Shown: in pieces, positions 1 to 61,012 of the stretch
Layout of the letters: each line of letters opens with the position of its first letter
How positions within the stretch are numbered: position 1 is the stretch's first letter
NCBI GenBank assembly: GCA_937129385.1
Contig: CAKZNC010000065.1
Span: forward strand, 1 to 61,012
DNA: 61,012 nucleotides
Origin: an uncultured Bacteroidota bacterium
GTDB lineage: Bacteria > Bacteroidota > Bacteroidia > Bacteroidales > GCA-2748055
Reading direction: 5' to 3'
Notes under the pieces: generated by a model
Database searches by the model: none
Told to the model about the DNA's origin: nothing
Seen by the model: only the letters and a program-made list of their open reading frames with translations
Position numbers and translations under genes: made by a program

Positions 1-945
1 CATTTTTCCAGCGAAATCGATCTTCCATACGACAGGACGGGTGATCAGACCATGTCATTTGCCTTCTATTTTGGTCCGAACCATCACAATACCCTGAAAA
101 AATACGAAGATTGGAAGCTTGAAAATCTTGTAACCGTAGGTGGCTCTGTCATTCGGTGGCTGAATGAATTCGTGATTATCCCGATTTTCAACTGGCTAAG
201 CAGGTCTATCGCAAATTATGGTATCATTATCCTTTTGCTGACTTTGATCCTGAAAACAGCCTTGTTTCCGCTGACATACAGATCTTACAAATCACAGGCG
301 GTCATGCGTGTGCTGAAACCCCAGGTGGATGAGATCAGTGAGAAGTTCCCCAAGAAAGAGGATGCCATGAAGAAGCAGCAGGCAACCATGGATCTATACA
401 AACGTGCAGGGGCGAATCCCCTTGGCGGATGTCTGCCAATGCTGTTGCAAATGCCGATCCTGTATGCCATGTTCAGGTTCTTTCCGACCTCCATTGAATT
501 ACGGGGAGAGAGTTTCCTCTGGGCAAATGACCTGTCTACCTATGACAGTATACTGGATCTGCCTTTCAATATCCCGATGTACGGTGATCATGTCAGTCTC
601 TTTACACTCCTCATGACCGTGACAACGGTACTGAGCATGCGGATCAATAATCAGACGCAATCAACCAGTGCAATGCCGGGTATGAAGACGATGATGTATA
701 TCATGCCGGTCATGTTCATGTTTATCCTGAACAATTTCTCAGCTGCACTGACCTATTATTACTTCCTTGCCAACGTGATCACGCTCGCTCAGAATCTTCT
801 TTTCAGGCAGTTTACAGATGAGGAGAAGATCCTGAAAAAGATCAACGCCAAGAAGGCCAAGCCCAAGAAAAAATCAAAATGGCAGGCCAGGCTGGAAGAG
901 ATGACCAAGCAGCAGCAACAGATGCAGAAGGGAAAGAAGAGGTAG
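1..945 (+). CDS. yidC: Membrane protein insertase YidC, 3' part (5' end outside window)
   Basis: YidC/Oxa1 inserts and folds inner-membrane proteins, alone or with SecYEG. The reading frame is open from base 1, so the first ATG in view (52) is internal and the large periplasmic domain lies upstream of the window. Visible are the conserved membrane core, the segment with GANPLGGCLPMLLQMP, several hydrophobic helices, and a very basic, Gln-rich C-terminal tail (Lys/Arg in about the last 35 residues) typical of Bacteroidota YidC and expected to touch the ribosome. The gene ends just before a simple-repeat tract. The identification is firm; only the N-terminal half is missing. Confidence 0.95.
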   Translation, partial: HFSSEIDLPYDRTGDQTMSFAFYFGPNHHNTLKKYEDWKLENLVTVGGSVIRWLNEFVIIPIFNWLSRSIANYGIIILLLTLILKTALFPLTYRSYKSQAVMRVLKPQVDEISEKFPKKEDAMKKQQATMDLYKRAGANPLGGCLPMLLQMPILYAMFRFFPTSIELRGESFLWANDLSTYDSILDLPFNIPMYGDHVSLFTLLMTVTTVLSMRINNQTQSTSAMPGMKTMMYIMPVMFMFILNNFSAALTYYYFLANVITLAQNLLFRQFTDEEKILKKINAKKAKPKKKSKWQARLEEMTKQQQQMQKGKKR

Positions 946-1062
946 GTCAGTCTCCAGTCTCCAGTCTCCAGTCTCCAGTCGGCAGTCGGCAGTCGGCAGT
1001 CTCCAGTTGGCAGTCGGCAGTCAGCAGTCTCCAGTCGGCAGTTGGCCATCGGCAGCCTTCAG
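946..1062. repeat. Heptanucleotide simple repeat (CAGTCTC / CAGTCGG units)
   Basis: Starting right after the yidC stop codon, the sequence is a run of imperfect 7-mers: first CAGTCTC units, then CAGTCGG units, then mixed copies that decay towards 1060. Reading frames through it are low-complexity translations of the repeat and are not called as genes. It is probably a slippage-generated array. Confidence 0.85.
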
Positions 1063-1088
1063 TCGAATGTCTTTCCTCAGTCAGTAGA

Positions 1089-1109
1089 GCCCTGAGCTTG
1101 TCGAAGGGC
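1089..1109. repeat. REP-like imperfect palindrome GCCCTGAGCTTGTCGAAGGGC
   Basis: This 21-bp imperfect palindrome has GCCCT and AGGGC arms. I recall the core CCCTGAGCTTGTCGAAGGG as a short repeat seen between genes in many unrelated bacterial genomes. It lies in the gap between yidC and ribH, with no gene over it. The identification as a dispersed element rests on memory of that motif; only one copy was noticed in this window. Confidence 0.5.
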
Positions 1110-1287
1110 AGTTTACACTTCTACATCTTTAAATGGTCCCCTGATGCGCCGAACGGCGCGGGGCAGGAAATGATTAATAGGGTATTGCATATGCCTGGTT
1201 TTCCTGCGTTCACCCGGGGCTACGTGAATTGAACCTTCCAGGGTGAGATCATTCATTGCCAATTGCCTGAAGCATACATTTCAGGAA

Positions 1288-1460
1288 CCCCTGATCCCCG
1301 CGGGACCACATCGCGTAGCCCTGCATCGCAAATGCCGGATATGATCAGCACGATCAGTACCCCCTGATCCCGGCGGGACCACATCACGTATCCCCGTATC
1401 GCAAATGCCGGGTATGATCAGCACGATCAGTATCCCCTGATCCCGGCGGGATCACATCAA
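1288..1460. repeat. 73-bp tandem repeat, about 2.3 copies
   Basis: Copies begin at 1288, 1361 and 1434, each opening with CCCCTGATCC and a GCGGGACCACATC-like stretch. The spacing is 73 bp both times. Copies 1 and 2 are full length and nearly identical; copy 3 stops after about 27 bp. It is noncoding. With the flanking heptamer array and the REP-like element, the 550-bp gap between yidC and ribH (946-1498) is repeat-rich and holds no gene I can support. Confidence 0.85.
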
Positions 1461-1498
1461 GGACCACATAAAGAATTGGTTCAAACGAAAACGGGAAG

Positions 1499-1981
1499 TT
1501 ATCTCTTCAACCCCACCATTTTGATCGCGGTAATGGCAGCTTCATCGCCTTTGTTTCCATGTTTACCGCCAGCACGATCAAGTGCCTGTTGCTGATTTTC
1601 GGTGGTCAGAACCCCGAAGATAAAGGGAATATCATATTCCATGTTGAGTTCGGTGATGCCATGTGCCACCGCCTGGCAGATGAATTCAAAGTGCCTGGTT
1701 TCACCTTGTATCACGCAGCCAATTGCGATCACTGCATCCAGTGCATGCTTCTCCGCAATCAACCGGGAGCCAAAAGTAAGCTCAAAACTTCCGGGAACAG
1801 GCATGACGATTATGTTCTCATCATTGCAACCGTGCTTTTTCAGTGAGTTGACTGCACCTTCTGCAAGTGCAGCAGTTACCTCTTCGTTCCATTCTGAAAC
1901 CACAATCCCGATCTTCATTCCGGATGCATCCGGAACAGTTTCAGGATCATATTTTGAAAGGTTTTTAAGACTGCTTGCCAT
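1499..1981 (-). CDS. ribH: 6,7-dimethyl-8-ribityllumazine synthase
   Basis: The 160-residue product matches lumazine synthase, which condenses 5-amino-6-ribitylaminouracil with 3,4-dihydroxy-2-butanone 4-phosphate in riboflavin synthesis and usually assembles as a cytoplasmic capsid of 60 subunits. Family segments visible are the substrate loop VSEWNEEVT, the PGSFEL motif, the [14 protein letters not shown] stretch with the catalytic His region, and GVLTTEN. The C-terminal GxKGxEAA-like stretch (GNKGDEAA) is also present. It lies downstream of the TPR gene on the same strand but is separated from it by a strong terminator, so it may have its own promoter; no exact -7 box was found. Confidence 0.96.
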
Positions 1982-2006
1982 GATTTTTACTTTGTGTTGA
2001 ATATTG

Positions 2007-2040
2007 AAAAAAAAAGTATCAGCAAAGACTGCTGATACTT
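2007..2040 (-). terminator. Rho-independent terminator of the TPR gene
   Basis: A perfect 11-bp stem (2014-2024 with 2030-2040) closes a 5-nt loop and is followed on the minus strand by a run of at least seven T. It sits between the TPR gene and ribH and should end or attenuate transcription before ribH. Confidence 0.85.
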
Positions 2041-2063
2041 ATTGTCGGTAAATTATTTAAAAA

Positions 2064-2762
2064 TCAGAGCGAGGCCATCTGGGCTTCAACTCTTCCAATG
2101 TATTTTTCCATTTCACGTCCTTCCTGGGATGCGGGATACTCCAGGCTGATGCGCTTGTAAACCTCCAGTGCTTTCTCCAGCTCTCCCATCTCCTCGTAGA
2201 CGATACCGGCTTTTTTCAGGATCAGGGGAGTGGTGAATTCGTTTTGATAGCCGTCAGCCGCGTCAAAGTATGCCTTGACCGCTTTATTGTATTCTCCAAG
2301 TTCGCTGTATGCATCACCGAGGGAGCTCTGTGCTGCTGCACCAACCATCATGTCACGTGTTCTGAAACCGGAGAGGTAATCAACGGCAGATTGATAATCA
2401 CCCAGTTCCTTGTAGCAGATGCCGGCATAGTATTTGGCCAGCTTTGCTGATTTCGTGATCGAATATTCATCGATGACATCAAGGAATCCCGGGAAAGTGC
2501 CGTAACCGTTCAGTGCAAGATTGAAGGAGTCCCTTTCAAAATAACGCTCAGCCATAAACATACTTGAGGCAGCTTCTGCATTTTTCGGTTTCAGGATATA
2601 ACGATTTCCGGCAATCACCAGTAAAGCGATCGCAAGAACGACCAGCAGCAGATTGGTGAGCATCTTCTGGTTGTCTTCGATGAACATTTCAGTGCGCGAC
2701 AGTGCGGATTCAATATTACCAAGATTCTTATCTCCTTGAACCTCTTTTTGTTTCTTGGCCAT
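2064..2762 (-). CDS. Tetratricopeptide-repeat membrane protein (YfgM-like)
   Basis: The 232-residue product has a charged cytoplasmic N-terminus, one transmembrane helix at about residues 36-54, and a periplasmic part made of TPR-like helical pairs, the clearest being YYAGICYKELGDYQSAV and the one containing GDAYSELGEYNKA. This layout resembles YfgM/AncA-type proteins that hold envelope chaperone or insertase partners. The exact partner is not known here. The neighbourhood with ribH and divergent recF is, to my knowledge, common in Bacteroidota. A -7 box TACATTTG on the minus strand about 37 bp upstream supports transcription from 2799-2806. Confidence 0.85.
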   Translation of the reverse strand: MAKKQKEVQGDKNLGNIESALSRTEMFIEDNQKMLTNLLLVVLAIALLVIAGNRYILKPKNAEAASSMFMAERYFERDSFNLALNGYGTFPGFLDVIDEYSITKSAKLAKYYAGICYKELGDYQSAVDYLSGFRTRDMMVGAAAQSSLGDAYSELGEYNKAVKAYFDAADGYQNEFTTPLILKKAGIVYEEMGELEKALEVYKRISLEYPASQEGREMEKYIGRVEAQMASL

Positions 2763-2798
2763 TTCTAGTTAAGATTTTTACGTTTTTTTAAACCACCG

Positions 2799-2806
2799 CA
2801 AATGTA
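2799..2806 (-). promoter_or_regulatory. Bacteroidota -7 box TACATTTG for the TPR gene
   Basis: Exact TAnnTTTG match on the minus strand, placing the transcription start about 30 bp before the ATG at 2762. It is back to back with the recF promoter. No clear -33 TTTG was found. Confidence 0.6.
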
Positions 2807-2891
2807 ATGGTTTTTCCTAAGATAGCTCACATACTTTATAAAAAGTTGTGGGTTAATCAGACGTGTTTGTGTTTTTTTATTCAATTAGCCG

Positions 2892-2899
2892 TACATTTG
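2892..2899 (+). promoter_or_regulatory. Bacteroidota -7 box TACATTTG for recF
   Basis: TACATTTG matches TAnnTTTG; a TTTG at 2866-2869 lies 22 bp upstream as a possible -33 element. The expected transcript starts near 2906, which argues for the ATG at 2920 and against the in-frame GTG at 2863. Confidence 0.65.
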
Positions 2900-2919
2900 C
2901 TGAAGAGACATCGAACCGT

Positions 2920-4023
2920 ATGAATTTAACATCATTATCACTGATAAATTTCAAGAATTACGATCAGGCGGACCTTGAGCTGAGTCCGAGGATCAACTGT
3001 TTCGTTGGTGAAAACGGTGTGGGGAAGACCAACCTGCTGGATGCTATCCATTACCTGGCCCTCTGCAAAAGCAATCTTAATCCTGTTGATTCCCAGAATA
3101 TCCGCTATGATACGGATTTTGCGGTGATCCAGGGCTTGTTCGAACGAAAGGGCAAGGAGGAGAAGATCTATTGCAGCATCAGGAGAAATAAGAAGAAGCA
3201 ATTCAAACGAAACCAGAAAGACTACAGGCGACTTGCAGAACACATCGGGCTCATTCCCCTTGTAATGATCTCACCTGCTGATTATTCACTAATCCAGGGG
3301 GGGAGTGAGGAGCGCAGAAGGTGGATGAATGGCGTGATCGGTCAGTATGACAGGACCTACCTTGAAAATGTGATTTCCTACAATCGCGTATTGACCCAGC
3401 GAAATAAACTGCTGAAGGAGAGCCAGATGAAGGTTGGCACCAATGATGTCCTCGAAGTACTAAATGATCAGCTGGTAAAGCACGGCCAACCTGTTTTTAA
3501 TGCCAGGAGTGAATTTGTGGAACGGCTGACGCCAGTCTTTCAGAAATACTATCAGCATGTATCCGGTGACAAGGAGCAGGTGAAGCTCGACTACTCCTCT
3601 CAGTTGATGGATCAGGATTTTGCTTCAGCACTGAACGATGCCGGGGAGAAAGACAGGATTGTCCAGTTCACAACCGTCGGCATACATAAGGATGATATCA
3701 GCATGGAACTGGGTGAACATTCCCTGAAGAAGACCGGCAGCCAGGGACAACAGAAAACCTACCTTGTTGCATTGAAGCTTGCAGAGTTTGAATTCATGCA
3801 GGAAACCATGAAGAACACCCCGATCCTTCTGCTGGACGATGTGTTTGATAAACTCGACAGCTTCAGGGTGCGTCAGATCATCAAGCTGGTGGCGGACAAC
3901 CATTTCGGTCAGATCTTTATTACAGATACAAATGAGAAACGCATGAGCGAGATACTGGAGGAGATTCCGGCTGATAACCGGGTGTTCCGGATCGGTAAAT
4001 CTGGCATTACACAACAGGAGTGA
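2920..4023 (+). CDS. recF: DNA replication and repair protein RecF
   Basis: RecF is an SMC/ABC-type ATPase that helps load RecA at gapped DNA with RecOR. The 367-residue product, read from ATG 2920, has Walker A GENGVGKTN at residues 30-38, an SQGQQ-type signature, and Walker B ILLLDDVFDKLD. Length matches the family. The frame extends upstream to a GTG at 2863, but the promoter position and homology favour 2920. It overlaps or abuts the next gene (dciA-like), forming a two-gene operon divergent from the TPR gene. Confidence 0.96.
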   Translation: MNLTSLSLINFKNYDQADLELSPRINCFVGENGVGKTNLLDAIHYLALCKSNLNPVDSQNIRYDTDFAVIQGLFERKGKEEKIYCSIRRNKKKQFKRNQKDYRRLAEHIGLIPLVMISPADYSLIQGGSEERRRWMNGVIGQYDRTYLENVISYNRVLTQRNKLLKESQMKVGTNDVLEVLNDQLVKHGQPVFNARSEFVERLTPVFQKYYQHVSGDKEQVKLDYSSQLMDQDFASALNDAGEKDRIVQFTTVGIHKDDISMELGEHSLKKTGSQGQQKTYLVALKLAEFEFMQETMKNTPILLLDDVFDKLDSFRVRQIIKLVADNHFGQIFITDTNEKRMSEILEEIPADNRVFRIGKSGITQQE

Positions 4024-4025
4024 TC

Positions 4026-4316
4026 ATGGAGCGGAAAAAGGAAAAGAAGATCGGATCCATACTCGATGAATTTGTCAGGGCCAACAACCTGCAAAAAGGA
4101 CTGGCAGAATACAGGATATCCAAGGGATGGAGCGAATTGCTGGGTAGAAGTGTCTCCATGGCCACAAAATCAATGTTCATCAAAGACCGGAAACTCATTG
4201 TAAAGCTCCACTCTTCAGTAATGCGCAACGAACTATCCATGATCAGGTCCGATCTTACCAAGAGGCTGAATGAATATGCTGGAGCCGATATCCTCGACGA
4301 TGTGATCTTCCGCTAA
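4026..4316 (+). CDS. DUF721 / DciA-like protein
   Basis: This 96-residue protein of the DUF721 (DciA-related) family has the characteristic KGWSELLG and KLIVKLHSSVMRNEL segments. DciA proteins help load the replicative helicase DnaB in bacteria lacking DnaC; a replication role is inferred from family and from the recF partner. The ATG at 4026 is preceded by CAGGAG at 4015-4020 and is preferred over a GTG at 4020 that overlaps the recF stop codon. Confidence 0.85.
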   Translation: MERKKEKKIGSILDEFVRANNLQKGLAEYRISKGWSELLGRSVSMATKSMFIKDRKLIVKLHSSVMRNELSMIRSDLTKRLNEYAGADILDDVIFR

Positions 4317-4355
4317 ATCACCTCTTTCGATTCAGATAAACATTTAAAATTATTT

Positions 4356-4377
4356 GGGGCGGAATAAAATCCGCCCC
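4356..4377 (-). terminator. GC-rich hairpin between convergent dciA-like and ndk
   Basis: GGGGCGGA (4356-4363) pairs with TCCGCCCC (4370-4377) around a 6-nt loop. On the minus strand an A/T-rich tail follows, so it most likely ends ndk transcription; it may also stop the plus-strand operon. Confidence 0.65.
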
Positions 4378-4378
4378 C

Positions 4379-4423
4379 CTTAACTCTCGACTCTTAACTC
4401 TTAACTCTTAACTCTTAACTAAA
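4379..4423. repeat. Heptanucleotide simple repeat (TTAACTC units)
   Basis: About six consecutive copies of a 7-mer of the form TTAACTC (first ones degenerate) fill the space directly after the ndk/dciA-like terminator hairpin and stop at the 3' end of ndk. No gene lies over it. It has the same period as the CAGTCTC array beside yidC. Confidence 0.85.
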
Positions 4424-4424
4424 C

Positions 4425-4844
4425 TTAGAATCTTTCCCTCCTCGAAAAGAAGAAATCGGCCTCTATGTTTGCATTCTCATCAGAATCAGATCCATGAACG
4501 GCATTTTTCTGAACAGAGTTGGCAAAGAGTTTGCGAATGGTTCCATCTTCAGCTTTGGAAGGATCGGTAGCTCCAATCAGCTTCCGGTAGTCCTCAACCG
4601 CATTTTCCTTTTCCAGGACAGCAGCGACAATAGGTCCTGAACTCATAAAATCCACCAGGTCGTGATAGAATGGACGCTCTTTATGGATCTCGTAAAATTT
4701 TTCTGCATCATTCCTGGTAAGTTGCAGCATCTTCAATGCGGTGATCCTGAATCCCTTTTCGCTGATCATGTTGATGATCGGTCCCAGGTGACCCTCCGCC
4801 ACAGCTGCAGGTTTGATCATAGTGAATGTAATGTTTCCGGTCAT
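4425..4844 (-). CDS. ndk: Nucleoside diphosphate kinase
   Basis: Ndk transfers the gamma phosphate of ATP to nucleoside diphosphates through a phospho-histidine. The 139-residue product has the family signature NAVHGSDS with the active-site His117, the N-terminal FTMIKP segment, and the ERPFY substrate-binding stretch. Length is normal. Transcription probably starts at the -7 box at 4876-4883 and runs divergently from the DHH phosphoesterase gene. Confidence 0.97.
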
Positions 4845-4875
4845 TTTCTCTGTATTATTGTTTATTGAATGCAGA

Positions 4876-4883
4876 CAAATATA
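4876..4883 (-). promoter_or_regulatory. Bacteroidota -7 box TATATTTG for ndk
   Basis: Exact TAnnTTTG match on the minus strand, giving a leader of about 25 nt before the ndk ATG at 4844. Confidence 0.65.
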
Positions 4884-4918
4884 GAGATAAATTGTTAAGC
4901 GAAATTGATATAATTTTT

Positions 4919-4926
4919 TACTTTTG
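4919..4926 (+). promoter_or_regulatory. Bacteroidota -7 box TACTTTTG for the DHH/gldI operon
   Basis: Exact TAnnTTTG match 40 bp before ATG 4966. No well-spaced -33 element was seen. Confidence 0.6.
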
Positions 4927-4965
4927 ATGTCCGTTTAAATCTAACGTACTAATAATTAACAGGTA

Positions 4966-5979
4966 ATGCTAACGAGTGAGGCGAAGGAGGCGATCAGAAA
5001 GATCATTGATACGAAAGAACCGGTGGTGGTAATCTCGCATATCAACCCCGATGGGGATGCGATCGGGTCCAGTGCAGCGCTGGCCATCTTTCTTCAGAAA
5101 CTCAATGTGCCTGTGACGGTGATCATTCCCAACGAGGTGCCTGATTTCCTGAAGTGGTTGCCGGGATATGATATGGTTTTAACATACAGGTCCCGGAAAT
5201 CTGATTGCAGGAAAAAAATCGCCGGGGCAGGCGCACTATTCATGCTTGATTTTAACGACAAAGACCGGGTTGGTGACGTAATCAATGAAATACAGAAATC
5301 AGACGCTTTCCGAATACTGATCGACCATCATGAGCGACCTGAATTTGAGGCCGATATCCTTGTGTCTGAGCCATGGAGAGGATCAGCAGGGGAGATGATC
5401 TACCTCCTGATGAAAGATCTGGACCATCTGGATCTGATGGACAGTGACATTGCAACCTGTTTGTATGTTGCAATCATGACTGATACCGGAAATTTCAGGT
5501 ATGGATCCTCCTATGAAGAGATCTTCAATATTGTGGGCAACCTTGTTAACAAGGGGATTGATAAAGATCAGATCTACTCAAATGTATACGATAGTTACTC
5601 CGAAGACAGAATGAAATTGCTGGGTTACTGCATGTCTGAGAAAATGGTGGTCATGAATGGACTGTCAACAGCATACATCAGCATCACGCAGGAAGAACTG
5701 GATCGATTCAACCACAAGGTAGGCGATACTGAAGGTTTTGTCAACATTCCGTTTTCCATTAAGGGAATCAAGGTCACGGCTCTCTTTATAGAAAAAAAGA
5801 ATCATGTAAAGATCTCCCTGCGGTCCAAGGGATCTTTTTCAGTTGACCGGCTGGCTTCGGAATATTTCAGCGGTGGCGGTCACATCAATGCAGCTGGAGG
5901 TGAATCAGAACTAAACCTCGATGAAACGATCAATAAATTTGAAACGATCATTACAGATTCTCGTCATGAAATTTCCTAA
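4966..5979 (+). CDS. DHH-DHHA1 phosphoesterase (NrnA-like nanoRNase/pAp phosphatase)
   Basis: The 337-residue product has a DHH catalytic domain (HINPDGDAIGSS, MLDFND, DHHERP, TDTGNFRYG: the metal-binding Asp/His motifs) followed by a DHHA1 domain ending in FSGGGHINAAGG. NrnA-type enzymes degrade very short RNAs and dephosphorylate 3'-phosphoadenosine 5'-phosphate in the cytoplasm; that activity is inferred from family. The last 14 bp overlap the gldI-like gene. The order ndk, DHH, gldI, FKBP is, as I recall, conserved in gliding and T9SS-bearing Bacteroidota. Confidence 0.92.
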   Translation: MLTSEAKEAIRKIIDTKEPVVVISHINPDGDAIGSSAALAIFLQKLNVPVTVIIPNEVPDFLKWLPGYDMVLTYRSRKSDCRKKIAGAGALFMLDFNDKDRVGDVINEIQKSDAFRILIDHHERPEFEADILVSEPWRGSAGEMIYLLMKDLDHLDLMDSDIATCLYVAIMTDTGNFRYGSSYEEIFNIVGNLVNKGIDKDQIYSNVYDSYSEDRMKLLGYCMSEKMVVMNGLSTAYISITQEELDRFNHKVGDTEGFVNIPFSIKGIKVTALFIEKKNHVKISLRSKGSFSVDRLASEYFSGGGHINAAGGESELNLDETINKFETIITDSRHEIS

Positions 5980-6493
5980 TGTGCTGTTTCCTGTATGCAC
6001 GATCATGCTGGTTGTTTCATGCAAGACCCCCGTGCAGGAGCAGAAAGCAGATGAGGCTGACCATTTGCACGAATCTTTTATTGAGACGAACAGGTATATG
6101 CGCGAGCGTAACCGGGATCACATCATGGCATTTGTCAATCGTGCCGGCTGGAACATGAATGAAACGCCCACCGGACTCTGGTACGAGATCATGGAAAAAG
6201 GTGAAGGCCCACGGGTGGAGAAAGAGAAATTCGTAAGATATATATATACAACCCGATTGATCACAGGAAAGATTTGTTATCGTGCAGATACCACTGCACC
6301 CAAAAAAATCGTTGTAGGAAAGGGGAACATCGAAGCAGGACTAGAGGAGGGATTGTTACTGATGCGTGAAGGTGGAAGGGCCCGGTTTATGATTCCGCCA
6401 TACCTGGCACATGGTAACTTTGGTGACGGAGATTGCATCCCGGGATCATCAGTATTACTGATTGATATTGAAATTATCGAAGTAAAAAGATAA
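5966..6493 (+). CDS. gldI: GldI-like FKBP-type peptidyl-prolyl isomerase lipoprotein
   Basis: From ATG 5966 the 175-residue product begins with a lipoprotein signal peptide ending in LVVSC, then a linker and a single FKBP-type domain ending in VLLIDIEIIEVKR. GldI is a periplasmic-side lipoprotein foldase needed for gliding and T9SS function in flavobacteria. The FKBP domain here is short and lacks several canonical aromatic pocket residues, so the isomerase activity may be weak. The assignment rests on domain type, lipid anchor and position after the DHH gene; it could be a general FKBP lipoprotein. Confidence 0.75.
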   Translation: MKFPNVLFPVCTIMLVVSCKTPVQEQKADEADHLHESFIETNRYMRERNRDHIMAFVNRAGWNMNETPTGLWYEIMEKGEGPRVEKEKFVRYIYTTRLITGKICYRADTTAPKKIVVGKGNIEAGLEEGLLLMREGGRARFMIPPYLAHGNFGDGDCIPGSSVLLIDIEIIEVKR

Positions 6494-6516
6494 TACTGAA
6501 CGCAACTTGATAAGTA

Positions 6517-6549
6517 TTTGGAGCATCTTGAAATAAGTTAGTAGTTTTG
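6517..6549 (+). promoter_or_regulatory. Complete Bacteroidota promoter (-33 TTTG, -7 TAGTTTTG)
   Basis: TTTG at 6517-6520 and TAGTTTTG at 6542-6549 are separated by 21 bp, the best full promoter in the window. It predicts a start near 6556 and supports translation of the FKBP gene from ATG 6580 (or 6559), not from the in-frame ATG at 6547, which lies inside the -7 box. Confidence 0.75.
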
Positions 6550-6579
6550 CATTGGATTATGAACAGGATAAAATATAAC

Positions 6580-7536
6580 ATGAACAGGAACCTATTGTCA
6601 ATAATTGCCCTGGCCGGCTTGTTTTTTATAACCGGATGCGAGGAAGAGAATAATTACGATGAGCTGATGGCTGAAGAGGAGAGGTATTTCCAACTCTATA
6701 TGGATGCCAATTACCCGGACGTTGATTCTACTGAAAGCGGTTTGTACTATATAAGCTATGTGGAAGGAGAGGGTGCCTCTCCCAATGACAGTGACTATGT
6801 CCTTATCAATTACCTGGCTTATACCATACCGGATGAACAAGTGGTTGATACATATGATGAGGAGTGGGCCAGGGATTATAATATCTACAACAGCGAAGTG
6901 CTGTATGGCCCCTATAAGTACAAGCATGGAAGCGAAATGATGGGATTGAAAGAGGGGCTCTCCATGATGAAAGAGGGAGGTGTTGCACGCCTGATATTCA
7001 AAAGTGATCTCGGATTTGGAGCAGAGGGAGTAGGCAAGATAGGAAAGTTCGAGTCCCTGATGTACGATGTCCAGCTGCTCGAGGTCATAGATAGTCCGGC
7101 AGCAAGGGAGCAGGAGATGATCGATGCCTACCTTGCAGAGCACCCCAGTGCATACCCGATAAAGAATGAGGATGGGCTAAAAGTCTACCATATACCAGAA
7201 GAAGCAGGGGACAGTGTGTTCGTTAAGGCGGGCAATACCATTGAAGTTTTCTATACCGGAATGCTGCTCGACGGCAGGGTCTTTGACAGCAATGAAGGAT
7301 CTTCAGCCGGTCTGAAAGTAACTGTTGGTGAAGGTGATGTGATCGAAGGCTGGGACCTTGGACTTACCTATTTCCGATATGGGGGTAAGGGTAAACTATT
7401 GATTCCCCATGAGCTTGCATACGGCGAGGACGGCAGCAAAGCTTCCGGCACGAATAAAACCTCCATCCCTCCCTTTGAGGCGCTTCTGTTTGATATTGAA
7501 GTGACGAAAACGGTTTACGATATTAAAGAGGATTGA
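6580..7536 (+). CDS. Lipoprotein with two FKBP-type isomerase domains
   Basis: The 318-residue product starts with a lipoprotein signal (hydrophobic stretch ending FFITGC). Two FKBP domains follow: the first, at about residues 40-160, is degenerate, with an acidic insertion replacing part of the pocket; the second, at about 195-310, is canonical (VFYTGMLLDGRVFDS, VIEGWDLGL, LLIPHELAYGE, LLFDIEV). It probably assists folding of envelope or secreted proteins next to GldI. An alternative start at 6559 adds seven residues. The stop codon lies inside a hairpin shared with the convergent methyltransferase gene. Confidence 0.9.
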   Translation: MNRNLLSIIALAGLFFITGCEEENNYDELMAEEERYFQLYMDANYPDVDSTESGLYYISYVEGEGASPNDSDYVLINYLAYTIPDEQVVDTYDEEWARDYNIYNSEVLYGPYKYKHGSEMMGLKEGLSMMKEGGVARLIFKSDLGFGAEGVGKIGKFESLMYDVQLLEVIDSPAAREQEMIDAYLAEHPSAYPIKNEDGLKVYHIPEEAGDSVFVKAGNTIEVFYTGMLLDGRVFDSNEGSSAGLKVTVGEGDVIEGWDLGLTYFRYGGKGKLLIPHELAYGEDGSKASGTNKTSIPPFEALLFDIEVTKTVYDIKED

Positions 7537-7550
7537 TCAACCTCTTTTTC
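7525..7550. terminator. Bidirectional terminator overlapping both stop codons
   Basis: AAAGAGG (7525-7531) pairs with CCTCTTT (7541-7547), and the core TTGATCAA (7533-7540) is itself palindromic. Both strands give a run of T after the stem. The stop codons of the two convergent genes (7534-7536 and 7537-7539) touch each other in the loop. Confidence 0.75.
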
Positions 7551-8247
7551 CAATCAGGAATACAGCCGGACGCTTATGCAGGTTCGGCTTTTTCTTTTTC
7601 CATTCACTAACCGGCAGGGTCCTGACCATTTCATCAGGTGTTGTCAGGTCTGCCGCCACGGTAAGCAATGTCCCTGGCATGCAGGTTTTACACACTTCCT
7701 CCATCATGGAATTGTTCCTGTATGGCGTCTCGATGAAGATCTGGGTTTCATCTTGCTCAAGCGCCTTTTTTTCAAGGGTCCGGATTGCCTGTGTCTTTTC
7801 GCCGGTCTGGATCGGGAGGTAACCGTTGAACCTGAATGACTGTCCGTTCAAACCGGAAGCTGAAAGTGCAAGGAATATCGAGGAAGGTCCGGTTAAAGGC
7901 ACAACCTTCAACCCTTTTTCGTGGGCCAGTCGGACCAGTGTCGCTCCGGGGTCTGCAATGCCTGGCATCCCGGCTTCTGAGATGATTCCCAAATCCTCTC
8001 CCCTGATTACCGGTTCCAGGAAAGAAGTTACGACCGAAGGATCGGTATGCTTGTTCAGCTCAAAAAAACGGATATCATCAATGACCACGTCGTGATCGAC
8101 CGATTTCAGGAAGCGTCGTGCATTTCTGACGTTTTCAACCACCAGGAAACTGAGACCTGTGATGCACCGCTTGAGTCCGGCAGGCAGGTAGGTGTCAGGA
8201 TCACTGTTTCCGAGTGAATTTGGAATGAGGTAGATCTTCCCGGGCAT
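7537..8247 (-). CDS. RsmI-type SAM-dependent methyltransferase
   Basis: This 236-residue tetrapyrrole-methylase-fold protein belongs to the RsmI group, which 2'-O-methylates C1402 of 16S rRNA. Family landmarks are the N-terminal YLIPNSLG, the central SEAGMPGIADPGATLVR loop, and VPLTGPSSIFLALSASG. The N-terminus differs from Proteobacterial RsmI (no GTPIGNLxD), as in the second RsmI-like protein of Bacteroidota, so the precise target is less certain than the fold. It is divergent from the PhnP-like gene. Confidence 0.88.
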   Translation of the reverse strand: MPGKIYLIPNSLGNSDPDTYLPAGLKRCITGLSFLVVENVRNARRFLKSVDHDVVIDDIRFFELNKHTDPSVVTSFLEPVIRGEDLGIISEAGMPGIADPGATLVRLAHEKGLKVVPLTGPSSIFLALSASGLNGQSFRFNGYLPIQTGEKTQAIRTLEKKALEQDETQIFIETPYRNNSMMEEVCKTCMPGTLLTVAADLTTPDEMVRTLPVSEWKKKKPNLHKRPAVFLIGKRG

Positions 8248-8327
8248 AATTTTTTCTTAAAAATACGACAGATTTGAGAGAATGCATGCACCTTCCTGAT
8301 AAAATGATTACATTCGATACAACGAAT

Positions 8328-9098
8328 ATGGGCAATTTAAAGATCACATTTCTCGGTACAGGAACCTCGCAGGGTGTTCCGGTTATTGGATGCAAATGTG
8401 CAGCCTGCAGTTCAGACAATCCGGAAGACAAAAGACTGCGCTCTTCGATACTCGTTGAAAATGAAGGAAGTACCATCGTGGTCGATACGGGGCCTGATTT
8501 CAGGCAGCAGATGCTGCGTGCAGATGTGGACCGGCTCGATGCAGTGGTGTATACGCATGAACACCGTGATCACATTGCCGGACTGGATGATATCAGGTCG
8601 TATAATTTCCTCCAGAAACGTTCCATGGATCTGTACGGCGAAAAGCGGGTCTTGCAATCAATACGCATTTCATTTCCATATATTTTTGCTGAAGATAAAT
8701 ATCCGGGAGTTCCAAATGTAGTCCTGAATACCATTGATGCGCAACCATTTATGATCGGGGGGGTTCGTTTTATTCCCATCAGGATGCTGCATGCCAGTAT
8801 GCCGGTATTCGGATTCAGGATCAATGATTTTGCCTACCTGGTAGATGCAAATTTCATCTCTGCCGAAGAGATGAAGAAGCTGGAAGGTGTAACGGATGTG
8901 GTGATCGGCGCCCTGCGGAAAGAAAAACATCATTCACATTTCACACTCAATGAAGCGGCGGACCTGTTCCGTGAGCTGGGGGCCGGGCGAGGATTTATTA
9001 CACATATTTCTCACCAGATGGGACCCGTTTCAGCTTTCTCAGCATTGCTGCCCACAGGAATGAAAGCGGCTTATGACGGTTTGGTCCTTGATTTATAA
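8328..9098 (+). CDS. MBL-fold hydrolase, PhnP-like
   Basis: From ATG 8328 the 256-residue product starts at the conserved FLGTGTSQGVPVIGC and carries the metallo-beta-lactamase metal motif HEHRDH at residues 77-82, with a CKCAAC pair near the N-terminus as in PhnP-type cyclic-phosphate phosphodiesterases. The substrate is not determined; no phn genes are nearby. Upstream in-frame starts at 8274 (TTG), 8286 and 8304 would add unmatched residues. The 3' end overlaps the convergent MFS gene by 28 bp. Confidence 0.87.
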   Translation: MGNLKITFLGTGTSQGVPVIGCKCAACSSDNPEDKRLRSSILVENEGSTIVVDTGPDFRQQMLRADVDRLDAVVYTHEHRDHIAGLDDIRSYNFLQKRSMDLYGEKRVLQSIRISFPYIFAEDKYPGVPNVVLNTIDAQPFMIGGVRFIPIRMLHASMPVFGFRINDFAYLVDANFISAEEMKKLEGVTDVVIGALRKEKHHSHFTLNEAADLFRELGAGRGFITHISHQMGPVSAFSALLPTGMKAAYDGLVLDL

Positions 9099-10282
9099 AC
9101 AACCGGTTCATTCATCACTTTCCTTGAAGCCAGGAAGAGGATCCCGGCGAAAATATTCAGCACAAGAAAGATAGTGCCTCCCAGCTTGAGTGCTGTAGGG
9201 AGATCATACAGGTCGTTGACCCAACCAAGGAACGGACCTGCAATTGAAAAATTGATCCGGATGATAAAATTCCTGACAGATAGCACTGTTGCACGGACAT
9301 CAGATCCTGTGACCCGATTAATGTAGTCTTTGAGCACTGGCGTGGCATATCCCCTGACAAGGTAAAAGATGAAGAGAATGGCAAATCCAATGACCAGTCC
9401 GGAAAATGATAGTGCAATGTACCCCAGGGGAATGACCAGGCTGATAAGGATGATGGTTCCAGAAGGTTTCAGAAGTGCTTCCACGCGGTAAGCAGTAAAG
9501 GAGGCAATCGCAACAGTGAGGTTTAATGCTGCCCACAGGATAGGAAACCATATAATATCGATCTCATGGTATTCAAAGAAGCTTTGTGCGAACCAGGCCA
9601 TGGTGAGGGTGGCACATCCTGTGAAGGCAGAAAAGAGAATGTTTCTTCTCAGCAATTGATTGTCAAATAACGCAAATTTTGACACCTGCAGAATTTCTTT
9701 AAAACTCGTGTTAACCAGCATTTTGTGCCTTGATGGTTCGCGAAGCGTGAGCGCAGCTGGGACGGCGATGGCTGCCACGATGATCTGTCCATAATAGGGG
9801 GTCCTCAGGGAGAAAGTGATCAAACCTATGCTCAGTAACGAAGCCGCAGCTTCTGCAAGATTTCCCAGGGAGGTGATCCTTCCTTCGAACTTGCTATATT
9901 GCCTGGATCGCCTGATTTCCAGCAGGGAATCATACAACATGGCTGAATCTGCACCGGAAACACAGCTCTGTCCGATTCCAAGAACAATTTGAGCGATCAG
10001 GAAACCGGTAAATCCATAGCTTACTCCATAAATACTGAAACCTGTAACGCCCATCAGCGCACCAAGAACCATGGTCCGTTTTCTTCCCCAAACATCTGCC
10101 AGGTATCCGGAGGGGATCTCCAGGATCACAATGACAATGGAGTAGATTGCCTGGAGGATCATGATGTCGGCCATTTCCAGACCATTACTTTTATAGAAAG
10201 GCACCACGATGGGCATGTACAGCATGAACCATTTGGCGACCTTGATGATGTATAGTCTGGGTATATTGGGATGAGCAGACAT
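9071..10282 (-). CDS. Major facilitator superfamily transporter
   Basis: The 403-residue inner-membrane protein shows about twelve hydrophobic helices and the MFS loop signature LADVWGRKR between helices 2 and 3. It looks like a drug/sugar efflux-type MFS member; the substrate cannot be predicted. The N-terminus is directly preceded by a -7 box (10288-10295) only 5 bp before the ATG, so the mRNA may be nearly leaderless. Its C-terminus overlaps the convergent PhnP-like gene. Confidence 0.88.
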   Translation of the reverse strand: MSAHPNIPRLYIIKVAKWFMLYMPIVVPFYKSNGLEMADIMILQAIYSIVIVILEIPSGYLADVWGRKRTMVLGALMGVTGFSIYGVSYGFTGFLIAQIVLGIGQSCVSGADSAMLYDSLLEIRRSRQYSKFEGRITSLGNLAEAAASLLSIGLITFSLRTPYYGQIIVAAIAVPAALTLREPSRHKMLVNTSFKEILQVSKFALFDNQLLRRNILFSAFTGCATLTMAWFAQSFFEYHEIDIIWFPILWAALNLTVAIASFTAYRVEALLKPSGTIILISLVIPLGYIALSFSGLVIGFAILFIFYLVRGYATPVLKDYINRVTGSDVRATVLSVRNFIIRINFSIAGPFLGWVNDLYDLPTALKLGGTIFLVLNIFAGILFLASRKVMNEPVVYKSRTKPS

Positions 10283-10287
10283 GGCGG

Positions 10288-10295
10288 CAAATATA
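10288..10295 (-). promoter_or_regulatory. -7 box TATATTTG immediately before the MFS gene
   Basis: Exact TAnnTTTG match on the minus strand that ends 5 bp before the MFS ATG (10282), implying transcription starting at or within a few bases of the start codon. Confidence 0.5.
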
Positions 10296-10369
10296 GAGAT
10301 AATCCTGTTGTAAAATACATTTTATATGAGTTCTCAGGTTGTATCTTTACGCATTAAACAATCGTTTTC

Positions 10370-12175
10370 ATGGGCGCCACGATCATCGAAAAAATACTTG
10401 CATCACATTCCGGAAGGACGATTGTCAGGCCGGGAGAGATCATTGATGTTGAAATTGATGCCAGGGTGGCACGCGATTTCGGGGGAGCGAATGTGGTGAA
10501 CAATATCGAGACATTCGGGCTCACGCTGGACGACCCGGGTAAGACCTTTTTTACCTTTGACTGCAATCCGACGGGATCTGATCAAAAATATGCTGCCAAC
10601 CAGCACAGGTGCAGGATTTTTGCCAGGGAGCATGAAATGAAGGTTTTTGATATCAACGAGGGGATCGGAACGCATGTGCTGATTGAAAAAGGGCTTGCAT
10701 ACCCGGGAGCAACTGCTGTATCGACCGATAGTCATGCCAATATCCTGGGTGCCGTAGGAGCCTTCGGTCAGGGCATGGGAGACCGTGACATTGCAGCAGT
10801 ATGGAGCCACGGGAAGACCTGGTTTAAAGTTCCACCAACTGTAAAATTATTGCTGAATGGTACGCGACCTGCCGACATAACTGCAAAGGACGTTGTCCTG
10901 AACCTGCTGCACCGGTTCGGTGCAAATGAATTACTTGGGTGTGCGATTGAACTCTACGGACCGGCAATTGAGGAGATGAAACTTGACGAACGGATCACCA
11001 TCGCTTCCATGGCAACCGAGCTTGGGGCGATCATTATCTTGTTTCCGCCGAATAATGAGGTGGTCCGGTATTGTGAGTCCAGGGCAATGAGAAAGATCGT
11101 GCCGGTGCCAGCCGACCAGGATGCTCAATACCTGAGGGAGGAGGAAATTGATCTTTCGGAATTTATAAAGCTTATATCCCGGCCCGGGAAGCCCCATGAC
11201 ACCACCCCAATTCCAACGGAGCGTACCTGGATTGATTCTGCATTTATTGGCAGTTGCACAAACGGACGATTCAGGGATATTGAGATCGCAGCCTGTATCC
11301 TGAAGGGCCGCAAGGTAGCACCGGGCGTTGTCCTCAAAGTGGTGCCGGCAACAGACAGGGTGTGGGAGCAGGCGCTGGAAGAGGGGTATATTGACGATCT
11401 GAAAACAGCCGGGGCGCTGATCTCCAACGCAGGATGTGCGGGGTGTGCAGCCGGACAGGTGGGACAGAACGGACCCGGCGAAGTGACCATCAGTACCGGG
11501 AACAGGAATTTCCCGGGAAAACAGGGACTCGGTGAAGTCTACCTGGCATCCCCGGATGTGGTTGCTGCTTCAGCCATTGCAGGGTATATTACGGGACCAG
11601 ACCAGGTGCCGGAAGAGGCCCCTGCACGTCCAGTTCAGCATAAAAATAGAGAAACAGGGAGGAGCACTGAAAAAACTGGGACAGAGGTCCGGGCCGAGGA
11701 GGTGACCGGCAGGGCATGGGTAATCCCGGAGGATGATATCGATACCGATATGATCTTTCATAACCGACACCTTGCGATCACCAATATCGATGAAATGGGA
11801 GCCTTCGCATTCGGCAACCTGGAAGGATATGAAGAATTTGCTGAGAAGGCGCGGGAAGGGGATGTGATTTTTGCGGGCAGGAATTTTGGTGCGGGGAGCT
11901 CCAGGCAGCAGGCCGTTGATTGTTTCAAAGCGCTTGGAACGGGTGCCATCGTTGCCGAATCATTTGGTGCCATCTATGAAAGAAATGCGATAAACTCTGC
12001 TTTCCCGATCCTGTCAGGGAAGGGATTTACCGACGGGGCCATTCGAACGGGGGACCTTGTGACGGTGAATTGCAGTGAGGGAACGATATACCTGCATGAA
12101 CAACAAAAAACGTTGCAAGCCGAACCCTTCCCGGATGTGCAAATGGATATTTTTAAGAACAACGGAATCTTTTAA
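10370..12175 (+). CDS. Fused LeuC-LeuD type hydro-lyase (aconitase superfamily), copy 1
   Basis: The 601-residue product fuses an aconitase/LeuC catalytic part (about 1-415) to a LeuD swivel domain (about 440-600). The catalytic part has STDSHANILGA, the [4Fe-4S] ligands Cys296 (GSCTNGR), Cys356 and Cys359 (GCAGC), and TGNRNFPGKQG. The swivel domain has NFGAGSSRQQA. The superfamily includes 3-isopropylmalate, homoaconitate and dimethylmalate dehydratases. The small-domain loop that reads YLRT or YLVY in known homoaconitases and isopropylmalate isomerases is HLAI here (His467), so the substrate is open. A poorly conserved, charged linker at about 420-440 joins the domains. asnA follows 11 bp downstream. 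Confidence 0.88.
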   Translation: MGATIIEKILASHSGRTIVRPGEIIDVEIDARVARDFGGANVVNNIETFGLTLDDPGKTFFTFDCNPTGSDQKYAANQHRCRIFAREHEMKVFDINEGIGTHVLIEKGLAYPGATAVSTDSHANILGAVGAFGQGMGDRDIAAVWSHGKTWFKVPPTVKLLLNGTRPADITAKDVVLNLLHRFGANELLGCAIELYGPAIEEMKLDERITIASMATELGAIIILFPPNNEVVRYCESRAMRKIVPVPADQDAQYLREEEIDLSEFIKLISRPGKPHDTTPIPTERTWIDSAFIGSCTNGRFRDIEIAACILKGRKVAPGVVLKVVPATDRVWEQALEEGYIDDLKTAGALISNAGCAGCAAGQVGQNGPGEVTISTGNRNFPGKQGLGEVYLASPDVVAASAIAGYITGPDQVPEEAPARPVQHKNRETGRSTEKTGTEVRAEEVTGRAWVIPEDDIDTDMIFHNRHLAITNIDEMGAFAFGNLEGYEEFAEKAREGDVIFAGRNFGAGSSRQQAVDCFKALGTGAIVAESFGAIYERNAINSAFPILSGKGFTDGAIRTGDLVTVNCSEGTIYLHEQQKTLQAEPFPDVQMDIFKNNGIF

Positions 12176-12186
12176 ACACTTGAACC

Positions 12187-13221
12187 ATGAGATTGATCAT
12201 TCCTGATAATTATCAGCCCCTGTTGGGCCTGAAGCAGACAGAGACTGCGATAAAGCTTATGAAAGAACACTTTGAGATCGGGCTCTCGTCCGAGCTCCGC
12301 CTCAGGAGGGTCACAGCGCCACTCTTTGTTCTCAGCTCTACCGGTTTGAACGATAATCTGCGTGGCGTTGAGGAGCCTGTTGAATTCAAGATCAAGGACA
12401 TGCGTAACCAGGATGCGGAGGTGGTGCAGTCACTTGCAAAATGGAAGCGGATGATGCTCCGTGATTATGATATTGAGTTGGGGAACGGGATCTATACTGA
12501 CATGAATGCCCTGCGACCCGATGAAGAGCTGGACAATTTACACAGTGTGTATGTCGACCAGTGGGACTGGGAGCGGGTGATCAGCAAATCGGATAAGAAC
12601 CTGGATTACCTGAAACGAATGGTGCGGCAGATCTATGCAACCATCAGGCGTACCGAGTTCTACCTGTTCAGCCTTTATCCGCAACTTCGTCCGCAGTTGC
12701 CGGAGGAGATTACATTCATACATGCGGAGGAACTGTATGAGATGTTTCCCGATCTGACTCCCAAAGAACGTGAAGACAAAATCTCCGAAAAATACGGGGC
12801 GGTGTTCATCATCGGGATCGGGTCAGAACTGCCCGATGGCAAGCCGCATGACAGGCGGGCGCCGGATTATGATGACTGGACCACGGAAACGACGGACGGG
12901 TACAGGGGGCTCAACGGAGATATTATCGTCTGGAACCCGGTGCTGAAGATCGCTTGCGAATTATCCTCCATGGGGATACGTGTCGATGGAGAGGAGCTGG
13001 AGAGGCAGCTTAAACTGACGGGTGATACAGACCGGCTTGACCTGTTGTTCCACAGGCGACTGATGGATGGTGAGCTTCCACCTGCCATTGGCGGAGGGAT
13101 CGGGCAATCCCGCACAGCGATGGTTTACCTGCAAAAAGCACATATCGGGGAGATACAGTCTGCCATCTGGCCGGGAGAGATGGTGGACCATTGTCGCAAA
13201 TGCGGGATCCGGCTCATGTGA
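12187..13221 (+). CDS. asnA: Aspartate--ammonia ligase (asparagine synthetase A)
   Basis: AsnA makes asparagine from aspartate and ammonium with ATP-to-AMP cleavage, using a class II tRNA-synthetase-like fold. The 344-residue product shows the family segments SSELRLRRVTAPLFV, NDNLRGVE, DQWDWERV and the C-terminal GGGIGQSRTAMVYLQKAHIG. Length is normal. It lies between two fused LeuCD hydro-lyase genes (gaps of 11 and 48 bp), so the three are probably one transcript, which is an unexpected partnership for this enzyme. Confidence 0.96.
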   Translation: MRLIIPDNYQPLLGLKQTETAIKLMKEHFEIGLSSELRLRRVTAPLFVLSSTGLNDNLRGVEEPVEFKIKDMRNQDAEVVQSLAKWKRMMLRDYDIELGNGIYTDMNALRPDEELDNLHSVYVDQWDWERVISKSDKNLDYLKRMVRQIYATIRRTEFYLFSLYPQLRPQLPEEITFIHAEELYEMFPDLTPKEREDKISEKYGAVFIIGIGSELPDGKPHDRRAPDYDDWTTETTDGYRGLNGDIIVWNPVLKIACELSSMGIRVDGEELERQLKLTGDTDRLDLLFHRRLMDGELPPAIGGGIGQSRTAMVYLQKAHIGEIQSAIWPGEMVDHCRKCGIRLM

Positions 13222-13269
13222 TGGCCCGCGGATTTTCCGACTGATTGCTGAATATTCAAAGACCAATCG

Positions 13270-15045
13270 ATGCCTACATTTGCTGAAAAAATATTTGGAG
13301 CTCCTGCGGGTACCATCGTGTTCCGGCAGCCAGACCTGGTACTTACCCACGACAACACGGCGAGTATTGAAAAAACCTTTCAGCGGATGGGAGGTACACA
13401 TGTTGCTGACCCTGACCAGCTGATGGTGGTCCTGGACCACAATGCTCCCCCTACCACCTCCTCTGTTGCCACCAATTATGCCGCCATCCGGGATTTCGTG
13501 GACAGACAGGGGGTACGTAAGTTTTATGATGCCGGGGAGGGGATCTGTCACCAGCTGATGTCCCATCATGCCCGACCCGGAATGCTAATCGTGGGCAGTG
13601 ACAGTCACACCTGCACGGCAGGTGCTTTCAATGCGCTTGCAGCCGGGATTGACCGGACCGAAGCTGCCGGGCTCTGGATGAAGGGGGAGACCTGGTTCCG
13701 GGTCCCTGAGACATTGAAGATCAATCTGCAGGGAGCATTGCGGGATGGGGTTTATGGAAAAGATCTTTCGTTGTGGATCATCGGAATCCTGGGATCGGCC
13801 GGGGCTAATTACATGTCCATTGAGTTTCACGGTGACGGTGTCAGGCACCTGGCAATATCTGAGCGAATGACCCTTGCAAACCTGGCCTCGGAGATGGGCG
13901 CCAAGAATGCGGTATTTCCGGCAGATCAGGTGTTGGAGGAATACCTGGGGGAGTCGGTGCAGGGGATTTGGGCAGATGAAGATGCTGCATATGCACGGGA
14001 GATCACCGTTGACCTGGGAGAAGTATATCCGCTTGTTGCAGCTCCGCACCAGGTAGACAATATTATGGCGGTGGCCGAAGTTGCCGGTGAGCCTGTGGAC
14101 CAGGGAGTGATCGGTACCTGTACCAATGGCAGGATCGAGGATCTGCGCGAGGCTGCGGCAATTCTGAAGGGAAAGAAAGTCGAAAAGGGGTTTCAGTTGC
14201 TGGTGATCCCTGCATCAAAAGCCATTTACCTACAGGCGATCGAAGAGGGGTTGATCACCACCTTCCTGGAGGCAGGTGCCAATGTGCTGAGCTCTTCATG
14301 TGGTCCCTGCCTGGGGACAGGGCAGGGGATACCGGCTGATGGTTCGAGGGTTATTTCAACCGCCAACCGGAATTTTCCCGGGCGTATGGGAAACAAGGAG
14401 GCTGAGATCTACCTGGGATCTCCGGCAGTGGTTGCTTATTCGGCCCTTCAGGGCAAGATCACAGATTCGAGGACTGCCGGTGGGGCCGAAAGTTTTCCAT
14501 TTAAAAGGGAAGTTTCCGGTACGATCTCTATTCCGGAGGATGCGAGCTCACGTCGGCATGGGATAGTTTGGGATTATTCCGATGCAGATCACCTGAATAC
14601 CGACCAGATGTTTGCTGGTCACCTGACATACAAGATACTCAGCTCTGATCCGGAAGGGATAAGGGAGCACCTGTTTGCCGATTTCGATCCCTCCTTTGCG
14701 GGTCGGCTTGAGGCAGGTGATGTCATTTTGGGCGGGGAGAATTTCGGCTGCGGAAGCTCCAGGGAGCACCCGGCAGTCGGACTGGCACATGCGGGAGTGA
14801 AGGCGGTGATCGTGAAATCGGTGAACCGTATTTTCTTCCGCGCATCGATCAACCAGGGATTGCCGCTGATCGTGCTTCCGGAAGCAGTTGAAGCATATGA
14901 AGTTGGAGATCATGTGGGGATTAACCTGGAGAAAGGTGAGGTGAGAGTGGGTGAGCAGACCTTTTCATTTCAACCGTTACCTGGTAAGCTGCTTGAGATT
15001 TTGGAGAAGAGAGGGCTGGTGAACTATCTCGCTGTTGATCTTTGA
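13270..15045 (+). CDS. Fused LeuC-LeuD type hydro-lyase (aconitase superfamily), copy 2
   Basis: The 591-residue product has the same architecture as copy 1 but is far from identical. The catalytic part has VGSDSHTCTAGA, [4Fe-4S] ligands Cys284 (GTCTNGR), Cys344 and Cys347 (SSCGPCLG), and TANRNFPGRMG. The swivel domain has the classical NFGCGSSREHP. This copy is closer to canonical LeuC/homoaconitase proteins (MLIVGSDSHT). The specificity loop reads HLTY (His451), where YLRT or YLVY is usual. No isopropylmalate or homoisocitrate dehydrogenase or synthase gene is nearby. Transcription ends at a strong terminator shared with the convergent TonB receptor gene. Confidence 0.9.
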   Translation: MPTFAEKIFGAPAGTIVFRQPDLVLTHDNTASIEKTFQRMGGTHVADPDQLMVVLDHNAPPTTSSVATNYAAIRDFVDRQGVRKFYDAGEGICHQLMSHHARPGMLIVGSDSHTCTAGAFNALAAGIDRTEAAGLWMKGETWFRVPETLKINLQGALRDGVYGKDLSLWIIGILGSAGANYMSIEFHGDGVRHLAISERMTLANLASEMGAKNAVFPADQVLEEYLGESVQGIWADEDAAYAREITVDLGEVYPLVAAPHQVDNIMAVAEVAGEPVDQGVIGTCTNGRIEDLREAAAILKGKKVEKGFQLLVIPASKAIYLQAIEEGLITTFLEAGANVLSSSCGPCLGTGQGIPADGSRVISTANRNFPGRMGNKEAEIYLGSPAVVAYSALQGKITDSRTAGGAESFPFKREVSGTISIPEDASSRRHGIVWDYSDADHLNTDQMFAGHLTYKILSSDPEGIREHLFADFDPSFAGRLEAGDVILGGENFGCGSSREHPAVGLAHAGVKAVIVKSVNRIFFRASINQGLPLIVLPEAVEAYEVGDHVGINLEKGEVRVGEQTFSFQPLPGKLLEILEKRGLVNYLAVDL

Positions 15046-15080
15046 GCATTTCGTGCCTGATTTTCCGGTATTATACCAAA

Positions 15081-15110
15081 AAAAGAGCCCCGGGGAACCG
15101 GGGCTCTTTG
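15081..15110. terminator. Strong bidirectional terminator
   Basis: A 12-bp perfect stem (15082-15093 with 15098-15109) closes a GGAA tetraloop, with T-runs possible on both strands. It separates the LeuCD/asnA operon from the convergent TonB-dependent receptor. Confidence 0.9.
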
Positions 15111-15170
15111 TGATCATCACCTGGCACAAATTCTTTGTTGCGGAGATTGTGCCTTTATTCAGTATGCAAT

Positions 15171-17870
15171 CTAAAACTTATACGCTACGGTAAAGTTCCA
15201 GGTTCTTCCGTTTCCGAAATAGACCCTGTTGTTCATATCCACACCGTTCCACGTCGGATCGGTTCCGGGGTGTATATTAGTGTCAGACTGACTGATATAC
15301 TGCTTGTTCAGGATATTGTTTACATTACCACGCAACATGATTGAATTGCGGTTCGCGAGGTAGATATTGTAAGTAACACCTGCATCCAGCAGGCTGAAAG
15401 AGGGAAGCTCGAGTGATCCCATGTGGTCCTCAGCGTCGAAGCTTTCCGGATCGATCGCAGCATATAATTTGTCATAGTACCTGAAATCTGCATCAACAGA
15501 CAGACCTTTGATGATTTTGTACTCAGCCAGCAATCCAAAACTTGTTTGTGCTGCATCACCTACCTTAACATCATCAAGATACAGCATGCTGCTTGCTGCT
15601 CCAATGGGCACGCGGTTTTCGTCCCATATGTTGGCCTCGACATTACCTGCGTAGGTCCAGTTGCCGACAGAAGCAAAACCTCCGATACTCAGCGTTCTCA
15701 TGGGCTTGAATTCAAACTCAAGTTCAACACCTGTATGAGTTTCTGCAACGTTCTGGAAAAGTGCAATATCATCAAATTCTCCATCGTTGTCGAAATCTCC
15801 GCTCTGACGGATCTGGCGATCGGTCCAGCTTGTGTAATATGCATTGAGGTCCACATCAAGCATGGGGCTTCGGAATCCGTATCCTGCCTCAAATCCAAGA
15901 ATCTTCTCATTTCCTACGTCTTCATTTACATCGTTCAGGTAATTCAGGAACAGATCGTCAAAGAAGGGCTGACGTGAATAGTACCCAGCGTTTACGAACA
16001 CATTGTGTGCTTCATTGATATTATAGTTACCGCCTGCTTTAAGGTTGTAGCCCGGGTGCTTGAGTTTTTCAGACACCTGGTCGGCCGTGAAGGCATAGGA
16101 ATGATAGTCGAAGCGCTGGAATGACTGTGTTGATAAGGCTCCCTGCATATAACCAGAGAAATCTGCAGTTTTGTATTCAAGCTGTCCGAATACACCTGCG
16201 TATGAGATCCGTTCGTTGTTGTAATAGTCGAGCTTGTCATCAATCATACCGTTTCTTTCTGTCCAGAACAGGTAAGGTGAAGCCTTGTGCTCCTGTGTAT
16301 AGACCTGTCCGCCAGGAAAGAGATCCTGGAATCCGGCACCATTGTAGTTGTCATCCCAGTATCCATCAAGTCCCCAGAGGTTGTCCACCAATCTGAAGTG
16401 CTCGCCGTAATAGGTGCGGAAATCTGCACCAATGTTGAAAGATAGCGATTCACTGATGTCATGGTTGAAGTTGGTCACAGCACCAAGCCACCTGTGCATG
16501 TTCATGGAGGCACGACGGATGCCTGCTCCGTCACCATATGAACCAATCGTCCGGCCCGGGATGTGCCACTGTTCTGTACCATCATTCACGATGGCCTGAT
16601 TATTGGCTTCGATCTGGTCAAAGTCGAGCTGACCATCGGCATCGTAAAGGTAATAACCGGTTCCGTAACCACCGGTACCACCACCCTGTCCGATAGATGC
16701 ATAAAGCACGGTAGAGAGGGATGACTTTGCCCCCATGTTCCAGTCCCAGTTCAGGTTAGCCACAGGTTTGTGGTAGAAATTCTCCCTCAGGGAGTAGACT
16801 TCACCATTATAATATCCCCAGTTATTGTTGTAACGTTGCTCTTCATTTGTGATCTCACCATCACCGTTCCTGTCATAGGTGTCAATGGATTTCGTGTAGT
16901 TCTGGTAATGGTTTTGCGGAGCACCGGTCATGGAAAAGTTGAACTGGTGTTTGTCAGAAGGTTTGTAACCAACAGAAATAAAATAGGTCTGACCCTGTCC
17001 CTGGGTACCGTCATTGTATCCATTTCCCTGCCAGTGAGAGAGGAGGACGCTGGCACCCCATCCATTTTCGCTGAGTCCGGTGGAGTAGCTGGCCACATAT
17101 TTCATGTACCCGTCGTTTCCAACCAGGGCGCTGACACGACCTCCTTCGATCATATCGGTAGCTTTGGTGATCACGTTGATCGTGGCGCCCACAGAGGAGA
17201 TGGCGAGCTTTGATGAGCCGAGTCCTCGCTGGATTTGAACTGCGGTAGCGATTTCTGCGAGTCCCTGCCAGTTTGACCAGTATACCTTTCCATCTTCCAT
17301 TCCGTTCACCGGCTGTCCATTGAACAGGAGTGCAAGGTTTTCCTGTGAGAATCCACGTATATTGATCCGGGAGTCACCGTATCCACCTGCCTGACTGGCG
17401 ACATATACGGAAGGAGTATTCTTCATGATTTCCGGGAATTCCTGGTTACCGGTCTTTTCGATGATTTCCGGCATGTGAATGGTGGATACTGCCACAGGTG
17501 TTTCCCTGTCCTGGGCAACGTCGATCACGCCATAACCTACCACGACCACTTCATCGATCTCGAGGCTCGGGGAGAGTCCGATCTCACCCAGGTTTTTCCT
17601 GGATGCAGTGAATGAGGCTGTTGTAGAGGTATATCCGATGAATGAGACCTTCACGGAACCTGAAGTACTTGAAACCTCGAGGCTGAAACTTCCATCAGCC
17701 ATGGTAATGGTTCCATTTGCGGTCCCGGTCTCAACTACGTTGGCCCCGGGAAGAGGATCGCCGGTATCTTCGTCCACAACCGTTCCACTGATTGTGGTCT
17801 GGGCATGTGCATTGATTGCAAAGACACAAGCCACCAGCATAGTGAGGCTAAATTTTAATACATGTTTCAT
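15171..17870 (-). CDS. TonB-dependent outer-membrane receptor with CarboxypepD_reg domain
   Basis: From ATG 17870 the 899-residue product has a Sec signal peptide ending in NAHAQ, a carboxypeptidase-regulatory-like domain (TISGTVVDEDTGDPLPGANV) at about 25-110, a plug domain (VVVVGYG, INIRGFSQENLALLFNGQPVNG) and a beta-barrel ending in WNFTVAYKF. It imports an unknown ligand across the outer membrane using TonB energy. The N-terminal order resembles SusC-like transporters, but there is no SusD partner on either side. It is transcribed alone from a -7 box at 17928-17935. An in-frame start at 17930 would lie in the promoter. Confidence 0.92.
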   Translation of the reverse strand: MKHVLKFSLTMLVACVFAINAHAQTTISGTVVDEDTGDPLPGANVVETGTANGTITMADGSFSLEVSSTSGSVKVSFIGYTSTTASFTASRKNLGEIGLSPSLEIDEVVVVGYGVIDVAQDRETPVAVSTIHMPEIIEKTGNQEFPEIMKNTPSVYVASQAGGYGDSRINIRGFSQENLALLFNGQPVNGMEDGKVYWSNWQGLAEIATAVQIQRGLGSSKLAISSVGATINVITKATDMIEGGRVSALVGNDGYMKYVASYSTGLSENGWGASVLLSHWQGNGYNDGTQGQGQTYFISVGYKPSDKHQFNFSMTGAPQNHYQNYTKSIDTYDRNGDGEITNEEQRYNNNWGYYNGEVYSLRENFYHKPVANLNWDWNMGAKSSLSTVLYASIGQGGGTGGYGTGYYLYDADGQLDFDQIEANNQAIVNDGTEQWHIPGRTIGSYGDGAGIRRASMNMHRWLGAVTNFNHDISESLSFNIGADFRTYYGEHFRLVDNLWGLDGYWDDNYNGAGFQDLFPGGQVYTQEHKASPYLFWTERNGMIDDKLDYYNNERISYAGVFGQLEYKTADFSGYMQGALSTQSFQRFDYHSYAFTADQVSEKLKHPGYNLKAGGNYNINEAHNVFVNAGYYSRQPFFDDLFLNYLNDVNEDVGNEKILGFEAGYGFRSPMLDVDLNAYYTSWTDRQIRQSGDFDNDGEFDDIALFQNVAETHTGVELEFEFKPMRTLSIGGFASVGNWTYAGNVEANIWDENRVPIGAASSMLYLDDVKVGDAAQTSFGLLAEYKIIKGLSVDADFRYYDKLYAAIDPESFDAEDHMGSLELPSFSLLDAGVTYNIYLANRNSIMLRGNVNNILNKQYISQSDTNIHPGTDPTWNGVDMNNRVYFGNGRTWNFTVAYKF

Positions 17871-17927
17871 AGAATTAATTTTTAGAGTTAGAATTATAAT
17901 TTGCTTTCCTGAGTTATATTTCCCGGA

Positions 17928-17935
17928 CAAAGATA
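17928..17935 (-). promoter_or_regulatory. -7 box TATCTTTG for the TonB-dependent receptor
   Basis: Exact TAnnTTTG match on the minus strand, predicting a leader of about 50 nt before the ATG at 17870. Confidence 0.65.
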
Positions 17936-18455
17936 TTCCTGAAGGGAATTGATGAAATGAAATTAAGTTTAATTTATTGTTAGGAGTTGTTTTTGCATCC
18001 AGAAAGTTTCAACACGCAATTAACAATGGAGGTGAGCTAAAGAATGATTACTGGATGAAGTTTGAATAGCCTAGGAGGGAAGGGGTTGATAGTCAATAAT
18101 TAGGAGTTCTGACCAGTCGTTGTGAACTGGTGTGATTTCTTTCGGAGATATGTTATACAATATACTTTTCCTCCTATTCCATGCCTTCATTCAAATATTC
18201 TTACCTGAAGAAGCGTAAACCGGAATCACTACAGGCAAGTTTAAGAGATTCGGATTCTGGGTAATATGGTTTGAATCAGCCTGTATTTTATAAAAAAAAT
18301 AATGGGATTATCAGCTAAGACACAGGAACTTTACAGGCTTTCACTTGCAAGTAAAAAAGTGACGAAAGGCAAAAATAAATTGACAAACAAATGTTAAAGA
18401 TTGATAAAAGGATAACAATTAACATTTGAGACCGTAATAAATGTAAAATGATATC
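17936..18455. other. AT-rich intergenic region without a recognised gene
   Basis: About 520 bp between divergent genes. I see no open frame worth calling, no RNA gene and no repeat. It should hold the upstream regulatory sites of the TonB receptor and the T9SS cargo gene. Confidence 0.6.
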
Positions 18456-18463
18456 TATTTTTG
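18456..18463 (+). promoter_or_regulatory. -7 box TATTTTTG for the T9SS cargo gene
   Basis: Exact TAnnTTTG match that ends 30 bp before ATG 18494 and overlaps an upstream in-frame TTG, so it fixes the start at 18494. Confidence 0.6.
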
Positions 18464-18493
18464 CCATTGAAGAAAAGCCAAAAAATTACAATT

Positions 18494-19726
18494 ATGAATC
18501 GTATACAATTTACCTGTCTCATATTATGTATAACTACAATTCCGGGTTACAATCAGTTGGCACCCAATAACAGGGTTTTAATGCATGAAAATCCTGATGA
18601 ACGCGTTGCTGGAATCAACAATGATCTGCCAACTGGTTTTTCCGAAACCCTTGATTCAGTCATCCATTTTGAATATGTGGAAGGGAATCCTGAACCAAAT
18701 ATTAGCAAGTGGATCTATTTCTCAGAAGTATTGGAACGATTAGATTCTGTCGAACAATTCTATCTGGATCAAATATTGGATTATACCTCTGGTCAAACTG
18801 TCAGGTACAATTATGATGAATACGGTCGGATCTCCAATGTTTTCAAAAACAGTTGGAACAGCAGGATGGAGCATCTGGCCATACTTATAAATGAGGAGTA
18901 TCAATACAAGACCGGTGAAGATTTTACGAGAATTTCGAACATCGAATGGAGGACTTTACATGATACCTCCATTGTTGATTTTGAGGAGGATTACGAATTT
19001 GATGTGTCTGATCAACTGGTAGATTATAGCATGACCATACCTTTTGATATAAATCCTGATACTGCCCATTACCAGGAGGAGTACAATTATGACACCAATG
19101 GTTTACTTGCAAATGCGAGCAGCAATCTGACGGAAGCAGGAGAAAGTGTTCGACTACTGGAGATGCAGTATCAAAATGTATTTAACACCTTCGATTTACC
19201 CTCCAATATCCGGCAGACCAGCAGGTTGAACAGTGTGGGTGGCTGGTTGAATGATGGAGAGATAGCTCTGTTCTATGATGGCCAGAACAGGATCACGGTT
19301 CAAACTCGTGCAAGGGCAGTTGATACAATATTCCCTCTATATGAGCGGCTTAACTATACCTATGACCAATATGATAATCTGATCAGTGAAGTCAGATATA
19401 CATCACCTGATTCAATCAATTTTCAGATGGCCGACAGTATATTGTATTACCATACCGTGGAGGAAGAGGAAGAGGAAGAGGTTGATCCTGAAACACCTGA
19501 ATTCATTCTTTATCCCAATCCTACAAATGGAATACTACACATCAGGTCAGGTATTGATAGCCCGTCAGAAATCAAGGTTATTGATGTATTAGGGAAAATA
19601 CATGTAACAATGAATGTTGAAAGTGGTGTGGCAGATATTGATCTTTCGGCTTTCCCTACCGGTTATTATCTGATTGTCCTGACCAGTAATTCTGAATATC
19701 ATACAGGGAAGGTACTCAAATACTGA
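18494..19726 (+). CDS. Secreted protein with C-terminal T9SS type A sorting domain
   Basis: The 410-residue product starts with a Sec signal peptide. The middle part is beta-rich, with repeated Y-D/N-x-x-G-like strands (RYNDEYGRIS-like and YDTNGLL stretches) as in YD-type or RHS-like sheets, but no catalytic motif is visible. An acidic Glu-rich linker precedes the final 75 residues, which start with FILYPNPTNGILHI and end HTGKVLKY: the T9SS type A sorting domain. The protein should be exported and attached to or released from the surface. Its role is unknown. It stands alone between two non-coding stretches. Confidence 0.85.
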   Translation: MNRIQFTCLILCITTIPGYNQLAPNNRVLMHENPDERVAGINNDLPTGFSETLDSVIHFEYVEGNPEPNISKWIYFSEVLERLDSVEQFYLDQILDYTSGQTVRYNYDEYGRISNVFKNSWNSRMEHLAILINEEYQYKTGEDFTRISNIEWRTLHDTSIVDFEEDYEFDVSDQLVDYSMTIPFDINPDTAHYQEEYNYDTNGLLANASSNLTEAGESVRLLEMQYQNVFNTFDLPSNIRQTSRLNSVGGWLNDGEIALFYDGQNRITVQTRARAVDTIFPLYERLNYTYDQYDNLISEVRYTSPDSINFQMADSILYYHTVEEEEEEEVDPETPEFILYPNPTNGILHIRSGIDSPSEIKVIDVLGKIHVTMNVESGVADIDLSAFPTGYYLIVLTSNSEYHTGKVLKY

Positions 19727-19737
19727 TAACTGCTGTA

Positions 19738-19798
19738 GCCAGGATTACTTGCGTGATCCTTTTGCTCCACGGTTCAAGTCCTTAGTAAGCCCAAAAAA
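19738..19798. repeat. Direct repeat copy 1 with tRNA-3'-like GGTTCAAGTCC
   Basis: A 61-bp unit (GCCAGGATTACTT... to ...GTAAGCCCAAAAA) repeated 102 bp further on with about six differences. It contains GGTTCAAGTCC, which looks like a tRNA T-loop, but no foldable tRNA surrounds it. Confidence 0.75.
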
Positions 19799-19839
19799 AT
19801 GCGATGCAAAGTATGTTGAGCGGAAAAATGGACAGCTTT

Positions 19840-19900
19840 GCCAGGATTACTTACGCGATCCTTTTGCTCCAAGGTTCAAGTCCACGGTAAGCCCAAAAAT
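19840..19900. repeat. Direct repeat copy 2 with tRNA-3'-like GGTTCAAGTCC
   Basis: Second copy of the 61-bp unit, about 90 percent identical to the first. Its CCACGGTAAGCCC is the exact reverse complement of the plus-strand sequence at 19997-20009, that is, it repeats the trailer of the tRNA-Arg gene in opposite orientation. That points to duplicated tRNA 3' ends. Confidence 0.75.
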
Positions 19901-19917
19901 TGTGAAGTAATTTTAAC

Positions 19918-19982
19918 GGGCTTTTTTAATGGTTCTTCCTTATGAAAGCTTGCTTTCAACGTAAGTACCATTAAAAAAGCCC
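19918..19982. repeat. 65-bp interrupted palindrome
   Basis: The outer arms (19918-19933 and 19967-19982) are perfect 16-bp inverted repeats, GGGCTTTTTTAATGGT and its complement. The centre holds a second inverted repeat, GAAAGC and GCTTTC (19944-19949 and 19952-19957). The right arm shares its AAGCCC with the tRNA terminator stem. Confidence 0.85.
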
Positions 19983-20002
19983 AGCGCTGTCGCGCTGGGC
20001 TT
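19971..20002 (-). terminator. Terminator of tRNA-Arg
   Basis: AAGCCCAGCG (19977-19986) pairs with CGCTGGGCTT (19993-20002), followed on the minus strand by a T run. It lies 13 bp after the tRNA gene. Confidence 0.85.
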
Positions 20003-20014
20003 ACCGTGGTCTTG

Positions 20015-20088
20015 TGATTCCGCCAGGATTCGAACCTGGGACCTACAGCTTAGAAGGCTGTTGCTCTATCCAGCTGAGCTACGGAACC
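20015..20088 (-). tRNA. tRNA-Arg, anticodon UCU
   Basis: The minus strand folds into a 74-nt cloverleaf. The acceptor arm GGTTCCG pairs with CGGAATC (one G-U pair), the D-arm sequence is AGCTCAGCTGGATAGAGC, the anticodon loop is CTTCTAA (anticodon TCT), and the T arm is CCAGG-TTCGAAT-CCTGG. The discriminator is A, and CCA is not encoded. A -7 box lies about 72 bp upstream and a terminator directly follows. Confidence 0.97.
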
Positions 20089-20159
20089 AAAACATGTCAC
20101 GCATCCTGTTTATTATTATGGATTTCAATCCTTAATTCAGAAAGTGTGATTTCGGGCTG

Positions 20160-20167
20160 CAAATATA
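20160..20167 (-). promoter_or_regulatory. -7 box TATATTTG for tRNA-Arg
   Basis: Exact TAnnTTTG match on the minus strand upstream of tRNA-Arg, giving a pre-tRNA leader of about 65 nt. Confidence 0.5.
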
Positions 20168-20197
20168 GTAAATTAATGTCAACAGTAGAAGTGATTT

Positions 20198-20570
20198 GAA
20201 ACCGAAAACGTCATATGCTCCGCCGTTGGGATAATCCCAATGTTCAGTTCCCGTTTCTTTCAGATATCCTCCGTCAAGGAAATATTCGATCGTTGATGTA
20301 GATATCCTTGCATCAGGTCCGGATATATACTCAAACAAGGACGTCCATTCATCGATAGTTGGAATGTGCCAGCCAGCAGGACAAACCTGTCCCGTCTTTG
20401 CGGCAAATCGGTTATATAGAGCACTATAGACATTGCCGGAGTTGCTGTTGTTGTACCTGGAGACATTAAGGTTTTCAGTCATCCAACATTGATCTCCGAT
20501 CCTGACCGTTTCATAAGTATTTCCATCGATATCCTGTATGGAATTACGGTCGAGTTGGAGGATCGTTACT
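20198..20570 (-). pseudogene. Truncated FISUMP-domain protein remnant
   Basis: The minus frame contains most of one Fibrobacter succinogenes major-paralogous (FISUMP) domain: DIDGNTYETVRIGDQCWMTENLNV, then CPAGWHIPTIDEW, GYLKETGTEHWDYPNGGAYDVFGF. After about 20198 the frame turns into unrelated hydrophobic residues, so the domain end (usually ALPGG...) is lost. Upstream the frame is closed by a stop near 20576, with no signal peptide or start before the domain. It is best read as the leftover of a larger secreted protein, next to the tRNA-associated repeats. The ATG at 20482 is inside the domain and not a real start. Confidence 0.75.
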
Positions 20571-20761
20571 GCAGGACGTCAATAACAATACTAACAGTGT
20601 GATCAGGGTAAATCTCATAATTGCCGGGTTAGAAAATTGTCATTACAAGATATTGAAATTAATTGATGGTTGGATGTTAAGAAATAAAAAAGTGATCGTC
20701 TTTTGCTAAACTATCCGGGTGCTTGTTCATATTTTTAACAGCATTTTTCTCCAATATTCCT

Positions 20762-20769
20762 TATCTTTC
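20762..20769 (+). promoter_or_regulatory. Near-consensus -7 box TATCTTTC for the DoxX-fusion gene
   Basis: Matches TAnnTTTG in all but the last base and lies 44 bp before ATG 20814. The gap 20577-20813 shows nothing else. Confidence 0.35.
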
Positions 20770-20797
20770 GCACAGCCAAATTACGAACAATATTTTC

Positions 20798-20805
20798 GAG
20801 GAGGG
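20798..20805 (+). promoter_or_regulatory. Strong Shine-Dalgarno GAGGAGGG
   Basis: An 8-base purine match to the 16S rRNA tail with 8 bp to ATG 20814. Such strong sites are uncommon in Bacteroidota and fix this start. Confidence 0.6.
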
Positions 20806-20813
20806 ATTGCGTC

Positions 20814-22430
20814 ATGAAAAAAGCGACTGAATTAAAGCAGAATAACAGGGCTGCCATGGTTATGCTCACCATTTTGAGAGTTGGGATCGGGTGGCATTTT
20901 ATATACGAAGGATTTTCAAAATTGCTGGAACCTGGCTGGACCTCTGCAGGCTATCTGCTTAGTGCAACGGGCCCTTTTTCGGGGATTTTTCATTCAATGG
21001 CGGCAAACGAGACGCTTCTGCAGTTCATTGATGTGCTGAACATCTGGGCGCTGATATTCATCGGGATCGGACTTTTTCTCGGATTGTTCACTAAAATATC
21101 ACAGGTGGCAGGAATCGCGCTGCTTACTGTATATTACCTTTCTCATCCTCCATTCTTCTCTGAACCTGGATTCTTTCGTGAGGGATCCTATCTGCTGGTA
21201 AGTAAAGACCTGCTGGAGATCATTGCACTCGTTACATTGATGTTCTTTCCCACCGGGAAGTTTATCGGACTCGATGGATTGCTTACACTTACATTGCGGA
21301 AATCTTCACACAAGATGGACCATGGTCAGCCCGACGAAGAAGAACACAAGGCCGATGTGGGCAGGATCGAGCGGAGGGAAGTTCTGAAACACCTGGCCAC
21401 TGTCCCTTTCATGGGCGCCCTTGCATATGGGATCATCCGCAAGACAGGGATGGATAGCTTCGAGGAGCAAAACCTGGTGGATGCGAATGCAGGAGCAACT
21501 CAACGTTTTGTGCAGCAGATCCAGGCGGGATCCAACCAGCTTTCCCTGGATAATCTGAAAGGACAAAAATTTGACGAGATCAATGGGGTGAAAGGTAAAC
21601 TACCTAAGGGGATGCTGGGCGGACTTGAATCATCGAAGCTGATCATGGGAGGAAACCTGATCAGTGGATATGTGCACTCACGAGACCTGATCTACGTCTC
21701 TTCTCTTGTAAGGAATTACCACCAGAAGGACCGTGTATTTAAAACACTGATGATGTGTGAGCAGGCCGGTGTAAATACATTGCTGTCGAATCCTGTGGTA
21801 ATGCCATTGATGGAAGAATACTGGAAAGAGGGATATGGCAATATACAATTCATATCCGACTGTGCAGGTTTGATCTACTGGCCCGAACTAAAACCAATGC
21901 CGTTCGAGGAGTATTACGATATCGTAAAAGGAGCCATTGACAGTGGGGCAAATGCCGGGTATATCCAGGGAGAGACAGCCGATTACTATATTGAGAACGG
22001 GGAGGTTGATAAGATCGTGAAGGTGATGGACCTCCTGAGAGACAATGGACTTCCGGTTGGTATCGGGGCCCACAAGATCCAGACAATTAAAAAATGCGTG
22101 GAGCTTGGCCTTGAAACAGATTTCTGGATGAAGACATTGCACACCCATGATTACTGGTCGGCCAAACATCCGACATGGCACGATAACATGTACTGTTTCG
22201 ATCCTGACGACACCATCAACTACATGGAGTCGCTCGAGCAACCCTGGATCGCTTTCAAAACCATGGCAGCAGGAGCTGTACACCCGGAAAAGGCTTTTCC
22301 CTATGCATTTGAGAAGGGAGCCGATTTTGTATGCGCCGGCATGTACGATTTCCAGGTGGTCGATGATGTGAATATTGCCCTCGCAGCCATTGATAATGCA
22401 GGTAAACGTCAGCGTCCCTGGCGGGCATAA
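20814..22430 (+). CDS. DoxX membrane domain fused to a TIM-barrel-like domain
   Basis: The 538-residue product has three parts. Residues 15-160 form a four-helix DoxX-type membrane domain (LRVGIGWHFIYEGFSKLL, IGLFLGLFTKIS, LEIIALVTLMFFPTG). Residues 187-210 are a twin-arginine-like segment (RREVLKHLATVPF) running into a hydrophobic stretch. Residues 255-538 are a soluble alpha/beta domain resembling aldo/keto-reductase-like barrels (LIMGGNLISGYVHSRD, AGVNTLLSN, PWIAFKTMAAGAVHP, GADFVCAGM). The barrel probably lies outside the inner membrane, tethered to DoxX. The reaction is unknown. A homologous DoxX domain occurs as a separate gene at 54556, next to an oxidoreductase with the same RR segment. 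Confidence 0.8.
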   Translation: MKKATELKQNNRAAMVMLTILRVGIGWHFIYEGFSKLLEPGWTSAGYLLSATGPFSGIFHSMAANETLLQFIDVLNIWALIFIGIGLFLGLFTKISQVAGIALLTVYYLSHPPFFSEPGFFREGSYLLVSKDLLEIIALVTLMFFPTGKFIGLDGLLTLTLRKSSHKMDHGQPDEEEHKADVGRIERREVLKHLATVPFMGALAYGIIRKTGMDSFEEQNLVDANAGATQRFVQQIQAGSNQLSLDNLKGQKFDEINGVKGKLPKGMLGGLESSKLIMGGNLISGYVHSRDLIYVSSLVRNYHQKDRVFKTLMMCEQAGVNTLLSNPVVMPLMEEYWKEGYGNIQFISDCAGLIYWPELKPMPFEEYYDIVKGAIDSGANAGYIQGETADYYIENGEVDKIVKVMDLLRDNGLPVGIGAHKIQTIKKCVELGLETDFWMKTLHTHDYWSAKHPTWHDNMYCFDPDDTINYMESLEQPWIAFKTMAAGAVHPEKAFPYAFEKGADFVCAGMYDFQVVDDVNIALAAIDNAGKRQRPWRA

Positions 22431-22447
22431 AATCATAATTTGCATAC

Positions 22448-22939
22448 ATGAATATTAAATTTCACTCTTCAGTAATTTTCTGCAGTGACCTGGAAAAACA
22501 GCGGGAATTCTATGAGAAATTCCTGGGTCAGAAAGTTGAACAGGATCTCGGAAGATGCATTGTTTTTGAAGGTGGTCTTACATTGTGGAAGCCTGATAAG
22601 GAGTATCCACTGGCAAAAGAACTGGGATATACCTATGAGCCCATCGGCAACAGGAACCTGGAGATTTGTTTTGAGACAGAAGATTTTGCAGATGCCGTGG
22701 AAAATGTCCTGATGGGAGATTTGCGGCTGCTGCATAATGTCGTTGAAGAGTCCTGGGGCCAGTATACCATCCGTTTCTACGATCCGGAAGGCAACCTGCT
22801 TGAGATCGGGGAAAACCTGAAATGCATGGCCCTGCGAATGCGTAATTCAGGAATGGATGCCGACCAGATCGCAGGCAAAACGGGACTTGACAAAGGGTAC
22901 GTTGAACACCTGCTTACCCAACCGGGTGAGTGTGAATGA
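22448..22939 (+). CDS. VOC-family (glyoxalase-like) protein with helix-turn-helix-like tail
   Basis: The first 125 residues form a vicinal-oxygen-chelate domain (VIFCSDLEKQREFYEKFLG, then FYDPEGNLLEIGE, the usual metal-ligand Glu region). The last 35 residues (about 127-157, MRNSGMDADQIAGKTGLDKGYVEHLL) read like a short helix-turn-helix. The two parts together are unusual. Metal-dependent isomerase, lyase or ligand sensor are all possible. It follows the DoxX-fusion gene by 17 bp and precedes the alcohol dehydrogenase, so it is probably in the same transcript. Confidence 0.75.
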   Translation: MNIKFHSSVIFCSDLEKQREFYEKFLGQKVEQDLGRCIVFEGGLTLWKPDKEYPLAKELGYTYEPIGNRNLEICFETEDFADAVENVLMGDLRLLHNVVEESWGQYTIRFYDPEGNLLEIGENLKCMALRMRNSGMDADQIAGKTGLDKGYVEHLLTQPGECE

Positions 22940-22975
22940 TGCTTCATTTTTTTAACTTTATTGAAAATTCTACCT

Positions 22976-24163
22976 ATGATATCCTCTTTTCAATTTTCAT
23001 CCTTGCCAAGGATTGTATTTGGACCTGGGAAAAGGGCCAAATTACCTGAAGAAGCGAAGTTGTTCGGAAACAAGGCATTGCTGGTGACCGGCACCACTGC
23101 CATTCACAATTCCGGTCATGGCGATGAGATCAAAAAGTCCCTGACAGACAACGGGATCTCAATTCAGCATGAATCCATCGGCACCGAGCCCTCGCCAAAA
23201 ATGGTGGATGAGATCACCGAAAAATACAAGGGGAGAGGCATCAAGGTGGTGATCGCCGTCGGGGGAGGAAGCGTAATGGATGCCGGAAAAGCAATTTCGG
23301 CCATGTTGGTGGTTGAATACGGGGTGAAACACTATCTCGAAGGGGTGGGGGATATGGAACATCCCGGTGTGAAAATACCCTTTATTGCCATGCCAACCAC
23401 TTCAGGTACAGGTAGCGAGATGACAAAAAATGCTGTATTGTCTGAAGTCGGGAAGGATGGATTTAAAAAGTCTTTGCGACACGACAATTTTATTCCCAAC
23501 CTCGCCCTTATCGATCCGGAAATGATGCTTACCTGTCCGCCCAGGCTTACTGCAACGAGTGGTATGGATGCATTTACCCAACTGCTGGAATCCTACCTCA
23601 GCAAGCAAGCCAACCCGATGACAGATGCGTTGGCGCTGCATGGGATCAAGCTTGTGAAACGTAACCTTTTGAGGGCATTCCTGGAAGGGGAGAACAACCT
23701 TGAGGCACGCTCAGGCATGGCGCTTGCAGCCATGTTCTCGGGGATCACCCTTGCACATGCCGGACTGGGACTGGTGCATGGATTTGCATCTCCATTTGGT
23801 GCACACCTCAAAATTCCCCATGGTGAAGTTTGCGGAACACTCATGTCCACCGTAAATGCAATGACCATCGACGAGATCATCGATGACAGGAAAAGTGCGG
23901 CATTTGGCAAGTATTTGATCGTAAGTAAGATATTTTCCGATTTTAAATACAAGGAGGACCGGGAATACTTGCTGGCCTTCAAGGATAAGCTGGAGCATAT
24001 CTCCAATGTCCTGGAGATTCCACCGCTTGATCCCGAAGCTTTTTCAGATGAGGTGATACAGAAAATCGTCGCAGAAACCTCCCACAAACACCACCCGGTC
24101 ACCTTCGGGGAGGAGAAACTGGAGCTGATCATTCGCAAGCGACTGGCCAGGAAAATATCTTAA
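22976..24163 (+). CDS. Iron-containing alcohol dehydrogenase
   Basis: The 395-residue product belongs to the group III (Fe-ADH) family of NAD(P)-dependent alcohol or aldehyde reductases. It has the Rossmann-like GGGSVMDAGKAIS cofactor motif, the FIAMPTTSGTGSEMT segment, and the metal-binding His residues in LAHAGLGLVHGFASP and KIPHGEVCG. The start is ATG 22976; an upstream TTG at 22961 is less likely. The substrate is unknown. It is the last gene of the DoxX-fusion/VOC group. Confidence 0.93.
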   Translation: MISSFQFSSLPRIVFGPGKRAKLPEEAKLFGNKALLVTGTTAIHNSGHGDEIKKSLTDNGISIQHESIGTEPSPKMVDEITEKYKGRGIKVVIAVGGGSVMDAGKAISAMLVVEYGVKHYLEGVGDMEHPGVKIPFIAMPTTSGTGSEMTKNAVLSEVGKDGFKKSLRHDNFIPNLALIDPEMMLTCPPRLTATSGMDAFTQLLESYLSKQANPMTDALALHGIKLVKRNLLRAFLEGENNLEARSGMALAAMFSGITLAHAGLGLVHGFASPFGAHLKIPHGEVCGTLMSTVNAMTIDEIIDDRKSAAFGKYLIVSKIFSDFKYKEDREYLLAFKDKLEHISNVLEIPPLDPEAFSDEVIQKIVAETSHKHHPVTFGEEKLELIIRKRLARKIS

Positions 24164-24284
24164 TCTGTTTACAATCGCACGAAGCATTTTGCCCCACTGT
24201 TCGGAGCGCACGTATCATTCAGCATAAAAAGCCTTGCAAATTACCGGCATGCCTGTTTTTCCAATCCTGCCAGGCTGCATTTCA

Positions 24285-24875
24285 TCAGGGAGTCGGCGTA
24301 TCCCCGATGTGAATTCCCGTGTTGGAGATGAACAGCTTGACTGCAATGGCCAGGAGGATGATGCCGAAAAATTTCCTGAGGATATGTAATCCGTTTACGC
24401 CCAGTATTTTTTCGAAAAATGTTGTGAGGCGGAGGACGAGGTATACGATTATGACATTGACTGTGAGTGCAATGAGGATATTGATGGTTTCATATTCTGC
24501 TTTCAGGGAGAGCAGGGAGGTGATCGAACCGGCCCCGGCGATCAGTGGAAATGCGATGGGAACGATGGCGCCGCTGCTGCCGGTCTCGTTTTTGAAGAGT
24601 TCGATGCCCATGACCATCTCCATGCCCATAAGGAAGAGGATGAAAGAGCCGGCGATGGCAAAGGAGGAGATGTCAACTCCGAATATCCCCAGCAATGGTT
24701 CCCCGATGAACAGGAAGAGCAGCATGATGCCGAAGGCGACCAGGGTGGTGCGTACGGCATAGATGTTGCCGATCTTTGATTTGATCCCAAGGATGATGGG
24801 GATGGAGCCGAAGATGTCAATGATCGCGAACAGCACCATGAAAGATGCCACGATCTCGAGAAAATTCACCTGCAT
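24285..24875 (-). CDS. MarC-family integral membrane protein
   Basis: This 196-residue UPF0056/MarC protein has six hydrophobic helices and the family stretches FAIIDIFGSIPI and FPLIAGAGSI. MarC proteins were once linked to multiple antibiotic resistance; the function is unproven. Its own -7 box lies at 24900-24907, inside the terminator of the upstream GH97 gene. The 120-bp gap to the convergent alcohol dehydrogenase shows no clear terminator. Confidence 0.9.
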   Translation of the reverse strand: MQVNFLEIVASFMVLFAIIDIFGSIPIILGIKSKIGNIYAVRTTLVAFGIMLLFLFIGEPLLGIFGVDISSFAIAGSFILFLMGMEMVMGIELFKNETGSSGAIVPIAFPLIAGAGSITSLLSLKAEYETINILIALTVNVIIVYLVLRLTTFFEKILGVNGLHILRKFFGIILLAIAVKLFISNTGIHIGDTPTP

Positions 24876-24899
24876 AGTTTACCGCTTTAATTCAGGATA

Positions 24900-24907
24900 C
24901 AAAAATA
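24900..24907 (-). promoter_or_regulatory. -7 box TATTTTTG for marC
   Basis: Exact TAnnTTTG match on the minus strand with a 24-bp leader to ATG 24875. It overlaps the left arm of the GH97 terminator. Confidence 0.5.
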
Positions 24908-24951
24908 GCCTCTTCATTCCGAAGCACAGGTGGAACTCCGGGGCTATTTTT
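24901..24951 (-). terminator. Terminator of the GH97 gene
   Basis: AAAAATAGCC (24901-24910) pairs with GGCTATTTTT (24942-24951) around a long loop; the minus strand gives a T-rich end. Confidence 0.65.
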
Positions 24952-24955
24952 TATA

Positions 24956-26899
24956 TTATAAAGCAGTTATTGTCAGTGCAAAACCACCATAAGGCAATGT
25001 GCTTACGGTGAGTTCATCTCCATTTGCGACCTCCTTTTCAGTGAAGCTGAACGAATTGTCGTCATCCCCGTCCATGATCATTTTGCAATTGTAGGTGCCT
25101 TCGTCCAGGAACGAGAGGTTGAATGTCCAGTTTGCCCCCTCGTCATTCCCGTTGAGTCCGGCCACATACCAGGTCTCATGGTGCCTCCTTGCGAGGATCA
25201 CGAATTCACCGGGATATCCGTCAATGAATTTGATTTCGTCCCATGCCGCGGGAACCTGCTTCAGGAAGTTCCTGGCGGGGTCGGGGAGGCCCAGGTATGC
25301 TTCCACCTTGTCGGCCATATGGATGATGCCCGATTCGAATACCACCGAGGTGGCCAGTTCATGTGCATAGGTGGTCAGGTGCGGGTAATTATGGTCGGTA
25401 AACATGACGGGGGTGTAGTCCATCGGACCGACCACGTTTCGCGTAAAGGGCAGCACGGTGTTGTGCCACGGAGCTTTGGCGGGGTAATCTTTCCCGAACT
25501 TATAAACTTCTCCACCGCGCACAGCTTCAAGCGTGACCATGTTGGGCCAGGTACGGTTCCATCCGCGTGGCAGTGTGCAACCGTGAAAATTGACCATGAC
25601 CTGGTGCTTCGCTGCATCCTCAAGGATCCCGAGGTACTGGTTGATAATGGCCTGCTTGTCACTCTGGAAAAAATCGACCTTGACGCCCCTGACGCCCCAT
25701 GCGGAGATTTTACTGAACTCTTTTTCGCGTATTTCAGGATCCCACATCCGGTCCCTGGGTGCTTCCGTAACAATATTGTGCGCTCCACCCGAATTGTACC
25801 AGAGAATTGGTCCGATCTCTTTTGAAACCGCGTAATCGATGGCATCCTTCACATGGCCGTCTTTCATCTCGTTCCAGTTGGCGTCGATGAGGTTGTATTC
25901 CCAGCCCATCTCCAGAGCGAGATCAGTGAACCGGTTCTGTTCCCTGACAAATTGAGGTGACGGGGAATCACTCCACCAGCTCCAGGCAGCACGACCGGGC
26001 TCGATCCACGAGGTGTCGTCCAGCTTCGAGGGATCCGCAAGGTCAGTAACAATGGTGGATTCAACAATATCTCCCGCAGAGCTCCCGATCACAGCCACTC
26101 TCCAGGGAGTTGACCATGGAAGGGTTGATGCAGGCTTGTTGCTGAATTTTCCATATGCTTCCTCCTCTTCCGGGAAGCGGATGGTGTAGATCCCGTTTTC
26201 ACAATCGGGCTGAAGGTGACAGGCAGGGTAAGTTCCGTCAAGATTGGATTCGGTGATCAATACCCAGATTCCCTGCGTATGGAATGTGGTGGGGAAGGAC
26301 CAGCCATTCTTGTTTGCGGGTGCGGAGGTGCCGATGGGCATCGATCTTTCATAAAAAGTTTCATAGGCCGGGGTCCACATGGTCACAGTATCGTAGGCCT
26401 GGCTCCAGCAGGTGCCTTCGTCGGGAAGGTTAAAGGAGCTGTAATCCTTCGTTATGGTGTGCTTTGTAGTGGTCTCCCCGGGGAAGTGATACATGAATGC
26501 CAATCCATCATTGAATACGCGGAAGATCACCTCCATCCGGTCCCCCGCCACATTCATGAAGATGAACTTGTTTTCCTCAGCTTCATAGGTAATGTCACGC
26601 TTTTTACCTGTTACAAGTTGGTAGTCCTCTCGGACTGAACGCTGCTCCTGTCCCACAAATGTCAGTCCGCTTACAAAGGTGCCGTCATCACGATCCACAC
26701 CTAACAGCGATGGTTCAATGGCTGTGACCACATCACCGTTTTGTACGATCTGTGCCGAATATTCCAGTTGTCCGCCCTCCGAGAGATGCAGGATCACACT
26801 GATGTTTTCGTCGGGTGAGTTGAATGACCAGGTGTCCTCCTGGCTGCACCCGGAAAGGATGATGAGGCTGATAAACAGCAATAACAGGGTATGTTTCAT
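24956..26899 (-). CDS. Glycoside hydrolase family 97 lipoprotein (retaining type)
   Basis: The 647-residue product has a lipoprotein signal (LIILSGC, Cys18), an N-terminal beta-sandwich and a (beta/alpha)8 catalytic domain with PGRAAWSWWSDSPSP, NLIDANWNEM and GVKVDFFQSD. GH97 includes inverting alpha-glucosidases (SusB) and retaining alpha-galactosidase-type enzymes. The Asp at 409 in KVDFFQSD sits where retaining members have their nucleophile, so a retaining exo-alpha-glycosidase is expected; sugar preference remains open. It acts in the periplasm or at the surface. It has a single-gene transcript from the -7 box at 26923 and no Sus neighbours. Confidence 0.92.
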   Translation of the reverse strand: MKHTLLLLFISLIILSGCSQEDTWSFNSPDENISVILHLSEGGQLEYSAQIVQNGDVVTAIEPSLLGVDRDDGTFVSGLTFVGQEQRSVREDYQLVTGKKRDITYEAEENKFIFMNVAGDRMEVIFRVFNDGLAFMYHFPGETTTKHTITKDYSSFNLPDEGTCWSQAYDTVTMWTPAYETFYERSMPIGTSAPANKNGWSFPTTFHTQGIWVLITESNLDGTYPACHLQPDCENGIYTIRFPEEEEAYGKFSNKPASTLPWSTPWRVAVIGSSAGDIVESTIVTDLADPSKLDDTSWIEPGRAAWSWWSDSPSPQFVREQNRFTDLALEMGWEYNLIDANWNEMKDGHVKDAIDYAVSKEIGPILWYNSGGAHNIVTEAPRDRMWDPEIREKEFSKISAWGVRGVKVDFFQSDKQAIINQYLGILEDAAKHQVMVNFHGCTLPRGWNRTWPNMVTLEAVRGGEVYKFGKDYPAKAPWHNTVLPFTRNVVGPMDYTPVMFTDHNYPHLTTYAHELATSVVFESGIIHMADKVEAYLGLPDPARNFLKQVPAAWDEIKFIDGYPGEFVILARRHHETWYVAGLNGNDEGANWTFNLSFLDEGTYNCKMIMDGDDDNSFSFTEKEVANGDELTVSTLPYGGFALTITAL

Positions 26900-26922
26900 G
26901 ATTGGGTTCGTTAATTTGTAAT

Positions 26923-26930
26923 CAAAGATA
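26923..26930 (-). promoter_or_regulatory. -7 box TATCTTTG for the GH97 gene
   Basis: Exact TAnnTTTG match on the minus strand, about 24 bp before ATG 26899. Confidence 0.65.
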
Positions 26931-27017
26931 ACAAAAGGACCATGATTTGATGATTCATTTCCATGCCAGTGCCTCCATTTTATTACTTTTATTATTTTTA
27001 GATTTCAAACCAAACGC

Positions 27018-27683
27018 ATGAAATCAAGCCTCACAATCATCATTCTCTCACTGGCTGCCGGCCTCTGGTCACAATCGCAGCATGATTCTGAATCCTTTTG
27101 TTTCCTCGCATTGGGGGACTCCTATACCATTGGAGAAAGTGTGTCGCCCGAACAACGATGGCCGGTACAGTTGGCTGAAAAATTCAGCATACACCCTGGA
27201 ATTGATAATGTTGAGGTAGAGATCATTGCAAAAACGGGATGGACCACGGGTGACCTGCTGGAGGGAGTGGCTGCGCAACTTGACGCATCGCGCACCTATG
27301 ACCTGGTATCACTGTTGATCGGTGTAAACAACCAGTACCAGCATCTCCCTTTTGAGCTGTATGAACCGCAGTTCAGGTTATTACTGGAAAAGGCGATCAA
27401 TTGTGCCGGAGGGCAAAACGAAAAGGTATTTATTGTGTCGATTCCCGATTATGCATATACCCCTTCATTCCGTCATCACCAGGAGATCAGCAATGAGATC
27501 GACAAGTATAATACGCTCAACAGGAAGATCGCTTCGGAATATGGGATCACCTACATTGATGTGACACCGATCTCAAGAGAAGGGCTGAAGAAAACTGAAT
27601 ATGTCGCGCAGGACGAGCTGCATCCATCGGCGGAGCAGTATACGGAATGGGTCAAGGTGATGATCGAAAAATTTGGTCGATGA
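27018..27683 (+). CDS. Secreted SGNH/GDSL hydrolase
   Basis: The 221-residue product has a signal peptide (ends about LWSQS) and the SGNH blocks: GDSYTIGE with the nucleophilic Ser, the GVNNQ block with Asn, and DELHPS with the catalytic Asp/His pair. Such enzymes hydrolyse esters, often acetyl groups on polysaccharides, or lipids. The role as a carbohydrate esterase is only a guess from the glycan context. It is divergent from GH97 and convergent with the thioredoxin pair. Confidence 0.88.
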   Translation: MKSSLTIIILSLAAGLWSQSQHDSESFCFLALGDSYTIGESVSPEQRWPVQLAEKFSIHPGIDNVEVEIIAKTGWTTGDLLEGVAAQLDASRTYDLVSLLIGVNNQYQHLPFELYEPQFRLLLEKAINCAGGQNEKVFIVSIPDYAYTPSFRHHQEISNEIDKYNTLNRKIASEYGITYIDVTPISREGLKKTEYVAQDELHPSAEQYTEWVKVMIEKFGR

Positions 27684-27778
27684 CAATGCCCCACCATGCT
27701 TCCCCTGGAGAGACAATTGAAGGCCTGCCTGGATGTAATACTTTGGCAGAGAATACTCCGCTTTGTTGATGATGGATC

Positions 27779-28378
27779 CTAACCGCGGGTCTTTATAGTG
27801 CACCCAATTGCTTTCACCACATCGGGCTCAACTTTCTTGCCATTTTCGAGTGCCTGGATGGCTTGCTCTACATACCTTTCTGATACAGAACGCTCTTCCA
27901 TGGCATTGTTATCAATGGCACCGATATATGCCACCCTGAAGGTCCCCTGGTCATTCGTAAGTAAAAATACATGTGGGGTCCGCGTGGCACCATAGGCTTT
28001 ATATATATCCTGCGTTTCATCCTTCAGGTAAGGAAACGGGAATTCCCGCTCTTCAGCCCGCGCCTGCATTTTTTTAAAGGTATCGTCGGGAGACACTTTT
28101 TCATCATTCGGATTGATGGCTACTACCGGGTATCCAATCTGAGCATATTTCTTGTGCAGCTTAATGATCCTTTGCTCATAGGCTTTTGAAAAAGGACATG
28201 GATTACATGTAAATACCACGATAACCCCTTTTTTATCATTGTAGTCGTCCAGGCTCACCCACTCACTGTCCACGTTCTTCAGATTGAAAGGTACTGCTTT
28301 GTCACCTGGCTTAAGTTGTGCTGATGCCATGGTGGCAAGACCAATCAAAAACAATCCTGTAAATACCAGTTTTTTCAT
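27779..28378 (-). CDS. Exported redoxin-family protein (CNPC motif)
   Basis: The 199-residue product has a signal peptide (ATMASAQ) and an AhpC/TSA-like thioredoxin fold with CNPC at residues 58-61 and the cis-Pro region RTPHVF. The family is annotated as thioredoxin-like; members are probably periplasmic thiol oxidoreductases. It is 11 bp downstream of a TlpA-type gene on the same strand, so they are likely co-transcribed. The cytoplasmic-type paralog at 29521 has CNHC in the same position. Confidence 0.88.
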   Translation of the reverse strand: MKKLVFTGLFLIGLATMASAQLKPGDKAVPFNLKNVDSEWVSLDDYNDKKGVIVVFTCNPCPFSKAYEQRIIKLHKKYAQIGYPVVAINPNDEKVSPDDTFKKMQARAEEREFPFPYLKDETQDIYKAYGATRTPHVFLLTNDQGTFRVAYIGAIDNNAMEERSVSERYVEQAIQALENGKKVEPDVVKAIGCTIKTRG

Positions 28379-28389
28379 GATTTGATATT

Positions 28390-28869
28390 TTAATTAATTG
28401 AAATATTTTCTACGAGTGCAAAGAGTTCCTTCCTGGAGATTTCCCTCGGTATGAATTTCTTCTCTTCGTCCCGGAGGATCAATGTTGCAGGAATGGCACC
28501 AGACCAGTCCTTTTCAACAATCGGGATCCAGGCATTGTAATCAAGCTCGGTCATGCTAAGGACCTCTGCGGTGATCTCTTTTTCCTTCAGGAAGGGGATG
28601 ACCCTTTTTTCCAGCTGGTTGGGGAAGTCAAGGTTGATCAGGATCACATGTACCGGTTTCCCTTCATATGCCTGGTGCAACTCCTGGAAAAAGCCGATCT
28701 CCTCAATACAGGGAGAACACCAGGTCGCCCAGAAATTGATCACATAGATGGTATCCCCGGTTTTATTCAGCATATCTTCAAGTCCCTGCTTGTTAAGCAG
28801 ACCAACGTTTTGGGCATGGGTGATCTGTACAAGTAGGGCCAGGCCAAATATGAGAAAGATTTTCTTCAT
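28390..28869 (-). CDS. TlpA-like exported thioredoxin
   Basis: The 159-residue product has a signal peptide (ITHAQ) and a TlpA/ResA-type thioredoxin domain with WATWCSPC (Cys51, Cys54) and the cis-Pro loop GAIPATLIL. Such proteins reduce disulfides in the periplasm, often in cytochrome c maturation. That would suit the multiheme cytochrome gene 2 kb away, but this is context only. First gene of a pair with the redoxin at 27779. Confidence 0.9.
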   Translation of the reverse strand: MKKIFLIFGLALLVQITHAQNVGLLNKQGLEDMLNKTGDTIYVINFWATWCSPCIEEIGFFQELHQAYEGKPVHVILINLDFPNQLEKRVIPFLKEKEITAEVLSMTELDYNAWIPIVEKDWSGAIPATLILRDEEKKFIPREISRKELFALVENISIN

Positions 28870-29014
28870 GTTACCAGCTATGTTTTATGATTCTAAAACA
28901 GGTGAGGGATCATTTTTGTTTGGGTCGGTCCGTCAGATTATAAAAGTTTTAACATCTGATTCTCAAACAATTTCTACGTGTAATTGTATTTGATATACAC
29001 CAAACTTAAATATC

Positions 29015-29422
29015 ATGAACCATTTTAGCTTTGCAGACCTCAACATCTGGGCCATCATTGTCGTTTCAGTTTTGAACATGGTGATCGGGGCACTTTGGTA
29101 CTCCAGGCTCCTTTTTGGAAATGCATGGATGAAGGGGATCGGATTTAAACCTGATGAACAGGGCGCTCCCCCGGTCGTATTTGTGCTGGTATTTATTTTG
29201 GGTATTGTCATTGCAGTTTTCCTCGCTATGTTCCTCCAGGGGGTCAATAATGCTGCGACCGGACTTGCTTATGGTGTATTGCTCGCGCTGGGATTTGTTG
29301 TGCCGACCATGATCACGCATTACCTGATGGAAAAGCGCAGTTCACAATTCATCCTGATCGTTGCAGGCCACGAACTGGTCGTTTTTATGGTCTATGGTGC
29401 CGTACTTGGAGGATGGCAGTAG
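29015..29422 (+). CDS. DUF1761 four-helix membrane protein
   Basis: The 135-residue protein has four hydrophobic helices and the family features NMVIGALWYSRLLFGNAWMK near the N-terminus. DUF1761 proteins have no known function. It is a single gene between two redoxin genes, divergent from the TlpA pair. Confidence 0.85.
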   Translation: MNHFSFADLNIWAIIVVSVLNMVIGALWYSRLLFGNAWMKGIGFKPDEQGAPPVVFVLVFILGIVIAVFLAMFLQGVNNAATGLAYGVLLALGFVVPTMITHYLMEKRSSQFILIVAGHELVVFMVYGAVLGGWQ

Positions 29423-29520
29423 TCCGACAGGGAATGGTGCCGATGAAAACAATCATGTGGGACATTTGTTGAACAGTTAGAGTCAATTTTGACATAATTC
29501 AATACAAAAACAATATCGAT

Positions 29521-30102
29521 ATGGCATTTACACTTGAAATTGGAAGCAAGGCACCCTATTTTGATCTGCCTGCTACAGACGGGAAGAGATACACCACAGA
29601 CAGTTTTAATGATGAGAAATACCTGGTTGTATTTTTTACATGCAATCATTGTCCCTACGTGATCGGTTCAGATGAGGTGACGCGTGAAACAGCTGAGAAG
29701 TATGCCGGGAAGGGGGTCAAATTTGTCGCCATCAATTCAAATAGCAAAAACACCTACCCGGAGGATGACTTCGACCATATGGTTCAAAGGATGAAGGAGC
29801 ATAAATTTCCCTGGGTTTACCTGTACGATGAATCCCAGGAGGTGGCGCTTGAATACGGTGCATTGAGGACACCACATTTTTATGTGTTTGACGAGGATCG
29901 GAAATTGGTCTATACCGGCCGGGGGGTTGATAATCCAAAAGATGCCACTGCTGTTACGGTCAATGACCTGGACAGGGTTTTGGGTGAGCTGACTTCAGGA
30001 AAAGAGATATCACCTGCAGTTACCAATCCCATTGGTTGCAATGTGAAATGGGAAGGCAAGGAAAAACACTGGATGCCTGCTGAAGCCTGTGACCTGGTCT
30101 AA
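29521..30102 (+). CDS. Cytoplasmic redoxin-family protein (CNHC motif)
   Basis: The 193-residue product lacks a signal peptide. It has an AhpC/TSA-type thioredoxin fold with CNHC at residues 41-44 and [10 protein letters not shown] as the cis-Pro block, ending PIGCNVKW, a conserved third Cys region shared with the redoxin at 27779 (AIGCTIK). The two are paralogs placed in different compartments. Function is likely thiol peroxidase or reductase; the substrate is not known. Confidence 0.88.
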
Positions 30103-30124
30103 ACAAAGTGATCACCTTTTGATA

Positions 30125-31189
30125 TCAGCGCATGGGCTCCTCGTGACAGTCGGCACACTTCACATGATGAATATTGTTGGGACTACCAGGATCATGATAG
30201 GTCGTATTCATTGCCTGGTGATCCAGCCCGCAGTTTGAAATAACAGGATGACACTGTACGCAGGCATTGCTTGCATCATTTGAGTGTGTCTCGTGGCAGG
30301 CCATACAGGCCAGTCCTTCATGCACGCCAGAAGGGGTACGGTCATCTTCTGTTCCTGCATAATGTTGCCAGTCAGGCGCATGGCACTGTACGCAAACCCT
30401 TTGCAAAGGATTTTGCGTGACACGTATTTCCCGGTCTTCGGTGTAGATTCCAGGTTGCGGCAGCTGGTCGGCCCGCAGGAATATTGCATCTGCCCTTACA
30501 TAAAGTCCGGCTTTGGGGTGATTTTCCTCGTTTCTCCTTTTTCTTTCGTAAAAAACCTCTGAATCATCCTCACGGGTTCCGTATTCCATGCGTGGGGTAT
30601 TTTCTGAATGGATCTCGTGACAGGTGCTGCATAGGATTACAGGCATGGATTCCATCTCCTCGTTAATGAGTTTCCATGGTCCCTGACTGGAAACGGGGTC
30701 AATCAGATCATAGATATTTCCTTCATAGAACATGCCATGGCATCGGAAACAATCCCAGTAAGGTTGTTCCATACGGTTGTGTGCTTCATTCAGAAAGATA
30801 TCGGCATAGCTGGCAGAATGTCCCCCCGAACCCCATTTTTTGTATTCCTCCTGGTGGCATCCTGTACAGCGATCCATGATTCCGATCAGCTGAGCTTCGG
30901 TCAGACTGATCTGATCACTCCTTCCGTCACCGGCAATATGGGTTCGTACCATCCTGGTCTTCTCGGTCAGGCTATGCAGACCGTTGCTCAAAGCGGTGCC
31001 ATGGCACTCGAAACATGCAATATCCCTGTGTGAGCTGGTCATCCATGTTTCATGCGACGGAGATATCTCATGGCAGGAGGCACAGGTTCTTTCGGGGTTG
31101 GCGGAATTCCACAATGAATAGCCCCCAAAGAATCCGGCGATGAGGATTGCAAAACCCGAGATCATTATGACGATAAATTTTCTTTTCAT
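30125..31189 (-). CDS. Nine-heme c-type cytochrome, membrane anchored
   Basis: From ATG 31189 the 354-residue product has an N-terminal helix (FIVIMISGFAILIAGFFGGY) as anchor or uncleaved signal, and nine CxxCH haem c sites: CASCH, CFECH, CTGCH, CFRCH, CSTCH, CVQCH, CMACH, CVQCH, CADCH. The start resembles NapC/NrfH-type cytochromes but the body is longer. It lies 70 bp after the GMC gene and is probably the electron acceptor of that dehydrogenase in the periplasm. A frame start at 31255 would add 22 unmatched residues. The gap 31190-31259 holds an imperfect hairpin of AAACC-C-GG and CC-C-GGTTT. Confidence 0.88.
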   Translation of the reverse strand: MKRKFIVIMISGFAILIAGFFGGYSLWNSANPERTCASCHEISPSHETWMTSSHRDIACFECHGTALSNGLHSLTEKTRMVRTHIAGDGRSDQISLTEAQLIGIMDRCTGCHQEEYKKWGSGGHSASYADIFLNEAHNRMEQPYWDCFRCHGMFYEGNIYDLIDPVSSQGPWKLINEEMESMPVILCSTCHEIHSENTPRMEYGTREDDSEVFYERKRRNEENHPKAGLYVRADAIFLRADQLPQPGIYTEDREIRVTQNPLQRVCVQCHAPDWQHYAGTEDDRTPSGVHEGLACMACHETHSNDASNACVQCHPVISNCGLDHQAMNTTYHDPGSPNNIHHVKCADCHEEPMR

Positions 31190-31259
31190 TTTCAATTGCC
31201 GCAATTCAGTTCCAAACAAATAAACCCGGCCTGGCAGACCCGGTTTGTTTCCCAATTAA

Positions 31260-32915
31260 CTATCTGAACCTTGTCCCTTTCCAGTTTTTTACAATATAAC
31301 CGGCCGTATGATAGGCTACTGCCATAATTGTAAGGACAGGGTTGAATCCACCACCCGTTACAAATACACTTGCATCTGACACGAACAGGTTATCTATATC
31401 ATGTACCTGGCCATATTTGTTCACCACCGATGTTTTGGGGTCATTTCCCATCCTGAGTGTTCCGTTCTGGTGCTGGTGCCCGGAGGGTCCGCCTCCGCCT
31501 CCCACGGAAAGCCATGTGCGTACGGCCCCGGCCTCCTTCAGGATCTCTTCTGCTTTTTTTGAGAGGAACTGACAATGAACCCGGTCCAGCGGATGTCTCT
31601 GGCCCGAGAGGGCAACCACAGGAATTCCCCAGTGATCTCTCACCTCCGGGTCGATTGTAACACGTGAGTCAAACATGGGCATCTCCTGGATAGGACCATG
31701 CAGTCCGGCCATGCGTTTCAAGTTGTTAATTTGAAATTCCTTGTGGCCCTTTCCCCATGAAGGTTCTCCGGGCGGTCGTGTTTGTGAGAACAGGTAGGGC
31801 AATCGGTTGAACTCGTTGCATATCAGGCCCCCGCCGATGATCCCGGGATTGTGATGATTGAAATCGCAGATGCCCATCGTTGCACCCGGACCAGCATAGG
31901 ATTTGATATCATGATCAAAGATCCCGAATGCTCCGGTGTATGCATGCCCCTGCAGATTCCTTCCCACCCAGTCATTGTTATTTCCAAGACCGTTGGGGAA
32001 CAGGTCTGTTTTTGAATTTAACATTAACCTGGCTGATTCAGTTGCTGAAGCAGTGACAATAACGATATCAGCGGTGATTGTTTTTTCCCGGTCATTTGCA
32101 TCATAGTAGCGGACACCTTTTACGTTCCCATTGGGCCTGGAAAGGATTTCGGCCACTTTTGCCTCTACGATCAGGTCACAATTTCCTGTCGAAATGGCTT
32201 TTGGGATCACGGTGTTTTGCGTACCGTTCTTGCCGTCAACGGGACACTGGAACCCAACACATGTGCGATTCCTGATGCAGGCCGGACGATCATTGTATGG
32301 AACGGAATTTCTCAACATGGGAATGGGGAATGGATGCATGCCAAGCCTCTCTGCTGCAGCGCTGAATATCTCGCCATCCCTGTTATATTCAAATGGTGGC
32401 ATGGGGTAAGGCTTATTCCTGGGTGCTTCGAATGGATTTGCACCGGCCTGGCCGGCGACCCCGATTTCCCACTCTGCTTTTTCATAATAAGGTTCAAGTT
32501 CTGTATAACTGATGGGCCAGTCATCCAGTGTCGAACCTTTCACCTCTCCATATTCACTTTTCAGTTTGAAGTCTTCCTCCATGAAACGCCAGGCCATCGC
32601 CCCGTAGGTTACCGTACCAGACCCGACAACAGCCGCCAGGGGAGAGTACCGTCCATCCCCGGGCCGGACGATCTCGCGCTTCCCGTCCGGACCGACGTAG
32701 ACTCTTGGATTTTTTTTCCAGTCCGGACCCGAAACGGAGTCCAGCACACTGGTTCGCTGAGAGATCAATTCATCAGTGGGGTGTTTGTCGAATACCTGCC
32801 AGTCACCACGTTCCATCAAGGCAACGGTCAATCCTTCCATGGCCAGCTCTTTTGCAATGATCCCACCACTGGCACCTGCCCCGATTACGATTGCGTTATA
32901 GTGCTTTTTCGTCAT
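31260..32915 (-). CDS. GMC-family flavin oxidoreductase (gluconate-dehydrogenase-like large subunit)
   Basis: The 551-residue product has the FAD-binding GAGASGGIIAKELAMEG near residue 12 and the GMC C-terminal block with GHQHQNGTLRMG and GGGFNPVLTIMA, which hold the catalytic His and Asn. It resembles the flavoprotein subunit of membrane gluconate 2-dehydrogenase and similar sugar or polyol dehydrogenases, which oxidise substrates in the periplasm. It has no signal peptide itself and probably travels with the TAT-signal subunit encoded 6 bp upstream. The substrate is unknown. Confidence 0.92.
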   Translation of the reverse strand: MTKKHYNAIVIGAGASGGIIAKELAMEGLTVALMERGDWQVFDKHPTDELISQRTSVLDSVSGPDWKKNPRVYVGPDGKREIVRPGDGRYSPLAAVVGSGTVTYGAMAWRFMEEDFKLKSEYGEVKGSTLDDWPISYTELEPYYEKAEWEIGVAGQAGANPFEAPRNKPYPMPPFEYNRDGEIFSAAAERLGMHPFPIPMLRNSVPYNDRPACIRNRTCVGFQCPVDGKNGTQNTVIPKAISTGNCDLIVEAKVAEILSRPNGNVKGVRYYDANDREKTITADIVIVTASATESARLMLNSKTDLFPNGLGNNNDWVGRNLQGHAYTGAFGIFDHDIKSYAGPGATMGICDFNHHNPGIIGGGLICNEFNRLPYLFSQTRPPGEPSWGKGHKEFQINNLKRMAGLHGPIQEMPMFDSRVTIDPEVRDHWGIPVVALSGQRHPLDRVHCQFLSKKAEEILKEAGAVRTWLSVGGGGGPSGHQHQNGTLRMGNDPKTSVVNKYGQVHDIDNLFVSDASVFVTGGGFNPVLTIMAVAYHTAGYIVKNWKGTRFR

Positions 32916-32921
32916 GAATGA

Positions 32922-33491
32922 TCAATGGTTTTTGAGATCGCGATAACGGTTCTGACCAACGATATATGGATAATCAAGCTTCATGAGCCTGTAGCTGATG
33001 TAGTTCCTGTTTCCTCCATGCCGGGGTGAACCATAAAATCCCTGCATCGTATGTTGCACCATTTTTCTGAATAATGCCGACTGTTGCATGTTCTCTTCCG
33101 CGCTAAGGGCGCGGTTTTCTCCGACCTCCATTTGCTCCAGGAAACCTTTCTGTAGTTCAAAATCCAGTGCCTCGAATTTCATTCCATGAAGTTGAATTGC
33201 CGAATCCTGTATCAGGCGGATGCCTTCCCTGTATTCCTCTCTGTCATCCAGGAATACTTCGTCAAGTTGCTTATCGATGTAAAAGATCACGCCGGCATAG
33301 CCTGCCCCCGGCCCATATATGTCTGTTGGTATGATCTGTTCACATATAGCCGACATGCAAAGTGCTTCCTCTTCAGTGAAGAACTGCCATGCAGTATAGT
33401 TTTTCAGGCAGGAGGGAAGCGCCAGCAGCCCACCTGTAGCAAGGAGGCTGGATTTGAGAAAATCTCTTCTGCCGGTCACATATCTGGTCAT
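32922..33491 (-). CDS. Gluconate 2-dehydrogenase subunit 3-like protein (TAT signal)
   Basis: The 189-residue product starts with a twin-arginine signal (GRRDFLKSS, then a hydrophobic stretch and Cys) and belongs to the gluconate dehydrogenase subunit 3 family, including AICEQIIPTD and YGSPRHGGN. It likely chaperones the GMC flavoprotein through the TAT system. First gene of the three-gene unit subunit 3, GMC, cytochrome. Confidence 0.92.
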   Translation of the reverse strand: MTRYVTGRRDFLKSSLLATGGLLALPSCLKNYTAWQFFTEEEALCMSAICEQIIPTDIYGPGAGYAGVIFYIDKQLDEVFLDDREEYREGIRLIQDSAIQLHGMKFEALDFELQKGFLEQMEVGENRALSAEENMQQSALFRKMVQHTMQGFYGSPRHGGNRNYISYRLMKLDYPYIVGQNRYRDLKNH

Positions 33492-33652
33492 TTCTGGTGA
33501 ATGATTGATAGAAGAGTAAAAATAAGGATTTTCGAGACAATCAGTCCGGGCCAGGTAAAGTTTGGATTCGTTCTGAATAGGGGTGCAATGATATTGAAGA
33601 GCTGAAGACGATGATCATTTCATCCGCAATCTTATTTGCTCTTCTGAAGGTA

Positions 33653-34246
33653 TTATTTGTATTGATCCATCAGACCCTTACCTTCCTTGATCAGCGGTAT
33701 CGATTTTGCCAGTCGCTTCTCCCTTGTTTCCGTCCGCTTGGCCTGGTCGATGTAACGTGCATAATCCCTTCGTTTGCTATGGCTAAGCAAATGATAACTC
33801 TTGTGCAGTGCCGGATCTTTTGCCATGGCATCGCTGAGCTCGGCTGGAACTTGAAACGGCTTGTTCCGGATGGGTTTGATCTCTTTGCCTTTCCTTGCGT
33901 TTTCAATTGCCTCCTTCACGTAAGAGATGATCAGATCCAGGTCGGCCTCGACCTCATCGGCAGATTGAAACCGCCACTGCCGCAGTGCCCTGGTCTCCTC
34001 CTCTGAAGCATTGATCAGTTTACCCTGTTTGTCTTCCAGGAAAACCCCCTGGTAAAACCAGAGTCCCGTATAGGCTTTGAAAAATCCGATTCCTACAACA
34101 TTCTTTCCGTTGATGCAATAAACCGGAGTACCCCACTTCACAGTCTCTTCCATATCCAGGGCAAGCATCAATTCCCTGAGCATGTTTAGCACCGGCTGCC
34201 ATGCTCCGCTGTTGAGGATGTACGCATCGACGGTAATCTTTTTCAT
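33653..34246 (-). CDS. YdeI/OmdA-type protein with DUF1801 domain
   Basis: The 197-residue product has an N-terminal DUF1801 domain (KWGTPVYCINGKNVVGIGFFKAYTG-like block) and a C-terminal OmdA-like helical part (SKRRDYARYIDQAKRTETREKRL). Related YdeI proteins have been linked to bacteriocin or antimicrobial tolerance, but the biochemical role is not known. It appears to be a single-gene transcript. The flanking gaps of about 160 and 175 bp show no gene. Confidence 0.85.
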   Translation of the reverse strand: MKKITVDAYILNSGAWQPVLNMLRELMLALDMEETVKWGTPVYCINGKNVVGIGFFKAYTGLWFYQGVFLEDKQGKLINASEEETRALRQWRFQSADEVEADLDLIISYVKEAIENARKGKEIKPIRNKPFQVPAELSDAMAKDPALHKSYHLLSHSKRRDYARYIDQAKRTETREKRLAKSIPLIKEGKGLMDQYK

Positions 34247-34422
34247 TTTAATTGCTCATTTAACAATACATTTAACAAATTTGTTGACGTTTGTCCGGAC
34301 TGTATTCCGCATCGAAACTTGCTTTGGTTTTACCTCCATTGGAACGTGGGGATAATAAAATGCAGGCACAACCAGCCAGGGTCGGTCGCACTGAGGAGAA
34401 AGGTGCCCCGGGTAATCAGGTT

Positions 34423-34959
34423 TTACTGAACAGGTTCCATGGTCAGCTGGACCACCCCTTTTTCATATACCCGGGTTGATACGGTTTGAAATTTCGATTT
34501 CCAGTCAGCATCATGAAACAGAGGAATGCCAGATCCCAGCGGGATCGGTATTTTGGTGATGATCAACTTGTCGATCAGCCTGTTTTCCATCAGTAAGGTA
34601 TTGATCTCTCCTCCACCAACCAGCCAGATATCCTTACCTTCGGCTGCTTTTATTTCCCGGCAAAATAATGCTGGATCTCCTGTAATGAAATCTGCATGTT
34701 CATGGCCGCTTGTACGCTTGTTCTTTGAAAAAACAAAATTCTTTTTGTCCTGGTAGGGGAACGGGCCGCCAAATCCCACTACCTGCCTGAATGTGTTGTT
34801 GCCCATCAGGGTGGTGTCAATGGAATTATAGAATGCCCCGTATCCAAAGTCTTCTCCCCCGGGGATTACTTCCGGATTTTCAAGCCAGTCGATGGCCCCG
34901 TTTTTCCTGGCGATGAAATCATCGAGGCTTGATGCAGTATAAAGAATAATCTTTCTCAT
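34423..34959 (-). CDS. Dihydrofolate-reductase-like / RibD C-terminal family protein
   Basis: The 178-residue product matches the DHFR-like family: IILYTASSLDDFIARKNGAIDWL at the start, LMGNNTFRQVVGFG, and the NADPH-binding stretch IWLVGGGEINTLLM. Such proteins use NADPH but the substrate is often unknown; it is not the essential folA type. It stands alone in the redox region. Confidence 0.9.
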   Translation of the reverse strand: MRKIILYTASSLDDFIARKNGAIDWLENPEVIPGGEDFGYGAFYNSIDTTLMGNNTFRQVVGFGGPFPYQDKKNFVFSKNKRTSGHEHADFITGDPALFCREIKAAEGKDIWLVGGGEINTLLMENRLIDKLIITKIPIPLGSGIPLFHDADWKSKFQTVSTRVYEKGVVQLTMEPVQ

Positions 34960-35034
34960 TCGTCTGATTTAAACATGCCTTTAACTGATGATTTCCTCCG
35001 CTTTTTTTATGAGGTATTTACAGACGGAGGGTTT

Positions 35035-36726
35035 TTAATTCTTGCTGTTTGTGAGTTGCTGCTGGTACTCCAGGAGTAAGGGTTGCAGATCGGTGAATAA
35101 TACTTCCTGCAACGCTATTTCCTGGTCGATAGCCAGTGATGATGCGATGGAGGCCGACTGCCCCAGGACCATGAACACCGGTTCCATCCTGATGGACCCA
35201 AATGCGATATGTGTGGCACTCAGACACACCGGGACAACAAGATTGGAACATTCGTCCGCCTTTGGAACAATGCTCCTGTAACTGATCGGGTAGGGTGCCT
35301 TTACATGCGCCTGGACATTGCCTTCGTTCAAGGCATACCCCTCCTCGCTGATGTATCTCTGCACCATATGCGAATCCATCCCGTATGCAGCCAGTCCAAC
35401 CGGATCATCTACAACCTCGATTCCTTCGCAGTGGTATTGTGTCATGACCAGGTCACTGATCATTCTCCTGGCCTCCCTGATATACAATTGTTGTTGCCAT
35501 CCGTCCTCCCGCTCAAATTCATCCTTGCACGTACCCCACCTTGATACTTCATTCCTGATCTTTTCCGGAATTCGTGGATGGTAGCCAAGACTCCACATCA
35601 GTCCTTTCTGGTATTGACGATGACGCTCCCTGATCCTTTCCCGCTCTTCGTAGGATGCTTCTGGGTAGGTGTAGTTCTGACCGATAAAGTCTGTGGAAAA
35701 TCCATCCTTGTTGTTCGTATCGGTTTTTTTATTCGGCATGCTGCTGTTGATCCAGGGGATGCGGTCGTATCCGGCTGCATAGTTCCTGAACAGCAGTTCA
35801 TAATCCAGTTCATTATATCCTTCAGGTTTTTCAAATGGAATCCTGTTATCCGGGTGATCGGTCAGGCACATCCGGTAACAGTAGGCCTGAACCCGGTGAT
35901 CTCCGGTACCTGGCTTACCCGGACCACTCTCGTCAAGAAAGGGAAGGATTCCGCTGTCGGGATCACCCTTCACCACATACGGATCCACGCCATGGACGAA
36001 ATTATGGTTTCTGCCATTCACCGACACGTGGCCCAGGAGTGACAAGCTTGTATCATTGGCCTGCACCCCGTTCAGGTTCTCCCCGTAAGCCTCGCTGGAT
36101 TCCCTGCCAACCGTGTAGGAGACTCCGGCCGTTGCCATCAGGTCTCCTTCATAGGTTGCATCAATGAATACCTTTGCGGCATATACCTCACCGCTTTCCA
36201 TCATGATTGAATCAATGGCCAGGTTGCTCATGAATACCCCTTCTTCACGATCAAGTCGCTGACTATATACAATTGTAATATCCTCATCTCCAAGCATCTT
36301 ATGGTAAACTTTCAGTGCCGCTGAAGGTTCAAAGGTCCACATGGCATCCTCTCCCTGTTTGGTCCGGGTCTGCCCACCATCCCTGTACTCAGTGCTGTCC
36401 TGCCAGTTCCAGTTTGCCGGATCCCTGTAATACCCCTTGATATTCCTGTAAAATTCCCTGGAAATCCCTCCAATGGCCTGTTTGTTTCCAATATCGGTCT
36501 GCCCCAGGCCGCCTGTAGTTAATCCGCCAAGCCGCGTTGTGGGCTCGATGAGTAATACAGAGTTGCCCATACGTGATGCCTGGATGGCAGCCGATACTCC
36601 GGCCGAGGTGCCTCCGTATATGACGATGTCGTATGCATTGTCCCGACTTTTCATGCTACAGCCGGAACTTGAAATGATTAGCCCAGTTAATGCGAGAAAT
36701 AATATAGAGCGCAGAATGGTCTTCAT
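35035..36726 (-). CDS. FAD-dependent oxidoreductase lipoprotein (FAD_oxidored family)
   Basis: The 563-residue product has a lipoprotein signal (LIISSSGC) and a Rossmann FAD site, [18 protein letters not shown]. Family features include [14 protein letters not shown] and the C-terminal [20 protein letters not shown]. These proteins are frequent in Bacteroidota and Planctomycetes glycan regions and are sometimes named after xanthan lyase, but their substrate is not known. The lipid anchor places the enzyme in the periplasm or at the outer membrane. Single-gene transcript. The gap of 235 bp to the sigma factor shows nothing recognisable. Confidence 0.88.
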
Positions 36727-36961
36727 AACGTAATGATTATTCAGATGAAAGGATTATTTTACGAATGGGAAGATACTAAAAATTGGTGAACAGACCGGAG
36801 CCAGTCATTTTGGAATGGACACAATGATCTATTGAGCCGCAGACGTGAAAACTCGAAGAATTGAAAGGGAGAGAAGTATCAGAAACCATATGTGGAGGTG
36901 AGAACAAGTTTGCCTGGTTCGCCTGGTAACGATTGAAATCCCGGGTAAGATCAAAAAGAGA

Positions 36962-37483
36962 TCAGTTTTCCCTGTACATTTTCTTTAATTTCTGCTTGGC
37001 AATATGGATCCTGCTTTTGATCGTTCCGATGGGGACGCCTGTCATTTTTGCAATCTCCTTATAAGAATACCCGGCAACAAACATTTTCAGCGGCCTGGCA
37101 TACACCGGTGGGAGACACCTGATGCTGGCCATGAGCTCTTTTTTTTCATACAGCCTGTCAGGAATCTCGTTTTCAGGAAGCATGGCTGTTGTGACCAGGA
37201 TTTCCTCTTCAGACCTGTTTGCCTGAATATTCCTGTTATGACCGCTGCGAAGGTTATTGATGTAAGTATTCCTGAGAATGGTATAGAGCCAGGCATTCTT
37301 GTGCTCAAGCTCCTTTAACCCGGAGTAATTCTTTAATGCCTTGTAACTGGTTTCCTGGACGAGATCCTGTGCATCGTCACGATTCTCCGTTAATTGGAGC
37401 GCATAATAATACAACTGATCTCTTGCAGAATTAAGTCCTTCATGGAGATTCCGGATACGATCTGACCTGGTCTGATGTGCCAT
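36962..37483 (-). CDS. ECF-type RNA polymerase sigma factor
   Basis: From ATG 37483 the 173-residue product has sigma region 2 (LYYYALQLTENRDDAQDLVQET) and region 4 with a helix-turn-helix (YSYKEIAKMTGVPIGTIKSRI). No anti-sigma factor or FecR-like gene is adjacent, so how it is controlled is not visible. The frame is open upstream to 37600, but MAHQTRSDRI is the natural start. Confidence 0.92.
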   Translation of the reverse strand: MAHQTRSDRIRNLHEGLNSARDQLYYYALQLTENRDDAQDLVQETSYKALKNYSGLKELEHKNAWLYTILRNTYINNLRSGHNRNIQANRSEEEILVTTAMLPENEIPDRLYEKKELMASIRCLPPVYARPLKMFVAGYSYKEIAKMTGVPIGTIKSRIHIAKQKLKKMYREN

Positions 37484-37646
37484 GACTTCGAAATGAAAGG
37501 TTGCAATCTGAGCACAATTTCGCAAAAAGTACCACCCACACAGGGTTGCAGAGAATAATGGAAGTCTGAGCTTAGAAAGGTACAATAAAAAGCAACACAA
37601 TTCAAGTGAATGCCTGGGTTAAATCTCCTGTTTCAAAAATGATAAC

Positions 37647-38549
37647 CTATACCCAGTCTTCAGAAAGCACCTCCCCCCCGATACTCAGAACGGTTGCTTT
37701 TAACGGCACCTTTCTCTGCGCCATTGATGCCGCCTGCTTCGCCAGTTGCAGCAAGCCACTGCAGCATGGCACCTCCATTACAAGGACGTGAATGGTATTG
37801 ACCCTGGCAATGTCGATCAGTTTGACAAGTTTCTGCAAATAGTGTTCCTGGGCAGTGTCAAGTTTTGGACACCCGATAACGAGTGCCTTACCCTTCAGGT
37901 ATTGCGAATGAAAATTCGCGGTGGTGTATGCTGAACAATCCGCAGCCAGCAACAGATCGGCTCCCTGGAAATAGCCCGCAGCCGGGTTGACAAGGTGAAA
38001 CTGAACAGGCCACTGTTTCAGTTCACTGGGCTGATCAGAAACTTCGCCGGATGTGTTCGCTTCATGCCTGATCTCCCTGGCCATTGATCCGGGACAACCC
38101 CCTCCATGTGCCTGGGCCGGTGCAGCCATGGATGCGATTTTTACGGGGGCCTGGGCTGTTTTTTGTCCATGTACAGTGCGGATCACATCATCCAGATCAA
38201 AATCCAGTTGTTCCCTGTTTTGCTTTAGCCATGAAACACCCTCCTTTACATACGTTGTCTCCTGGTGATCCAGCAAATGCTTCAGGTGGGCGATGACCGT
38301 ATTCTTTCCTTTTCCAGCCATCTGACTGATCACGATTTTTTCGTCGTATGGTGCAGCCTCACGCTTCTCCATTGTGATGGCGCCCTGCGGACAATGTCCT
38401 ATACAGGCTCCCAGCCCGTCACACATCAGGTCACTGATCAACCTGGCCTTGCCGTCGATCAACTGGAGCGCTCCTTCATGGCAGTTTGGTATACAATCAC
38501 CGCAACCGTCACAAAGCTCCTCATCGATATGAATAATGTCTCGTTTCAT
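37647..38549 (-). CDS. 4Fe-4S dicluster ferredoxin-like protein with C-terminal Cys domain
   Basis: The 300-residue product opens with a ferredoxin domain: first cluster Cys13, 16, 19 and 23 (CDGCGDCIPNC); second cluster Cys43, 49 and 53 with Leu46 where the second Cys should be (CDGLGACIGHCP). The C-terminal half (about 200-300) is an alpha/beta domain with AADC, IGCPKLD and VPCCSGL, possible further cluster ligands. The proteins are common next to HcpR regulators and hybrid-cluster proteins, suggesting a nitrosative or redox stress role; no hcp gene is in view. It is divergent from the HcpR-like gene, with an operator between. Confidence 0.85.
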   Translation of the reverse strand: MKRDIIHIDEELCDGCGDCIPNCHEGALQLIDGKARLISDLMCDGLGACIGHCPQGAITMEKREAAPYDEKIVISQMAGKGKNTVIAHLKHLLDHQETTYVKEGVSWLKQNREQLDFDLDDVIRTVHGQKTAQAPVKIASMAAPAQAHGGGCPGSMAREIRHEANTSGEVSDQPSELKQWPVQFHLVNPAAGYFQGADLLLAADCSAYTTANFHSQYLKGKALVIGCPKLDTAQEHYLQKLVKLIDIARVNTIHVLVMEVPCCSGLLQLAKQAASMAQRKVPLKATVLSIGGEVLSEDWV

Positions 38550-38641
38550 ATATGTATTTTTTTAATTGCTGAATTATTTATATTTACAAACCTGCATCGT
38601 TATAAGTATTTACAGGAATTGTTTAATTAAGTTTCTTTAAA

Positions 38642-38649
38642 CAAAGATA
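38642..38649 (-). promoter_or_regulatory. -7 box TATCTTTG for the ferredoxin gene
   Basis: Exact TAnnTTTG match on the minus strand, predicting a start near 38635. The palindromic operator at 38669-38688 is then centred near -43, close to the class II activator position. Confidence 0.6.
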
Positions 38650-38668
38650 TTCCTCTCAGAACCCCAAA

Positions 38669-38688
38669 GTTGTAACGATTGTTACAAC
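38669..38688. promoter_or_regulatory. Perfect palindromic operator GTTGTAAC-GATT-GTTACAAC
   Basis: A perfect 8-4-8 inverted repeat, 31 bp before the Crp/FNR-family gene and about 120 bp before the divergent ferredoxin gene. TTGTnnC...GnnACAA fits the Crp/FNR binding mode, and the HTH of the neighbouring regulator makes it the likely protein. Autoregulation and activation of the ferredoxin gene are inferred. Confidence 0.8.
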
Positions 38689-38718
38689 AATGAAACATAT
38701 TCAAAATAAACTGATAAG

Positions 38719-39399
38719 ATGGATCAGCTGCAGGTAAACGCATTAATTGAAAGCGCAGTCTTTATGGAGATTGGCAAGGAGGAGATCGAACCCATCCTGG
38801 GAGATATGCATTACCAGGTGAAGAGTTTTGAAAAAGGGGTCATGATCGCCCAGTCAGGACTTCCCTGTGAGCACGCACGAATTATACTTGAAGGAAATGT
38901 TGCCGGGGAGATGATGGATCTTTCAGGAAAGATCCTGAAAATAGAAGACCTTGGTCCGTCCAAAATGATCGCACCGGCATTTTTATACGGTAACAGGAGG
39001 AGTTACCCGGTAAATGTCATTGCCTCTTCACGTGTAACTATTTGGCAGATGCACCGAAATGATTTTTCGAAATTGTTACAAACCGACCTGCGGCTGCTGG
39101 ATAACTTTTTGAATGCAATATCCGGCAGGGCACAATTTCTGTCAGAAAAGATCAGATTCCTGTCCTTTCCGACCCTTAGAGCAAAACTGGCATTTCTCTT
39201 TCTACAGCAAGCGGGTGAGAATAATTCTTTTCGTCTGCCCATGACACACCAGCAGATTGCCGAATTGTTCGGTGTTACCAGGCCTTCATTGAGCCGGGAG
39301 ATTCGGATGATGAATAATCAAGGGTATATTGCGGCTGATCGTGAAACAGTGAGAATAACCGATAGAAAGAAGCTGCAGGGCATCCTCCGAAAAAATTAA
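38719..39399 (+). CDS. Crp/FNR-family regulator, HcpR-like
   Basis: The 226-residue product has an N-terminal cyclic-nucleotide-binding-like sensor domain (about 20-110) and a C-terminal Crp-type HTH at about 170-200 (MTHQQIAELFGVTRPSLSREIR). The dimer-helix stretch FLSEKIRFLSFPTLRAKLAFL matches HcpR-like regulators, which respond to nitric oxide and control hybrid-cluster protein genes. No iron-sulfur Cys cluster is present in the sensor part; heme is used in described HcpR members. It should bind the palindrome at 38669-38688. Confidence 0.88.
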   Translation: MDQLQVNALIESAVFMEIGKEEIEPILGDMHYQVKSFEKGVMIAQSGLPCEHARIILEGNVAGEMMDLSGKILKIEDLGPSKMIAPAFLYGNRRSYPVNVIASSRVTIWQMHRNDFSKLLQTDLRLLDNFLNAISGRAQFLSEKIRFLSFPTLRAKLAFLFLQQAGENNSFRLPMTHQQIAELFGVTRPSLSREIRMMNNQGYIAADRETVRITDRKKLQGILRKN

Positions 39400-39457
39400 G
39401 CTTTCATTTTTGCTTCTTTATTTATAGATTTAAACTTTCACATAAACCCTGCAAAAA

Positions 39458-40957
39458 ATGAAAATATATCTGAAGGCTATCGGCCTGATCCTATTCTCTG
39501 TTCCATTCATCATCTCCTCCTGTAAAAACGATTCTGAATTAGTCAAACAGCAAAAACCAAACATTGTGATCATTGTTGCAGATGACCATGGTTCTGAAGA
39601 TGCGGGGTGCTATGGCAATGAGAAGATATCCACCCCCAATATTGATTACCTGGCCGCACATGGGGTGCGGCTGACAAATGCATTTTGCACAACTGCATCC
39701 TGCTCTGCGAGTCGTTCTGTAATTTTAAGCGGATTGCATAATCATGCAAACGGACAATATGGCCATGCACATGGCGTATTTCATTTCAGTTCATTTGATG
39801 ACATACGTAGCCTGCCAGTGATGCTGGGAGAGGCGGGATATCGAACTGCTGCGATCGGGAAATATCATGTTGCTCCTGAAAGTGTTTATAAATTCCAGAA
39901 AAGATTCAAGGGTGTAGACAGCAGGAGCAACGTAAAAATGGCAGATATGTGCATGGAATTCATCAATGATTCTGACCAGCCATTCTTTCTCTATTATTGC
40001 AGTTCTGATCCGCACCGGGGAGGAGGAACAGACGAGTCGGTTGAAACACATCCCGACCGTTTTGGAAACAGGGAGGAGGGGTACGAAGGTGTAGAAAAGA
40101 TCACATTCTCATCCGATGAGGTGATCGTGCCGCCATACCTTCCCGACACACAGGCTTCAAAGGATGAACTGGCTCAATACTACCAATCTGTGTCCCGACT
40201 GGATCAGGGGGTCGGAAGGCTGATAAAACATCTTCAGGATGCTGGCAAATGGGACAATACCGTGATCTTGTATATTTCCGACAATGGGATCGCTTTCCCG
40301 GGAGCCAAGACCAACCTGTACGATCCAGCCATGCGACTGCCATGTATTGTAAAGCTGCCGGAAGATCAAAATGCCGGAACCGTATCTGATGCAATGATTA
40401 CCTGGGCTTATATTACCCCCACAATGCTTGATTTCGCAGGCGTCCTTACTGATGGAAACAGGATCCCGGGTACCGGTCGTGCTGAAGAGGAGAACCCGAC
40501 ATACAGGACCCCCAGGTTTACTCATTTTCACGGAAAATCCTTTAAGAATGCCCTGGAAACAGGTGATTCAGAAGGATTTGATGAGATCTACGCCAGCCAT
40601 ACGTTCCACGAAATTACAATGTATTACCCCATGCGCGTAGTGCAGGACCGGCAATACAAACTGATCTGGAATATTGCATCCGGATTGCCCTATCCGCATG
40701 CGTCCGATCTTTGGGAATCAAGTACCTGGCAATCTGTGCTGGAAAATGGTACAGGACTTTATGCCAAAAGAAGCGTAGATGCGTACCTGCAACGACCCCC
40801 ATTTGAATTATTCGATATGAATGCTGATCCGGATGAGGTTGTCAACCTTGCAGGAGATGACCAGTATGCAGAACTGCTCCTGGAGATGAAAATGAAATTG
40901 AAGGAATTCATGTTTGCAACTTCAGATCCCTGGCGAGTGAAATGGGAGCACGAGTGA
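39458..40957 (+). CDS. Sulfatase (formylglycine type, CSASR), lipoprotein
   Basis: The 499-residue product has a lipoprotein signal (FIISSC, Cys22), the metal-binding VADDHG block, and the sulfatase signature CSASRSVILSG with Cys82 as the residue converted to formylglycine. The architecture resembles S1-family N-sulfoglucosamine sulfohydrolase-like enzymes, though the substrate cannot be fixed from sequence. It should remove sulfate from glycans at the periplasm or surface. Downstream, 21 bp away, is a TAT-signal isomerase gene, likely in the same operon. Confidence 0.92.
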   Translation: MKIYLKAIGLILFSVPFIISSCKNDSELVKQQKPNIVIIVADDHGSEDAGCYGNEKISTPNIDYLAAHGVRLTNAFCTTASCSASRSVILSGLHNHANGQYGHAHGVFHFSSFDDIRSLPVMLGEAGYRTAAIGKYHVAPESVYKFQKRFKGVDSRSNVKMADMCMEFINDSDQPFFLYYCSSDPHRGGGTDESVETHPDRFGNREEGYEGVEKITFSSDEVIVPPYLPDTQASKDELAQYYQSVSRLDQGVGRLIKHLQDAGKWDNTVILYISDNGIAFPGAKTNLYDPAMRLPCIVKLPEDQNAGTVSDAMITWAYITPTMLDFAGVLTDGNRIPGTGRAEEENPTYRTPRFTHFHGKSFKNALETGDSEGFDEIYASHTFHEITMYYPMRVVQDRQYKLIWNIASGLPYPHASDLWESSTWQSVLENGTGLYAKRSVDAYLQRPPFELFDMNADPDEVVNLAGDDQYAELLLEMKMKLKEFMFATSDPWRVKWEHE

Positions 40958-40978
40958 AATTAACCAATCCAAATATTT

Positions 40979-41833
40979 ATGAAACGAAGAGATTTTCTTA
41001 AAACATCAGCTGCCGGAATTGCAGGAATCGGGCTCTCACCCATGTTATTGCAATCCTGTACTTCACAGGATCCGCTACATGACTTCGGGATCATATCCGG
41101 GGTAATCAAAAACGAACTCGAGGTCGATCCGAAGGGAACCCTTCGCCAGATCGCAGAAATGGGATATAAATACCTGGAGTTCGGAGGAACCTTCGGGATG
41201 AAGGCAATGGAATTGAAAAGCTTTTTGAACGAGATTGGCTTGATACCCCTCGCCGGAGGAACGAGCATGGCATCATTCCAGGGAGACGGATTGCAAAAAG
41301 CGATCGATGATCAGCTTGCGATGGATAAGAAATACCTGGTGTGCTACTGGCCATGGATGGACAGCGGTGAAAATCTCACAATGGATCAGCTGAACTTTGC
41401 TGTCGAACAGTTTCACCGGATCGGGGAGGCCTGTAACAAGAGCGGGATAAGATTTGCATTTCATAACCATGACAAAGAATTTCAACGGGTTGGAGATGTA
41501 CATGTATATGAATATTTCCTGGAAAAAACAGATCCTAAGCTGGTCACCATGCAACTGGATCTTTACTGGGCAATTGTGGGCGGAGCGGATCCAGTTGAAT
41601 TCATTGAGAAATACCCTGGAAGGTATGAATTAATACATGTCAAGGACAGCTATGATAAATCGGAAAGACATAGCTTTGCCTGCGTAGGTGAGGGAGTGAT
41701 CGATTTTGAACGTATCCTCAGGCTCAGGGATGCAGGTAATTTTAAACACCTGATCGTGGAGAAAGATGGCGCCACGGAAGGTATCAAATGTGCGCGAACA
41801 AGCATTGAACACTTGAAAACCCTTGATTTTTAG
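40979..41833 (+). CDS. Exported sugar isomerase/epimerase (AP endonuclease 2 fold)
   Basis: The 284-residue product has a twin-arginine signal (KRRDFLKTSAAG) ending at a Cys (LLQSC), then a xylose-isomerase-like TIM barrel with FHNHDKEF, MQLDLYWAI and HVKDSY, the metal-binding His, Asp and Glu positions. It is an isomerase or epimerase of unknown sugar, exported folded through TAT. It follows the sulfatase gene closely. Confidence 0.9.
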   Translation: MKRRDFLKTSAAGIAGIGLSPMLLQSCTSQDPLHDFGIISGVIKNELEVDPKGTLRQIAEMGYKYLEFGGTFGMKAMELKSFLNEIGLIPLAGGTSMASFQGDGLQKAIDDQLAMDKKYLVCYWPWMDSGENLTMDQLNFAVEQFHRIGEACNKSGIRFAFHNHDKEFQRVGDVHVYEYFLEKTDPKLVTMQLDLYWAIVGGADPVEFIEKYPGRYELIHVKDSYDKSERHSFACVGEGVIDFERILRLRDAGNFKHLIVEKDGATEGIKCARTSIEHLKTLDF

Positions 41834-41929
41834 TGTTCGTGTAGCTTTTAATTTGAATTTTGTCTTTTATTTAAGAAATTTATGAGCGCAAAATAAATGA
41901 GTACTATATAAACTATAAATGTCATAAAA

Positions 41930-42748
41930 ATGAAAAACATGAAAGATCTGTTTAAACTATTTTCAATCCTGATCGTTTCAGGGATGATGCTTTCATCATG
42001 CAACTCATCTAATAAACCTGCTGATCAGTCTGCATCCGATGACAATGAGGATGCTGTAAAACAAGAGGAAGTCGGACCCAATGAACTCACAGCAGAAGAG
42101 AAAGAGCAAGGGTTCATGCTTCTTTTTGACGGAGAGGATACCGAAGGCTGGAGAGGCTATGGTAAGGAAACCGTTCCCGGAGCATGGAGTGTCGTTGATG
42201 GCACGCTCCACTGTGAAGGTTCCGGCAGGGGAGAAGCAGGAGCTGAAGATGGCGGAGACATTATCTATGACAAAAAATTTTCCAATTTTCACCTGAAACT
42301 TGAATGGAAAATATCTGAAGGCGGTAATTCCGGTATTTTCTACCTCGGACAGGAGGATCCCAAATGGGAGACCATCTGGAGGACTGCACCGGAAATGCAG
42401 GTGCTGGACAATGAGCGGCATCCCGATGCCATGCTTGGCGTGGATGGGAACAGGAAGGCTGGATCACTGTACGACCTCATCCCGGCAAAACCGCAGAATG
42501 CCAAGCCGGCCGGTGAGTGGAACCTGGCAGAGGTCATCTGCTATAAAGGTACAGTAGTTCATAAACAAAACGGGGAGACAGTCCTTGAGTACCACCTCTG
42601 GACACCCGATTGGGAAGAGCTTGTTGCCGATTCCAAATTTCCTGAACTGAATGAGGATTGGGCAAATGTGGCCAAGGAAGGATACATTGGGATACAGGAT
42701 CATGGTGATGATGTATGGTTCCGCAGCATCATGATCAGGGAGTTGTAA
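41930..42748 (+). CDS. DUF1080 (3-keto-disaccharide hydrolase family) lipoprotein
   Basis: The 272-residue product has a lipoprotein signal (LSSC) and an acidic linker, then a DUF1080 jelly-roll domain: LLFDGEDTEGWRGYG, FHLKLEWKISEGGNSGIFY, EMQVLDNERHPD, EWNLAEVICY, YIGIQDHGDDVWFRSI. Some DUF1080 members hydrolyse 3-keto sugars made by Gfo/Idh-type dehydrogenases; whether this one does is unproven. A second DUF1080 gene is at 50729. It ends at a strong terminator. Confidence 0.9.
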   Translation: MKNMKDLFKLFSILIVSGMMLSSCNSSNKPADQSASDDNEDAVKQEEVGPNELTAEEKEQGFMLLFDGEDTEGWRGYGKETVPGAWSVVDGTLHCEGSGRGEAGAEDGGDIIYDKKFSNFHLKLEWKISEGGNSGIFYLGQEDPKWETIWRTAPEMQVLDNERHPDAMLGVDGNRKAGSLYDLIPAKPQNAKPAGEWNLAEVICYKGTVVHKQNGETVLEYHLWTPDWEELVADSKFPELNEDWANVAKEGYIGIQDHGDDVWFRSIMIREL

Positions 42749-42772
42749 CTCTCTGAACAAAAACTCTTTTTC

Positions 42773-42810
42773 AACAAGACAAGTCTAACTACAGACTTGT
42801 CTTGTTTTAT
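42773..42810 (+). terminator. Rho-independent terminator after the DUF1080 gene
   Basis: A perfect 14-bp stem (42773-42786 with 42793-42806) around a 6-nt loop followed by TTTATTTTAT. It ends the transcript containing the sulfatase, isomerase and DUF1080 genes. Confidence 0.92.
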
Positions 42811-42829
42811 TTTATATTCTGTTCGGCAT

Positions 42830-43855
42830 ATGAATTTGAAAAGCATCAAATGGATTTTCCTTGCGGTGTCTTTTATTTTTCCGCTTGACTCCTGTCAGCA
42901 CAGCGTGCCAGAAAGGGAAGGAGATATCTATTGGCTGACCGACGGGCAGGTGCAGCTTGCTGTCTTACCCGGCGTGGGCGGAAGAATCGTATTCTTTGGT
43001 CCCGACCGGCAAAATAATTTCCTGAAATCAGATCCTCAACTCTGGAATGAAGCTGATTCGCTCCGGCCCAAAATCTCCTCTTCTGCCGGATGGAAAGCAT
43101 ACAATGGTCATACAGTATGGATTGGTCCGCAATCAGGATGGTGGAAACACCAGGATATCGATCTCGACAAAAGAAACAGTGCTGCAGTCTGGCCCCCGGA
43201 TCCCTGGCTGATCTATTCACCTTATGAAGTCAGGGAGGCCGGGACATCTCATATCGTTATGGAAGGACCTGGCAGCCCGGTGAGCGGATTGCGCCTGACA
43301 AAAAGGATCATCATCAATGGGGACTCCTCGGTGGATATTATTGTAGAGGCAGAGAATGTGCGAGACACCACGATCTCATGGGACATCTGGATGAATACCA
43401 GGGTGGATGGGAACGACCGGGTCTATGTGCCCGTGAAAGACTCAGAACAGGTTCGTTTCAGTGATCAAAGGAAAAACAGGCAGGATACGATTGCATATAC
43501 TGTTGAAGACGGCTATTTTACTTTCCTGCCGGTTCAGTTGAAAGAGAATCAGGGTCCGGTAAACAGCAAAGCTTTTATCACTCCCTCTGGGAACTGGATG
43601 GCCATGATGAAAGCCTCCTGTATTTTTAAGATCGAGTTTCATCTTTATGATCCCGCTTTCACCCATCCGGAGCAGGGGATGGTTGAGATCTACAATTATA
43701 TCTCCGGCAAAGCAGGTGAGGCACTTACAGAAATGGAAATACACGGCCCCTTCTCTGAGATCAAACCAGGGGAGAAGATTACGCTGACAGAAAAATGGCG
43801 ATTGATCCCACTGGATAGGAATACTTCTCCCGAATTGCTTTTCCGCGAATTCTGA
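42830..43855 (+). CDS. DUF4380 lipoprotein
   Basis: From ATG 42830 the 341-residue product has a lipoprotein signal (FPLDSC) and a galactose-mutarotase-like beta-sandwich (VQLAVLPGVGGRIVFFGP, HTVWIGPQSGWW, ITLTEKWRL). DUF4380 proteins have no established activity; the fold suggests carbohydrate binding or epimerisation. An earlier in-frame ATG at 42797 lies inside the preceding terminator and is rejected. It may be a monocistronic gene. Convergent with an outer-membrane protein gene, 7 bp apart. Confidence 0.8.
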   Translation: MNLKSIKWIFLAVSFIFPLDSCQHSVPEREGDIYWLTDGQVQLAVLPGVGGRIVFFGPDRQNNFLKSDPQLWNEADSLRPKISSSAGWKAYNGHTVWIGPQSGWWKHQDIDLDKRNSAAVWPPDPWLIYSPYEVREAGTSHIVMEGPGSPVSGLRLTKRIIINGDSSVDIIVEAENVRDTTISWDIWMNTRVDGNDRVYVPVKDSEQVRFSDQRKNRQDTIAYTVEDGYFTFLPVQLKENQGPVNSKAFITPSGNWMAMMKASCIFKIEFHLYDPAFTHPEQGMVEIYNYISGKAGEALTEMEIHGPFSEIKPGEKITLTEKWRLIPLDRNTSPELLFREF

Positions 43856-43862
43856 GCAGTTT

Positions 43863-44492
43863 TTAAAACCGGTATCCGGTGGTGATCAGGGCACCATGGA
43901 GTGTCTCTGTAAACCGGATGCCGTGGTAACTGATGCCGGCCAGGAGGTGCTGACGTATTTTCAGATCCACGCCCAGTAGATAGCCGACCGACATTCTGAT
44001 AGTCTGCTTGTTACTGAGCTTATAAACATTGATCCCTCTGTAGGAAGCCAGGCTGCCTTCTGAATAATTATAAAAATTTAACCCCGGGCCCAATCCGGCA
44101 TATAGCCTGATTCGTTTGGTATGTATTGGTGAGATATGGATAAGGGCGCTGAAGCTTAATACGGATTGGTGACGATTCACGTCGTCGTCATCCGGCACAG
44201 ATCCGGGCAGGTACCATCGTTGCACGTCTTTCATCCCGGCATAAGCATTTCCGGCGCCATAAGCGAAAGACACACCAAAACGCCTGGACAGATCGATGAT
44301 CAGTTCATTTTGGAAATAGTAGCCAGGATCAATGGCGATGAAAGCCGGACCACCTGATAAACGCAGGGTATAGTTGGGTTGTACTGGCTCAATGATCGAG
44401 TCGTTAGAACCCTCCTGACCCCTGAGACCAACCGGATTAAAAAGAATGCCGACCAGCGCGAGTATGACTGATTTTGACTTGAGATTTTTCAT
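43863..44492 (-). CDS. Small outer-membrane beta-barrel protein
   Basis: From ATG 44492 the 209-residue product has a signal peptide (GILFNPVGLRG) and alternating hydrophobic strands ending in a C-terminal aromatic residue (ITTGYRF), as in 8-strand outer-membrane barrel proteins (OmpW/PorT-like). The role is unknown. It starts divergently to a sulfatase gene. Confidence 0.8.
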   Translation of the reverse strand: MKNLKSKSVILALVGILFNPVGLRGQEGSNDSIIEPVQPNYTLRLSGGPAFIAIDPGYYFQNELIIDLSRRFGVSFAYGAGNAYAGMKDVQRWYLPGSVPDDDDVNRHQSVLSFSALIHISPIHTKRIRLYAGLGPGLNFYNYSEGSLASYRGINVYKLSNKQTIRMSVGYLLGVDLKIRQHLLAGISYHGIRFTETLHGALITTGYRF

Positions 44493-44561
44493 TAGGACTT
44501 CGCACATATAGGTCAATTTACAATTTTATTTGATAAGTTCGTCAAATATTAACCAGTCACT

Positions 44562-46175
44562 ATGAAAATGATCCGGTTTACATCTTCAATGCTCATGTTA
44601 TTGTTTCTCTGTATATCCTGCAACGAGAAGGGTTCTTCGTTGCCCAATGTGCTGATCATCATGGCGGATGACATGGGGTATTCCGACCTTTCGATCATGG
44701 GGAGTGAGATCCCGACACCCAATATCGACCGGATTGCCAATGAGGGGGCCCTGTTCACAAATTTTTACAATGCAGCGAGATGCTGTCCGACCCGCGCATC
44801 ACTGTTGACCGGTCTTTACCCGCATGCGGCAGGAATGGGGGATATGACCGAGGGCAGGATTCTGAAGGATGGTACGTTCGTGGAATCTTACCAGGGCTAC
44901 CTTGCCGAAAATGCAGCCACGATAGCAGCGGTACTCAGGTCAAATGGATACCAGACCTTTATATCCGGGAAATGGCACGTAGGAGACAGTTTGGAGCACT
45001 GGCCGCTTCAGCACGGTTTTGACAGGTCCTTTGCGCTGATCAGCGGTGCAAGCAATTATTTCAATATTCAACCCTATATTAATGAGGAACAGGAGATCAT
45101 CCTGACACTGGACAATCAGAGAATCGAGCCATGGGAAGGGTATTATATCACGGATGCCATCGGAACCTATGCTGAGGAATTTCTGACTGGCAGGAACAAA
45201 AGACGCCCATTCTTTTTGTACTTACCATTCACCGCTCCACATTGGCCGGTACAGGCGCCTGAGGAAGAACTGGCGCGACACAGGGGTAAATACATGAAGG
45301 GGTGGGAAAAGCTCAGGGGGGAACGATACAAAAAAATGAAAATAAACGGGATACTAACTGACAGGCATGCCTTGTCACCTGCCTATTTTGAAAGACCTTT
45401 CCTGACGCCTGACTGGGACACACTCAATGATGAGATGAAGTCCGATTTTGACATGCGGATGGCAGCCTATGCTGCAACCATTACAAGGATGGATCATGTA
45501 GTGGGTAATGTATTAAATTCCCTGGAAGCGGAAGATGAACTGGACAACACACTTGTAGTGTTATTGTCTGACAACGGGGCCACCCACGCTTATATCTATC
45601 TTGTGACACAGTGGATCGCCGATCGAAGTGGTTCCATCGGGTCTGAAACCTCCTTTGATGCACAGGGTGCCATGTGGGCCAATGTCAGCAACACCCCCTA
45701 TCGTCTTTTCAAAGCCAGGACAGCTGAAGGAGGTATCATTACGCCAATGTTGTTGCGGTATCCGCCCCTGGCAAAACCCGGTACGATTATAAGGGAACCG
45801 GGTCATGTGATAGATATTATGCCTACGATCCTGGATCTGACCGGTACTGAATACAGTCGGGATAAAAGGGGTGACCGGGAGGCTGTATTGCCAGGCATGA
45901 GCCTGCTTCCTTTGCTGGATAGTGTTGACGGGGGTCCCGACAGACCACTTTTCTGGGAGCACCAGGGCCGTGAAGCTGTCAGATTCGGAAAGTGGAAACT
46001 GGTACACCAGCAAGGCGAAGCATGGCATTTATACAATTTGCACCTGGATCCCACCGAGCTCAATGATGTCAGTGGTGAATATCCAGAAACAGTAGATCAG
46101 CTGGAGGGATTATTCATGTCATGGTCTGAAGAGGTGGGCGTTATGCCCTGGGACCAGATGAAACTGGCACATTAG
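44562..46175 (+). CDS. Arylsulfatase-type sulfatase (CCPTR motif), lipoprotein
   Basis: The 537-residue product has a lipoprotein signal (LFLCISC, Cys20), the LIIMADDMGY metal site, and the sulfatase signature CCPTRASLLTG (residues 74-84), in which Cys74 of C-x-P-x-R should become formylglycine. Further sulfatase blocks include GKWHVGD, FLYLPFTAPHWPVQAP, LLSDNG and GKWKLV. It differs in type from the sulfatase at 39458, suggesting two kinds of sulfate ester. No maturase is in the window. Confidence 0.94.
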   Translation: MKMIRFTSSMLMLLFLCISCNEKGSSLPNVLIIMADDMGYSDLSIMGSEIPTPNIDRIANEGALFTNFYNAARCCPTRASLLTGLYPHAAGMGDMTEGRILKDGTFVESYQGYLAENAATIAAVLRSNGYQTFISGKWHVGDSLEHWPLQHGFDRSFALISGASNYFNIQPYINEEQEIILTLDNQRIEPWEGYYITDAIGTYAEEFLTGRNKRRPFFLYLPFTAPHWPVQAPEEELARHRGKYMKGWEKLRGERYKKMKINGILTDRHALSPAYFERPFLTPDWDTLNDEMKSDFDMRMAAYAATITRMDHVVGNVLNSLEAEDELDNTLVVLLSDNGATHAYIYLVTQWIADRSGSIGSETSFDAQGAMWANVSNTPYRLFKARTAEGGIITPMLLRYPPLAKPGTIIREPGHVIDIMPTILDLTGTEYSRDKRGDREAVLPGMSLLPLLDSVDGGPDRPLFWEHQGREAVRFGKWKLVHQQGEAWHLYNLHLDPTELNDVSGEYPETVDQLEGLFMSWSEEVGVMPWDQMKLAH

Positions 46176-46228
46176 AAGGGATCAGTCTTTGTTGCATCCT
46201 GGTCAGAAATATTTCGACTCCGAAAGGA

Positions 46229-47176
46229 TCATTCAGACCTTCCCTTCTGGTAGCTTTCAATATTTCTTGCGATCTTCTGGATGAGCATTTCCCTCGCTTC
46301 CCGGGATGCCCACGCCATATGGGGCGTGATAATCAATTTTTCCTTGTCATACAGTTTCAGGAGTGGATTGTCGGGCTGAATGGGTTCGTGCTCATGAACG
46401 TCAAGTCCCACGCCGCCAAGCATGTTGTCATTGAGGGCCCTGGCAAGGTCGGGTTCATCCACGATACCTCCACGACCCAGGTTGAGCAGGATGGCGCAGG
46501 GGCGCATCAGTTTGATCTTGTCATATGTGATCAGCCCCCTCGTCTTTTCATTCAGTGGGGCGTGGATTGAAACTACGTCAGAGTTTTTCAGGAGGTCATC
46601 AAGCTCAAATCGCTTGTAATTGATGTTGTTGTTTCTCCCGGTGGTGGAATAGAATACCACCTCCATTCCGAAGGCTTCCGCGATACGAGCAACCTGTCTG
46701 CCTATTGTGCCCAGACCAATGATCCCCATCCGCTTTCCCCGCAGTTCCCAGAAGGGTTCTGCATGGTGCGTGAAGGAATCACTTTTTGCATATGCGCCGC
46801 TTTTGACATAGTGATCATAATAGAAAGGACGATTCACCAGGTGCAACAGCATGGTGAAGGTCACCTGGGCAACCGAATCGGTTGAATAATTACTTACATT
46901 TCTGACAACGATGCCTTTCTTCTCTGCGTGGGTAAGATCAATATTGTTCATGCCGGTTGCTGCAATACAGATCAGCTTCAGATCTGGCAGCTGATCCATG
47001 ATCTCAGCATTGATTGCCACCTTGTTGGTGATTACGATCTCTTTTCCCATACATCGTTCAACCACCTGGCCCGGATCTGTTTTCTCGTATAGGTCCAGCT
47101 TCCCAAGTTTTTTGATCAATTTCAGGTTTTCAACGGTACCGACGGTAGAAGCATCTAGAAATACGATTTCGTCCAT
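46229..47176 (-). CDS. D-2-hydroxyacid dehydrogenase
   Basis: The 315-residue product has the D-isomer-specific hydroxyacid dehydrogenase layout: NAD-binding GIIGLGTIGRQVARIAEA, catalytic Arg in NLGRGGIVDE, the Glu-containing DVHEHEPI, and the His in ITPHMAWAS. It resembles glycerate/hydroxypyruvate reductases. The substrate is not determined. Gap to tonB of 257 bp shows nothing recognisable. Confidence 0.93.
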   Translation of the reverse strand: MDEIVFLDASTVGTVENLKLIKKLGKLDLYEKTDPGQVVERCMGKEIVITNKVAINAEIMDQLPDLKLICIAATGMNNIDLTHAEKKGIVVRNVSNYSTDSVAQVTFTMLLHLVNRPFYYDHYVKSGAYAKSDSFTHHAEPFWELRGKRMGIIGLGTIGRQVARIAEAFGMEVVFYSTTGRNNNINYKRFELDDLLKNSDVVSIHAPLNEKTRGLITYDKIKLMRPCAILLNLGRGGIVDEPDLARALNDNMLGGVGLDVHEHEPIQPDNPLLKLYDKEKLIITPHMAWASREAREMLIQKIARNIESYQKGRSE

Positions 47177-47433
47177 TCCAATTCCTGTTTCTATTCCTGT
47201 AGTTGTGTGAATTTACAGACATAGAACACCTGATTTTACTTTTGGTTCGATAAGAGGGGGGAATGAATAAAGTGGTATTTACACCATCGAATCAATTTAT
47301 ATAAAACGTAATTCATAGTTTCAGTATTGTTCATTTTCGGTGCTTGTAAAACACTCAAAATTAGAGGGTAGAGGAATAGTTGTTGTAGTTCTTTCCCTGA
47401 CAGCAAATATTATCAAACCTAAACCTTAAAAAA

Positions 47434-48117
47434 ATGCAACCAAAAAAGAGTGTAAAAGCGAATCTGGAAAGACGTCGGGCCATACACATTCAATTGGGTC
47501 TGATCACCGCGCTTTCCCTTGTCCTGATATCACTTGAGTGGGCCACTCCTCAACCGATGGATCAGGGCGATATGCTCATGCCGGCTATGAATACATATGA
47601 GCCGGATGTGATGCCCCTGGCAGTACCGAGGAAGCCAAAGGAGAAGCCGGTGATGCGACCGACGGTCCTGGTACCTGTCCCCGCAGAAGATTTCGATCCG
47701 ACTGAGATTCCCACAGGTATAGACTGGGGGAATGAATATATGGGCGAAGGGTTTGACCCGGGGGATTATTTCGAAGAAGAGGAAGAGGAGATCATCGAAC
47801 CTGTCCACCGCGACCTTGTCCAGGTCCCGGCGCAGTTCCCGGGTGGCGATGAAGCGATGATGCGCTGGATCTATAACAACATCAGGTATCCTGAATTGTG
47901 CGCTGAACTTGGGATTGAAGGGAAAGTGACCGCTAAATTCACGATCAGTAAATTTGGGAAGGTGACCGACATTCAGATTGCAAGATCGGTACATCCCGAT
48001 CTTGATGCCGAGGTGATCAGGGTATTGGAACTCATGCCGGATTTCAGGCCTGCCATGCAGAACCAGCAGCTTGTCCCGGTCTTCATGTACTGGCCGGTGA
48101 TCTTCAGACTGCAATAA
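47434..48117 (+). CDS. tonB: Energy transducer TonB
   Basis: The 227-residue product has one inner-membrane helix at about 22-40, a Pro/acidic-rich linker (PRKPKEKPVMRP), and a TonB C-terminal domain (FPGGDEAMMRWIYNNIRYP, IEGKVTAKFTISKFGKVTD). It couples the proton-motive force to TonB-dependent receptors; the one at 15171 is a possible partner, but Bacteroidota carry many. No exbBD is nearby. It ends at a hairpin shared with the convergent FMN-domain gene. Confidence 0.93.
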   Translation: MQPKKSVKANLERRRAIHIQLGLITALSLVLISLEWATPQPMDQGDMLMPAMNTYEPDVMPLAVPRKPKEKPVMRPTVLVPVPAEDFDPTEIPTGIDWGNEYMGEGFDPGDYFEEEEEEIIEPVHRDLVQVPAQFPGGDEAMMRWIYNNIRYPELCAELGIEGKVTAKFTISKFGKVTDIQIARSVHPDLDAEVIRVLELMPDFRPAMQNQQLVPVFMYWPVIFRLQ

Positions 48118-48145
48118 TTTATATCACGGCAGTAATAAACCACAA

Positions 48146-48176
48146 AAAAAGGGCGCCCTTAATGGACGCCCTTTTT
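48146..48176. terminator. Bidirectional terminator
   Basis: AAAAAGGGCG (48146-48155) pairs with CGCCCTTTTT (48167-48176) and has T runs on both strands; it ends tonB and the FMN-domain gene. Confidence 0.85.
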
Positions 48177-48193
48177 GTCTTTGGCATCAGATT

Positions 48194-48643
48194 CTAGTGC
48201 TCCTCCTGTGGAACAGTTACTGATGCAGGCTCTCCGTCAACAGCAGCTTCCAGTGCCGCTCCGAACAGTACGTTTGCATTGAGCGTGGAAGAAGTAGCTC
48301 CCGTAACAACGTCAATACTGTCGAAATCCGGAACGATGGTTGCATTGGCAAGCGAAGCTTCGATTTGCGGAACATACATTGCAGGATTAGTGATTCCCCT
48401 GATAGCAAGCATGTTGGCATTGTAAGCAGAGTCTTCTGACTTACGGTTACCTGCTGAATCAAGATAGTCAAAATCCACGTCGCTTACTACGTCCTCAGTC
48501 AGTGTGAACTCAACAAATGCATTCCATCCGTGTGAATCCAGCTCACTGTAAGTGGCATAATAAGTTCCGTCAACGTAAGTTTGCTTGTCGCATGCTGTAA
48601 CTGCAAAGACGATAGCAACTAAAATTAAGAGTGTTTTTTTCAT
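48194..48643 (-). CDS. FMN-binding lipoprotein, probable covalent flavinylation
   Basis: From ATG 48643 the 149-residue product has a lipoprotein signal (FAVTAC, Cys18) and a single FMN-binding domain. The motif DVVTGATSS at residues 111-119 matches the ApbE target sequence, in which the last Thr of TGAT (Thr117) is linked to FMN. Such lipoproteins (PplA-like) take part in extracytosolic electron transfer. No apbE is in the window. A -7 box TATATTTG at 48674-48681 gives it its own transcript. Confidence 0.85.
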   Translation of the reverse strand: MKKTLLILVAIVFAVTACDKQTYVDGTYYATYSELDSHGWNAFVEFTLTEDVVSDVDFDYLDSAGNRKSEDSAYNANMLAIRGITNPAMYVPQIEASLANATIVPDFDSIDVVTGATSSTLNANVLFGAALEAAVDGEPASVTVPQEEH

Positions 48644-48673
48644 GGTTCTATTAAATTTATATGTACATATCGG

Positions 48674-48681
48674 CAAATATA
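48674..48681 (-). promoter_or_regulatory. -7 box TATATTTG for the FMN-binding lipoprotein
   Basis: Exact TAnnTTTG match on the minus strand, about 24 bp of leader before ATG 48643. Confidence 0.6.
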
Positions 48682-48697
48682 TATATTTCTATGTGAA

Positions 48698-49666
48698 CTA
48701 AAAAACTCTATTGTTCACAGAATAACGATTTGGTGCCGTTCCGGTGTATTTTAGAGTAACTTTAAATAAGGAACCGGCATAAGGAAACAGCTTGAGCTCA
48801 TCTTCAGAGGTCCCCACTCTTGCAGTTGTGACATACATCTCTTTCAGATTCTTACCTGCAAAACTGCAGGAGGTGACATTTTTTGCCGGTACTTTGACAC
48901 GATCGATCAGCTCACCGGTTTCAGGATCAAAACAGCAAACGGCTGAACCTCCCCACATGCATACCCACAGGTTGTCATTCGCATCGATGGCCATCCCGTC
49001 GGGAGATCCCAGGGAATCATGTACACTCACAGCAACCCGGGGTTTACCGATCTTGCCCGTTTCCTGTACAAAACTGAATTCCATCACCTTTCTCGTGGGT
49101 GTGTCTATATAATACATATGTTTCCCGTCAGAACTCCATACAATTCCGTTTGAAATTGTTACGCCATCAAGCTTCATCGTGATCAATGTGTCGTTCTCCA
49201 TGCAAAACAGGTGCGAGCGCTCTTTGTCTCCTTGTAATGACATGGTACCTACCCAGAATCGTCCGGCTGGACCACACTTCCCGTCATTAAATCGTTGGGT
49301 GGAGTCATTCTGGGGCGGGCAGACCAGGAAGGTTAGTTTTCGATCCGACAGTGTGTACCTGTATATCCCGTCCTCAAGAGCCAGCAATACTTCATCATCC
49401 CCGCTGACCACCACGGTGCCCGGCATTGAGGGTAGCTCGTGCGTCTCCTTGTTCCCTGAATCCGGATCCAGGACAAACAAATTTTTACCAATGATATCAA
49501 TATAGAACAACCTGCCGGTATTCGCATCCCAGAGTGCTCCCTCGCCAAGTGAATTGAAGGTGCTGTCGGCAATCTCCACAATGGCAATTTGTTCTTTTTT
49601 ATTTCCCATACAGCCTGAGAGCAGGGAGATGATCAAAAACAGGGGCATCAATTTTCTCATAGTCAT
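48698..49666 (-). CDS. SMP-30/gluconolactonase-like lipoprotein
   Basis: The 322-residue product has a lipoprotein signal (SLLSGC) and a six-bladed beta-propeller of the SMP-30/gluconolactonase family (LGEGALWDANTGRLFYIDI, NDGKCGPAGRFWVGTMS, ISNGIVWSSDGKHMYYIDT, GSPDGMAID). Family enzymes hydrolyse sugar lactones with a divalent metal held by Glu, Asn and Asp in these blocks. It may act on the product of the sugar dehydrogenases in this window; this is inference. A second possible ATG is at 49660. Confidence 0.9.
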   Translation of the reverse strand: MTMRKLMPLFLIISLLSGCMGNKKEQIAIVEIADSTFNSLGEGALWDANTGRLFYIDIIGKNLFVLDPDSGNKETHELPSMPGTVVVSGDDEVLLALEDGIYRYTLSDRKLTFLVCPPQNDSTQRFNDGKCGPAGRFWVGTMSLQGDKERSHLFCMENDTLITMKLDGVTISNGIVWSSDGKHMYYIDTPTRKVMEFSFVQETGKIGKPRVAVSVHDSLGSPDGMAIDANDNLWVCMWGGSAVCCFDPETGELIDRVKVPAKNVTSCSFAGKNLKEMYVTTARVGTSEDELKLFPYAGSLFKVTLKYTGTAPNRYSVNNRVF

Positions 49667-49830
49667 ATCGCTTTTTCGTTGTTTTCATTGATCTCGTTTT
49701 TCAGGACGAATGATCCTTGTATATACAAAACAATTGGGGGCTATAATCATCCGGGTCCGGTCTTCTCCGCCTCCAGTTAAAAAAAGTTAAGGAAATAGGC
49801 CGAAAGACGCAATTTACCTAATTTTCTTGA

Positions 49831-50610
49831 ATGAAATCCCAACTCCCCGCAGTTATTGTTCTGCTTCTCTTTTCCCTGCAGCCGCTCTTTTCCCAGGAAG
49901 ATAAAAGCGCGTGGTTGTTCACGGGGACTGTATATGACGAGGATTTCAGGCCTGTGCCCTATACAAATGTCCTTGCAAAGGGAACAGGCAGGGGCGATAT
50001 GACCGACAGTCTCGGTATCTTCCAGGTCTATATCCGGGATACCGACCAGCTTTCATTTTACAATATCTCCTTCAGGGATACTACAGTCTGGGTCGTTCGC
50101 AACAGCGGCAGTTTCTATATCAAACTGCAACCCAGGGTATATGCACTGAGCGGGGCACAGGTCTTTAGCTGGGGCTCGACTTTCAACGAGATGAAAGCTG
50201 AATTCAAAAAACAAGGTGTTCCGCAGGAGATGGGGGAGAAGCTGGACCTGCCCCGGCAGGATCCCGATCATGTTCCGTTCGAATTGGATGAAAAGAAGCT
50301 GAAAAGCCCGGGTTTCCTGGTCAGATCACCGGTCTCTTTTTTCTATTACAACCTGTCGAAACGGGAAAAGCATGCCCGGCGGGCATACAGGCTGCAGGAG
50401 AACCAGGAGTCCATCGACAGGTTTAACCGGGTGCTTTCTGCTGAAAACCTGGAACAGGTGACCGGACTCAAGGGGGAAGCACTGGAGAAATTCATCATCC
50501 ACCTGAACAAGGTCATGATATGTGATCACAACTGCTCTGAAATGGAACTCATCAGCGAGGTCCTCGGGATATGGAAGATCTATAAAGAAAACGGTGATGA
50601 GGAGGATTGA
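49831..50610 (+). CDS. Exported protein with carboxypeptidase-regulatory-like domain
   Basis: The 259-residue product has a signal peptide (LQPLFSQ), a CarboxypepD_reg-like domain (LFTGTVYDEDFRPVPYTNVLAKG) at about 28-110, and a helical C-terminal part rich in charged residues. No catalytic motif is seen. It resembles the small single-domain members used at the Bacteroidota surface or periplasm. The function is unknown. Single gene between two divergent or parallel neighbours. Confidence 0.8.
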   Translation: MKSQLPAVIVLLLFSLQPLFSQEDKSAWLFTGTVYDEDFRPVPYTNVLAKGTGRGDMTDSLGIFQVYIRDTDQLSFYNISFRDTTVWVVRNSGSFYIKLQPRVYALSGAQVFSWGSTFNEMKAEFKKQGVPQEMGEKLDLPRQDPDHVPFELDEKKLKSPGFLVRSPVSFFYYNLSKREKHARRAYRLQENQESIDRFNRVLSAENLEQVTGLKGEALEKFIIHLNKVMICDHNCSEMELISEVLGIWKIYKENGDEED

Positions 50611-50728
50611 ATGAACTTTTTGTTAATTTTAGCAGAGCATTCCGGACACTGAAAGAGCTGCATAGCTTGCCCCGGGAAGAAAATGCCACATTATAAAAAC
50701 CAATTGCTAACCATCTAAATCATTCAAA

Positions 50729-51469
50729 ATGAAAAAATATCTTGTATCGGTCGCATGCCTGGTAACCGCGATCACAGTCGGCGCACAGGAAGAAATCACC
50801 GATCCGAAAGCCACTGAAAAATGGAGCCCTGTTCCCGTTGTTGTGACCCCGGGAGAGCAAAATGCACCACCCTCCGACGCCATTGTGCTGCTCGGGGAAG
50901 GAGAGGACCTATCCATGTGGGAATCTGCCGATGGCGGCGATGTGAAATGGGACATCAATGACGGTGTACTCACGGTAAAGAAGAAGACCGGTGCAATCGT
51001 TACCCGGAACTATTTTGGGGATTGCCAGCTGCATGTCGAATGGAGATCCCCGGCACAAGTCAAGGGCGATGGCCAGGGCAGGGGAAACAGTGGTGTCTTC
51101 CTGATGACGAAGTATGAGGTCCAGGTGCTGGATAGCTATAACAACCGTACCTATTCAAACGGACAGGCGGCTTCCATATACAAGCAACATATTCCGCTGG
51201 TGAATGCCTGCCGTCCTCCAGGCGAGTGGCAAACCTATGACATCATCTGGAAAGCCCCGGTATTTTGTGAGGATGGCGAGGTGAAAGAGCCGGCCTTTAT
51301 CACCGTAATTCACAATGGTGTGCTTGTTCAAAACCACGTGGAGATAAAGGGTACCACGGATTTTATTGGTATACAGACCTACAAACCCCATGCTGAAAGA
51401 CTTCCGATACTGTTGCAGGATCACAACAACCCGGTAAGTTACAGGAATATCTGGATCAGGGAGTTATAG
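50729..51469 (+). CDS. DUF1080 (3-keto-disaccharide hydrolase family) protein
   Basis: The 246-residue product has a cleavable signal (ITVGAQ) and a DUF1080 domain: IVLLGEGEDLSMWESADG, DCQLHVEWRSP, NSGVFLM, YEVQVLDSYNN, EWQTYDIIW, LPILLQDHNNPVSYRNIWIREL. It is a more typical DUF1080 than the copy at 41930, without lipid anchor. Activity on 3-keto sugars is possible but not shown. Confidence 0.9.
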   Translation: MKKYLVSVACLVTAITVGAQEEITDPKATEKWSPVPVVVTPGEQNAPPSDAIVLLGEGEDLSMWESADGGDVKWDINDGVLTVKKKTGAIVTRNYFGDCQLHVEWRSPAQVKGDGQGRGNSGVFLMTKYEVQVLDSYNNRTYSNGQAASIYKQHIPLVNACRPPGEWQTYDIIWKAPVFCEDGEVKEPAFITVIHNGVLVQNHVEIKGTTDFIGIQTYKPHAERLPILLQDHNNPVSYRNIWIREL

Positions 51470-51556
51470 CCTTTCAGGCTGAATGTTACGTGCCCGGCTC
51501 CGAAGGCGCTTTTAAGGTGAACATCACCTCCAATGCTGCCGGAGCCCGCGCAATGT

Positions 51557-52876
51557 TCAGTATACAATTACCTTTCGAACAGATTTACGGTCTCCCTGGT
51601 GAACAGAGACCACGTAGATGCCTGCCTTTACTTTACCGTGATGTGCATCATCCAGGTCCCATCTCAGTTTCAGCTCTCCCTCACCTGGATTTCCGTTGAG
51701 CAGCGTGTTGACCATTCTGCCCGAGGGATCGTATATCCGCACCTGAACCGGACCTCCTTCATGCCGGAAGTGGATATATAAGTGGGAAGAGGCGGGATTG
51801 GGATATACATCAATGAAATTGTGTGCAAAACCGGGCACACCCGGCTTGACGGATGTAATGATATTGATAAAATCCTTTGCCTGTTCGCCCGTGGCGTAGG
51901 AGGTGAATTCCGAACCGTCAAAACTGCTGATCCCGTTCGCGGTGGCAAACCAGATCTGGTTGTCGCTGTCTTCGGCAATATCAAAAACCACCCCATCTGC
52001 AAGACCATCCGATGTTGTATAATTGGTAAAGGTGCCTTCACCTGGTTCGTAATTGCTCACCCCGGCATCAGTTCCGAACCAGAAATTGCCGTCTGATGAC
52101 TGGAAAATGCTGTTCACGGAATTGTCCACCAGTCCGTCCGACGTGGTCAGCGTCAGGTCCCATCCTATGTCCCCATCCTGGTGGGTATGCTGTGAAATCC
52201 CATCTGTAGTTCCGAACCACTGGAAGCCTTCATCATCGGTCAAAATGCTTTTCACCGTATTTCCTGCAATACCTGTCCATGGGATCTCATAATAACTGGC
52301 CCCCGAGAAACCGTCAATCTCGTTGATCACGCGTCCTGCACCACGGGTTTCCGCACCTGCATAAACGGTATCATTTTTTGCTCCAAGAGAGAGGAGCGGT
52401 GAATTGGAGATTCCCCCTTCAGCAGGCCCCCATCCACGTTCAAGCCAGGTCCATTGATCTGTTTCAAAAACGCCGAGGCCTTCCGGTGTGGCAAAATACC
52501 TGGTGTCCGAAGAATCCAGTACAATGGCGGAGATCTCATCTGATGCAAGCTCCGAATTCCCGGAGTGGTATCGCTCAGCGCTTGTCACTTGTTCATTGTC
52601 ATATCCTGCAACGATGACCCCGTTATCGGTTCCAACCCAAATCTGGGGGCCATCTTCCGCATCTTCGAATGCAATGGCATTTACTACGCCTGGGACACCA
52701 TCCCTTGTATGGTAAGCCTGCCAGGTTGTTCCGTCAAAACGAAGCAGCCCGAGGTCGCTCCCTATCCACTTCGCATTGTATTCATCAATATAGATCGATC
52801 GTACCGTATCGCCTGTCTGCCCGGAAATATTCAGAAATGCAGCCAACAGGGCCGTGAAGGTTAAAAGTCTGTTCAT
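51557..52876 (-). CDS. Beta-propeller protein with T9SS type A sorting domain
   Basis: The 439-residue product has a signal peptide (LNISGQ), several two-component-regulator-type propeller repeats (KWIGSDLGLLRFDG, QIWVGTDNGVIV, NFWFGTDAGVSNY, QIWFATANGISSFDG) and a C-terminal T9SS sorting domain from about 360 (FIDVYPNPASSHLYIHF ... RKVIVY). It should be surface-exposed or secreted; the propeller may bind a glycan or protein. No sensor kinase part is present. Confidence 0.9.
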   Translation of the reverse strand: MNRLLTFTALLAAFLNISGQTGDTVRSIYIDEYNAKWIGSDLGLLRFDGTTWQAYHTRDGVPGVVNAIAFEDAEDGPQIWVGTDNGVIVAGYDNEQVTSAERYHSGNSELASDEISAIVLDSSDTRYFATPEGLGVFETDQWTWLERGWGPAEGGISNSPLLSLGAKNDTVYAGAETRGAGRVINEIDGFSGASYYEIPWTGIAGNTVKSILTDDEGFQWFGTTDGISQHTHQDGDIGWDLTLTTSDGLVDNSVNSIFQSSDGNFWFGTDAGVSNYEPGEGTFTNYTTSDGLADGVVFDIAEDSDNQIWFATANGISSFDGSEFTSYATGEQAKDFINIITSVKPGVPGFAHNFIDVYPNPASSHLYIHFRHEGGPVQVRIYDPSGRMVNTLLNGNPGEGELKLRWDLDDAHHGKVKAGIYVVSVHQGDRKSVRKVIVY

Positions 52877-52936
52877 TGGTCAGTCTATTGTTGTTACACT
52901 CTTAAGACACACTACCGGGAAAATTGTTAACAGGGA

Positions 52937-54526
52937 TCAGGAAATCTCCTCTTTTTCACCGTCCCAGGTCACCTTCCTGTTTTCCTTGTAAGCAATTGTT
53001 GCCATGGCTGAAGTAATGCCTTCCTCAAATGCCTCATCAATATTGCAGCTCGGCTGACTGTTTTCCCGGATGGCCTGGATCCACTCGGCAACATGGAGGT
53101 GCGTGGTGTCGACTCTTTTACCACCTCGGTAGGTATACAGTAGCCCCCTGCCTGCAAAATACTTCTCCGTGGCGGTGGCAACGGCATCCACATCTTTTCT
53201 GCCCGGAATATACGAGTAGATCGGAGTGTTGGGATCTATCAGTCCGCTTTGAATTTTGTCTTTGTACCTGGTGCTTTCACGATCGGCATAAACGCTCAGG
53301 TTATTTCCCAGCTCCATGTAACCGTCATGGCCCATGATCACTTTTCCCCTGTTGCGGTTGCTTGCAAGTGTGGCACTGTACAGCAATGAAAAATTCTTCT
53401 TCGGGTATTCAAATACAGCATTCCACACATCGGGCACTTCCCGGACCTCATTTACATAATGATCTGGTTTTTCATAGTAATAAACCCCGCCCGATGACAT
53501 GGCTGTCTCCGGGATTCCCATTCTTACGATCTGGTTCACCGCATCGTATTCATGGGTAAGCAGATCACCCGATAAACCGGTCCCATAGTCCCACCAGCAC
53601 CTCCACCTGAAAAACCGCTCAGGGCTGAAAGGGTGTTTCTCTTCACAGGGCTCCTCGAATGTTTTCCAGTCGATGGTCTCCTCGGTTCCACGCTCATCAA
53701 TGTTGTATACCCAGGCGCCATTGGTAGAATTACGGTTTGTACATACTTCGATGAGATTGATATCTCCCAACAGGTTTTTCTCGATCGCTTCGGCGGCCTT
53801 GATATAGCTCTCCGTTTGTCTTCCCTGGTGCCCCAGCTGAAACGTAATTCCGGCCTTTTTCACTTCATCCCTGATGGCATACACCTCTTCAAGGGTCCTC
53901 GTAAGTCCCTTCTCCACGTAGACATGCTTGCCGGCACGTGCTGCATCGATGGCAATTTTTGTATGCCAGTGATCCGGGGTCCCGATGATGACTGCGTCTA
54001 TGTCATCGGCCTGCAGAAGGTCCCTGTAGTCCCTGTATCTTTTGGCAGGTGTGCCATAGCTTCCATTGGCCCCTTCACGTCCCGTATTGGACGATGCCAG
54101 CAGTGCACGCTCGGCCCTGACATCGAACAGGTCACAGATGCCATTGACGACAACATTGAGGTCGTCCTGCTCCATATAATCGTTGTATCTTCGATCTGTG
54201 CTGTTCTCGGCAGCGGAGTCTTTCCATGACTGGATCACATCTGGGTGTGCAAATCCGGCTCCCCTGAGCAGGTGCTCTCCTCTTCCGCCATAGCCTATGA
54301 TGCCCAGCCTGAGAGGTTCTCCGTCCCATACTTTCTTCGCTTCGCCGGGCGCGACGCTGCTCATATTCAATTCCTGGCTTAGCTTGTGACTCCTGTAGTG
54401 GTCCAGCTGCTTCTTGCGCCAGATACCGAATGCAAATGCACCCACCACCGGCACAGTGGCCATTCCTTTCAGTAAATCTCTCCTGTTTATCTCTTTTTTA
54501 TTCTTATTCTCCTGGTTGTTTTCCAT
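52937..54526 (-). CDS. Gfo/Idh/MocA-family oxidoreductase with RR-type signal
   Basis: The 529-residue product begins with a twin-arginine-like segment (RRDLLKGMATVPVVGAFAFG, RR at 15-16), then a Rossmann fold starting RLGIIGYGGRGEHLL, the EKG-type motif HVYVEKGLTRT, and the Gfo/Idh/MocA C-terminal domain. It is probably a periplasmic NAD(P)-dependent sugar or inositol dehydrogenase. The segment aligns with the RR linker of the DoxX fusion at 20814. A DoxX gene lies 29 bp upstream on the same strand. Confidence 0.9.
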   Translation of the reverse strand: MENNQENKNKKEINRRDLLKGMATVPVVGAFAFGIWRKKQLDHYRSHKLSQELNMSSVAPGEAKKVWDGEPLRLGIIGYGGRGEHLLRGAGFAHPDVIQSWKDSAAENSTDRRYNDYMEQDDLNVVVNGICDLFDVRAERALLASSNTGREGANGSYGTPAKRYRDYRDLLQADDIDAVIIGTPDHWHTKIAIDAARAGKHVYVEKGLTRTLEEVYAIRDEVKKAGITFQLGHQGRQTESYIKAAEAIEKNLLGDINLIEVCTNRNSTNGAWVYNIDERGTEETIDWKTFEEPCEEKHPFSPERFFRWRCWWDYGTGLSGDLLTHEYDAVNQIVRMGIPETAMSSGGVYYYEKPDHYVNEVREVPDVWNAVFEYPKKNFSLLYSATLASNRNRGKVIMGHDGYMELGNNLSVYADRESTRYKDKIQSGLIDPNTPIYSYIPGRKDVDAVATATEKYFAGRGLLYTYRGGKRVDTTHLHVAEWIQAIRENSQPSCNIDEAFEEGITSAMATIAYKENRKVTWDGEKEEIS

Positions 54527-54555
54527 GCGCTTAGAATTTTATCATTTCCTGGTTG

Positions 54556-55050
54556 CTAACTGGCTTCACGTTTCCCAAAAATCAACCTGTCGAGTCCGAC
54601 GATCCTTCCTGTTGGGAACAGCATCAGCACTACCAGCGTGATCATTTCGATCAGGTTTTTATTGACCAGCATGTAATTTCCTTCTGAGGGTATCGCGTAG
54701 GTCACATTGATCAGGGCAGGGTGGGAGAGGTAATAGAGTCCCAGCAATGCGATCCCGCCGATGTAGGAGATGCGTGTAAACAGACCCAAAATCAATCCTA
54801 GGCCGATCAGGATCAATCCCCAGATATTCAGGAAATCTGCGATCTGCAATACGTCAGGATTTCCGGCGATTGACCTGAAGATCCCGGCAAACCATCCCTT
54901 GGAATCCATCAGGTATCCAACCGATGACCAGTTGGGATTCAGTAATTTGATCATTCCTTCATAGAGCAGGTGCCATCCGATGGCTACCCGTAAAATCACC
55001 AGTGCCCATAACTGTGCCCTGCTATAACCCTTTTCCATTGTATCGTACAT
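54556..55050 (-). CDS. DoxX-family membrane protein
   Basis: The 164-residue product has four hydrophobic helices and the DoxX stretches LRVAIGWHLLYEGMIKLLNP, IGLGLILGLFTRIS and ITLVVLMLFPTG. About half of the residues match the DoxX domain of the fusion at 20814. DoxX proteins often pair with oxidoreductases. It is in the same transcript as the Gfo/Idh/MocA gene. An alternative start is ATG 55038. Confidence 0.9.
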   Translation of the reverse strand: MYDTMEKGYSRAQLWALVILRVAIGWHLLYEGMIKLLNPNWSSVGYLMDSKGWFAGIFRSIAGNPDVLQIADFLNIWGLILIGLGLILGLFTRISYIGGIALLGLYYLSHPALINVTYAIPSEGNYMLVNKNLIEMITLVVLMLFPTGRIVGLDRLIFGKREAS

Positions 55051-55115
55051 TTGATTTGAAAATTCGAAAACGAAGTCCTAAAGTTAGAAAAAATGTGAAA
55101 AACCCTGCCCCCGAC

Positions 55116-57551
55116 TCACCTTAATTTGAATTTTGAACCCAGGGGATCCAGTTTGATCTTCTGTTTTCCGGGAACAATATCTATGGTTTGATGGTCCCAG
55201 ACAAAGATCCCGTCCAGACCCGGAGGAAGGGTAACCGTTCCTTTCACAGCACCGTTTTTTCCAAAAGTGAGGTCCACGGTGATCATCCCTTTTGGGTGTG
55301 GCATCCCGGCGTCAATGAATCCAAGTCCCCCCGGATGCGGTTCAATGATCAACTTCCCAAAACCCGGGGCTGCGGGCATGATCCCAGCCACCGTTGCCAG
55401 TAATTCGTATAAGGGGCTGGCACTCCAGGCATGGCAATCTGACCTTGTACGCTCAGTATCTGGAATCTCCGCAAAGGTGGTCAGCCCGGAACCGAGCATC
55501 CTGCGCCACGGTTGGAGCATGGATAAATATTTGTGTCCCAGCCCCGCTTCAATTGCAGCCCGGTTTACATAATACCTGAAATACAGAGATGCCTGGATCA
55601 ATGCAGGATCCCTCATCACCTCCTCCATGAAGATGGCCTGGTCTTCCTTTTTGATGGCCCCGGCGAGGAGGGCAAAAGTGTTGGCATGCTGACTGTAGGA
55701 GTTCATCCCGGGGGTGTCGGCAAAAAGCTTCCTGGCTTCATCCCAGCAATGTTCCCTGGTTGATTCAATGAGCTCGCCTGCAAGGGTGCGGTAATCTGCA
55801 GCCAGCTTCTCCAATCCGAATATGTCGAAGAGCTCAGCAGCCTGGTTCAGTGTCATCGCATATTGAAAAGTGATGATCGATGATTGTCCCTCCTGTCCGC
55901 CCGGTGGAACCCCGCCGATCCGTTTTTCATTGTCCCATGGCCACTCCTCTGTCCAGTCAACAAATGGCCAGTATTCGATCCCTCCTAGCATCCCCGTCTC
56001 CGGGTCGATCCTGTTCTCAAACCACTGGAGTACATGCTGAATATTGACCAGGTACTGCGCGGCAAATGCATAGTCGTTCCTGTGCCATATGTAATCAGAG
56101 ATCATCGAAATCCAGAACAGCGAATAGGTGGGGATCACCTGGCGGGGTTCGGTAGGGTACCTGCTCTGCGTCAGCCCCTCAGGTATGATGGAATGGTAAT
56201 AGTCGGTAATCGCCTTCTTCATAAGCCGGTCATCCCCGTCCACATATAGGGAGATCAATGCCTGTATCCGTGTATCACCCACATATTGCATCTGCTCATA
56301 ATAGGGACAGTCATAATACAATTCATTGGCACATAACCTGGCCGTACGCCATCCAACCTCCCAGATCGGGGCCACCTGTGGATCATCAGAATGAAACCAG
56401 CCCTTTTCCCTGAAAGGATAGGCGGTGAAAAGCGGTTCGAAAGATTCAATGATCAATGGATCCGATTTCGTCTCTATTTCAAGGAGTATATACCGGAAGG
56501 TCCTAAACCACAAAGTATTGTACGTTCTGCTCTTCCCGCCGTCACTGATGATCAGATCCGAATTCCCAACGAAATGCATTCCTGCAACAGAGTCACGATG
56601 CGGTTTTCGGCCCTTATCATCAAACAGCGATTCGGCATAGCTGATCCTGATCTTTGCATCGCGGCCTCCAGATATCTTCAAATGTGGGTAAGCGGTGACC
56701 AGCTCCTCCTGATCCAGCAAAATTTGTGTTTTGGTATTTGCCGGCACAGGTGTTATGCTGAATGGTACGTCGGCTGCTTCGTCGATGATCTCCTGGTCTT
56801 GTTTCCTGACAACCGGTGGGTTGATCTCGCGGAGTTCCATCGCAGGAATTGTCCTGGGCACAAGGGCATGGGTAATATCTGTCCCCACTCCTTTGGACGC
56901 TCCGGGGAATTTGGTTTCCGGAGCACTCCAGCCGGAATCATCAAAAGCAACTGTTTTCCATCCCCAGGGATAGGACCTGCCATCCACACGGTCACCGGGT
57001 CCGACAATAATAAATGTTCCAAGGTCGGCCTGGCTGACTTCCACAGGCTGGATGGCATCCAGCGCACGACATTTCCAGGTCCCGGGTGTGTTTAGCTGGG
57101 ACGACAATGATCCGCTTCCCTGGACGATGAATGCGGAAAATAGTGAGAGCTGGGCCCAGGGTTTGTACGGACCGAAATTCCAGACTTCTGCTGCGATGAC
57201 ATTCTCGCCTTCATGCAGAAATTCCGATAGATCATATGTTTCATAGTTCCAATGGTCGGGATCGCTCCTGGCTGGTCCCAGGCCGGTGAGTTTACCATTG
57301 ATATACAATTTGTAACGGTTATCTGCCGAAACATGGACAATGAATTCTCCCGGAACCTGGTCGATTGAAATCTTGTTCCTGTACAGGTACACTCCATAGC
57401 CATATTCAGGTGATCCGGGGACACTGATCCAGCTGGCATCCCAGTGGTCCGTTGCCAGTTTGCCGGGGAGGTCGGGGTTGACAACCAATTGTGCCTCTGA
57501 CCTGGGCAGCAGGAAGGTGAGCAATACGATGAACAGGATCTGTTTTTTCAT
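55116..57551 (-). CDS. GH78 alpha-L-rhamnosidase-like glycosidase
   Basis: From ATG 57551 the 811-residue product has a signal peptide (RSEAQ), N-terminal beta-sandwich modules (ASWISVPGSPEYGYGVYLYR, FIVHVSADNRYKLYINGK) and an (alpha/alpha)6 barrel with YYDCPYYEQMQYVGDTR and the downstream SDCHAWSASPLYELLATVAG typical of family 78. It would cleave terminal alpha-L-rhamnose from plant or algal glycans in the periplasm. The general acid is probably the Glu in the CPYYEQ block. It follows DoxX on the same strand with a 65-bp gap; co-transcription is uncertain. Confidence 0.9.
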   Translation of the reverse strand: MKKQILFIVLLTFLLPRSEAQLVVNPDLPGKLATDHWDASWISVPGSPEYGYGVYLYRNKISIDQVPGEFIVHVSADNRYKLYINGKLTGLGPARSDPDHWNYETYDLSEFLHEGENVIAAEVWNFGPYKPWAQLSLFSAFIVQGSGSLSSQLNTPGTWKCRALDAIQPVEVSQADLGTFIIVGPGDRVDGRSYPWGWKTVAFDDSGWSAPETKFPGASKGVGTDITHALVPRTIPAMELREINPPVVRKQDQEIIDEAADVPFSITPVPANTKTQILLDQEELVTAYPHLKISGGRDAKIRISYAESLFDDKGRKPHRDSVAGMHFVGNSDLIISDGGKSRTYNTLWFRTFRYILLEIETKSDPLIIESFEPLFTAYPFREKGWFHSDDPQVAPIWEVGWRTARLCANELYYDCPYYEQMQYVGDTRIQALISLYVDGDDRLMKKAITDYYHSIIPEGLTQSRYPTEPRQVIPTYSLFWISMISDYIWHRNDYAFAAQYLVNIQHVLQWFENRIDPETGMLGGIEYWPFVDWTEEWPWDNEKRIGGVPPGGQEGQSSIITFQYAMTLNQAAELFDIFGLEKLAADYRTLAGELIESTREHCWDEARKLFADTPGMNSYSQHANTFALLAGAIKKEDQAIFMEEVMRDPALIQASLYFRYYVNRAAIEAGLGHKYLSMLQPWRRMLGSGLTTFAEIPDTERTRSDCHAWSASPLYELLATVAGIMPAAPGFGKLIIEPHPGGLGFIDAGMPHPKGMITVDLTFGKNGAVKGTVTLPPGLDGIFVWDHQTIDIVPGKQKIKLDPLGSKFKLR

Positions 57552-57672
57552 GATCTGTGATTTTGACTTGTGAAGATAACGCATCTGGTGCAGATGAAAA
57601 TATATGTCTGGAAAAATTTAGGATGTTTTAACGATTGAGGTTGGTTCGTCCGGCTTCTTTTTCTATCAAAAG

Positions 57673-57706
57673 GAAAGGGACGTCATCTGAATGATGCGTC
57701 CCTTTC
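57673..57706 (-). terminator. Hairpin after the DUF362 gene
   Basis: GAAAGGGACG (57673-57682) pairs with CGTCCCTTTC (57697-57706), extended inside by CATC/GATG with one bulged T. The minus strand continues into CCTTTTG, so it acts as the terminator of the DUF362 gene. Confidence 0.7.
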
Positions 57707-57729
57707 ATGATCAAAATTATAAAGCCCTG

Positions 57730-59715
57730 CTATCGCACCTGGATCTTACCTGAGGATACAATCGTTTTACCAAGGTTATTGACAGATACAGAGTAGATAT
57801 ATATCCCGGCGTCGAGTCCGGAGAGTTCATACGCCCGGGTGACCTGACCGGCCATCATGTATTCACTGTCGAGTGTGCGGACGATCTTACCGGAAAGATC
57901 AACGATACGGATCTCCACCTGACTTTCATGCAACAGGTTGAAGCGTATGTTCAGAGATTCGCTGACCGGGTTCGGGAATGTTTCCACTTTGAAAGATGAT
58001 CTCGGTTCAATTTCCCTCTCCTTGAGTCCCACAATTTCTCCATCGAGAAACTTGACCAGGGTGATTCCTTCACCTCCCAGATTACCTGAATATTTCATCT
58101 CAGTGGAATTGTTCCAGTGCTCATGCACACCCAGGCTCTGTAACGGGCTGTCGTCGTCTTCCGGATCATAGGTAACGCCTTCGGGCCAGTATTCACTTGA
58201 GGCTGCTTGCTGCAGGTAGTCATCAACCCCGTCCTTCAATGGCCTGTCATTCCACAATTCAGCGTTGCCTTCTGAAGCCTCTTTTGCAAGCATGTCAAGT
58301 GATACTGATTCCAGTGCCACCTGGTCCTGGGAGACAAGGATGGAATTTGGCCAGTCATTGTTGAAAGGTGAAGAGACCCAAGGAATTGGAGGATCCGTAG
58401 CTTCAGTACTTCCAAAGAGTCCGTCCACCAGGAATAACAGGGTATTCTGACCCAACACTTCACTACCCATCAGGTCTACCTGAACCCTGTATTTGCCATA
58501 CCCAAGCCTGTTCCAAATATCGTTTTCCTCAGACAACAGACCGGGGTGCATGTGTGCAGCAGATTCTCTGGTGTGGCTTCCAAAATGATTTTTTGCGGTG
58601 AGCGTGATCCCGGCTCTGGCATGGGCTTTAAGGCAAGCGAGGTTGATCAGGTAATCGGCATCCACGAGCTGGTCAAAATAATGCTCGCTCACGGCACCGT
58701 TCATCTCATCTCCGTCATCTGAAAACCAAAGATCAACATTGGGATCCATCGTCAGCTCCGAACGTCCGAGTGAAGCGTAATCCCCCTTGTCACCAAAATT
58801 CACATCCGGGAAATCTGCTGAAATATATTCATAGGTATGTTGCCAGACATGCGACCTGGGATCGGCTACCCAGATGTCGCTTTCTGCAACACCCACCACA
58901 TTCACCAGGTTATCAATGATTGCATAGGTGACACCAGGAGTGGTTTCAGTAATAGGAGCTGTATTTGCCCTCCAACTGGTGTAATCTCTCTCCAGGGTAT
59001 TGTTGTCTGCCAGCCAGGATGATGTACCTTCATTGACCTTGATAAATATTGTTTCTCCTGCTTCGTAATCCACGTTACCCTTTCCTTTCTTGTCATTGAA
59101 ATAGGTAAACAGTGAACTCCATGCATCAGCAGGGGTGTCTTCCCGTGTAAGTAGTTTCAGGGAATTGTCAAGCATTTCGCCTATAACAGTCTGGTTCCAC
59201 TGCTCAGGGAGGTAAAAAGGTGTCTCCTGGCCATTGGTAAAGGTCTCTGTGGCAGCGGGATCCCATACCCAGACGACTCTTCCCGGATGGATGCCCTGTC
59301 CTGTTCCGATCGGGGCGTTTGGAGCAAAGACGGCTCGCTGGGCGTCTGCAGTTGATTTTGCCTGCAACTTTCCGGTGATCTGCACAGTTGCAAATGTTCC
59401 AAGTACCAGTCCCATCAGTACAAATGTCATTGCAGGGACATACCGAGTGTTTCTCCAGAGCTTGCCGGATCTTTTAAAGGCTGCAAATGCCCCCAGGTTG
59501 GCCATCAGCCAGATCACGAATGTTGACATGATCGGGGCCGCGGTCTTCATACATGGATATGCAGCACGGGACGGTTTGGGGATTACCCTCACAAGGAACC
59601 AGATCGTGGAGGCGACGCCCATGATGATAAACAGTATCTTACCTGGTATCCTGATGGATTTCAGTTTGTTGTAGACAGACAGCAGTTTTCCGCTGTAGCG
59701 ATTCTCATTTTTCAT
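57730..59715 (-). CDS. DUF362-domain protein with N-terminal helices and T9SS sorting domain
   Basis: The 661-residue product has three hydrophobic segments (about 26-44, 60-80, 94-112, with SRAAYPCMKTAAP between the first two), a DUF362 domain (ADYLINLACLKAHARAGITLTAKNHFGS), and at the end a T9SS type A sorting domain (ETFPNPVSESLNIRF ... SSGKIQVR). DUF362 is a domain of unknown activity, sometimes linked to iron-sulfur proteins. A polytopic N-terminus together with an outer-membrane export signal is unexpected; the third helix may act as the real signal peptide. It appears to be a single gene. Confidence 0.85.
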   Translation of the reverse strand: MKNENRYSGKLLSVYNKLKSIRIPGKILFIIMGVASTIWFLVRVIPKPSRAAYPCMKTAAPIMSTFVIWLMANLGAFAAFKRSGKLWRNTRYVPAMTFVLMGLVLGTFATVQITGKLQAKSTADAQRAVFAPNAPIGTGQGIHPGRVVWVWDPAATETFTNGQETPFYLPEQWNQTVIGEMLDNSLKLLTREDTPADAWSSLFTYFNDKKGKGNVDYEAGETIFIKVNEGTSSWLADNNTLERDYTSWRANTAPITETTPGVTYAIIDNLVNVVGVAESDIWVADPRSHVWQHTYEYISADFPDVNFGDKGDYASLGRSELTMDPNVDLWFSDDGDEMNGAVSEHYFDQLVDADYLINLACLKAHARAGITLTAKNHFGSHTRESAAHMHPGLLSEENDIWNRLGYGKYRVQVDLMGSEVLGQNTLLFLVDGLFGSTEATDPPIPWVSSPFNNDWPNSILVSQDQVALESVSLDMLAKEASEGNAELWNDRPLKDGVDDYLQQAASSEYWPEGVTYDPEDDDSPLQSLGVHEHWNNSTEMKYSGNLGGEGITLVKFLDGEIVGLKEREIEPRSSFKVETFPNPVSESLNIRFNLLHESQVEIRIVDLSGKIVRTLDSEYMMAGQVTRAYELSGLDAGIYIYSVSVNNLGKTIVSSGKIQVR

Positions 59716-59847
59716 TTGTTAATTAGTATTTGTTAGTTATGTCGCTGACAAAGTACTCAAAATGGATGGATTACCAAAAGAGCAGCGCCTATTTAACACA
59801 AATCAGCCAACTTGGAGATTGCAGGTTATGGACTTGAGCGAATGGAA

Positions 59848-59882
59848 CCGGGGCTGTATGGGTATTGATTGTACAGCCCCGG
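59848..59882. terminator. Hairpin downstream of the CBM9-like gene
   Basis: CCGGGGCTGTA (59848-59858) pairs with TACAGCCCCGG (59872-59882), a perfect 11-bp stem with a 13-nt loop. No clear T run follows on either strand, so termination is likely but not certain. Confidence 0.6.
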
Positions 59883-59899
59883 CAATTCATGAAAAATTC

Positions 59900-61012
59900 C
59901 TACTTGATGAATTTCCTGTTGATCACAGCTCCTCCACTGTGGATTTCCAGGATATAGACCCCGGATCCCAGGTCTTCAACAGGCAGAGTCTGGTTAAATT
60001 CCTGCTGTGATTTTGAAAAATAGAAGGCATTGTGTACCTGTCCGTTGATACCGATCACCCTGGCAAACACCTCACCATTGGTTTCAGAACTGAAACTTAC
60101 ACGAAGGTGGTTTTCAACAGGATTTGGATATAGATTTACAGATGCTTCCATTTCAGACAGTTCGATTCCGACAGTGGAGAATACCTGGAAATCAATTTCA
60201 ACAGTTTCCTCACCATCATTTGCGGAGACAGTCACATCGGCTGGTCCGACAAAATCATTGGTCGAACTTACCTTGAGTGTCCTTCCATTTAGTATCGAAA
60301 ACGTAAGTTCTTCGTCTTCACATGTCACCGCGTATGTAAGCGGATCATCGTCCGGATCGCTGAACATGGCATTCAGGTTTGCGATGATTGTCTCTTCAAT
60401 TCCCGGTTCTGAAACCGTAAAATCATCCATCTCCATCAACGCAGCAGGTGCCTGGTTGACGGCTGTTACCTGGAATTGCGTATTTGCCTGGAAGAGTGAT
60501 GGATCTTCAGCGATCACAGTGATCATTGCAGATCCTGTAAAGCCCGGTTTTGCTGTCGCTTTCAGGGCCGTGCCGTCTATGCTGACATCAATTGTTGATT
60601 TGGATGCAGCAACGGAGTAGGTCAATACATCTCCATCCTCATCGGCAAAGAATTGTGACAGATCTGTATGGATGGTCTGTTCCACATTTTTTGCAGGGAA
60701 TTCAAATTCATCCATTGCTGAGATCACTTCCGGTGCATGGTTGATCGCTGCTCCTGCCGCAGCCAGTGACAGTACCCCATAATCGTCGGCAAGCTTCCAG
60801 TGGTCATTGTAAGCCGCTTCTTCAACAGCTACAGACCCAAAGAAGTTGTCCCTTGACAGCGGATTTTCATTCGGGTTGTCGTTATCGCAATAGGCAACCG
60901 AGACCCCCAGCACCTTGCCTTCCGTCAGCTCTACCAGGGATGCAGACTTGTTCTCCGGATCATAGGTATCGTTGTGCACCTCCATGGCAAATTCCCAGAC
61001 CAGGCTGTTGCC
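59900..61012 (-). CDS. CBM9-like, cadherin-like T9SS protein, 3' part (5' end outside window)
   Basis: The minus frame is open to the window edge, so the ATG at 60985 is internal. The visible 370 residues start with the end of a CBM9-like sugar-binding domain (SLVWEFAMEVHND, VSVAYCDNDNPNENP, HWKLADDYGVLSL). Two cadherin-like or Ig-like repeats follow (LSQFFADEDGDVLTYSV and LNAMFSDPDDDPLTYAV), then a T9SS type A sorting domain (SVNLYPNPVENHLRVSF ... VINRKFIK). It is a surface protein that probably binds polysaccharide. Any catalytic part lies outside the window. Confidence 0.85.
   Translation of the reverse strand, partial: GNSLVWEFAMEVHNDTYDPENKSASLVELTEGKVLGVSVAYCDNDNPNENPLSRDNFFGSVAVEEAAYNDHWKLADDYGVLSLAAAGAAINHAPEVISAMDEFEFPAKNVEQTIHTDLSQFFADEDGDVLTYSVAASKSTIDVSIDGTALKATAKPGFTGSAMITVIAEDPSLFQANTQFQVTAVNQAPAALMEMDDFTVSEPGIEETIIANLNAMFSDPDDDPLTYAVTCEDEELTFSILNGRTLKVSSTNDFVGPADVTVSANDGEETVEIDFQVFSTVGIELSEMEASVNLYPNPVENHLRVSFSSETNGEVFARVIGINGQVHNAFYFSKSQQEFNQTLPVEDLGSGVYILEIHSGGAVINRKFIK

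Follow-up and report, generated by a model that had tools for sequence, protein, structure and literature searches.

The fusion locus

The window, i.e. the whole stretch of 61,012 nucleotides analysed here, from an uncultured Bacteroidota bacterium, carries two DoxX genes with the motif GWHxxYEGxxK, one fused to a predicted barrel, the other adjoining a Gfo/Idh/MocA gene. Their features are reported, together with the neighboring genes, in Table 1, where column "Basis" indicates the source of each assignment. The fused gene encodes, in this order, a DoxX membrane domain, a twin-arginine hydrophobic linker and a soluble barrel, as had been described from the sequence alone in an earlier annotation (the sequence-only reading): the membrane domain is recognized by PF07681 (31.4 bits, against a cut-off of 23.6; E 3e-07), the arginines are residues 187 and 188, the hydrophobic segment is a predicted helix at residues 197-211, and the barrel is found in the predicted structure. 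No other Pfam domain scores above cut-off on this ORF, and the DoxD models of both Pfam and NCBIfam stay below theirs. The split DoxX-Gfo pair (52937-55050) had not been spotted in the earlier reading. Promoter and terminator scans gave scores not above those of shuffled sequence, and a search of a plasmid collection returned no match.

Table 1. Features of the window around the DoxX-barrel fusion and the split DoxX-Gfo/Idh/MocA pair
Feature	Position	Strand	Basis
GGAGGG, ribosome-binding-site-like; 8 nt to ATG	20800..20805	+	read from sequence
DoxX-RR-barrel fusion ORF, 538 aa	20814..22430	+	ATG start, uninterrupted reading frame
DoxX domain, residues 18-106; TM1 with GWHxxYEGxxK (residues 26-36)	20865..21131	+	Pfam PF07681
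Twin arginine, residues 187-188, invariant	21372..21377	+	aligned relatives
Fifth helix, residues 197-211; P198, G201 conserved; R209/K210 at helix end	21402..21446	+	prediction, alignment
Predicted AKR-fold barrel, residues 215-538, own invariant active-site-side residues	21456..22427	+	predicted structure, alignment
Glyoxalase/VOC-fold protein, 17 nt downstream of fusion, co-oriented	22448..22939	+	Pfam
Iron-containing alcohol dehydrogenase family protein, co-oriented	22961..24163	+	Pfam
3-keto-disaccharide hydrolase	50729-51469		
Gfo/Idh/MocA protein, leader with RR and matching helix RRDLLKGMATVPVVGAFAFGIWRKK, next gene downstream of standalone DoxX	52937..54526	-	
Standalone GWHxxYEGxxK DoxX, 56% identical to fused DoxX	54556..55050	-	sequence comparison
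Alpha-L-rhamnosidase (GH78 domains), adjoins split DoxX-Gfo pair	55116..57584	-	
DUF362 protein, secretion-system C-terminal sorting domain, N-terminal hydrophobic stretches	57730-59715	-	

The fusion is a real gene. A second full-length copy, lacking internal stops, lies on contig C21 of the same genome (40% identity over residues 12-536); relatives of the barrel were found in 24 of the 61 genomes searched, own genome included, and a single scan of the GTDB representatives yielded 51 loci, distributed among Bacteroidota, KSB1, Acidobacteriota, Planctomycetota and Calditrichota. Searches in other genomes, as suggested in the sequence-only reading, brought the number of distinct DoxX-barrel fusions to 72, from several phyla. 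A frameshift or assembly artefact, which would have undone that reading, is ruled out by the second copy, by the relatives in other genomes and by the retention of both arginines in them; nor was the barrel found to belong to a characterized family (see below).

The twin-arginine linker and the fifth helix

Among 66 aligned rows, both R187 and R188 are kept in all 63 that cover the site, never as KR, RK or KK; P198 and G201 are conserved in 97% each. In the fused rows the pair is present in 59 of 59, and the 15 residues from RR+19 to RR+33, past the helix, include at least two K/R in 58 of them and at least one in all 59. An insertion score, computed as a simple sum over a scale, is positive for the fifth helix in 59 of 59 fused rows. 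Since TM1 and TM4 (59 of 59) and TM3 (58 of 59) are positive on the same scale, this hydrophobicity criterion discriminates poorly; TM5 is the least hydrophobic of the five helices in just 24 of the 59 rows. Three relatives from Planctomycetota (L071, L079 and L080, the last two from one genome) contain no DoxX in the ORF; their RR is part of a leader at the N-terminus. TatC is encoded in the own genome (E 7.1e-64), and in 23 of the 24 genomes with the barrel (the exception, G019, is 80% complete) as in 33 of the 37 without it: being near-universal in both groups, its presence does not discriminate.

Five-helix proteins with RR before the last helix have been shown by experiment to be inserted by Sec and then by Tat (Tooke et al. 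2017, PMC5449189). The hallmarks given there are the RR, a last helix of low hydrophobicity and, following it, positive charges, the latter being a Sec-avoidance feature; two such families were tested, each of which is also found elsewhere as a pair of separate genes. Neither DoxX nor Gfo appears in the main text of that founding paper (PMC5449189).

Tethering of an exported barrel to the membrane, as supposed in the sequence-only reading, is well supported at the level of sequence by the invariant RR, the positive charges after TM5 and the RR leaders of the standalone relatives. Alternatively, the RR might act as a positive-inside topology signal only, fifth helix and barrel being exported unfolded by Sec, which also uses hydrophobic helices after positive charges; the hydrophobicity of TM5, overlapping that of TM1 and TM4, is compatible with this. 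Yet the exactness of the RR in 63 of 63 rows, the Sec-avoidance charges in 58 of 59 (PMC5449189) and the RR in the leaders of the standalone forms make this alternative improbable. A cytoplasmic barrel, with DoxX as a passive anchor or the remnant of a chance fusion, is highly improbable: the fusion is kept in 72 distinct proteins from several phyla, standalone forms have RR leaders, and an RR followed by a fifth helix, after the four of DoxX, would put the C-terminus across the membrane.

Fold of the barrel

The barrel, modelled by AlphaFold2 from an alignment of 47 barrels, is predicted to be eight-stranded and to span residues 215-538 approximately (mean pLDDT 86.1, pTM 0.87). Residues 1-16 and 74-82 of the barrel construct are poorly predicted; the latter contain the invariant H288/R290/D291/Y294 loop, whose placement is accordingly of low confidence. 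In a Foldseek search the first match is the putative aldo-keto reductase PA4992 (E 1.8e-07, TM 0.58 on the query, 14% identity), and L-galactose dehydrogenases rank after it. PA4992 ranks first also for the full-length model (pLDDT 81.6, pTM 0.60). Orotidine-phosphate decarboxylases, a ribulose-phosphate epimerase and the aldolase 1mzh (E 1.1e-4) follow with weaker E values than the aldo-keto reductases (AKRs).

The best 1000 Foldseek chains were realigned by VIA-align. The best match is 4exb (Z 20.3, rmsd 3.0 over 235 residues), and the best 50 rows have Z of 16.4-20.3 and rmsd of 3.0-3.8, with 215-245 residues aligned. All rows in this set with a title naming a family are AKRs; the few titled just oxidoreductase or dehydrogenase are presumably AKRs as well. 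The decarboxylases, the epimerase and the aldolase are not among these 50 rows, which excludes none of them. The AKR-like landmarks noticed from the sequence alone are thus found again in the predicted fold of residues 215-538.

At the sequence level the barrel has no significant match in Pfam, NCBIfam or PDB sequences: no curated family in the first two describes it, in line with the sequence-only reading. The AKR family PF00248 is matched by one of the 47 barrel members, at E 0.24, and by none above cut-off. When the barrel profile was aligned by HHalign to a reference profile built from 28 AKRs found in genomes belonging to the same order, the alignment was collinear but weak (probability 27% and P 7e-4 in local mode, 24% and 1.7e-4 in global mode). 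The residues of the D/Y/K/H catalytic tetrad, each present in 28 of the 28 reference AKRs, are aligned in it to L324, V329, C350 and Q385 (posteriors 0.76, 0.54, 0.38 and 0.20, respectively), so that the placements of Lys and His are uncertain. That no catalytic tetrad could be named in the barrel agrees with its absence from the positions aligned here, within the limits of this weak alignment. With regard to NAD(P)(H) binding, as in AKRs, the strand-8 region bears a partial resemblance, judged by eye only.

Isolated matches were obtained to BKACE (E 0.00057, in just one of the 47 members) and to an IMP dehydrogenase model (best E 0.011, in 16 of 47). Both look like a motif shared by barrel ends.

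Considering the structure matches, the weak profile alignment and the single PF00248 match at E 0.24, the barrel is, as far as the models tell, an AKR fold that is not a member of PF00248 and does not retain the AKR tetrad.

Invariant residues and the nature of the reaction

Eighteen polar or aromatic positions are invariant in the 47 barrels (full-protein numbering): N281, H288, R290, D291, Y294, E316, D390, H420, D436, K440, H443, Y447, W448, S449, K482, D512, Q514 and N520; many Gly, Pro and hydrophobic positions are invariant likewise. By DSSP of the predicted model, H420, K440/H443, K482 and D512 lie at or directly past the ends of strands 5, 6, 7 and 8, respectively. The active sites of TIM barrels lie at such strand ends. 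The AKR tetrad would be replaced by a set consisting of H288, R290, D291, Y294, E316, H420, K440, H443, K482, D512 and Q514. Hydride transfer as in AKRs is unlikely in a barrel that lacks the tetrad.

The same residues can be read against a redox enzyme. Invariant lysines in strand 6 (K440) and just after strand 7 (K482) fit lyase chemistry too, in a placement that we take to resemble the lysine pair of deoxyribose-phosphate aldolase; none of the four tetrad residues is kept, on the weak profile alignment, and the aldolase 1mzh is present lower in the Foldseek list. The barrel might thus be a non-redox sugar lyase of the Schiff-base type, a dehydratase or an isomerase built on an AKR scaffold, in the same topology, with DoxX as a mere anchor. 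We consider this unlikely: the best 50 VIA-align rows are AKRs, the sister partner of the same DoxX subfamily is a protein of the Gfo/Idh/MocA oxidoreductase family, DoxD, the relative of known function, is described as a redox partner, and a bound cofactor would be suggested by Tat export, should this be real. The barrel is by analogy probably redox-active, a preference that comes mainly from the company it keeps, i.e. DoxX and the Gfo/Idh/MocA sister system.

The DoxX subfamily and its partners

The leader of the Gfo/Idh/MocA protein in the window, RRDLLKGMATVPVVGAFAFGIWRKK, matches the linker of the fusion, RREVLKHLATVPFMGALAYGIIRKT. A second DoxX-Gfo pair of the own genome is found on contig C126. 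Among the family genomes, 37 of the 39 Gfo relatives that reach the N-terminus have a co-oriented DoxX gene no more than 700 nt upstream; of the two others, one starts 49 nt from a contig end, and one (G004:C58) has an RR leader and a non-DoxX gene upstream.

Possession of such a partner goes along with the motif GWHxxYEGxxK. Thirty DoxX loci were compared: the motif is present in 15 and absent in 15. Nine of the motif-bearing genes are beside Gfo, four are fused and two are cut by a contig end, so that all 13 determinable ones are partnered; none of the 13 determinable genes lacking the motif has a Tat-type RR gene on the downstream side, the only one covered by this check. One motif-negative protein, L113, has an RR, judged by eye not to be Tat-like.

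A larger set was collected with the profile of the subfamily: of 131 distinct DoxX, 72 are fused, 50 lie beside Gfo/Idh/MocA (on either side), five are at a contig edge and four are partnerless. As many of these came from barrel or Gfo searches, the count was repeated on the 92 obtained by DoxX queries alone, from the thirty loci above and every match in the two genome sets below: 53 fused, 30 beside Gfo, five at an edge and four partnerless, that is 83 partnered out of 87 determinable. In 25 genomes chosen for holding the barrel, a DoxX search gave 60 partnered out of 64. The least biased sample consists of 247 genomes of the phylum, seven of which contain a match: all ten distinct DoxX are partnered, and the six from other genomes lie, without exception, beside Gfo. 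The four called partnerless by the script rule are L225, where the upstream ORF is Gfo-like by eye, L277, which overlaps a Gfo ORF, and L233 and L281, where no Gfo-like partner was recognized by eye.

The linker itself is shared by the two kinds of partner. Of 50 Gfo leaders 49 show the pattern RR..P(+11)..G(+14), as do 69 of the 72 fused linkers, against none of 11 other Tat-like leaders from the same loci, a small control with one RR per protein; when only the first RR is considered, the figures are 47 of 50 and 55 of 71. On a tree built from 72 fused and 48 split DoxX domains (120 in all), the fused or split state needs 3 changes, compared with 37.8 after shuffling.

As judged from these sequence comparisons, the GWHxxYEGxxK subfamily of DoxX almost always goes with a twin-arginine enzyme, either the fused barrel or an adjoining Gfo/Idh/MocA protein; what is established is that one DoxX subfamily, with a single type of RR helix, accompanies two folds that are unrelated to each other and each belong to an oxidoreductase superfamily. 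The literature searched contains no report of DoxX together with a Tat signal and fusion, and its publications naming DoxX with MocA or with aldo-keto reductase are unrelated by title.

Some variants were seen among the relatives. The order is reversed, with an RR-leader Gfo/Idh/MocA gene upstream of DoxX, at L213, L215, L216 and L235 (genomes G315, G321, G316 and G311, to which KSB1 and unclassified bacterial loci had led). Planctomycete members of the same DoxX subfamily (L233, L234, L277) feature an insert of roughly 150-200 residues after the first helix, probably periplasmic. Other long proteins with a DoxX domain, of c. 455-600 aa, occur in several family genomes (L118, 1459-2919 on the + strand; also L104, L111, L112 and L113), lacking both the GWH motif and a Tat-type RR.

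Neighboring genes

The VOC and iron-containing alcohol dehydrogenase genes that follow the fusion are found 3' of it also in its nearest relative, L036; at the three further loci scanned (L037, L038, L039) the neighbors are other genes. The VOC protein (22448-22939) shows a weak, below-cut-off match to a helix-turn-helix at its C-terminus. Around the split pair, rhamnosidase, DoxX and RR-leader Gfo lie in a row (52937-57584, minus strand), and the same order is found, by coordinates, in G001, G002, G003, G006 and G008; no GH78 beside the DoxX-Gfo pairs of other genomes is among the matches listed. The operon of the barrel in the window consists of VOC and alcohol dehydrogenase genes, with no rhamnosidase, and points to no particular substrate; no adjoining glycan gene was recognized by eye at the C21 paralogue. 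At locus L120, the second DoxX-barrel fusion is directly followed, in convergent orientation, by a gene for a 2360-residue protein made of many similar repeats (11898-18980, minus strand).

Neighbors were surveyed at 46 loci by mechanically picking the two nearest ORFs of at least 140 aa per side, 150 ORFs in all, analysed in two batches of 75. Sulfatases account for nine of the 150 (three in the first batch, six in the second). The GH78 catalytic domain was found in five of the first 75 and is absent from the 25 families listed in the second batch, where GH106 rhamnosidases (3 of 75) and 3-keto-disaccharide hydrolases (2 of 75) occur. A count of 3 of 75 is attained by unrelated families too, PolyA_pol, histidine kinases and response regulators among them. 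GH78 amounts to about 23 matches per Mb of neighbor coding sequence, compared with about 1.6 per Mb (163 matches) in 28 family genomes; this enrichment is a lead only, since many of the loci are close relatives and the background was drawn from genomes of one family.

A periplasmic role in the hydrolysis of 3-keto-glycosides has been proposed for the 3-keto-disaccharide hydrolase family (PMC9007349). On the analogy offered by neighbors of this kind (GH78, other rhamnosidases, sulfatases, 3-keto-disaccharide hydrolases), the substrate class is likely to be a sugar or glycoside.

Proposed mechanism and significance

The reading we prefer is that of a Tat-exported, DoxX-docked periplasmic enzyme of AKR fold with a rebuilt active site, feeding quinone and acting on a sugar substrate; we assign it a probability of roughly 0.45. 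The four DoxX helices would be inserted by Sec, and the barrel would fold in the cytoplasm, probably around a cofactor. The folded domain would then be exported by Tat by means of the invariant RR and the fifth helix; the latter would stay as a membrane anchor and pack on DoxX, leaving the barrel in the periplasm. DoxX may serve as a dock for the barrel and as an electron path into the quinone pool. This last step is suggested by analogy with DoxD: DoxD/DoxA is reported to oxidize thiosulfate with caldariellaquinone as acceptor (PMC8551704). The same DoxX subfamily would serve the Tat-exported Gfo/Idh/MocA dehydrogenases as a separate subunit.

It is very probable that the fusions constitute a new family of membrane enzymes, built by Sec and Tat and equipped with an AKR-fold domain. 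The dual Sec/Tat membrane proteins, few of which are listed so far, would thereby gain a probable family. The second exported partner of the subfamily hints at a shared docking system, perhaps for sugar-oxidizing enzymes; its extension to a general dock and quinone reductase for interchangeable Tat-exported sugar-oxidizing enzymes, split or fused, is a tentative and rather doubtful proposal. If true, such enzymes would constitute a new class of sugar dehydrogenases, respiratory and periplasmic.

Of the DoxX proteins, a common group, few have been given a role. A single DoxX motif that tracks the possession of a Tat-type enzyme partner, in a membrane module fused to one enzyme fold and encoded separately from another, unrelated one, provides a handle on DoxX function. 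The barrel, in turn, would represent an AKR-fold enzyme with a strictly conserved putative active site, found mostly in uncultured bacteria and often beside glycan-degrading genes.

Comparison with known systems

A close parallel in architecture is offered by the dual Sec/Tat five-helix proteins, i.e. the Sco3746-type MsrQ-MsrP-like fusions and the NapH-NapG-like polyferredoxins (PMC5449189). They likewise have four Sec helices, an RR directly before the fifth helix with positive charges after it, an extracytoplasmic C-terminal domain, and split gene pairs as counterparts elsewhere. They differ in content, being predicted heme/Moco and Fe-S proteins, whereas the fusion reported here joins DoxX to a predicted AKR fold.

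With AKRs (PA4992, 4exb/4exa; L-galactose dehydrogenase, 7smi) the predicted barrel has in common the fold and a hairpin before the barrel, at 7-16% identity over the structural alignments (13% for PA4992, 14% for 7smi). Unlike them, it does not retain the tetrad, is membrane-bound according to the predicted topology, and is probably exported.

The DoxX/DoxD family includes the thiosulfate:quinone oxidoreductase DoxDA, where a membrane subunit is likewise paired with an oxidoreductase; the fusion differs in that DoxX is fused and carries GWHxxYEGxxK, and no sulfur-oxidation gene was noticed adjoining it. In Mycobacterium tuberculosis, DoxX is the membrane partner of the redox enzymes SodA and SseA; these are other enzymes than those found here, and we know of no fusion or RR helix in that system. 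Related, too, are the DoxX and Gfo/Idh/MocA pairs of the same genomes, which have the same DoxX subfamily and a matching RR-helix segment, and differ from the fusion in being separate genes, with Gfo/Idh/MocA in place of the barrel.
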